Below, piece after piece: positions 1 to 24,104 of a stretch of DNA of 24,104 nt. The notes under the pieces are model-generated. The model saw nothing but the letters and a program-made list of their open reading frames with translations, was not told the origin of the DNA and did no database searches. The translations under genes and the position numbers were made by a program. This DNA comes from a virus. The stretch lies in IMG/VR virus record IMGVR_UViG_3300010158_003822, positions 1 through 24,104 of that record. One strand, given 5' to 3'. Within the stretch, counting starts at the first letter, position 1. The number at the start of each line of letters is the position of its first letter.

Positions 1-198
1 CAATATGCTTGAACCGGTTATGGTACCGGTGGCACTGATCACACCACCTGTCAATACATTACCACCGGTTATGTTTGCTGTGGCTGATACAACCGATCCC
101 AATATGCTTGAACCGGTTATGGTGCCAGTTGCTGATACTAAGCCACCTGTCAATACGTTACCACCGGTTATGTTTGCTGTGGCCGAAATTGTGGACCC
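1..198 (-). repeat. 99-bp direct repeat within tail fibre gene
   Basis: The segment starting at base 1 (caatatgcttgaaccggtta) recurs at base 100 with only a few changes, giving a 99-bp period, or 33 residues (SSILGSVVSATANITGG followed by NVLTGGxxSATGTITG). Shorter relatives of the unit recur up to about base 620. The array continues beyond the window edge. Confidence 0.8.
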
Positions 199-1053
199 TA
201 CAGTAACACCATTCACAGCATTAAGGTTATTGGCACTGAAATTATTGGCTGTATAAATGGCTGTGGCATTTGAACTCAGCGTTTGATCACCAAGTTTTAA
301 TGTGGTTCCACTGAGATAGAGATCTTTCCAGTATTGTCCAGGACCGCCAAGATTGTATGTTGCATTGGCACTGGGCAAAAGGTTGCCGGTTATGTTGCCA
401 GCAATTGACAAATTACCACCAATGTTTACATTGCCTGCGGCACTGATCAGGCCACCTGTTAATATATTGCCACCTGTGATGTTGGCACTTGCACTAACAA
501 CTGAGCCTAGAATACTTGAACCGGTTACGGTTCCAGCGGCAGATAACAATCCACCAGTTAATACGTTACCACCGGTTACGTTACCTGCGGCACTGATCAG
601 GCCACCTGTGAGCAGGTTGCCAGTTGTGGTATTTCCTGTGACACTGAGTGTGGTCAAAACTCCAATATTGCTGGCTGTGACACCGGTCAATTGTGATCCG
701 TTACCGATAAAGTAATTGCCGGTGATGTTGCCTGTGGCACTTACTACCCCGCCAGCTGTGACGTTGTTGTTGGTCGCAACATTGTTGGCATAAACCACAG
801 ACCACACACTTGTGGCATTGCCCAGAGTAAACGTATTGTTGCTGGTTGGTATGAGATTACCACTTGCATTGGGTATAAATCCGCCATAGGGCAAACTATT
901 CCAAGCAGTGACTCCATCACCGTATTTGATCAGGTCAAGATCAGTGTCCAGACCCGGTTCAGCCAAGGCCAATATAGGATTGGCCGCGTACCAATTTGCT
1001 GTGGTATCTCTGCGTAGTTGTATTGTGGTACCAACGACTGGTGGTGCTGGCAT
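1..1053 (-). CDS. Repeat-rich tail fibre protein, partial (C-terminus outside window)
   Basis: The minus frame is open from the ATG at 1053 to the window edge, giving 351 residues without a stop. The first ~75 residues (MPAPPVVGTTIQLRR..., then LAEPGLDTDLDLIKYGDG and PYGG) resemble the N-terminal module of many marine phage fibre proteins, in which a position-and-grid description of the sample is followed by beta-rich repeats. The rest is dominated by Gly/Asn/Thr/Ser repeats of the type ITGGNxLTGGxxSATG, and it contains the GNYFIGNGSQLTG module also seen in the fibre encoded at 3024-5156. A YNLGGPGQYWKDLYLSG segment near residue 235 is typical of intramolecular spacer modules in fibres. The preceding gene's stop lies one base upstream (TAACATG), so translation is probably coupled. 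It probably forms an elongated trimeric beta-structured fibre on the virion. The receptor-binding tip would lie outside the window. The family assignment is firm; the exact position in the tail is inferred. Confidence 0.8.
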   Translation of the reverse strand, partial: MPAPPVVGTTIQLRRDTTANWYAANPILALAEPGLDTDLDLIKYGDGVTAWNSLPYGGFIPNASGNLIPTSNNTFTLGNATSVWSVVYANNVATNNNVTAGGVVSATGNITGNYFIGNGSQLTGVTASNIGVLTTLSVTGNTTTGNLLTGGLISAAGNVTGGNVLTGGLLSAAGTVTGSSILGSVVSASANITGGNILTGGLISAAGNVNIGGNLSIAGNITGNLLPSANATYNLGGPGQYWKDLYLSGTTLKLGDQTLSSNATAIYTANNFSANNLNAVNGVTVGSTISATANITGGNVLTGGLVSATGTITGSSILGSVVSATANITGGNVLTGGVISATGTITGSSIL

Positions 1054-1054
1054 G

Positions 1055-1705
1055 TTACGCTCCTCCCCCGTCTACTACCAAGCAGTTACCGGCATTGAAT
1101 GCAGTACCGCCATTGATCCAAAGTCCAAACACACCAGCAACATATTGCCAACTTGTGGCTGAACCATCTGTTTGTAAAAACTTTTGTGAGTTACCAGTTT
1201 GCGAGGGCAACTTGTCTCCGCCATATGGTGTACCGTTGGCATAGTTGATGCTGACATCATTGGCAGGTAATGTTATGTTGCCAACAGTGTCAAATTTCCA
1301 ACTGTAAATTGATGATAAATCACTAGTAGTGGTCTGAATAAAAATATCTGAATTTTCATACACAGTACCAATTGTGGTATTGTCAATTAAAATATTTCCA
1401 GTATTGGCACTGATTGCAACAGTGACAGCATTGCCAACGCTGGTTGAAACCACTCCGGGTCCGGTAAAGTTAATGAGATTGGCTGTGGTAGTGAGTGTGT
1501 TACCTTGGTTCTGAATAGTGATATTGCTACCACCGCCACCTCCCCCACCGGCAACAGGCAATCCACCGGGTGTGTTGCCGTCACTGTAATAAATGCCATT
1601 GGAGATTGGATCCCACCAAAGGCGACCTTGTTGACCCACGTAGGTGCTTGCGTTGGCGTTGTTGTCTCTGCTGGTAAAAAAGTTTTGAATGTACGGGGTT
1701 GACAT
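1055..1705 (-). CDS. Tail fibre/virion adhesin-like protein
   Basis: This 216-residue protein begins MSTPYIQNFFTSRDNN and has an RLWWDPISNGIYYSDGNTPGG element near residues 28-48, a form common at the N-termini of phage fibre proteins. A glycine linker of seven residues (about 53-59) follows, and then a beta-rich Thr/Asn/Ile region. The C-terminal part (PSQTGNSQKFLQTDGSATSWQY) matches the widespread fibre motif in which a time/grid variable is followed by LxTDGxxxxW. A strong Shine-Dalgarno (AAAGGGGG) lies about 10 bases upstream of the ATG. The next fibre gene starts one base after the stop. I see no enzymatic motif. It is most likely a short virion fibre or a fibre-network component; the specific role is unknown. 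Confidence 0.7.
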   Translation of the reverse strand: MSTPYIQNFFTSRDNNANASTYVGQQGRLWWDPISNGIYYSDGNTPGGLPVAGGGGGGGSNITIQNQGNTLTTTANLINFTGPGVVSTSVGNAVTVAISANTGNILIDNTTIGTVYENSDIFIQTTTSDLSSIYSWKFDTVGNITLPANDVSINYANGTPYGGDKLPSQTGNSQKFLQTDGSATSWQYVAGVFGLWINGGTAFNAGNCLVVDGGGA

Positions 1706-1720
1706 GTGGTGTGTCCCCCT

Positions 1721-2095
1721 TTAATATCGGTCTAAACGGTCGCGTCGTCTTTTTAATAGATCTAACACAAGGCTTGATTCATCCTCGTTACGAACTTCCG
1801 GAGCGTCTGACCCCACTTCATTAGTATCTTCATGGTTGACAAAATTATCAGGATTGTCAGGATCTTGATTGATAATTTGATTGATTACTTCACTTTCCTT
1901 GCCACCCTGTTGCTTGAGCAATTCAAGTTCTTGTTGCAATGGTGGAACCATGACAGGTGCGTCGGGCAATGTTTCGCCAGCAGGTGCTGCCACTGTGGGT
2001 GCTCCACCGCCAGCAGGTATGTTGATCGTGATAGGTATCGTGATAGTTGTGCCGCCGGGTGCAGTATCTTCTCTAATGAATTCTCTAGCTCTCAT
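1721..2095 (-). CDS. Small hypothetical virion-region protein, MRAREFI start
   Basis: This 124-residue protein has an N-terminus MRAREFIRED, followed by a Thr/Ile/Pro-rich low-complexity segment (residues ~14-50), an acidic Asn/Asp-rich middle, and a strongly basic C-terminus (LLKRRRDRLDRY). The ATG overlaps the stop of the upstream gene by four bases (ATGA), so the two are translationally coupled. From memory, the MRAREF- type N-terminus recurs on unrelated proteins of T4-like marine phages and may be a short targeting or maturation tag; this is not verifiable here. No domain is recognised and the function is unknown. Its position inside the fibre/structural block suggests a virion or assembly role. 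Confidence 0.6.
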   Translation of the reverse strand: MRAREFIREDTAPGGTTITIPITINIPAGGGAPTVAAPAGETLPDAPVMVPPLQQELELLKQQGGKESEVINQIINQDPDNPDNFVNHEDTNEVGSDAPEVRNEDESSLVLDLLKRRRDRLDRY

Positions 2096-2667
2096 AGGAT
2101 TCCTGCGGCTGCTTGCAAGGCTCTTGATTCTGGCGTGGGCTTGTGAACTTTTTTGGTCTCTAATCCAGCCGCGGATCTCATGCTGTTTAAATCAGTTTCA
2201 TTCTCAGCACGATAAGCATCAGGAGTGAGTGGAACCAGTCGTGCAAATTCCTGTTCGGACCAGTCATGCTCTTGGCCCTTGTAGTGCATGCGCCAGTTGG
2301 TGGGTTCAAATTCTGTCAGGGTTGATAAATCATCCAGCAATGTTTGTATGTAACGTGGTGCGGCTCTGCGTCTGCGTAGTTCAAGATACACTAGATAGCG
2401 ACTGGGTTTGATTTCGCCAGGTGAACGATCTGCGTCCATCACAAAGTCATAGCCTTTTTCAAACCAGGCCACTAGATCTTTTGCGGCACTCAAATCTCTC
2501 ACAAAAAAGCTCAGCACAATGATGTCATCATCGTCGCCCATTTTTGCCGCAAATTCGTCCACATGAACAGTGGGCTTCATCATGCCCTCTAGGTCTTTGT
2601 ATTGCAAACCTTCAAACAAAGGTTGCCCGGGATTGAATGGGTTCTGAAGTGGTACGTTTGAGCTCAT
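2092..2667 (-). CDS. Conserved T4-like phage structural-region protein, unknown function
   Basis: This 191-residue protein contains a soluble alpha/beta domain: VHVDEFAAKMGDDDDIIVLSFFV (residues ~34-56), then AAKDLVAWFEKGYDFVMDAD and SPGEIKPSRYLVYLELRRR. These blocks look like a protein conserved across marine T4-like myoviruses, remembered as a hypothetical protein next to tail genes; no function can be assigned. The C-terminus is Ala-rich. No Shine-Dalgarno precedes the ATG. Instead a CTAAATA element lies 7 bases upstream (see the promoter entry). The stop overlaps the ATG of the 124-residue gene downstream. It is probably virion-associated, possibly a baseplate or tail protein; this is inference from location only. 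Confidence 0.65.
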   Translation of the reverse strand: MSSNVPLQNPFNPGQPLFEGLQYKDLEGMMKPTVHVDEFAAKMGDDDDIIVLSFFVRDLSAAKDLVAWFEKGYDFVMDADRSPGEIKPSRYLVYLELRRRRAAPRYIQTLLDDLSTLTEFEPTNWRMHYKGQEHDWSEQEFARLVPLTPDAYRAENETDLNSMRSAAGLETKKVHKPTPESRALQAAAGIL

Positions 2668-2674
2668 AGTAGTA

Positions 2675-2681
2675 TATTTAG
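2675..2681 (-). promoter_or_regulatory. T4-late-like element CTAAATA, 7 bases before ATG
   Basis: CTAAATA on the minus strand is followed by TACTACT and the ATG at 2667. It is one step from the T4 late -10 box TATAAATA. If it is a real -10, transcription would begin at or next to the ATG, and no Shine-Dalgarno is present. Alternatively it is chance in AT-rich sequence. Confidence 0.4.
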
Positions 2682-2697
2682 TGCTAATGTAAAATGA

Positions 2698-3027
2698 TTA
2701 AATCTTAGGATACTGTGCTTTTACTGCCGCACATGCGGCGTAGTATGCTTCTAAACGACTGTTATCTCCGCGACTGGCCCAGTACATGGCATCAGCAAAA
2801 TCAGTAATGGGAGGATATTGATTTTTTCTTTTGCGTTGATATTCTGTCTGATCAAATTCTTGTTGTAGTCTACCAATTTCGTCCGCAATTTCTTGTTCAG
2901 TTGGCTGTGTCTGATCAGTGTCTATCCATTCTAGATCATCAACCGTGGCACCGCGTAACACCCACTGTGCTCCGGGTCTAAGTGATTGCAATGCTGTGGG
3001 AATGTCGATAATGGGGTTTATTATCAT
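2698..3027 (-). CDS. Putative tail fibre assembly-type protein
   Basis: The gene encodes 109 residues. The start at 3027 was chosen because ACGGAGATAG provides a Shine-Dalgarno 8 bases upstream and because the ATG overlaps the stop of the propeller fibre gene by four bases (ATGA). A longer frame upstream would overlap the fibre gene by 80 bases. The sequence contains SLRPGAQWVLRGATVDDLEWIDTD, then an acidic/glutamine-rich helix EQEIADEIGRLQQEFDQTEYQ, a basic KRKNQYPPITDFADAMYWASRGD segment and a C-terminal YYAACAAVKAQYPK helix. The YPPITDFADAMYW pattern resembles small proteins encoded just after tail fibre genes in many phages (fibre-assembly/XkdW-like). Immediate linkage to a fibre gene supports a chaperone or fibre-attachment role. 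That function is inferred, not demonstrated. Confidence 0.6.
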   Translation of the reverse strand: MIINPIIDIPTALQSLRPGAQWVLRGATVDDLEWIDTDQTQPTEQEIADEIGRLQQEFDQTEYQRKRKNQYPPITDFADAMYWASRGDNSRLEAYYAACAAVKAQYPKI

Positions 3028-5156
3028 GGTGCTATCTCCGTAATAGTAATGGTTGAAGTTATTCCGTAGCCAGCATAATTTACAGATATTGTGCCAGCAC
3101 TCCATGACGCTACTAACATGTTATAAGTTATACTGGTTCCTGCGGCCTGACCAGGACTGTCTAGGTATTCTCGAACCACAGTCCAACTGTTGGTACCAGC
3201 GCCATTGGCACTTCCTGCCCAGCTATCACCTGCGGCACCATCGACACCTACTAATCTGGTGGTTGTGGCACTTATGGTTCTGCTCATGCCTATGTTCAGA
3301 CCACCCGAAGCAGAAGCATATCCTTGTGCCACAAACTGAACAAGAAATTTACTATTTGCTATTTTTGATGTAATTGCCAAAGTGCCGCCAGTACAGGCGG
3401 TATAAGTCTGAATGGCTGTTATTGCGGTAGTATTGCCAAAACTTTTAAATCCAATCTGTATCGGAGTACCACTAGCTGAGATTACACCACTGAGCAGTAA
3501 ATTTCCACCAGTAATGTTGCCAGTGCCAAATGTTCCTGTCCCTGCAGAGAAATTATTAATACTAAACATCGAAACTGTGGTGCCGCCATAATTTGCCACA
3601 TACACAAATCTACCAGTTGGGTCAACAGCTACGCCGTGTGGATTAGCTCCTGTGGCAACAGCAGTGGTTATGCTGGTCAATGCACCGGTTGACTGATTGA
3701 TGCTGTACATTGAAACTGTGCCGCCGGTATAATTTGACACATACACAAATCTACCAGTTGGGTCAACAGCTACGTCGTTTGGTGCCACTCCTGTGGCAAC
3801 AGCAGTGGTTATGCTGGTCAATGCACCAGTTGACTGATTGATGCTGTACATTGAAACTGTGGCGCTGTTATAATTTGGCACATACACAAATCTACCAGTT
3901 GGGTCAACAGCTACGCCGTTTGGACCAGATTCCGTGGCAACAGCAGTGGTTATGCTGGTCAATGCACCGGTTGACTGATCGATGCTGTACATTGAAACTG
4001 TGGTGCCGAAATAATTTGCCACATACACAAATCTACCAGTTGGGTCAACAGCTACGCTGATTGGATAAGATCCCGCGGCAACAGCAGTGGTTATGCTGGT
4101 CAATGCACCGGTTGACTGATTGATGCTGTACATTGAAACTGTGCCGCCGGTATAATTTGCCACATACACAAATCTACCAGTTGGGTCAACAGCTACGCTG
4201 ATTGGACCAGTTCCTGTGGCAACAGCAGTGGTTATGCTGGTCAATGCACCAGTTGACTGATTGATGCTGTACATCGAAACTGTGGCGCTGCCATAATTTG
4301 CCACATACACAAATCTACCAGTTGGGTCAACAGCTATGCCTTCTGGACTAGATCCTGACGCAATCGCGGTGGTTATGCTAGTCAATTCACCGGTTGACTG
4401 ATTGATGCTGTACATTGAAACTGTGGCGTCGAACAAATTTGGCACATACACAAATCTACCAGTTGGGTCAACAGCTACGTCGTATGGTCCGGCTCCTGTG
4501 GCAACAGCAGTGGTTATGCTGGTCAATTCACCGGTTCCTTTATATACTATTCCTCGAGGAGCTACCACTTGATACGGTGTTTTAACAAACGACGTACTTA
4601 ACAATGCATTTCCAGTTATGGTTCCAGTTGCACTCACAAGTCCGTTGGTTAAGATATTACCACCGGTTATGTTACCCGTACTACTGACTGGATTAGAGCC
4701 CAAGGCAGCCAAATTAGCCACTACATTGGCGTTGCCATATATGGCAATACCAGTCAATTGTGATCCATTTCCAAGAAAATAATTGCCAGACACATTGCCA
4801 GTTGCACTCACAAGTCCAACTGTTAATATATTACCACCAGTTACGTTTGCAGTGGCCGAAACACGTCCGGCAGTTAGTAAATTTCCAACTGTGGTGTTGC
4901 CTGCAATTACCGCGGTATTGCTGACACTGTCAAATGTAAATCCTGCACTGGCACCTGCGTTGCCACTGTTGTTGTACAACACATAGGTGTTGGCTCCAGG
5001 AGCCGCTAAATTACCTGTAATATTACCAATAATGTTGCCCACAAAAAATGCGGAAGTAACAATATTGCCTGCAGAACTATACACACCCAAGCTGTTTTTT
5101 AACAGGGCGTTGCCGCTTAAACTGTTTAGTCTATCGTTGGTTGTGAATCCAGCCAT
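3024..5156 (-). CDS. Tail fibre with embedded seven-bladed beta-propeller
   Basis: This 710-residue protein falls into three parts. Residues 1-207 are fibre-type sequence (SGNALLKNSLGVYS, GNYFLGNGSQLTG, GNITGGNILTNGLVSATG). Residues ~208-536 hold seven tandem 47-residue repeats, each with VDPTGRFVYV and TVSMYSI(N/D)QSTGxLTSITT. They match the YVTN/lactonase-type (PF10282-like) propeller blade, and seven blades are the right number for a closed ring. Residues ~537-710 return to fibre sequence (GNITGGNLLLSGVISASG), followed by a C-terminal domain with ITSKIANSKFLVQF, TVVREYLDSPGQ and ITITEIAP, a form common at the receptor-binding tips of marine phage fibres. The propeller is therefore a cassette inside a fibre. 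It lacks evidence of catalysis and is more likely a binding head for a host surface glycan or protein. An AAGG Shine-Dalgarno precedes the ATG. Confidence 0.85.
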   Translation of the reverse strand: MAGFTTNDRLNSLSGNALLKNSLGVYSSAGNIVTSAFFVGNIIGNITGNLAAPGANTYVLYNNSGNAGASAGFTFDSVSNTAVIAGNTTVGNLLTAGRVSATANVTGGNILTVGLVSATGNVSGNYFLGNGSQLTGIAIYGNANVVANLAALGSNPVSSTGNITGGNILTNGLVSATGTITGNALLSTSFVKTPYQVVAPRGIVYKGTGELTSITTAVATGAGPYDVAVDPTGRFVYVPNLFDATVSMYSINQSTGELTSITTAIASGSSPEGIAVDPTGRFVYVANYGSATVSMYSINQSTGALTSITTAVATGTGPISVAVDPTGRFVYVANYTGGTVSMYSINQSTGALTSITTAVAAGSYPISVAVDPTGRFVYVANYFGTTVSMYSIDQSTGALTSITTAVATESGPNGVAVDPTGRFVYVPNYNSATVSMYSINQSTGALTSITTAVATGVAPNDVAVDPTGRFVYVSNYTGGTVSMYSINQSTGALTSITTAVATGANPHGVAVDPTGRFVYVANYGGTTVSMFSINNFSAGTGTFGTGNITGGNLLLSGVISASGTPIQIGFKSFGNTTAITAIQTYTACTGGTLAITSKIANSKFLVQFVAQGYASASGGLNIGMSRTISATTTRLVGVDGAAGDSWAGSANGAGTNSWTVVREYLDSPGQAAGTSITYNMLVASWSAGTISVNYAGYGITSTITITEIAP
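3549..4535 (-). repeat. Seven tandem 141-bp repeats (propeller blades)
   Basis: Seven head-to-tail copies of 141 bp each encode one 47-residue blade. For example, taccagttgggtcaacagct starts at 3611 and again at 3752. The framework is almost invariant in DNA. Differences concentrate in two short patches per copy: the codons before and after the Pro of xxPxx, and three codons following AAT TAT. The near identity implies recent tandem amplification or gene conversion. It also means blade number could be mis-assembled from short reads. Confidence 0.95.
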
Positions 5157-5177
5157 GTATACCTTGCTGTGTTGGGA

Positions 5178-5795
5178 TTACACAGCCGGTCCGGGCGAGG
5201 CACCAGGTTGCTGTTCGAGTGATTGCTGGGCCTGTTGTGCTTGTGCATCACTTTGATTTTCTTCTCGGTCTAGATCCTGCTCATAGGCTTGATCCAGTTC
5301 GTCAAGATCAATGTCTTGATCTTCCATCTCGATTGATCCTGTACGTATGTCATTCATCAAGGCCTTGGGCATGGTGATTGCAACCAACCATACTTCTTGA
5401 ACCATGAGCTTGGCTTTTTTGGTACCAGGTCGATAATCACTAGGATCTGTAATTTTAACGGGAATTTTTATTTTTTGTTTTTTGTACTCAACTTCGCAAT
5501 CAAATGCCAGCAATCTGCGTCCGCCTCTGGGATCGGGCATCATTTTCTCGGGCCACATAAAGGTACAAGTCACACGGTACTTGCCAATTTCCGGCCCGTC
5601 AACCAATTCACCAATTTCCCAGTTTTTAAATGCGTAGATATCAACTTCGTCCAGCACACGCTCAAAGTCCAGTAACGTGGTTAGACTTCCTTCGCTCATG
5701 TAGATGTCGCGAATGTTGTCGGCCACTTGCCAATAATCCGTGTGATCTTTGAAAAGATCCCGATCGCGGACGCCGAATTTGTTATGTGTTTGCAT
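5178..5795 (-). CDS. Conserved T4-like phage protein, probable virion component
   Basis: This 205-residue soluble protein begins MQTHNKFGVRDRDLFKDHTDYWQVADNIRDIYMS. It has a mixed alpha/beta core with KYRVTCTFMWPEKMMPDPRGGRRLLAFDCEVEY and MVQEVWLVAITMPKALMNDIRTG, and an acidic, glutamine-rich tail from about residue 160 that ends PGASPGPAV. The overall shape looks like a protein conserved in marine T4-like phages, but I cannot name it. A long, Glu/Gln-rich C-terminal tail could be a disordered interaction segment. There is no Shine-Dalgarno; GTAAATA lies 7 bases before the ATG. It is the first gene of the minus-strand fibre block and divergent from phoH. Function is unknown; structural or assembly role is inferred from location. 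Confidence 0.6.
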   Translation of the reverse strand: MQTHNKFGVRDRDLFKDHTDYWQVADNIRDIYMSEGSLTTLLDFERVLDEVDIYAFKNWEIGELVDGPEIGKYRVTCTFMWPEKMMPDPRGGRRLLAFDCEVEYKKQKIKIPVKITDPSDYRPGTKKAKLMVQEVWLVAITMPKALMNDIRTGSIEMEDQDIDLDELDQAYEQDLDREENQSDAQAQQAQQSLEQQPGASPGPAV

Positions 5796-5802
5796 AGTTT
5801 AT

Positions 5803-5809
5803 TATTTAC
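5803..5809 (-). promoter_or_regulatory. T4-late-like element GTAAATA, 7 bases before ATG
   Basis: GTAAATA on the minus strand is followed by ATAAACT and the ATG at 5795, the same 7-base spacing as at 2675-2681. It could be a late -10 giving a leaderless mRNA for the fibre block. No Shine-Dalgarno is visible. Confidence 0.4.
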
Positions 5810-5913
5810 CAGAGTTGCCACACTACACAAACTCTTGATAAAACATCGCCTGGTCAATATTTAGCAACCCAGATACCAAGAAATAACACCAGGTTATCTG
5901 TTTTGCACACTCC

Positions 5914-5957
5914 GTAAATAGGCATGTCCGAGAGGACTTTTACCAGGAGAATAGCAC
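5914..5957 (+). promoter_or_regulatory. phoH leader: GTAAATAG element, small hairpin and Shine-Dalgarno
   Basis: GTAAATAG at 5914-5921 resembles the T4 late -10. A four-base-pair hairpin follows (GTCC 5926-5929, GAGA tetraloop 5930-5933, GGAC 5934-5937), then TTTT. Next come ACCAGGAG (5942-5949) and a TTG at 5958. The spacing from AGGAG supports the TTG start. The hairpin could be a weak attenuator or a protein-binding leader element; it is too short to call a terminator. Confidence 0.4.
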
Positions 5958-6695
5958 TTGAGTAGACAAAGGTCAGCGAAAGCACAAAAACGTATGAATC
6001 AGGCAGTAGAAAACACCATCAGCTTTAATCCAGCACCCAGGGCCAAACCCCGGCGCATAGACTTGATCCCTCGCACACGAAATCAAGAACGCTTGGTAAT
6101 GGCTCTACAAGATCCTGACAGTCACATAGTAGTCACAGTGGGACCCGCAGGGACGGGCAAAACTTACTTGGCTATGTTGGCGGCTATCAAAGCCTTGAGA
6201 GAAGGCACATGCGATCGTGTGGTAATGACTCGCCCAGCAGTGGGAGTTGAGGGAGAACAACATGGTTTCCTCCCGGGCAATTTGGTTGCCAAAATGGAAC
6301 CTTGGACTCGTCCGCTATTAGACGTCATGCGCGAATATTATCGTGCCCAGGACATTGTAGCCCTTATAGAAGATCAGGTAATTGACATTTCGCCACTCTC
6401 GATGATGCGAGGTCGAACCTTTAAAAATTCATGGATTATTGCCGACGAAATGCAAAATGCAACCCCGGCACAGGCCAAGATGTTGATGACTCGAATAGGG
6501 ACGAATAGTAAGATTGTAATGACCGGAGACGTAGAACAAACCGACATTAAACATGGCAGTAATGCTCTTGTCGATTTGTGCGAAAGGTTACAGAAGGGAG
6601 GTGGTGTTGAAGGTCTTGTAGTTTGTCCGTTTGAAAATCGTGACATACAAAGACATCCAATTATTAGTAAAATATTGGAAATTTACAAAGATTGA
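5958..6695 (+). CDS. phoH: PhoH-like ATPase
   Basis: This 245-residue P-loop ATPase has Walker A GPAGTGKT at residues 62-69 and a Walker B-type stretch SWIIADEMQNAT, followed by MLMTRIG, a switch-like VMTGDVEQTD and the C-terminal HPIISKILEIY. These are the hallmarks of the short PhoH family carried by many marine phages. It lacks the KH or PIN domains of longer PhoH proteins. The family has ATPase and in some members RNA helicase/RNase-associated activity; in phages the role is unsettled, with phosphate stress or RNA metabolism proposed. The TTG start is chosen because AGGAG lies about 9 bases upstream. An ATG at 5994 (MNQAVEN) has no Shine-Dalgarno. It is one of only three plus-strand genes here, and its 3' end overlaps the convergent homing endonuclease by 13 bases. 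Confidence 0.9.
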   Translation: MSRQRSAKAQKRMNQAVENTISFNPAPRAKPRRIDLIPRTRNQERLVMALQDPDSHIVVTVGPAGTGKTYLAMLAAIKALREGTCDRVVMTRPAVGVEGEQHGFLPGNLVAKMEPWTRPLLDVMREYYRAQDIVALIEDQVIDISPLSMMRGRTFKNSWIIADEMQNATPAQAKMLMTRIGTNSKIVMTGDVEQTDIKHGSNALVDLCERLQKGGGVEGLVVCPFENRDIQRHPIISKILEIYKD

Positions 6696-7288
6696 TAACA
6701 TACACTATTAATTAACTCGTCTCGAGATATTGAACATTCTCTGCCGTTAGATCTGTTACTGGCGGCAGAGATTAGTTCAAGATTTTCTCGTGATGCAATA
6801 ATTGCTGGATGTATATTTTGATGAAATCCTTCATATACCGAAAACTTATGATCCCACTCGTGTCCGGGTGTTGCTTTTAACTTATAGTGTCTAATTACAA
6901 CATAAGTTAAACTTCTCACTAGTTTTTGATATGCTATAAATTCAGGATTAATCTGAACTTTGTCACGATCCTCTACATTGTTTATTTTGAGAAATCGATT
7001 TAGTGCCTTTGGGCCAATGTTATATTTGGTACATAACTGTCGTTTAGTAAGATGTGTAGTTTTCCAATCGTTGAGCATCTGATCTTTTTGTTCAACTGGC
7101 AAATCCTTCAAGGTTCTGAATGCCTTATTAAAAGTTAACTGATGCTGATCGATGTATCTAAGAAGTACCACATCACTGATCTTTAGTAATTTATAAACCT
7201 TGTACAACGAGTTAGTATTAAGTAAATTTTGAACTTGATCAGGAGTAGTAGTGCTTTCTAATCTTCTAAATGCCGGAGATGTAGTCAT
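6683..7288 (-). CDS. Putative HNH/His-Me finger homing endonuclease
   Basis: In this 201-residue protein, residues ~80-101 (LTKRQLCTKYNIGPKALNRFL) look like a helix-turn-helix DNA-binding segment. The C-terminal part has HEWDHKFSVYEGFHQNIHPAIIASRENLELI then NRSNGRECSIS. The DH at 146-147, the Asn in ENL and the NRSNG stretch fit a beta-beta-alpha-metal (HNH-like) nuclease centre of the type found in phage-borne homing endonucleases. DNA is more AT-rich than its neighbours, fitting recent acquisition. A TATAAATA box and an AAAGGAA Shine-Dalgarno precede the ATG. Its last 13 bases overlap the end of phoH on the other strand, so its arrival or decay may have involved that gene's 3' end. The nuclease family is likely; substrate site is unknown. 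Confidence 0.65.
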   Translation of the reverse strand: MTTSPAFRRLESTTTPDQVQNLLNTNSLYKVYKLLKISDVVLLRYIDQHQLTFNKAFRTLKDLPVEQKDQMLNDWKTTHLTKRQLCTKYNIGPKALNRFLKINNVEDRDKVQINPEFIAYQKLVRSLTYVVIRHYKLKATPGHEWDHKFSVYEGFHQNIHPAIIASRENLELISAASNRSNGRECSISRDELINSVCYQSL

Positions 7289-7303
7289 ATTATTTCCTTT
7301 TTG

Positions 7304-7311
7304 TATTTATA
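7304..7311 (-). promoter_or_regulatory. T4 late promoter, TATAAATA
   Basis: TATAAATA on the minus strand matches the T4 late -10 consensus exactly. It lies 15 bases before the ATG of the homing endonuclease at 7288, with AAAGGAA in between. Late transcription through gp55/gp33-like factors is implied. Those factors are not in this window. Confidence 0.65.
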
Positions 7312-7362
7312 CAAAGGTGCTACCTTTTATACATTAGGAGATATATTTTTATTCTACGCAGT

Positions 7363-7947
7363 TTAGGAGGTGATAATTTCGTAGATTTCCCGCCAATTTT
7401 TGACACGTGGTATAATGGGATTATTGTAATCCAGATTGTGTCCGTGTTCCATTAGGAGAGGGTGCAGGCCCAAACTTGCACCCACTTCGCAATTTATAAA
7501 TTTATCCTCAATCCACCATAATCCAGATCCTTGATATGGTGCAAGAGCATCGTCTTTGTCAGCCCCAGTGTCTAAGAACACAAATTTTTCAAAAGCAGTT
7601 TTCCCAAACAATTTACGCAGATTCATTTTACGAAGTTCGCATGCATTTTCATCTTTACTTAGACTTGTAATAGCGTGAAATACATATCCATGTTCTTCGT
7701 GTAATCTTTTTATATAATACATAGCATCGCGTAAAGGGGGTAAAAATCCCATGTGAGCTGATTCATTAAAAATTCTAATTAGTTTTTTACCTTGTTCTTT
7801 ATCTATTCCATAACGAGTTCCGATGTCATATTTGAATTGGCTGCCTTCTTGTTTAACAAACCCGTGTTGTTGCATGTATACTCCAAATGCATATTCCCAA
7901 TCAAGGGCTACGCCGTCAATGTCTGTTAAAATAATTCTGTTTTTCAT
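7363..7947 (-). CDS. HAD-superfamily 5'(3')-deoxyribonucleotidase-like phosphatase
   Basis: This 194-residue protein begins with the HAD motif I IILTDIDGVALDW (nucleophile Asp9, general acid Asp11). The mid region has AMYYIKRLHEEHGYVFHAITSLS (motif II-like, ITS). Motif III/IV is in FVFLDTGADKDDALAPY and GLWWIEDKFINCEVG. Length and motif order fit the NT5C-type deoxyribonucleotidase subfamily found in several T4-like phages, which removes phosphate from deoxynucleoside monophosphates and can balance nucleotide pools during host DNA degradation. A Shine-Dalgarno AAAGGAT is upstream with a rather long spacing. It sits with the radical SAM and HNH genes in a minus-strand accessory group. Substrate is inferred from family. 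Confidence 0.75.
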   Translation of the reverse strand: MKNRIILTDIDGVALDWEYAFGVYMQQHGFVKQEGSQFKYDIGTRYGIDKEQGKKLIRIFNESAHMGFLPPLRDAMYYIKRLHEEHGYVFHAITSLSKDENACELRKMNLRKLFGKTAFEKFVFLDTGADKDDALAPYQGSGLWWIEDKFINCEVGASLGLHPLLMEHGHNLDYNNPIIPRVKNWREIYEIITS

Positions 7948-7986
7948 TTAACTATCCATCCTTTGTGTGTTTAGGGTTGTATTTTT

Positions 7987-8994
7987 TCATGATATTTTTG
8001 AGCAGTTGAATTGACAGCCCGGTTGTTGTGATAAATTGTTGTAGAATTCGACAGTAGCAGGTTGATCAAGTATTTGACTTAGTGTTGTGTCTGCGATTTT
8101 ATATGATGATTTGTTTTTGCCAAACGGTGTTTTATAATAGAATCTATAGTCGTGTAAAAAACAACAAGGGACATAATGGCCAATTGCAGAAATAAAATGA
8201 TGGTTCCCGTCAGCACATTGTGGCTGTAATTCAAAGGTTGTTCCATTATTTTTCCATTTTTGTTGATTCACATAGATGGAATTTAAAAATTCTTCCTTGG
8301 GCTTGAAATGCTCAGTTTCATCATCAAACCTAGCACTTTTTTCAACTTGAAATGTGTCAATTCCTATTTGTTGACTTAATAACCGAGCCGATTCGGTATC
8401 ATTTTCATTATAATTAAAAACAATATATTTCCAAACAGTTGTTGCTGGAGATTTTGCACAGGTCAACATTGCTTGATGTATTGATTCCCAATCAGCATTG
8501 ATTCTGTATCGTGTAAAATTTTCTGGTATGCCATCCACACTGAATACCACTGTGTCTGTGGAATCAAATACAGTTAATAATTGTTCCCACCATTCAACGG
8601 ATCGATAACTGCCATTGGTAACAAGTCTAATTGAACTGCCTCTTTGTTTTAGTTTGCTTATTAATTCAAATAATTCTGGATGATAAATTGGATCACCATA
8701 ATTGCCACAAAGTAAAATTTGTTTGCCTGTAAGATCACAATCTAAAAATCGCATGAGATCTGCAATATTAACGCTGTGATTTTTCCAATGTTGTGGCCAT
8801 TGTTGTATAAATCTAGTTCGAGAACATCCGGGACATTTAAGAGTACAAATATTTGTGGGTTCAATATGAAACCCAGTGATATTATTCTGCGACGGGTTCG
8901 GTCTCAGGTTTGACAATTTCGTATCCGTTTTCTTTAAACAACCTTTCGATAGTTGCCTCGTAGTGTTGCATGTAGTATTCCACAATGCGGTCAA
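7987..8994 (-). CDS. Radical SAM enzyme with C-terminal auxiliary cysteines
   Basis: The 335-residue frame contains CTLKCPGC (CX3CX2C, Cys50-54-57), the [4Fe-4S] ligands of radical SAM enzymes. It is followed by LLCGNYGDPIYHPEL (the G-rich SAM-binding strand) and VVFSVDGIPENFTRYR. A C-terminal group of cysteines (QPQC, VPCCF, PGCQFNC) looks like a SPASM/twitch auxiliary cluster, typical of enzymes that modify peptides or proteins. The first ~40 residues overlap the preceding gene by 113 bases, and the conserved core starts only at GFHIEPTN. The true start is therefore probably internal, e.g. a TTG near residue 27, and remains unresolved. The gene is AT-rich, suggesting acquisition. It occupies the place where clamp-loader subunit gp62 is expected. 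Substrate is unknown. Confidence 0.8.
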   Translation of the reverse strand: MTALWNTTCNTTRQLSKGCLKKTDTKLSNLRPNPSQNNITGFHIEPTNICTLKCPGCSRTRFIQQWPQHWKNHSVNIADLMRFLDCDLTGKQILLCGNYGDPIYHPELFELISKLKQRGSSIRLVTNGSYRSVEWWEQLLTVFDSTDTVVFSVDGIPENFTRYRINADWESIHQAMLTCAKSPATTVWKYIVFNYNENDTESARLLSQQIGIDTFQVEKSARFDDETEHFKPKEEFLNSIYVNQQKWKNNGTTFELQPQCADGNHHFISAIGHYVPCCFLHDYRFYYKTPFGKNKSSYKIADTTLSQILDQPATVEFYNNLSQQPGCQFNCSKIS

Positions 8995-9169
8995 AGTCCT
9001 TGGGCACTTGTACCCCGCCCATGCTACATTTTAACACAGAGAGGGTTTTAAAGTCAAGTATCACATTGGCCGTTTGATGGTCGCGACGTTTTAAATTCTT
9101 AGAAACAGCCATTACTTCGTCAGTTTGACCTGTGGCTTTTTTATAATAAGTTAAAATTAGGTATCTCAT
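8882..9169 (-). CDS. Conserved small T4-like phage protein downstream of gp44
   Basis: This 95-residue protein (MRYLILTYYKKATGQTDEVMAVSKNLK ... ANVILDF ... DFDRIVEYYMQHYEATIERLF) is conserved, as I recall, beside the clamp-loader genes in marine T4-like phages. Its function is unknown. It is predicted soluble, with an N-terminal beta strand, a basic middle and a C-terminal helix. The ATG overlaps the gp44 stop by four bases (ATGA), so it is translated from the replication operon. The last 113 bases overlap the longest possible start of the radical SAM gene. A replication-associated role is inferred from linkage. Confidence 0.7.
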   Translation of the reverse strand: MRYLILTYYKKATGQTDEVMAVSKNLKRRDHQTANVILDFKTLSVLKCSMGGVQVPKDFDRIVEYYMQHYEATIERLFKENGYEIVKPETEPVAE

Positions 9170-10089
9170 GCAATTTTTCCCAGTTCGATTAATGTAGCAC
9201 TTAAATTAATTTCGTGATCTGCAACCAACGGAATATTAGCCATGCCATCTCGAATCACACTAATTGCTTGATCTTGTTGTTCTAATGTTTTACCCCATAG
9301 GCTCAAGTTGTTGTACAACCATGTGAATATTTCTTCTATTTCCTCGGCCGTGGAGCTTTGACATATCAATGTTCGAGCTTGACGAACATGTCCTTGTTTG
9401 TACATGTCCACAGCTTCTAGTCTCCAATCACGTATGCTTTTATCGGCCGCATTGGGCGGATTTAATCGTCCGTCTTGGCTGTTGGGTTGTAACAAGTTCA
9501 GACACTTGCGCAGATCCGGATATGTTGCTTTGACGTAAGTGTCCAGCATATCCAAGTCAAATTCCACACCTTCTGTGACCAACACAGTGGCCGCACGAGC
9601 AGTAAATTCTGTATGGTCAGTTTTGGTAATATGGAATCCTTGACAACGACTGTGTAGCGGTGCAATAATTTTGTGTGGATAGTTGCAGGTAAGAATAAAT
9701 CTAACTGTTTGACTGTAGTCTTCCATCAAGTTGCGTAGTGCAGGTTGTACTGAATTAGGATTCATGTAATCTGCTTCGTCAATCAGTACAATTTTAAATT
9801 CGCCAAATGGCATGGTTTGACAAAAGGATATCAACCGGTCAACCCATTCAACCTTACGTGCTTCTTTGGATCCATTGGCATACAAGACATCATGTTCATC
9901 CACCCCAAGTTCGTTGATCAGCAATTTGGCCAATGTTGTTTTGCCTGTACCTGCAGATCCCGACAACATCAAATGCGGAATTGATCCATCACGTACCCAT
10001 TGTTCCACTTGCTCACGTTGAGTTTGATCCACAAAAACATAACCATCCACAGTACTGGGACGGTATTTTTCTACCCATAATTCTTTCAT
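9166..10089 (-). CDS. 44: Clamp loader ATPase subunit, T4 gp44-like
   Basis: This 307-residue AAA+ ATPase loads the sliding clamp onto DNA. It begins MKELWVEKYRP, the RFC-type start. Walker A is GSAGTGKT (residues 44-51), Walker B is IVLIDEADYM, and the trans-acting arginine motif is LHSRC. The lid region and a C-terminal collar domain follow. Length is close to T4 gp44 (319). I place the start at 10089 because this ATG overlaps the stop of a 53-residue gene by four bases (ATGA); the frame can be extended upstream by eight residues (to 10113), but MKELWVEKYRP is the conserved beginning. It is one gene in a chain of ATGA-coupled genes. The partner small subunit gp62 and the clamp gp45 are not in the window. 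Confidence 0.93.
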   Translation of the reverse strand: MKELWVEKYRPSTVDGYVFVDQTQREQVEQWVRDGSIPHLMLSGSAGTGKTTLAKLLINELGVDEHDVLYANGSKEARKVEWVDRLISFCQTMPFGEFKIVLIDEADYMNPNSVQPALRNLMEDYSQTVRFILTCNYPHKIIAPLHSRCQGFHITKTDHTEFTARAATVLVTEGVEFDLDMLDTYVKATYPDLRKCLNLLQPNSQDGRLNPPNAADKSIRDWRLEAVDMYKQGHVRQARTLICQSSTAEEIEEIFTWLYNNLSLWGKTLEQQDQAISVIRDGMANIPLVADHEINLSATLIELGKIA

Positions 10090-10247
10090 TTGTCTAGCTC
10101 TCCGCCTGTGCATGCCCCGTCTTCAAAAAATTGGGCCATTGCTTGTTTACGATATTCTTCAAGTTCTGCTAGTCTAGCCCGTTCGTCTGCATCTTCTTGA
10201 AGGTCTTTGAATGTTGGTATTTTATTATTGGGCGTATCGTTGTTCAT
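10086..10247 (-). CDS. 53-residue hypothetical protein between gp44 and upstream gene
   Basis: A short frame encodes MNNDTPNNKIPTFKDLQEDA, followed by an acidic/basic helix DERARLAELEEYRKQAMAQF and ending CTGGELDK. Its ATG overlaps the stop of the 77-residue gene upstream by ATGA, and its TGA overlaps the gp44 ATG in the same way. It fits the operon's coupling pattern at both ends and has the amphipathic-helix composition of a real protein. Function is unknown. It would be missed by any length cutoff of 60 codons. Confidence 0.7.
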   Translation of the reverse strand: MNNDTPNNKIPTFKDLQEDADERARLAELEEYRKQAMAQFFEDGACTGGELDK

Positions 10248-10477
10248 TTTTTACTCAACACCTTCCATGCTTTTTCTTTTTCCTGCTCCGCCAACCATTC
10301 TGGTTCGTCGCTGAATTTGCTGGTATTCTTTAACATCTCGTCCACAGCAAATTTTACACGATATAAGTCTTGTTTGCAAGGCCAATTGACATAACCCGTC
10401 ATGCGAGAATCAGTGGCACCCCAATACATCTTTTGGCATTCGCTGATGACTTTGTCTACGTTCCAGTCAATTGTCAT
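10244..10477 (-). CDS. Conserved small phage protein, replication operon
   Basis: A 77-residue soluble protein (MTIDWNVDKVISECQKMYWGATDSRMTGYVNWPCKQDLYRVKFAVDEMLKN...) with two predicted helices and a charged lysine-rich end. It has ATGA overlaps with the GroES-like gene upstream and with the 53-residue gene downstream. No domain is recognised. The conserved-looking W, C and Y residues suggest a defined fold rather than a random frame. Function is unknown. Confidence 0.65.
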   Translation of the reverse strand: MTIDWNVDKVISECQKMYWGATDSRMTGYVNWPCKQDLYRVKFAVDEMLKNTSKFSDEPEWLAEQEKEKAWKVLSKK

Positions 10478-10875
10478 GAGTGTTGCATGTGACCAGGAGC
10501 GGCTTCTACATGAACAGCATCTGAGAATGTTTCATCCATGGGCATTTGATCAGTTTGTATCAAAATGTCATCGGGGTCGATTCTACGCATAGTTTTTTTT
10601 CCTGTTTCATCTTCAATATCAATACCTCTAGTCCAACGACCGTGTGCCACACATACCCATTCACCAACAGTGACATCCTTTTGATCAGGCCCTACGGCAT
10701 AAACTTGCCCCCAGCGTGGACGAATTCCTGTGCTCTTGCCATTGTCGTTGAGTAGCACAATGCCCGATTTGGTAAAACGTTCATCAAACACCATGTCACT
10801 CACAATTACACTATTGCCAAGTGCTCGTAACTGATCACGGTCAACACGATGTGCGCTGAATGCTAATTTAGTCAT
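10474..10875 (-). CDS. GroES-like co-chaperonin
   Basis: In this 133-residue protein, RALGNSVIVSDMVFDERFTKSGIVLLND reads like the GroES core: an N-terminal strand followed by a mobile-loop region with SGIVL, the GroEL contact. RWGQVYAVGPDQKDVTVGEWVCVAHGRW corresponds to the roof/barrel part, where GroES has G.V.AVGxG......VKVGDxV. It ends with an acidic tail. T4 gp31 and other phage GroES homologues replace host GroES so that the large capsid protein can be folded. The length is longer than typical (~97-111 residues) because of the C-terminal extension. It is coupled by ATGA at both ends. Assignment rests on motif resemblance and location among T4-like replication genes. Confidence 0.75.
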   Translation of the reverse strand: MTKLAFSAHRVDRDQLRALGNSVIVSDMVFDERFTKSGIVLLNDNGKSTGIRPRWGQVYAVGPDQKDVTVGEWVCVAHGRWTRGIDIEDETGKKTMRRIDPDDILIQTDQMPMDETFSDAVHVEAAPGHMQHS

Positions 10876-11090
10876 TTTTTTCCTTGAGTTGGTGGTTGGC
10901 TGGTTTGATTTTGATATTGATTTTTTACTTGTTCACTCTTTTTTCTAATAACATTGTTGTTGTCATCAATTTCGTCTCCACGGGCATTCACACGCATGTT
11001 ACCCACAGCGCGAACTTTTTCGTTTTGCAAACGAATTGCACCCATGTCTACTGCTTTGCCATTAGCTGATCTATATACATCTTTTGTCAT
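10872..11090 (-). CDS. Conserved small T4-like phage protein
   Basis: This 72-residue protein begins MTKDVYRSANGKAVDMGAIRLQNEKVRAVGN and continues MRVNARGDEIDDNNNVI. The same core, remembered as YRSAxGKxVDM...LQNExxxAVGNMxVNARGD, recurs in marine T4-like phages without known function. It is soluble with a basic Gln-rich end. A clear Shine-Dalgarno (TTAGGAGATA) precedes the ATG. The stop overlaps the start of the GroES-like gene (ATGA). Confidence 0.7.
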   Translation of the reverse strand: MTKDVYRSANGKAVDMGAIRLQNEKVRAVGNMRVNARGDEIDDNNNVIRKKSEQVKNQYQNQTSQPPTQGKK

Positions 11091-11111
11091 GTCTATCTCC
11101 TAAAACAATAT

Positions 11112-11639
11112 TTAACGCAAAAACTCTTCTGCGTTTAAATCATAATATAGCGAGTCAATTCTGTGTACCCCCAACAGGTACAACACATAACTTGCCACAC
11201 TCGATCCACGTCCCACACCCCATATCACGTGATTGTCACGCATGACATCCACAAGATATTTCAAATAACGCAACAGGTCAAACAAGCCACGTTCTTGATA
11301 CAACAGCAATTCATGCGCCACACGCTGTAGTTTCTCTTCTGTATCACACAGGCCGATCACAAGTTCTGCAATGTCCAACTGCTTGTACTCCGCGGGCATG
11401 TGCCAGGTGCTTTGTTGCATGTCATCAAATGCCTGTTGGGCATTGGGTTCGGACCAGTAAGTGAACTCTGGCACACGTTCTAGCCAATAGGCCGCGGCTT
11501 CCACATCCACAGTATCATCAACCAATGCACCTGAGACACTTTCAAGATCACGTCCTTGCATGATCAGTTCAAACAAGTCTGATTCATCAAGTATGATTTG
11601 TCCTACTGTGTCAGTTTTCATTTTTGGTAAATTTTCCAT
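11112..11639 (-). CDS. Truncated DnaE-like (DNA polymerase III alpha) protein
   Basis: In this 175-residue protein, residues ~113-175 (ERGLFDLLRYLKYLVDVMRDN, then GVGRGSSVASYVLYLLG and IDSLYYDLNAEEFL) match the start of the DnaE palm domain, in which GRGSAAGSLVAY...DPLxYDLLFERFL is characteristic. The protein stops just before the PDFDxDF segment that carries the catalytic aspartates, so it cannot be a polymerase by itself. Marine T4-like phages carry short DnaE-like genes of this kind. Two starts are possible: ATG 11639 (29-base overlap with the upstream gene) or ATG 11621. It may act as a regulator or decoy of the host polymerase III, or as a structural remnant; function is unknown. It sits in the replication operon. 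Confidence 0.7.
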   Translation of the reverse strand: MENLPKMKTDTVGQIILDESDLFELIMQGRDLESVSGALVDDTVDVEAAAYWLERVPEFTYWSEPNAQQAFDDMQQSTWHMPAEYKQLDIAELVIGLCDTEEKLQRVAHELLLYQERGLFDLLRYLKYLVDVMRDNHVIWGVGRGSSVASYVLYLLGVHRIDSLYYDLNAEEFLR

Positions 11640-12210
11640 ACACCACTGTGTTGTCTGTTGTTGGCACAGTTTCTTCTGGCCACATTAATCCGTATTCGAT
11701 CCAGGCACTGGGCTTGACCTTGACCACGTTATCCGGCACAGGCTCCAGTTCAATGGTTTCATGTTGTGTTGTGGATTCATGCCACCACCCTGGGTTGGCA
11801 AAAGGACCTGATGCGTCTTCTTCATCGTGCATGTACCATACATCATCGCCTAGTGAGCTGGCAATATCCAACTGTGCCACTGTCATACGACCTTCCATGA
11901 TAGCATTGAACTTGTAGTATAACATCATTCCAATGATCTGGTCAACCGGTTCTTCAGGTAGGGTGGTAACATTCACGCCCATCATGGCAAACAGTTCAGC
12001 ACGTTCTTGATTGGCCATGCTGATAAAAACTGTGTTGGCTATTTCGCCATGCACAAATGCCTTGATTCGATCTAGTGCAATATTGGTACTGGCTGAATCT
12101 GCGGACTTGGTCAATAAATTAAGATTAATTTCATAACTGTTCATTTGAAGTTGCTCTTCAAAATAGATACCCGCCAAAAATTCCAAACTGTATTGTAGTC
12201 TAACGTTCAT
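11611..12210 (-). CDS. Conserved T4-like phage protein of unknown function
   Basis: This 199-residue soluble protein begins MNVRLQYSLEFLAGIYFEEQ. It contains NTVFISMANQERAELFAMMGVNVTTLPEEPVDQIIGMMLYYKFNAIMEGRM, then DDVWYMHDEEDASGPFANPGWWHES and a C-terminal AWIEYGLMWPEE. The EPVDQxxGxMLYxKxNAIMEGRM core is remembered from marine T4-like phages near gp44/gp62-type genes, without an assigned role. It has an ATGA overlap with the upstream 79-residue gene. The acidic segment and tryptophan cluster near the end could bind a partner protein. Replication linkage is the only functional hint. Confidence 0.7.
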   Translation of the reverse strand: MNVRLQYSLEFLAGIYFEEQLQMNSYEINLNLLTKSADSASTNIALDRIKAFVHGEIANTVFISMANQERAELFAMMGVNVTTLPEEPVDQIIGMMLYYKFNAIMEGRMTVAQLDIASSLGDDVWYMHDEEDASGPFANPGWWHESTTQHETIELEPVPDNVVKVKPSAWIEYGLMWPEETVPTTDNTVVYGKFTKNEN

Positions 12211-12446
12211 TTGATGTTTATCTTGTTGTCAAAGTTGATTTGTTCGCCGTCGATCTTTTTGTAAGATTCCTGCAGGCGCGATTGATATTTGTTTTGAAAC
12301 GTTTCAATGGCCATCCGCAATTGGTTACACAAGTGAGCATTGCCCATTCTTGTGGCTATGTTGAGTTTGTTTGAAAGTTCCGAAATCTTACTACCGAGTT
12401 CATCAATAGTGAGATCGTCAATATTACCAATTAAAGGATGTTCCAT
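12207..12446 (-). CDS. Conserved small helical phage protein, first gene of replication operon
   Basis: This 79-residue protein, MEHPLIGNIDDLTIDELGSKISELSNKLNIATRMGNAHLCNQLRMAIETFQNKYQ..., is predicted to be mostly helical with a coiled-coil-like heptad region (residues ~14-60). The same core (MEHPLIG...LTxxEL...NAHLCNQxRMAIE) is remembered from marine T4-like phages. No catalytic motif. The ATG lies 6 bases after a -10 sequence, so a sigma70-type transcript might start at the A of the ATG and be leaderless. It is the first gene of the ATGA-coupled operon that ends with gp44 and its neighbour. Confidence 0.7.
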   Translation of the reverse strand: MEHPLIGNIDDLTIDELGSKISELSNKLNIATRMGNAHLCNQLRMAIETFQNKYQSRLQESYKKIDGEQINFDNKINIK

Positions 12447-12452
12447 GTTGCT

Positions 12453-12481
12453 AGTTTACACTATTACAACTGGATTGTCAA
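12453..12481 (-). promoter_or_regulatory. Sigma70-type promoter upstream of the replication operon
   Basis: A consensus -35 TTGACA (12476-12481) is followed by a 17-base spacer and TAAACT (12453-12458), a 4/6 match to TATAAT, on the minus strand. The -10 ends 6 bases before the ATG at 12446, so the start site would fall on or next to the ATG. The -35 lies in the gap after the stop of the 303-residue virion gene. Confidence 0.6.
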
Positions 12482-12489
12482 GTGTTTTA

Positions 12490-13401
12490 TTAACCGAAGG
12501 TACAACCGTTGTTGCCAATGCAGAACCATTTGGAGTTGGTGTATTGCAAAGTGCATCCGGCACCAATTGTGGCAAATGTAAGAGTACCTGTACCGCTGGA
12601 TTTCCAACCAGCATTGGTCACTGTGATAACCATGTTGCCTGAGGCAATGGCCACAGCACTGAACACTTTGATTTGTCCTTCTGCACCTGCGGCCAGGGTG
12701 CCTGTTTCGGCCGCGGCAGTTGTGAAATAACTGGTTGTGAGAGTTAAACTTGCAGCGCCACTGGCTGCCAAATCTTCACTGCCGGTCAAGAACAGTGGAT
12801 TGGTAAATCTGTTTCTGGGCCTAGTGAGTTCGCTGAGGTAAATCGTAGTTCCGCCATCTTCAGTATGGAACTGGAATTCGTATGTGCCGGTTTCCTTAAA
12901 GGTAATCACATTACTGACGATACCCTGAATACCCAGCACTGATGCCGCACTGGCACTGGTCCCTACTGCGGCAGGTAGCGTTAATGTATATGCGGTACTG
13001 GTCACAGTAACTCGCACAATTACCCAGGCTTGTGTGCCCGAAGCGGGGAAATTGCTAAATGCTAGAGTAACACTGCCAGCAGTACTAAGAGTTTGATAAT
13101 GTCCTGAAGCATAGTTGATGGTATTAGAACCTGACACTGAGCCCAGTGCAACTCGGGTAGCACCAAAATCCTGTATGGTGGCATTGTATAACAAACTACC
13201 GCCCATATCGTTGTCTAATGTGGTTCCTGTCAGTGCAGATTTTAATACAACATTGTTCTGCAAATCAGTAATTTCGTTGGCTGCGGCCGTAAAGTTTGTT
13301 TTGATGTTGGTAAAGTTATCACGAAAACCTTGTGAGTTGTTGTCTTGTCCAGCGACCGGATACGATCCGTCGATGTCATTGGGGTTAATTTGACTTGCCA
13401 T
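12490..13401 (-). CDS. Virion tail fibre-like protein
   Basis: The N-terminus of this 303-residue protein (MASQINPNDIDGSYPVAGQDNN, then QGFRDNFTNIKTNFTAAANEITDLQ) is the widespread phage fibre N-terminal form in which a PVAGxDNxSQGFRDNFxxIKxNx stretch precedes beta-rich sequence. The rest is Ala/Ser/Thr/Gly-rich with two short Cys-containing segments at the C-terminus (GAGCTLQYTNSKWFCIGNNGCTF), a pattern seen in small fibre tips that end with a folded knob. It lies just downstream of the 1368-residue adhesin. It is probably a virion fibre or baseplate-attached structural protein. Exact tail position is unknown. Confidence 0.75.
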   Translation of the reverse strand: MASQINPNDIDGSYPVAGQDNNSQGFRDNFTNIKTNFTAAANEITDLQNNVVLKSALTGTTLDNDMGGSLLYNATIQDFGATRVALGSVSGSNTINYASGHYQTLSTAGSVTLAFSNFPASGTQAWVIVRVTVTSTAYTLTLPAAVGTSASAASVLGIQGIVSNVITFKETGTYEFQFHTEDGGTTIYLSELTRPRNRFTNPLFLTGSEDLAASGAASLTLTTSYFTTAAAETGTLAAGAEGQIKVFSAVAIASGNMVITVTNAGWKSSGTGTLTFATIGAGCTLQYTNSKWFCIGNNGCTFG

Positions 13402-13415
13402 TCTTTTTGTCCTAG

Positions 13416-16400
13416 TTATACCAATATATTGGCTTTGGGAAATACCAGATATTTATCATCACGATCTGTAGGATCGTAAGTATCAACTGGTGATATAAAT
13501 TTCATGCTACTTTCGTCGAATATAGTTTCACTGACACTAGATTCTACCACTGGTAACCAATTTATCAAAGTATAACCGGGCGCTGGAGCAGATGGATAAT
13601 AAAATTGCTCTCCAGCAAACCGCAATCCACGCTGAATTTGTACAAATTGTGACTGTGCGGTCATCTGAGTCGGGGTCAGTGTAACCAATCTAGTGGTAAA
13701 ATCAACTGATATAGTGTAAACTGCCATGCGTTGATTTCCAAAATCTGCAGTCATTATGCCCACAGCTGAAGTTAATGTTACAACATCACCGGGTATGCCA
13801 TCCGCTGACGTTTCACTTACTGTAAAATAACGTGTGTTTGCTGTCATTGTTCCTGAACTGGTGCTGAGAGTTTCAAAGCCGCCGCCCAAGGTCAATGACA
13901 CTTTGAACTGTGTTGAATTTATCACTGTCACATAGTAAGGTTGTGATTCTAATGACGCATTTAAAACATCAATCCCGCCAAACGTGTTGCCCGAAAACCA
14001 AACAATATCATCATTGGCTAAATTTGCGGTGCTGTTGCAGGTAATAATATTAGTGCCCGCTGTGGTTGCTGTGCAGGTCACTCCCACAATGGATTTCACA
14101 TAATACACTTGTGTCAGCTGGTTAACACCATATTCTTGTATGCCACCAAATACATCGCCCGAAAACCAAACAGGATCATTAACTGCCATACCCGTAGTTT
14201 CGATGGCTTTGATATAATCAGATCCAGAGATTGATTGGGTACAATCATAAAGATATCCACCAGGTATAGTATAACTTTCATCAAACCAGGCTCCCGAAGT
14301 TTCGGTACTGTATCCAGTATCGTCATACAAATCAATATAATTTTGCCAGGCTTCATCGGGTGTGGCGTAAACAGTATTGGTATAGTACTGTTGTCTAACA
14401 AATATTAAAGTATTGCCATTTATACCCGACAGCTGCCCATCAAGCCCGCCTAATTCAGCAATGTATTCTAAGGTACGATTATTAACATCTGCATAGGCCA
14501 ATCTGGTAGCAATATCAACATAGCCAGCAAATGGCTTCGCACCTGACGCATATCTGTCAAATGTGGTCAACGTTGGTGTAGGAGCCCAATTTTGAGTTAC
14601 TGTATCCCAGTTACGACTCAAGGTATGATCTAATATATATCGATCTACTTTAAAGTCAACTGCATTTAATTGATTTTGAAATTGTGTTTGTATGTAATAT
14701 GCAATTTGTGCGCCATGTCCTGGATTAGCATAGCATATGACCCAGGCTGGAGTAAAGCCCAATATTCGACCATCTGATTGCTTTGATGTCATCCACAATG
14801 GCAACTTTGATGATATCTGCCCCACAACATCAATCACCTGATCTCGCATGTTGACCAAACTGTTGGGGTACACTTGTGTGATTTCTGTACTGCCATCCGC
14901 AGGATCTACAAAAGCATAAGGTGTGTTTACAATTTTGTTCACACTGGCTCCTGAATTGTTCACCAGATTGTCAATGATTTTGCTATACACAACTTCGTAC
15001 ACAACTTCCCCTGTGATAGGATCCACTGCCTGCGCTACATCAATTTCCCCCAACACAAGATTTTTCCAATAGTGATTTAGATATAAACTTTCGATATACA
15101 CATCCAACAGGTCCGGAGCAAGACCAAAAGCATGTTGATATGTCACGCGGCGTGCTTTGCCAAAATATGGATCATTGGGTCTGTAAAGATATTCAGGATT
15201 AAAAATTTCTTCATTGTTTAACAAATTTTCAATAACCAAACGATCGTTAGCCGGCGGCATGGCCTGGATAGATAAATTTTGATAGGGCTTGTTGTAAGTA
15301 TGCTTTACTTGCACTGTGAATGTTTTGTACACACTTACCACGTCTCGAATTCCAGTGGGTCGCATGACCGGGGTTAGTACTGCTCCGCTGCCGCCATACC
15401 CAGCCAATATTGTTAATGTGGCTGGACCAGTATATCCTGAACCAGTATCAGACAATGTGATATCAGTTATTGTGCCAGATTCCACGGTTACTTGACTCAC
15501 TTGTGCTGCCACTGCACTGGCACCAACAGGAGTGCTGAATGCAAGAGCAGGAGTGTCGATACTGCTGTAGCCAATTCCACCATTGTTTATTTCTACTTTT
15601 GATACATTATAAACAATTTGTTGAGTATCTTCTGCGTAGGCGTTCACCGTGAATGTAAACTTGGTGTCAAACGTGGTTTCTTGAATTGTAGCATTTCTTA
15701 CTACCGTTTGCGTGGCATCAAATGTTGTGGTTCCAAGATCTATAGCAAATGTGTTAAAGGTTACCCGTCCGGATAATTCACCAGTTGGCAATAGTTTTAG
15801 CCCTTGTGGTAACAAATTATACGCACCACTTTTTAGTCGATATTGCAAAGTCCTACCACCAACATTTATGGCCTGAATTGACAATAAACTGGTGGCGCCG
15901 TTTTCAATAACGCCCAAATCATACGGTGTGGTCCAAGTAACTTCGGCATTAATAGCTCCGGATATTTCCAATACAAACGGATACGGATCACTGGCCACAA
16001 CCAAGTTGGCAGTAACTGATCCAGCGGCCGTAGATAGTGCTACTGAAGAAGTAGCGTCAGGCTTAATGGCTACAGTGAACTCGGTTATACTCTCTAGTGA
16101 GAAAACATAATATACCTGTGTGGGGCTGGCTGTGATACCACCAAAACTAGTACCAGTGAATACAATAGGTTGTCCTATATTGATTTGTGCTGTGCTGTTG
16201 CAGGTAATAATATTAGTGCCAAATTCTGTAGCGGTACAAGAGATAGGATCCCCCACAAAGTCACTTTGATATACTATGATGTTAAAACTGTAGTCAACCA
16301 CCGTGACACCTTGGTCAGGAATATATCCATAGTACCATCCAGAAACAGGATCAAGTGTTAATCCTGGTGGCAACCCGTAACCTTGATTTACTCCAATGGC

Positions 16401-17522
16401 ATATTTGAGATCGGGCGTATCGTAATCGTTGCCAAGAAACTGATAAGCATAGTAATTGTCCCCACGAACTGTGCCAAGATCACTAGGTAAACCATTAATT
16501 AAAAACGGTGCTCTTTCTGTGGTCTCGTCTGCTGTGACTGTGGTGTTGTCAGCTGTGATCTGTGTGGTGTCAGCAGTAAGAGTACTGCGGTTATAAACAA
16601 AAAATTGAAAAGTTCTTAAATTACTTCCTTTGCCGTCAGTAACTTCAAGGGTAAATTGATAGTTTTTGTTGTTGCCCGGAGCAACAACAAAATCATATGG
16701 GTATGCATAAATGGGTGTGAGGTCGTAACCTGGTGGTTGGTCGATATTATCAACAGGTTTAATATATCCATACAGCAATCCGGTGGGGCTCAATGAGACG
16801 CCACCGGGTAATTCTCCCCCTGCTAATTTTACAATCACAGTATCCCCGGGATCATTGTTGGTATATGTAATTTGATAATCTATTAGATCACCATCATAGT
16901 ATGAACCAATACTACCAGCAGGGGTTATAAATTCTGGAGTTTGATTTCCTGTTACTGTGAGTGTGAACGTGCGATCTCGAATGCGATCAATAGTTTCGTC
17001 TTGGTTTTCTGTGTAAGCTCTAAGTGTAAATTTGCTGGTAACATCGCGATTGACATTATATGGTACTCCTTGTAAACTGGCCAAAGCCTCTGGTATTCCC
17101 ACAATCAACCCATTAGCTGAACATTGTATTCCGGCAGGCAATGAACCTGCAATTATTAAATAATAAACTGATGGCCTGAATACAGCGGTCATAGATCCAG
17201 TTTCAGTCGTTAACTCCACAGGAGAAGTTCCTCCATAAGCAGCATTAATTCTAAATTGTGTACTGCTAATTACGTCTAACACATAGTATTCTACATAAGG
17301 ACTGATGCCACCAAACACAGTTCCAGTAAACATCACAAAAAGTTCAGGGTATATTCCTTCGGTGCTGGTGCAAGTAATAACATTTGTTCCTGCAGTAGTA
17401 GCAGTACACGTGGGTGTGTTTGGCAACGGATCAGTAGTTACCAACATGGTATTCTGATAAAAAATCCCCTCAGGTATAGTACCTAAACTACCAGCTGGGG
17501 TGATCCACACAGGTTGACTCAT
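13416..17522 (-). CDS. Large multi-domain virion adhesin with Ig-like repeats
   Basis: This 1368-residue protein has a start MSQPVWITPAGSLGTI that recurs internally as TPAGSIGSYYDGD, TTPYDLGVIENG and similar. These are He_PIG/cadherin-like Ig domains with the LPxGLxLxPTGxLxGxx motif (for example GELPGGVSLSPTGLLYGYI and PQGLKLLPTGELSGRV). A second repeated domain type starts CTATxxGTNxITCxST and continues (V/I)xFTGxxFGGI...YYV near residues 39, ~427 and ~1147, with a shortened relative near 1110. The middle contains SSKLPLWMTSKQ, FTPAWVICYANPGHGAQIAYYI, a segment characteristic of large marine T4-like virion proteins. The C-terminus (MKFISPVDTYDPTDRDDKYLVFPKANILV) is unlike a fibre tip. It is likely a baseplate- or tail-associated surface protein involved in adhesion; the role is inferred. 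Confidence 0.8.
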   Translation of the reverse strand: MSQPVWITPAGSLGTIPEGIFYQNTMLVTTDPLPNTPTCTATTAGTNVITCTSTEGIYPELFVMFTGTVFGGISPYVEYYVLDVISSTQFRINAAYGGTSPVELTTETGSMTAVFRPSVYYLIIAGSLPAGIQCSANGLIVGIPEALASLQGVPYNVNRDVTSKFTLRAYTENQDETIDRIRDRTFTLTVTGNQTPEFITPAGSIGSYYDGDLIDYQITYTNNDPGDTVIVKLAGGELPGGVSLSPTGLLYGYIKPVDNIDQPPGYDLTPIYAYPYDFVVAPGNNKNYQFTLEVTDGKGSNLRTFQFFVYNRSTLTADTTQITADNTTVTADETTERAPFLINGLPSDLGTVRGDNYYAYQFLGNDYDTPDLKYAIGVNQGYGLPPGLTLDPVSGWYYGYIPDQGVTVVDYSFNIIVYQSDFVGDPISCTATEFGTNIITCNSTAQINIGQPIVFTGTSFGGITASPTQVYYVFSLESITEFTVAIKPDATSSVALSTAAGSVTANLVVASDPYPFVLEISGAINAEVTWTTPYDLGVIENGATSLLSIQAINVGGRTLQYRLKSGAYNLLPQGLKLLPTGELSGRVTFNTFAIDLGTTTFDATQTVVRNATIQETTFDTKFTFTVNAYAEDTQQIVYNVSKVEINNGGIGYSSIDTPALAFSTPVGASAVAAQVSQVTVESGTITDITLSDTGSGYTGPATLTILAGYGGSGAVLTPVMRPTGIRDVVSVYKTFTVQVKHTYNKPYQNLSIQAMPPANDRLVIENLLNNEEIFNPEYLYRPNDPYFGKARRVTYQHAFGLAPDLLDVYIESLYLNHYWKNLVLGEIDVAQAVDPITGEVVYEVVYSKIIDNLVNNSGASVNKIVNTPYAFVDPADGSTEITQVYPNSLVNMRDQVIDVVGQISSKLPLWMTSKQSDGRILGFTPAWVICYANPGHGAQIAYYIQTQFQNQLNAVDFKVDRYILDHTLSRNWDTVTQNWAPTPTLTTFDRYASGAKPFAGYVDIATRLAYADVNNRTLEYIAELGGLDGQLSGINGNTLIFVRQQYYTNTVYATPDEAWQNYIDLYDDTGYSTETSGAWFDESYTIPGGYLYDCTQSISGSDYIKAIETTGMAVNDPVWFSGDVFGGIQEYGVNQLTQVYYVKSIVGVTCTATTAGTNIITCNSTANLANDDIVWFSGNTFGGIDVLNASLESQPYYVTVINSTQFKVSLTLGGGFETLSTSSGTMTANTRYFTVSETSADGIPGDVVTLTSAVGIMTADFGNQRMAVYTISVDFTTRLVTLTPTQMTAQSQFVQIQRGLRFAGEQFYYPSAPAPGYTLINWLPVVESSVSETIFDESSMKFISPVDTYDPTDRDDKYLVFPKANILV

Positions 17523-17531
17523 AGTTTTACG

Positions 17532-17798
17532 TTACCAAGGTGAAGTGCTAAATGCAACTCGATACCAAATCACAGAAGTAGCATCATATGCATAAATGCA
17601 CACATACAAGTATGTCTCGTCAAACGCAATCATCCCGGGTAGGTCACCTTCTTGTCCTGCAGGTGATGCTGGAGGATCCACTTGAACCCGGTTATAGAGT
17701 TCAGTAAAATTATCATTGATCCACCCAAACGCTGTGCGTAATGGAGTACCTTGACCATCATTGGCTACATCGCCGATATTAATTATTTGCTGTGTCAT
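17532..17798 (-). CDS. Small tail fibre-type protein
   Basis: This 88-residue protein begins TQQIINIGDVANDGQGTPLRTAFGWINDNFTELYNRV, a near-perfect copy of the fibre N-terminal module IGxVANDGTGDPLRTAFxKINDNFxELY found in many marine phage fibres. The remaining 45 residues hold a short beta domain (PGMIAFDETYLYVCIYAYDATSVIWYRVAF). In longer fibres this module is followed by repeats; here it stands alone and ends 10 bases before the large adhesin start. It could be a stand-alone connector or baseplate fragment. AGGAC precedes the ATG. Confidence 0.75.
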   Translation of the reverse strand: MTQQIINIGDVANDGQGTPLRTAFGWINDNFTELYNRVQVDPPASPAGQEGDLPGMIAFDETYLYVCIYAYDATSVIWYRVAFSTSPW

Positions 17799-17815
17799 AT
17801 TGCAGTCCTGTTGCT

Positions 17816-17823
17816 GTATTTAC
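17816..17823 (-). promoter_or_regulatory. T4-late-like element GTAAATAC on minus strand
   Basis: GTAAATAC on the minus strand lies 17 bases before the ATG at 17798, with AGGAC in between. It is the back-to-back partner of the CTAAATAC element at 17861-17868, both in an 88-base divergent gap between two virion genes. Confidence 0.45.
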
Positions 17824-17860
17824 CAAATACTACATGGCTGAACGCTAACTTGATATGTTA

Positions 17861-17868
17861 CTAAATAC
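17861..17868 (+). promoter_or_regulatory. T4-late-like element CTAAATAC on plus strand
   Basis: CTAAATAC is followed 18 bases later by the ATG at 17887, with a GGAG Shine-Dalgarno (17877-17880). The geometry fits a late -10 box. It mirrors the minus-strand element at 17816-17823. Confidence 0.45.
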
Positions 17869-17886
17869 ACTGATTCGGAGAGATCA

Positions 17887-18276
17887 ATGTCATATATTAT
17901 TAACAATAGTCGTGGGCAATTACTAGTGGTTGTACCAGATGGTACAGTAAACACCACTGCCACAGATCTTTATTTGGTAGGGCGAGCCATAACAGATTAC
18001 GGTACCTACGAAAACGAAAACTACGTATATTTGTTGGAGAATTTTGCCAATTCAACTGCACCATTGCAACCAATTTTGGGGCAACTTTGGTACAACAGCG
18101 ACACAGATGTCCTGTCAGCGTACAGTACTGCAAATACCTGGGTGTCTTTGGCCAGTACTGCAAGTCCTGCATTTACCGGGACTCCCACAGCACCTACTGC
18201 GGCACCGGGTACCAATACTACACAAATTGCTACTACAGCATTTGTGACAGCGGCCATTGCAGCCGCGTTGGCTTAG
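17887..18276 (+). CDS. Small tail fibre protein on plus strand
   Basis: This 129-residue protein begins [22 protein letters not shown], a marine T4-like fibre start. It then has [27 protein letters not shown] and the common fibre collagen-like end [19 protein letters not shown] followed by [17 protein letters not shown] good Shine-Dalgarno (CGGAG) precedes the ATG. It is isolated on the plus strand and its stop interlocks with the stop of the ErpA gene by four bases (CTTAG). Likely function: a short virion fibre or adaptor. The reversed orientation hints at local inversion or movement of a fibre cassette. Confidence 0.8.
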
Positions 18277-18593
18277 ACTGAAAAACTTGACCCGCAACCG
18301 CAAGTGGTTTGCGCTTGAGGATTAGTGATCACAAATTGACTGCCCTGCAAGTCTTCTTTGTAGTTGATTGATGCACCTTCTAGGTATTGCATGCTGATCG
18401 AGTCAACTACTAATTTTACATCTTCATAAGCAAAGTCAAAATCGTCCTCGTTCTTGACTTCTTCAAATGTGAATCCATAACTCATGCCCGAGCATCCGCC
18501 ACCTTGCACAAACACTCTCAGCATGAGATTGGGGTTGCCTTCTTCAGCAACAAGTTCACGTAATTTTGCCACAGCACCGGTTTCTAGTATCAT
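18273..18593 (-). CDS. erpA: A-type Fe-S carrier, ErpA-like
   Basis: This 106-residue A-type iron-sulfur carrier has the three conserved cysteines: GGGCSG (Cys34) and CGCGSSFS (Cys98 and Cys100). [22 protein letters not shown] and [15 protein letters not shown] closely resemble bacterial ErpA. ErpA carries [4Fe-4S] clusters to target apoproteins; phage copies could keep viral or host Fe-S enzymes supplied during infection. It is the last gene of the early operon that also encodes superoxide dismutase and IF-1. The ATG overlaps the SGNH hydrolase stop by four bases. Within the window, plausible clients are the ferredoxin and the radical SAM enzyme, but that is inference. Confidence 0.9.
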
Positions 18594-19324
18594 ATTTTTC
18601 CTTGTGTATTAATTGTATTTACAAATTCTTTTGCTAGATTATAATTAGCACTTGACCCACAATGCATTAAATCTCTAGCATTGCCAATATCCCAAAAATT
18701 GTCGAATAAGTTATAATAAAATGGTACATTATGTTTGTTGCAAATATTTTGCATTGCTGATAAATTTTTACGCCTATTTAATTCGCTGTTTTGATCATGC
18801 AACAAGTATTGTTGTTGATATTTTTTCAACCAATGTGGCACATCACACTGTGGTAAAATACTTAACCAATTGCTGGAGGTGGCAGCAAAAATCTCATACC
18901 TAGAAATGCTAGGAACAGCACATGCTACAAATTGAATATTAAGATGTTCAATCCAATATTCAAGAAATCGGTAACAGGTATCTAGTGCCGCGCCGCCACT
19001 TCCAAGATTCCAAATTTTTTGTCCCAACATTTTTTCTAATTGTTTAGGCCATGTATCATCAGCGTGAATTCCTATACCCTGCGTAAGACTACATCCTAGT
19101 GCCAAACCAGCAGGTTGTTGATCAAATTCATCATCTCTAAATCCTTCGCTATTGAATTTATAAATTATGTCAGTGCCAATCCACCCTAGATTTTTGAGTC
19201 TTTCATAGGTTGTTTTGTCCGCACAGTTTGTTTTAAAATTTTGCTCAGTGTCTCCATGTCCACTCCATTTTTGAGTAGTTGATGCATAAATTTGATTGAT
19301 ATGATACGGGCCAGTATAAGGCAT
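18590..19324 (-). CDS. SGNH/GDSL-like hydrolase
   Basis: In this 244-residue protein, block I is [12 protein letters not shown] with candidate nucleophile Ser79. Block II is [13 protein letters not shown] (Gly108). Block V is DLMHCG with the Asp218-x-x-His221 pair. This order fits an SGNH hydrolase, and phage members may act as esterases, deacetylases or lipases on cell-surface sugars. No signal peptide or membrane segment is seen, so it may act inside the cell or be released on lysis. The DNA is AT-rich. It sits between the SOD and ErpA genes with single-base and four-base overlaps (TAATG and ATGA). Substrate is unknown; an unrelated SGNH-fold protein remains possible. Confidence 0.7.
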
Positions 19325-19881
19325 TATAGTCTTTCGTTACAAACATCCCAATCAATAATTTTCCAAATGTTGTCTAAGTATTTTTCTTTATCCCACTGGT
19401 AATCCAAACTCCAGGCATGCTCCCACCAGTCTATTAAACAACAGATGTCTGTGCGAACAGCATGATTGGCAATGGTCTTGATCGCTCCCGACGTGCTCAA
19501 ATAAACCCAACCTGATCCTTGGATCTTCATGGCAGTTTCTTTCACAGCTTCTTTAAAGTCTTCATAGGTTTCAAAATGCTCTTCTATCAACGCAAGTACA
19601 GCACCACGTGGTCGGTTGGCACCCTTGGGAGCCCGAAGCTGAGGGAAAAATTTATTGTGTAGAAAACTGCCAGCACGATTAAAATCCGCATTGCCTTCTC
19701 CTGCATTGTAACGTTTGGCGTAACCCCGGGCCAAATGTCCATAATGATATTCCAAACTTTCTTTACTCAACACAGGCTCAAGGTCTCGCTCACCGTAGGG
19801 TAAAGGGGTGGTTTCCAGTTTAGCCGGTCGGGTGCTGGCTTCGATAATCTGCATGTAATCAGTGATAGCAACGTGGTTCAT
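19324..19881 (-). CDS. sodB: Fe/Mn superoxide dismutase
   Basis: This 185-residue superoxide dismutase has metal ligands visible as the first His of LEYHYGHLARGY, the His of GSFLHNKFFP, and Asp and His of LIDWWEHAW. The GSGWVYL segment and the ending YLDNIWKIIDWDVCNERL are typical of the family. Superoxide is converted to peroxide and oxygen. I use the ATG at 19881 because the conserved start is MNHVAITDYMQ; the frame continues upstream for 22 residues but would overlap the IF-1 stop. It lies 7 bases after the IF-1 stop with AGGA inside the IF-1 end. Iron versus manganese use cannot be decided from sequence. It is a rarely seen phage gene and is linked here to Fe-S and translation genes. Confidence 0.88.
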   Translation of the reverse strand: MNHVAITDYMQIIEASTRPAKLETTPLPYGERDLEPVLSKESLEYHYGHLARGYAKRYNAGEGNADFNRAGSFLHNKFFPQLRAPKGANRPRGAVLALIEEHFETYEDFKEAVKETAMKIQGSGWVYLSTSGAIKTIANHAVRTDICCLIDWWEHAWSLDYQWDKEKYLDNIWKIIDWDVCNERL

Positions 19882-19888
19882 ATTGTAT

Positions 19889-20107
19889 TTATTTCCTACG
19901 GGTAATACGTCCCTTAGTGAGATCGTATGGTGAAAATTCCATTTCAACTCTATCCCCCAGCAGTACTTTGATGTTGTTCTTGCGCATACGTCCGCTCAAG
20001 TGCGCCACAACCAAATTTTCAATTTTGTCTAGTTTTACCCGGAACATGGCGGCTGGTAAAACTTCTTCTACCCTGCCTTCCATGTTGATAACATCTTCTT
20101 TTGTCAT
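19889..20107 (-). CDS. infA: Translation initiation factor IF-1
   Basis: This 72-residue protein reads [24 protein letters not shown], with [40 protein letters not shown] at the end. It follows bacterial IF-1 through the OB fold (KED.IEM.G.V.E.LP..MFRV, AHISGKMRKN.I.IL.GD.V, SPYDL.KGRI). It should bind the ribosomal A site with IF-2. Length matches bacterial IF-1 (72). ATG 20107 fits the family start; a TTG two codons upstream is less likely. It is coupled to a DUF2693-like gene 6 bases upstream and to SOD 7 bases downstream. Encoding IF-1 in a phage is unusual. Confidence 0.92.
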
Positions 20108-20113
20108 AAGCAA

Positions 20114-20566
20114 TTACTTATTGAAGTCCAAGGTGGCTGTGACCCTTTTGAGCCGGTCAAAACGGAAACTACGCCACTCTTGCTTCTCCACGTCATACAC
20201 TCTGAGGCTATGCGGATCAGGTTCTTTCTTGGGTCGTTTGCTTTCACGCACAATGCCATCTACAGGTGCGGTACTGTGAGTTGGTGTCACAGCCACCTTG
20301 GGCGGAATCCTAGTGGGATCTACAGTGCAAAGCATTTCTCTGTCTGTGCCATCTGCCTTGACAAATGTAATAGTGATTTCACCATTAACTAACAATCCAC
20401 GTACCCATTCACGTATTTGTTCTTTGCCCCGGTCATCAGCTTCTTGATACTGTGTGCCCGGTGCTCCACGGAGCAGTCGCACCACTTCTTGTTTTTCCCA
20501 AGCATCAAAACTTAAATTTTCAAACATATCAGTTCCTTTATCAGTTAATAAACGTTTCTTTTTCAT
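20114..20566 (-). CDS. DUF2693-like (SH3-barrel) phage protein
   Basis: In this 150-residue protein, the middle (WVRGLLVNGEITITFVKADG, then DREMLCTVDPTRIPP) is a form I recall from phage DUF2693/SH3-beta-barrel proteins, where VxVTFxKxDGxxRxMxCT recurs. The C-terminal VYDVEKQEWRSFRFDRLKR is also typical. I use the ATG at 20566, which overlaps the upstream stop by four bases (TGGTCATGA), rather than the ATG two codons earlier. Function is not known; SH3-like barrels often bind RNA or nucleotides. It ends 6 bases before IF-1. Confidence 0.65.
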   Translation of the reverse strand: MKKKRLLTDKGTDMFENLSFDAWEKQEVVRLLRGAPGTQYQEADDRGKEQIREWVRGLLVNGEITITFVKADGTDREMLCTVDPTRIPPKVAVTPTHSTAPVDGIVRESKRPKKEPDPHSLRVYDVEKQEWRSFRFDRLKRVTATLDFNK

Positions 20567-20784
20567 GACCATTTGAGTGCAAACATTACAGCATCCTGCT
20601 CGTGCATGAACTTGAATTCCCGGTCCACTGTGCGGGTCCAGGGTCTAAATCCTGACCCATTCTTTTGTATATTAGCCATGAGCCATGCCATCATGGACAC
20701 CCAATCTGCATCGTCTCTTGCTCGCACTCGATGCACACACTGGCTGAACATTTGGGCAGTTTCTGGTGACATGTGCTGTTTCAT
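20563..20784 (-). CDS. Small tandem paralogue, MFALKWS tail (copy 3)
   Basis: This 73-residue protein contains WVSMMAWLMANIQKNG and ends with REFKFMHEQDAVMFALKWS. The last ~20 residues closely resemble the ends of the two genes upstream. I use the ATG at 20784, which overlaps the upstream stop in the identical 9-base junction TGGTCATGA (Trp-Ser-stop on one frame, ATG on the next). Function is unknown. The tail looks like a beta-strand plus short helix, and small size plus early operon location suggest a host-takeover or regulatory peptide. It is read from the sigma70 promoter at 21694-21722. Confidence 0.65.
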   Translation of the reverse strand: MKQHMSPETAQMFSQCVHRVRARDDADWVSMMAWLMANIQKNGSGFRPWTRTVDREFKFMHEQDAVMFALKWS

Positions 20785-21017
20785 GACCATGTTAATGCAA
20801 ACATTACAGCATGTTTCTCATCTTTGATTTCCACATAACCCCGGGCCGGAGTTATTGCAATCCTCATAACCCAGGTTTCTAAATCTCGACTACGCCATTC
20901 AATAAATTGACTAATGTTGTATCTCTCGCCATTTTCGTGACAGTTTTGTTGTATGTTTTCTTCTAGCCATTTTAGTACTTGCACACGATTTTTTTGATCA
21001 AATCGACAACGAGTCAT
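20781..21017 (-). CDS. Small tandem paralogue, MFALTWS tail (copy 2)
   Basis: This 78-residue protein contains VLKWLEENIQQN and ends with RGYVEIKDEKHAVMFALTWS. It shares the tail VxIxDExxAVMFALxWS with copies 1 and 3 and the helix W(L/F)xxNIQ with copy 3. The ATG at 21017 overlaps the stop of copy 1 by TGGTCATGA. No domain is recognised. Function is unknown. Confidence 0.65.
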   Translation of the reverse strand: MTRCRFDQKNRVQVLKWLEENIQQNCHENGERYNISQFIEWRSRDLETWVMRIAITPARGYVEIKDEKHAVMFALTWS

Positions 21018-21277
21018 GACCACTTCAACAAAAACATCATGTATTTTTGCTCATCCACAATTTCAACTGTTGAATGTATGGCATCAATACCCGAGTCTGA
21101 CAGTAGCATTTGAATGCCGTACATGTCACGGAACCACTCAATCATGCCTGCGGTGGTTGCACATGCTTTGACGCCTTCATCAGATGCTTTGGCACGTTGC
21201 ATACTAGACCAAAAAGATGCATCACCCAGTATGGTGTCCAATCTTTTTTCTGGTGTGGAATACAAATCATTGCTCAA
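21014..21277 (-). CDS. Small tandem paralogue, MMFLLKWS tail (copy 1)
   Basis: This 87-residue protein begins with a TTG start (MSNDLYSTPEKRLDTILG), contains MIEWFRDMYG and ends with HSTVEIVDEQKYMMFLLKWS. It begins 2 bases after the 129-residue gene. No in-frame ATG exists before residue 27, so TTG is the best start although its Shine-Dalgarno is weak. Its end matches copies 2 and 3. It lies at the 5' side of the trio, and function is unknown. Confidence 0.6.
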   Translation of the reverse strand: MSNDLYSTPEKRLDTILGDASFWSSMQRAKASDEGVKACATTAGMIEWFRDMYGIQMLLSDSGIDAIHSTVEIVDEQKYMMFLLKWS

Positions 21278-21279
21278 GA

Positions 21280-21669
21280 TTATCTACGCATCCTGGCGCT
21301 GTCTTGTGCTTCTTGCTGGCTGAACACAGGTTGCAAACAACTCTTGTGCATGACAGCAATACCAATGACCTCGGTGCCGGTATACACTTTGTGTACTGTG
21401 GAAGTGGATCCACCAGCAGTCACATGACTGGGTATGTTGTGTGTTGTATTACGTCCCGGAGGTGTGGTCAACTTGTATGTGAGTGCAGGTGCCTTGAGCG
21501 CACGACTACGACGCTTTTCATCAGCATCCACTTCCCACTTTTTTTGCAGTTCCTTCCATGAGGCATCTAGCTCACGGGCTTTTTTTGCTTCTTCAGCATT
21601 ACGGAATTTTACCTTGCCACGTTTTTTACCGTTAAGGCTAAGGCTGGGATGGTGCAAGTGCATACTCAT
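21280..21669 (-). CDS. Conserved phage protein, first gene of early operon
   Basis: In this 129-residue protein, the N-terminal basic segment (NGKKRGKVKFRNAEEAKKARELDASW) is followed by a conserved block ALKAPALTYKLTTPPGRNTTHN, and then TGTEVIGIAVMHKSCLQPVFSQQEAQDSARMRR. The PPGR...HNIPS and YTGTEVIGI...MHKSNxVPVFS forms recur in many tailed phages as a hypothetical protein. No function is known. It has a GGAG Shine-Dalgarno and a near-consensus sigma70 promoter, so it is probably expressed early. A possible DNA-binding or nucleoid role is suggested only by its basic N-terminus. Confidence 0.7.
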   Translation of the reverse strand: MSMHLHHPSLSLNGKKRGKVKFRNAEEAKKARELDASWKELQKKWEVDADEKRRSRALKAPALTYKLTTPPGRNTTHNIPSHVTAGGSTSTVHKVYTGTEVIGIAVMHKSCLQPVFSQQEAQDSARMRR

Positions 21670-21693
21670 AGATTTCTCCAGTTATATGTACAT

Positions 21694-21722
21694 ATTATAG
21701 CAGATCCCGAATTATTGGTCAA
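21694..21722 (-). promoter_or_regulatory. Near-consensus sigma70 promoter of early operon
   Basis: TTGACC (21717-21722), a 17-base spacer and TATAAT (21694-21699) with an extended TGC before the -10 sit on the minus strand, followed by a leader with GGAG and the ATG at 21669. It fits a host RNA polymerase promoter and drives the coupled genes down to ErpA at 18273. Confidence 0.85.
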
Positions 21723-21732
21723 GTAATACTTT

Positions 21733-22047
21733 TTACTTAAACAGGATCAAGGCCATGAATCCGGCTTGCAGTATAAAACCAAATCCAATTGTGATAATGT
21801 TCAGCATGTCTTTGAGCACAACCGCCCGAAAAAACAACAGAACTAGACCTCCCCAAAGAAACAAGATTAGATCCAGGCCGGGTGTTCGATCGCTCAGCCC
21901 GGTCATCAGGGCCAAAAAGGTTGGCAGGGTTGCACAATGTAGAACTATGGCTGCCAACCAACCTAGAGTATCTGCCGAAAGTCGGGCTAGGCTGTTTGTA
22001 AAGTAGTCACGAACAGCAACGATTGCAACAGGGAAATTAAAAGGCAT
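21733..22047 (-). CDS. Small integral membrane protein
   Basis: This 104-residue protein has three predicted membrane segments: about 28-49 (LGWLAAIVLHCATLPTFLALM), 57-74 (GLDLILFLWGGLVLLFFRA) and 81-102 (MLNIITIGFGFILQAGFMALI). A short N-terminal stretch contains VRDYFTNSLARLSADT. It is a small, hydrophobic phage membrane protein, and could be a holin-like or membrane-attached function, but no lysis motif is clear. It has its own sigma70 promoter and GGAG Shine-Dalgarno. It ends about 10 bases before the next promoter's -35. Function is unknown. Confidence 0.7.
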   Translation of the reverse strand: MPFNFPVAIVAVRDYFTNSLARLSADTLGWLAAIVLHCATLPTFLALMTGLSDRTPGLDLILFLWGGLVLLFFRAVVLKDMLNIITIGFGFILQAGFMALILFK

Positions 22048-22069
22048 TAACGTTCTCCGTAAAAGAAAT

Positions 22070-22097
22070 ATTATATAACATGTAAAAATTAAGTCAA
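22070..22097 (-). promoter_or_regulatory. Sigma70 promoter of membrane-protein gene
   Basis: TTGACT (22092-22097), a 16-base spacer and TATAAT (22070-22075) lie on the minus strand, with a GGAG-containing leader before the ATG at 22047. It overlaps, on the other strand, the start of the GIY-YIG leader. Confidence 0.75.
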
Positions 22098-22099
22098 TA

Positions 22100-22165
22100 C
22101 ATAAATATAGGTGTAGTTCGCGGAACGGGAATTCCCAACTACTCTAACGCTTATAGGAGCAATCA
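22100..22165 (+). promoter_or_regulatory. GIY-YIG leader: late-like box, bulged hairpin and Shine-Dalgarno
   Basis: CATAAATA (22100-22107) is one base off the T4 late box. A hairpin follows: GTAGTT (22113-22118) pairs with AACTAC (22137-22142), and GGG (22127-22129) with CCC (22134-22136) across an AATT loop, with an eight-base left-side bulge. AGGAG lies downstream before the ATG at 22168. Homing endonuclease genes are often held down by such leader structures. Confidence 0.5.
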
Positions 22166-22167
22166 GC

Positions 22168-22770
22168 ATGAATATTTACTCAATTTACAAAGCAACTAAT
22201 ATCTGTAACGGAAAGGTGTATATCGGATACACTAAACACGGACTTGCACGTAGCATAGGTCATATATATGCCAAAAAAACAAATAACCCATTTCACAATG
22301 CAATAAGAAAATATGGCAAGGAAAACTTTTCTTGGGAAATTATATACCAATCCAAAGATCAAGAACACACGTTAAATGCTATGGAGCCTTATTTTATTAA
22401 GGAATACAATTCGTTCATTGACTTCGAAAATTCAAATGGTTATAACGCTACACTCGGTGGAGGAGAACATACTCATTCTGCACAAGCATTAATTAAAATG
22501 TCAAACCGAGCCATGGAGCAATGGAAAAATGTGGATTATCGAAACATGATGATAGAATTTAATAAAACCAAATGGTCTAACAATGAATTTCTTAAAAAAA
22601 GAACTCAAGGATGGGAAATAACAACGCCTCAAAAAGAAACAGTTATTTGTAAAAATTTAGCCGAATTCTGCAGACAACATAATTTAGATGACGGATGCAT
22701 GGTTGCTGTTAGTAAAAATTATCGACAGCAACACAAAGGATACGTTTGCAAACGCATACATATTTTGTGA
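22168..22770 (+). CDS. GIY-YIG homing endonuclease
   Basis: In this 200-residue protein, an N-terminal GIY-YIG nuclease domain has SIY (5-7), VYIG (17-20), Arg28 and a catalytic Glu in MEPYFI (73), the same spacing as in I-TevI/Seg enzymes. A C-terminal module, TVICKNLAEFCRQHNLDDG then HKGYVCKRI, fits an IENR1-type DNA-binding repeat. It is AT-rich and on the plus strand, with one base between its stop and the SleB stop on the other strand. It probably spreads its own gene by cutting DNA at intergenic sites; target is unknown. Its insertion does not disrupt a recognisable gene. Confidence 0.88.
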   Translation: MNIYSIYKATNICNGKVYIGYTKHGLARSIGHIYAKKTNNPFHNAIRKYGKENFSWEIIYQSKDQEHTLNAMEPYFIKEYNSFIDFENSNGYNATLGGGEHTHSAQALIKMSNRAMEQWKNVDYRNMMIEFNKTKWSNNEFLKKRTQGWEITTPQKETVICKNLAEFCRQHNLDDGCMVAVSKNYRQQHKGYVCKRIHIL

Positions 22771-22771
22771 T

Positions 22772-23341
22772 TCATTCATAGAAAATATGCTGACCGATTG
22801 TTGTAATTTTTTTCTTTTTCCAGCCCGGCGAAATGTATGTTGCATGGTAGAACATTGCATTTTCCAGGCCCGGCAGTCTGAAGTTTTCTAACAGAACTTT
22901 CTTTGCCACTAACTCAGATTCACGCCACAATTCCTTATGGATTGGTTTAACTTTGTAGCCGGTTTCACAATACCATGAGAATTGACAAATTACTTTTTCA
23001 TAGATCACGTTTTTCTGATACACAACTCCACAAATTGTATCAGCAAACTTTCCTGATTCTACCCTATTAAGAGTAACCTGTGCTACCGCAACCCGACCTT
23101 CAAAAGGCTCACTAGCGGCTTCCCAGTAGATGTTGCGTGTCAAACAATCCAAGGATCGAATTTTTTCTGTAGCCGACACGTAACCAGCAGGCATTGATTC
23201 AACACCTGCGCGGAGATTGTTTAATTTGTGATTGCATACTGCAATCACCACAAGGGCAATAATCCAAAGTCCCACAACTCGGAATGCTCGCAGACTCCAA
23301 ATTACGATTTGATCGCTGATATAGGTTACTTGTGCTTTCAT
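22772..23341 (-). CDS. SleB-type cell wall hydrolase with signal anchor
   Basis: This 189-residue protein has a basic N-terminus and one membrane segment (residues ~22-36, VVGLWIIALVVIAV) without an obvious signal peptidase site, which suggests a signal-anchor endolysin. Residues ~66-125 match the Hydrolase_2/SleB lytic domain (PF07486): RNIYWEAASEPFEGRVAVAQVTLNRV, then TICGVVYQK and CQFSWYC. Glu74 of YWEA is the likely catalytic acid. It cuts peptidoglycan and is probably the phage lysis enzyme, consistent with small membrane proteins in the same region. A strong sigma70 promoter lies upstream inside the ferredoxin gene's end. Confidence 0.83.
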   Translation of the reverse strand: MKAQVTYISDQIVIWSLRAFRVVGLWIIALVVIAVCNHKLNNLRAGVESMPAGYVSATEKIRSLDCLTRNIYWEAASEPFEGRVAVAQVTLNRVESGKFADTICGVVYQKNVIYEKVICQFSWYCETGYKVKPIHKELWRESELVAKKVLLENFRLPGLENAMFYHATYISPGWKKKKITTIGQHIFYE

Positions 23342-23417
23342 GGTAGTTTTACTTACTCAGTTGATTGCAGAACCGGCCAAAGACCGGGACAAAATGGGTA
23401 ATTTTTGTTATTATAAT

Positions 23418-23446
23418 AGTATATTATGATTCTTTGCCGGTGTCAA
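23418..23446 (-). promoter_or_regulatory. Sigma70 promoter of SleB-type lysis gene
   Basis: A consensus TTGACA (23441-23446), a 17-base spacer and TATACT (23418-23423) lie on the minus strand. The -35 and spacer fall inside the last codons of the ferredoxin gene. A 77-base leader leads to the ATG at 23341. A second TATAAT follows shortly after the -10. Confidence 0.75.
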
Positions 23447-23759
23447 ACAAATGTCGTTTTTGTACCACGGTGCCCCAATGTTCAGCATCAGGCAATGCTG
23501 GTTTCTTTTTGGTTATCACTTTCCACAATCTAGAAAAATCAACATTAATTTGGATAAAATCACGCTGATCTTCCGGTACATCATCTTCTGTATAAATGGC
23601 ATTCACCGGGCATTCAGGAATACACACTGCACAATCGATACATTCGTCGGGATTGATTACAAGAAAATTTGGACCTTCATAAAAGCAATCCACTGGGCAA
23701 ACATCTACACAATCAGTATGCTTACACTTTATACAAGATTCAGTTACAACATGGGTCAT
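23424..23759 (-). CDS. fdxA: 7Fe ferredoxin (FdxA-like)
   Basis: This 111-residue ferredoxin closely follows the 106-residue Azotobacter ferredoxin I form: [21 protein letters not shown], then [15 protein letters not shown]. Cysteines are at 9, 12, 17, 21, 25, 40, 43, 46 and 50, the same spacing as in the seven-iron protein, with a [3Fe-4S] set (9, 17, 50) and a [4Fe-4S] set (21, 40, 43, 46). Acidic and basic C-terminal parts match FdxA as well. It transfers low-potential electrons and has been tied to oxidative-stress responses. It overlaps NadE by four bases (ATGG/stop) and so is coupled to it. A phage copy is unusual. Confidence 0.9.
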
Positions 23760-24104
23760 GGTAATTTACACACCGGAATTGGTTCCATCTTGTGTAAATT
23801 TTTTGCACGAATTGCTCGATACTTATTAAGATTTGTTTTTTCGGTACTGGTTACAGACTGGTCTCCGGACTCGTCCAACCACATGGTTCGTTCCAAGTCA
23901 GGATAACTCATACCCAGTTGTCCTTCATCTGTGCGGTCGTCATCCCAGAGTCCGTCAGTGGGTTCGGCGTCAATGATTTCCTGGGGCAGGCCAAACTCTC
24001 TGCCCATGTCCCATACCGTAGTTTTCATGCAGTCCCCAATGGGACTGATATCCACCCCACCGTCGCCGTACTTGGTAAAGAATCCTACCCCAAAGTCTTC
24101 TACC
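23756..24104 (-). CDS. nadE: NAD synthetase (NadE), partial; N-terminus outside window
   Basis: The minus frame is open from the window edge to the stop at 23756. The C-terminal segment [25 protein letters not shown] fits the NadE ATP/NH3-dependent core, where (G/A)xxTKYGDxxxDxxPI.DL.K is conserved. It then continues [41 protein letters not shown], the conserved helices with a TDE.xLG.SY motif. NadE amidates nicotinic acid adenine dinucleotide to NAD. The internal GTG at 24055 is not the start. It is immediately upstream of and overlaps the ferredoxin, suggesting joint expression. Confidence 0.88.

Follow-up and report, generated by a model that had tools for sequence, protein, structure and literature searches.

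Phages change their host range mostly through their fibres, by exchange of tips, by point mutation or by retroelement hypermutation. Propellers in phage receptor-binding proteins, repetitive lactonase-like propellers and predicted lactonase-type propellers in uncultured phages are already known. According to PMC4901313, the receptor-binding protein Gp45 of Staphylococcus phage phi11 carries a propeller in mid-protein, with a stem before it and a C-terminal tower after it; the ring is closed by an N-terminal strand, and the three propellers of the trimer are proposed to bind the receptor. The same paper reports another propeller-bearing receptor-binding protein, P2 of PRD1, as well as gp131C of Pseudomonas phage PhiKZ (PDB 4GBF), a seven-bladed propeller at the baseplate periphery of a jumbo myophage, suspected of receptor binding or of being an enzyme (PMC4901313). 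In the WD40 propellers of Podospora HET-E/hnwd, positive selection and shuffling act on positions of the top face, in the d-a loop and the b-c turn, and blades are exchanged (PMC1805685, PMC2873952). Among highly repetitive beta-propellers, which are young and were amplified from single blades, are two lactonase-like families (PMC9218822).

The stretch of DNA analysed here (hereafter the window; 24,104 bases) is the entire IMG/VR record IMGVR_UViG_3300010158_003822, probably a phage fragment, and contains a fibre gene (3024..5156) whose 710-aa product bears a seven-bladed propeller in mid-shaft. This fibre shares with phi11 Gp45 the order stem, propeller, C-terminal tip, but Gp45 has five blades and a helical-bundle stem instead of a GNITGGN shaft, and its account, as excerpted, describes neither repetitive blades nor swapping between fibre types (PMC4901313). 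PhiKZ gp131C, compared by description, also has seven blades, yet these are C-terminal and not in mid-shaft (PMC4901313). HET-E/hnwd resemble the window ring in their near-identical blades and in DA/BC diversification (PMC1805685, PMC2873952), but are fungal allorecognition NLRs of the WD40 lineage with a variable repeat number, against seven per ring here. The repetitive propellers of PMC9218822 include PF10282 members, as in the window, and viral examples are counted among them; a phage fibre cassette, conserved linkers and one-face divergence are absent from that text. Bacterial and archaeal YVTN/lactonase proteins (1l0q; GTDB loci L102-L180) belong to the same blade family, with propeller identities of at most 57%, but their matches begin past the entry motif described below and lack the fibre linkers. 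Two proteins of uncultured Caudovirales in BFVD, A0A6J5SZJ1 and A0A6J5R6I7, are predicted propellers (TMq 0.82 and 0.79); one is named "Lactonase, 7-bladed beta propeller", and neither, as far as the entries show, is described as a fibre cassette or given a functional context. Literature searches pairing YVTN or lactonase with tail fibres gave no result, and within our incomplete coverage of the literature no earlier description was found of such a fibre cassette, of its exchange between fibre types or of one-face diversification.

The Fibre Gene and Its Neighbourhood

The gene lies on the minus strand, which the preliminary description had left unstated while giving the correct coordinates; all parts of the gene named here are on that strand. 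Residues 1-158 (4683..5156) comprise the N-terminal part and the first shaft modules, and modules akin to them recur repeatedly in large fibres, for example that of locus L038. A shaft repeat, GNITGGNILTNG (residues 161-172; 4641..4676), precedes an entry linker (residues 181-208; 4533..4616) with the motif FVKTPYQVVAPRGIVYKG, which is kept in viral carriers and missing from bacterial ones. The propeller follows (residues 209-537; 3546..4532), its blades starting at residues 209 (blade 1, 4392-4532), 256 (blade 2, 4251-4391), 303 (blade 3, 4110-4250), 350 (blade 4, 3969-4109), 397 (blade 5, 3828-3968), 444 (blade 6, 3687-3827) and 491 (blade 7, 3546-3686). Behind it stand a second shaft repeat, GNITGGNLLLSG (residues 546-557; 3486..3521), and a C-terminal tip domain (residues 560-710; 3027..3479). 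The same fibre repeat is thus present on both sides of the propeller and a tip of about 150 aa is retained, both as first proposed.

Upstream lies a homologue of the virion structural gene gp189 of Pseudomonas jumbo phage PA5oct (5178..5795, minus strand, 41% identity) and downstream a homologue of the structural gene gp188 (2092..2667, minus strand, 31% identity). In PA5oct, PhoH, gp189 and gp188 are neighbours, with gp188 adjoining gp189, and the window also encodes a PhoH with 51% identity to that of PA5oct; here the fibre and a small gene sit between the two structural homologues. This small gene (2698..3027, minus strand), a member of phrog_9114 with unknown function, shares an ATGA overlap with the stop codon of the fibre gene, which makes co-translation of the two probable, and it is perhaps a fibre assembly factor. 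GC content shows nothing unusual. Elsewhere the window encodes, on the minus strand, an Fe/Mn superoxide dismutase (19324-19947), an Fe-S cluster biosynthesis protein (18273-18593), a 4Fe-4S ferredoxin (23424-23759) and a radical SAM protein (7987-8994, PF04055), and a similar-looking ORF, judged by eye, adjoins the propeller fibre of contig L005 (4216-5211); a plus-strand ORF (22168-22770) resembles a GIY-YIG endonuclease by eye, and a Pfam search gave no match for it.

Structural-gene neighbours, the shaft, and relatives ending in Peptidase_S74 or Gp53-like_C identify the product as a fibre, presumably homotrimeric and exposed on the virion. A secreted or surface protein of the infected cell is a highly improbable alternative: bacterial YVTN relatives are widespread and one group of viral propeller proteins (contigs L019, L022, L028 and L033), which ends in Peptidase_S74, has a signal-peptide-like N-terminus by eye, but the window protein has none, its gene is flanked by virion structural genes, and its GNITGGN shaft is common to large phage fibres. 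Proteins with related shafts make up a large GNITGGN-repeat family in viral contigs. Those at loci L038-L101, including L055:2613-10151, are very large fibres of > 2500 aa, and the L055 shaft contains PKD-like stretches by eye; other domains may travel through GNITGGN fibres in the same way as the propeller (cf. L055). An open-ended fibre-like ORF of the window (1-1053, minus strand) combines an Mtd_N domain (PF18454) with GNITGGN shaft repeats. The window tip is weakly related to the tips of two further fibres, L063 and L072 (23% identity over about 140 aa); a structure model of the tip from three sequences reached a pLDDT of 52, and a ten-sequence alignment was of no use, as it aligned shaft repeats instead.

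A Complete Seven-Bladed Ring

The seven tandem 47-residue lactonase/YVTN blades of the preliminary description were recovered at a spacing of exactly 47 residues. Tandem Repeats Finder reports on the window a 141-bp unit in 6.9 copies (88% match, score 1452), and the blades are highly repetitive, being pairwise identical at 34-42 of 47 amino acids and 116-132 of 141 nucleotides. The match to Pfam Lactonase (PF10282; 278.6 bits, E 1e-82, curated cut-off 21.7) places the propeller in this family. An AlphaFold2 model of the cassette monomer, built from a 19-sequence cassette alignment, has a pLDDT of ~97 in the propeller (about 94-98) and a pTM of 0.87, with linkers below 50. In VIA-align it matches the designed seven-bladed propeller 7big (Z 40.8, rmsd 1.4, 279 residues), the repetitive propeller 2ymu (Z 39.8) and the archaeal YVTN protein 1l0q (Z 38.8). 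Since the model can be aligned over its whole length with solved, closed seven-bladed rings, a solenoid, the alternative raised at the outset, is ruled out, and the propeller is complete and closed, as had been supposed. In the model one d strand comes first and strands a-b-c of blade 7 come last, an order from which the ring would be expected to close in the usual 1+3 manner; both of its ends would then exit near each other, as a cassette requires.

Seven is also the genuine blade count. By blade HMM, 45 viral propeller groups, counted without redundancy and not lying at contig ends, have exactly seven blades. Exceptions among viral loci are few, and most are fragments, effects of register or divergent proteins; other viral relatives have 14, 21 or 28 blades, that is, separate rings in series. 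Repeat number is therefore not variable: almost every viral group keeps to seven per ring. Two IMG/VR contigs (L005 and L006) encode one and the same seven-bladed fibre of 1034 aa, four others (the L019 group) share one of 644 aa, likewise seven-bladed, and the longest exact internal repeat of the window array is 83 nt, below the usual short-read length. Identical arrays in several datasets, together with the constant seven, rule out the assembly artefact that had been considered. The 72-kb phage fragment L233 (IMGVR_UViG_3300027736_000041) has two fibre-type genes, one (2473-7842) with four seven-bladed rings in series and the other (12429-16682) with three, for a total of 49 blades. Two less regular cases were seen: a 1772-aa ORF of IMGVR_UViG_3300027749_000100 (L234:10274-15589), whose roughly 32 blades form two runs and which adjoins further propeller ORFs, and L037:1126-2295, kin of the L019 group, with the usual flanks around two blades only, perhaps an assembly collapse or an incomplete ring needing several chains.

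Exchange of the Propeller between Fibre Genes

Between the window and L005/L006, the sole long stretch of high-identity DNA is 3504-4682 (minus strand; 89% over 1182 columns), which corresponds to residues 159-551. The 1034-aa fibre of L005/L006 differs from the window propeller fibre in both N-terminus and tip, and a homologue of its N-terminus is instead encoded in the window by a separate gene without a propeller (12490..13401, minus strand, 303 aa; 57% identity over 203 aa, and 72% for the first 213 columns of DNA). Because the 89% block lies inside a fibre with another N-terminus and another tip, the same ring is present in different fibre genes of two phages. The propeller is thus a self-contained cassette exchanged between fibre genes of different phages. 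Carriers also vary at their C-termini, which include Peptidase_S74, Gp53-like_C and others.

Both ends of the block fall within the GNITGGN shaft repeat, and a crossover through this repeat seems likely; both proteins are rich in it, so that the block edges fit recombination there without proving it. The original proposal of a domain inserted at the repeat holds for the cassette behaviour and for the position of the block edges, but the cassette is more than an insertion at a repeat, having conserved linkers of its own, with the entry motif FVKTPYQVVAPRGIVYKG and the exit motif SINNFSAG. An HMM of the entry motif, trained on viral members, detected it ahead of the ring in 29 of 41 propeller proteins from viruses and in 0 of 87 from bacteria. 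An exit-motif HMM was dropped as a cassette marker: it overlaps the last blade, hence also matches bacterial proteins and is uninformative.

The preliminary description had advised looking for the same fibre without the propeller. No exact orthologue of this kind was found, and the tip as query gave no relative in IMG/VR (searched by pattern) or INPHARED; the nearest substitutes are the gene at 12490-13401 and L063/L072, in which a shaft of the same style carries another small domain before the related tip. INPHARED gave no DNA match, and its protein matches, at < 30% identity, are in records without annotation.

Diversification of One Face

Codon differences among the window blades are mostly nonsynonymous. 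The variable loops are DA (codons 12-18) and BC (31-36), which by strand order share one face, AB and CD lying on the opposite one. For the window blades, pN/pS comes to 2.70 for the variable loops against 0.15 for the framework, synonymous divergence being much the same in the two (0.125 and 0.110). The loop ratio is lower elsewhere (1.46 in L005, 1.09 in an older set), and values above 1 rest on few, related blades. The excess of loop changes beyond the synonymous rate was assessed by Fisher tests on disjoint blade pairs, with median p values of about 1e-4 in the window, 0.04 in L005 and below 1e-4 when pooled. This excess is clear in the youngest rings only. By these sequence comparisons the divergence, concentrated in the DA and BC loops and above the synonymous rate, is HET-E-like, clearly so in the window and when pooled with L005, and less so in L005 alone.

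The top-face loops (DA, BC) vary more than the bottom-face loops in 36 of 36 viral propellers, and the same excess is seen in 58 of 58 bacterial YVTN propellers; top-face variability is therefore a property of the family and no proof of receptor binding. This equality with bacterial relatives agrees with a ring that is a structural spacer or decoration, stiffening or widening the fibre, with loops that vary through absence of constraint; young propellers do keep arising by blade amplification across many lineages (PMC9218822), and serial rings resemble beads on a shaft. Lack of constraint alone is nevertheless insufficient for window loops that outpace the synonymous rate, the bottom face is conserved, and transfer between different fibres fits a functional module. 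We thus consider a spacer unlikely and favour a host-binding head.

Blade 7 is orthologous between the window and L005 (135 of 141 nucleotides identical), and interior blades 2-6 show no positional correspondence between the two (permutation p 0.43). Off-diagonal blade identity between the two phages (121.8 of 141) equals that within each of them (122.6 and 122.0), a pattern that, at the level of sequence, would fit blade turnover or re-amplification; a PHI-like test gave no significant sign of recombination inside blades (p 0.13). The blade comparison also bears on whether the ring is a lactonase or polysaccharide-degrading enzyme that cuts host-surface polymers. Enzymatic tailspikes are known in other phages, and the propeller has both its Lactonase match and a structural likeness to 6-phosphogluconolactonases (6nau, Z 37.8). 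Non-enzymatic scaffolds are, however, among the nearest structural matches of the model, and near-identical blades without interior correspondence between phages would hardly accommodate an active site that is fixed and asymmetric. An enzymatic ring is thus, in our judgement, very unlikely.

Variable codons are often of the type NNC, with a constant third base, as might be expected if the loops were hypermutated by a diversity-generating retroelement with a reverse transcriptase elsewhere in the genome. Phage receptor-binding proteins mutated in this way are on record (PMC10743442) and the window is a fragment, so the enzyme could lie outside it. Yet RVT_1 was found in 0 of 18 carrier records (themselves fragments), all seven blades vary rather than one 3' region, and the synonymous rate is not raised in the loops relative to the framework, so that the constant third bases are merely at background. 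We regard a retroelement as scarcely credible here.

Proposed Role and Implications

Overall, we propose a modular fibre in which a complete seven-bladed beta-propeller in the shaft acts as a self-contained cassette, moving between the fibre genes of phages with its own linkers, probably via the low-complexity shaft repeats. The closed ring would expose a wide face of DA and BC loops, two per blade and 14 in total, most likely binding a glycan or protein of the host surface, and would so provide a lateral binding head additional to the tip. Loop mutation under selection and turnover of interior blades would diversify this face and leave the framework DNA, the number of blades and the bottom face unchanged. 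Receptor binding and a role of the propeller in host range are inferred from these features, and we hold it probable, with some reserve, that the exchanged cassette is a lateral host-binding head with one diversifying face and blade turnover. A broader proposal, which we put forward only tentatively, is that of a travelling cassette in aquatic phages, its blades interchangeable by recombination both inside a fibre gene and from one to another and under selection on one face, as a host-range repertoire that works without a retroelement and is a phage counterpart of HET-E; if so, some phages would deploy seven rings (49 blades) on two fibres.

Our findings suggest an exchangeable, rapidly diversifying host-binding head in aquatic phage fibres. 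A nearly constant framework with short loops makes this directly testable. If true, a prefabricated ring that fits into more than one kind of fibre and pairs a constant face with a fast-changing one of 14 loops would be a further route to host-range change, and would represent a case in bacterial viruses of the diversification by blade turnover known from fungal allorecognition.

Follow-up and report, generated by a model that had tools for sequence, protein, structure and literature searches.

Near-identical propeller blades of a probable phage tail fibre differ at one modelled face, most likely through selection and blade exchange

The fibre gene of the phage analyzed here quite likely encodes a receptor-binding propeller that is shared horizontally and has been diversified by selection on one face together with exchange of blades, as in the HNWD proteins of fungi. 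The initial annotation had read the C-ending codons at the most variable blade positions as what adenine-specific mutagenesis by a diversity-generating retroelement (DGR) would leave, while allowing that strong selection on one face of the propeller plus gene conversion could give the same result. The second of these readings fits what was found, i.e., the variable sites lie on one face of the modelled propeller, the same sites vary in phages and bacteria, and segments are shared between blades.

The window, i.e., the whole stretch of DNA that was analyzed, is the entire 24,104-base virus record, and the features of the fibre gene and its flanks are collected in Table 1. The blades are arranged head-to-tail and span approximately residues 206 to 534 of the protein. 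Per Pfam scan, the propeller matches PF10282 (Lactonase) with an E-value of 1e-82. An AlphaFold2 model of the propeller, generated from 18 viral arrays, has a mean pLDDT of 94.9 and a pTM of 0.92 and retrieved Foldseek matches to 1l0q, 1ri6, and other propellers. Annotation as a 6-phosphogluconolactonase was rejected, as the score of 129.4 bits is far under the NCBIfam equivalog cut-off of 370, which makes an enzyme role unlikely; the propeller is probably a YVTN/lactonase-type binding surface and no enzyme. Residues 545-710 of the fibre protein have no match in L018, the record carrying the sister array. The gene product as a whole is probably a tail-fibre protein tipped by the propeller. No match to the PHROG tail-fibre families was retrieved for the window protein, L018, or L005, and 4/6 related propeller proteins do match such families.

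Table 1. Coordinates of the fibre gene, its parts, and the adjoining genes in the window.
Feature	Coordinates	Strand	Basis or remark
Fibre gene, 710 aa	3024..5156	(-)	ORF; N-terminal GNITGGN-type repeats, seven-bladed propeller, and C-terminal domain; probable tail fibre
Seven-blade array, 141 nt (47 codons) per blade	3555..4541	(-)	Repeat count; AlphaFold2 model
Blade 1	4401..4541	(-)	Array register
Blade 2	4260..4400	(-)	Carries the sole non-C codon of the five sites (GAA, site 20)
Blade 3	4119..4259	(-)	Array register
Blade 4	3978..4118	(-)	Array register
Blade 5	3837..3977	(-)	Array register
Blade 6	3696..3836	(-)	Array register
Blade 7	3555..3695	(-)	Array register
N-terminal part, GNITGGN(I/L)L-type repeats	4542..5156	(-)	Translation; similar repeats present in L018
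C-terminal domain	3024..3554	(-)	Remainder of ORF 3' of array
Virion structural gene adjoining the fibre gene	5178..5795	(-)	PHROG 12928
Virion structural gene on the other side of the fibre gene	2092..2667	(-)	PHROG 13138

The two virion structural genes on either side of the fibre gene are adjacent in relatives, where the PHROG 13138 gene directly follows the PHROG 12928 gene (7/7 relatives examined), and a lactonase propeller was found in 0/34 structural-gene relatives, these being 34 of 80 loci linked to the window by the structural gene next to the fibre gene, at 29.8 to 349 kb. Taken together, this makes the fibre gene most likely an accessory insertion. The propeller regions of the window and L018 are 89% identical at the nucleotide level over 1.18 kb. 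Besides the fibre gene, only a 303 aa gene among the window genes tested has a match in L018, and there the propeller is fused behind the relative of this gene. The propeller is an accessory cassette common to otherwise dissimilar phages.

Propellers of approximately seven blades each are also found in tandem within phage proteins, two in L010 (3843-6680) and L023 (6407-8545) and three in L005 (4855-8349). At the edge of the window record (1-820, minus strand), there are more GNITGGN(I/V)L-type repeats, which resemble those of the fibre gene. Elsewhere in the window, also on the minus strand, are genes for an Fe/Mn superoxide dismutase (19324-19947), an IF-1-like translation factor (19889-20113), an iron-sulphur assembly protein (PF01521; 18273-18593), and a 4Fe-4S ferredoxin (23424-23759), which form a notable host-like set in a phage. 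The minus strand further encodes a radical SAM protein (PF04055; 7987-8994), whose subfamily matches, including one to a viperin model, are sub-threshold, and a cell wall hydrolase (PF07486; 22772-23341), which is likely an endolysin.

With blade codons numbered 1-47, a codon was counted as variable when at least three residues occurred among the seven window blades. Nine codons are strongly variable in the window array (15, 17, 18, 20, 21, 34, 37, 38, and 39). Variation had at first been described as confined to two patches, and this stands in part: 19 of the 41 variable nucleotide columns fall within the eight patch codons (17, 18, 20, 21, and 36-39), but the remaining 22 lie elsewhere, 11 of them at third positions. 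Codon 36, which had been assigned to the framework, is variable and T-ending in the L018 sister array. Blades 3 and 6 have no framework differences at all, but 4/8 hot codons differ between them.

The same sites vary in other propellers. Averaged over 20 phage arrays (16 records), the top ten columns by variability are 20, 36, 18, 37, 38, 39, 17, 21, 15, and 34. The ranking in 88 bacterial blade sets from 79 loci, which comprise 6-15 blade rows per ORF and are in some cases mis-registered at the array edge, begins with 20, 36, 18, 37, and 17, and columns 8, 14, and 9 likewise rank high there. Site variability in the window correlates with that in other phages (Spearman rho 0.69) and in bacteria (0.52), and the phages correlate with the bacteria at 0.85. 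Near-duplicates (L001, L002, L011, L016, L017, L019, L021, L022, and L024) and arrays with fewer than six blades (L004 and L026) were dropped before arrays were counted; the L012 and L015 sets hold one and two blade rows, respectively, beyond the contiguous seven.

In the AlphaFold2 model, a blade has strand A at 19-24, B at 30-35, C at 40-46, and D at 6-8, all in blade numbering. The variable sites fall at the D-A end and in the B-C loop of the modelled propeller, and the window blades show next to no differences in the A-B loop (25-29) or the C-D turn. By the usual propeller convention, the D-A and B-C loops form the top face, and the A-B loop and C-D turn belong to the opposite one. With faces assigned from the strand list of the model, the variable codons map to one predicted face of the propeller, the top face.

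Change at these sites has been fast relative to the framework. Within the window array, pN at the five hot codons (20, 21, 37, 38, and 39) is 0.50 vs. a framework pS of 0.12, and between window and L018 blades at equal position the corresponding values are 0.35 and 0.13. When hot pN is regressed on framework pS, the intercept at zero framework divergence is 0.40 for the 20 phage arrays and 0.41 for the 88 bacterial ones, with intercepts for framework pN in the matching regression of -0.01 and 0.05, respectively. In the 13 phage blade pairs whose frameworks diverge by no more than 2% (the window array supplies ten of these pairs), 0.66 of hot codons differ, which is about equal to the difference in pairs at 20% framework divergence. 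Hot codons that are saturated between near-identical frameworks indicate that the face diversifies before the framework drifts. Hot pN exceeds framework pS in 12/20 phage and 29/88 bacterial arrays; so partial an excess is expected once pS saturates, yet it is no proof in old arrays.

The framework itself appears to be of different ages within one blade, as judged from synonymous change. In the window array, pS is 0.00 in codons 22-33 and 40-41, 0.17 in codons 3-16, and 0.57 in codons 42-46, and there are almost no synonymous differences in codons 19-41 and many in the blade arms. With a core pS of 0.00 beside a hot pN of 0.50, selection alone would need a very large speed-up, which counts against the explanation that we favour.

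At the five hot sites, the reported predominance of C-ending codons was confirmed (34/35, the exception being GAA at site 20 of blade 2), as was the concentration of change on the first two bases: all ten first and second positions of these sites vary, whereas just two of the 23 third positions across codons 19-41 do (Fisher p = 7e-7 for first and second vs. third positions). As a general rule of variable sites, however, NNC does not hold, since C ends only 35/63 codons at the nine variable sites; other third bases in the window array are mostly T at 17 and 18 and always A at 34. Given that the variable codons 15, 17, 18, and 34 are mostly A- or T-ending, the five NNC sites are a chosen subset. 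The L018 array has C in 33/35 codons at the five sites, and its columns mostly keep the third base of the window (C at 20, 21, and 37-39; T at 17, 18, and 36; A at 34). The same five columns are T-ending in 27/35 codons of L008, T-ending in 20/35 and A-ending in 10/35 of L010a, and T-ending in 18/40 and A-ending in 13/40 of L012. Because similar blades of other phages mostly have T or A there, NNC among phage arrays is a trait of one cassette lineage.

Several GC-rich bacterial arrays are also mostly C-ending at the hot sites, e.g., L074 (31/33), and in such arrays the other pyrimidine-ending codons are mostly C-ending too. Over 108 arrays, the C share at hot sites compared to the rest differs by a mean of +0.07 and is positive in 79, an excess too small to account for 34/35. 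C-ending third positions vary in 1/5 hot vs. 6/9 framework columns of the window, and in 3/5 vs. 7/9 when L018 is added; with so few C-ending columns, this is no demonstration that the hot third bases are special. Residues R, P, L, V, or C occur in 1/67 NNC codons vs. 5/16 expected if unselected (p = 7.5e-10).

That a DGR mutates AAC codons by copying an adenine-rich template into the array is, in our view, scarcely credible here. The NNC endings of the hot codons in both the window and L018 are in its favour, and so is the fact that A is found in some window or L018 blade at all ten hot first and second positions. Nevertheless, when each blade is taken as the template, A makes up 0.22-0.38 of the differing bases, compared to an A content of 0.25-0.28, whereas in the BPP-1 control 18/22 differences between template and target fall on template adenines, and 18/25 adenines differ. 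In the window array, 28 adenine columns are invariant and 15/41 variable columns hold A in no blade. Fourfold-degenerate columns vary in 2/7 cases for A, 3/9 for T, 3/4 for C, and 0/2 for G, i.e., synonymous adenines in the array are no more variable than other bases. The restriction of third-base C, among phage arrays, to one cassette lineage likewise speaks against a DGR.

A second blade copy that could act as a template repeat was not found outside the array in a blade search of the 24,104-base record. RVT_1, which would mark a reverse transcriptase, is missing from the window in a search of the whole record, an incomplete genome. It is absent from all 59 viral records searched, each of which may be a genome fragment (the window, two sister records, 22 other blade-bearing records, and the 34 structural-gene relatives). 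The identical search detected the reverse transcriptase of BPP-1 (record AY029185) at 9e-19 as a positive control. Reverse transcriptases are present in 11/19 bacterial genomes searched, counted per genome irrespective of array location. Where these traits were tested, then, the NNC pattern comes with no adenine bias, second blade copy, or reverse transcriptase, and the DGR origin put forward for it was not borne out.

Sequence segments are shared between blades, both within the window array and with L018. Every base of codons 17-21 in window blade 1 recurs in L018 blade 4, codons 36-39 are the same in window blades 3 and 6, and a five-codon block (11-15) is common to window blade 2 (W2) and L018 blades 1 (L1) and 3 (L3). 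A PHI-type recombination test gave p = 0.001 (width 3) for the L018 blades and p = 0.37 for the window blades alone. Comparisons between near-identical records, which had little power, gave no difference over the shared stretches of L018, L024, and L019 and none over at least 4.2 kb for L008/L011 and L008/L022. The pair L008/L017 has 17 differences, all outside the array. The pair L010/L016 has 47, and 37 of these fall within a blade at the L016 contig end, where the best L010 blade match is no more than 87%; these 37 differences may be an assembly error. A strongly divergent block separates L011 (4872-5282) from L022 approximately 2.7 kb past the propeller gene, in records that are otherwise identical or nearly so, and is perhaps another variable gene.

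We propose that the blades were amplified from one ancestral blade with C-ending codons at 20, 21, 37, 38, and 39. The D-A and B-C loops have since changed much faster than neutral sites, and the driver would most likely be diversifying selection acting on receptor recognition. Recombination, both among blades and across phages, would be the process that reshuffles the patches and homogenises the framework, with the shared segments as its visible trace. The third bases may have been retained from the ancestor because most changes at the third base of NNC codons would be silent or yield disfavoured residues and because too little time has passed. Inheritance from a single ancestral blade can leave an NNC pattern that mimics that of DGR mutagenesis.

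Three further explanations were weighed. That the array is an assembly artefact, in which short reads of many blades or strains were merged, is very unlikely. The longest exact in-register repeat of 83 nt would allow it, and the L016 contig end seems inconsistent with L010, but usual sequencing read lengths exceed 83 nt, most complete phage arrays have seven blades or near a multiple of this, and the L018, L024, and L019 records agree over their shared stretches. Relaxed constraint alone, with loops drifting neutrally, is an exceedingly improbable account; loops generally tolerate change, but hot pN in the window is four times framework pS, and hot pN also exceeds pS in the youngest phage and bacterial arrays. 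An RT-independent process that targets the patches, e.g., short-tract templated exchange, would mean that the diversity is produced and not merely selected, and we hold this to be unlikely. It would agree with a hot-codon difference that is as large in the 13 closest phage pairs as in far older ones, with the intercepts at zero framework divergence, and with patch haplotypes that recur in different blade contexts. Against it, ten of the 13 close pairs come from a single array, residue preferences are site-specific, and L008 blades 2 and 4 match completely, even in their hot codons, which argues against a constantly active mutator. In addition, excerpts of PMC1805685 explain a very similar pattern in HNWD proteins by concerted evolution and positive selection. 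Selection on one face combined with blade exchange remains our preferred explanation.

A broader idea, to which we give little weight, is that phage and bacterial YVTN/lactonase propellers have in common a conserved RT-free scheme, in which each blade has two short patches that undergo variation or swapping via the identical core between them. If this were true, the variable face of a new array would reach saturation before its framework DNA ceased to be identical, and phages would gain a DGR-free means of varying a recognition surface on a fixed, repeated scaffold. As variation falls on the same sites in propellers of bacteria, blade diversification before framework drift can be tested on many arrays.

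Among known systems, bacterial and archaeal lactonase/YVTN propellers (PF10282; PDB 1l0q and 1ri6) share the fold and the blade motif with the phage propeller, which, unlike them, is fused to phage repeats and falls under the 6-phosphogluconolactonase cut-off. Highly repetitive propellers (excerpts of PMC9218822; see also PMC6805158) are similar in their amplification from a single blade, and they include Lactonase-like families and count viruses among their taxa; such propellers arise continually from single blades, per the excerpts of PMC9218822, which make no mention of hypervariable, positive selection, concerted, gene conversion, recombination, or phage. DGR-diversified receptor-binding proteins of phages, such as BPP-1 Mtd and the Tentaclins (excerpts of PMC10743442), likewise combine hypervariable codons and a fixed scaffold in an attachment protein, but for the phage propeller neither a reverse transcriptase nor a template repeat nor a bias towards adenine was detected. 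In open-licence papers, we found no phage propeller with comparable variation.

The phage protein is not an HNWD protein proper, a candidate rejected because the Pfam scan detects a lactonase propeller but none of the HET, NACHT, and WD40 entries. HNWD proteins (het-d/het-e of Podospora anserina) carry WD40 blades of variable repeat number in a fungal NLR that acts in self/non-self recognition, whereas the phage has YVTN/lactonase blades, usually seven, with two patches of approximately eight codons. According to excerpts of PMC1805685, the WD40 blades of HNWD proteins are near-identical and evolve in concert, and four codons on the interaction surface are under positive selection. The phage array similarly has an excess of nonsynonymous change at codons of the predicted interaction face on a homogeneous framework. 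As in the HNWD proteins described in excerpts of PMC1805685 and PMC2873952, alike blades with a few diversified surface codons would have been reshuffled with no retroelement involved.
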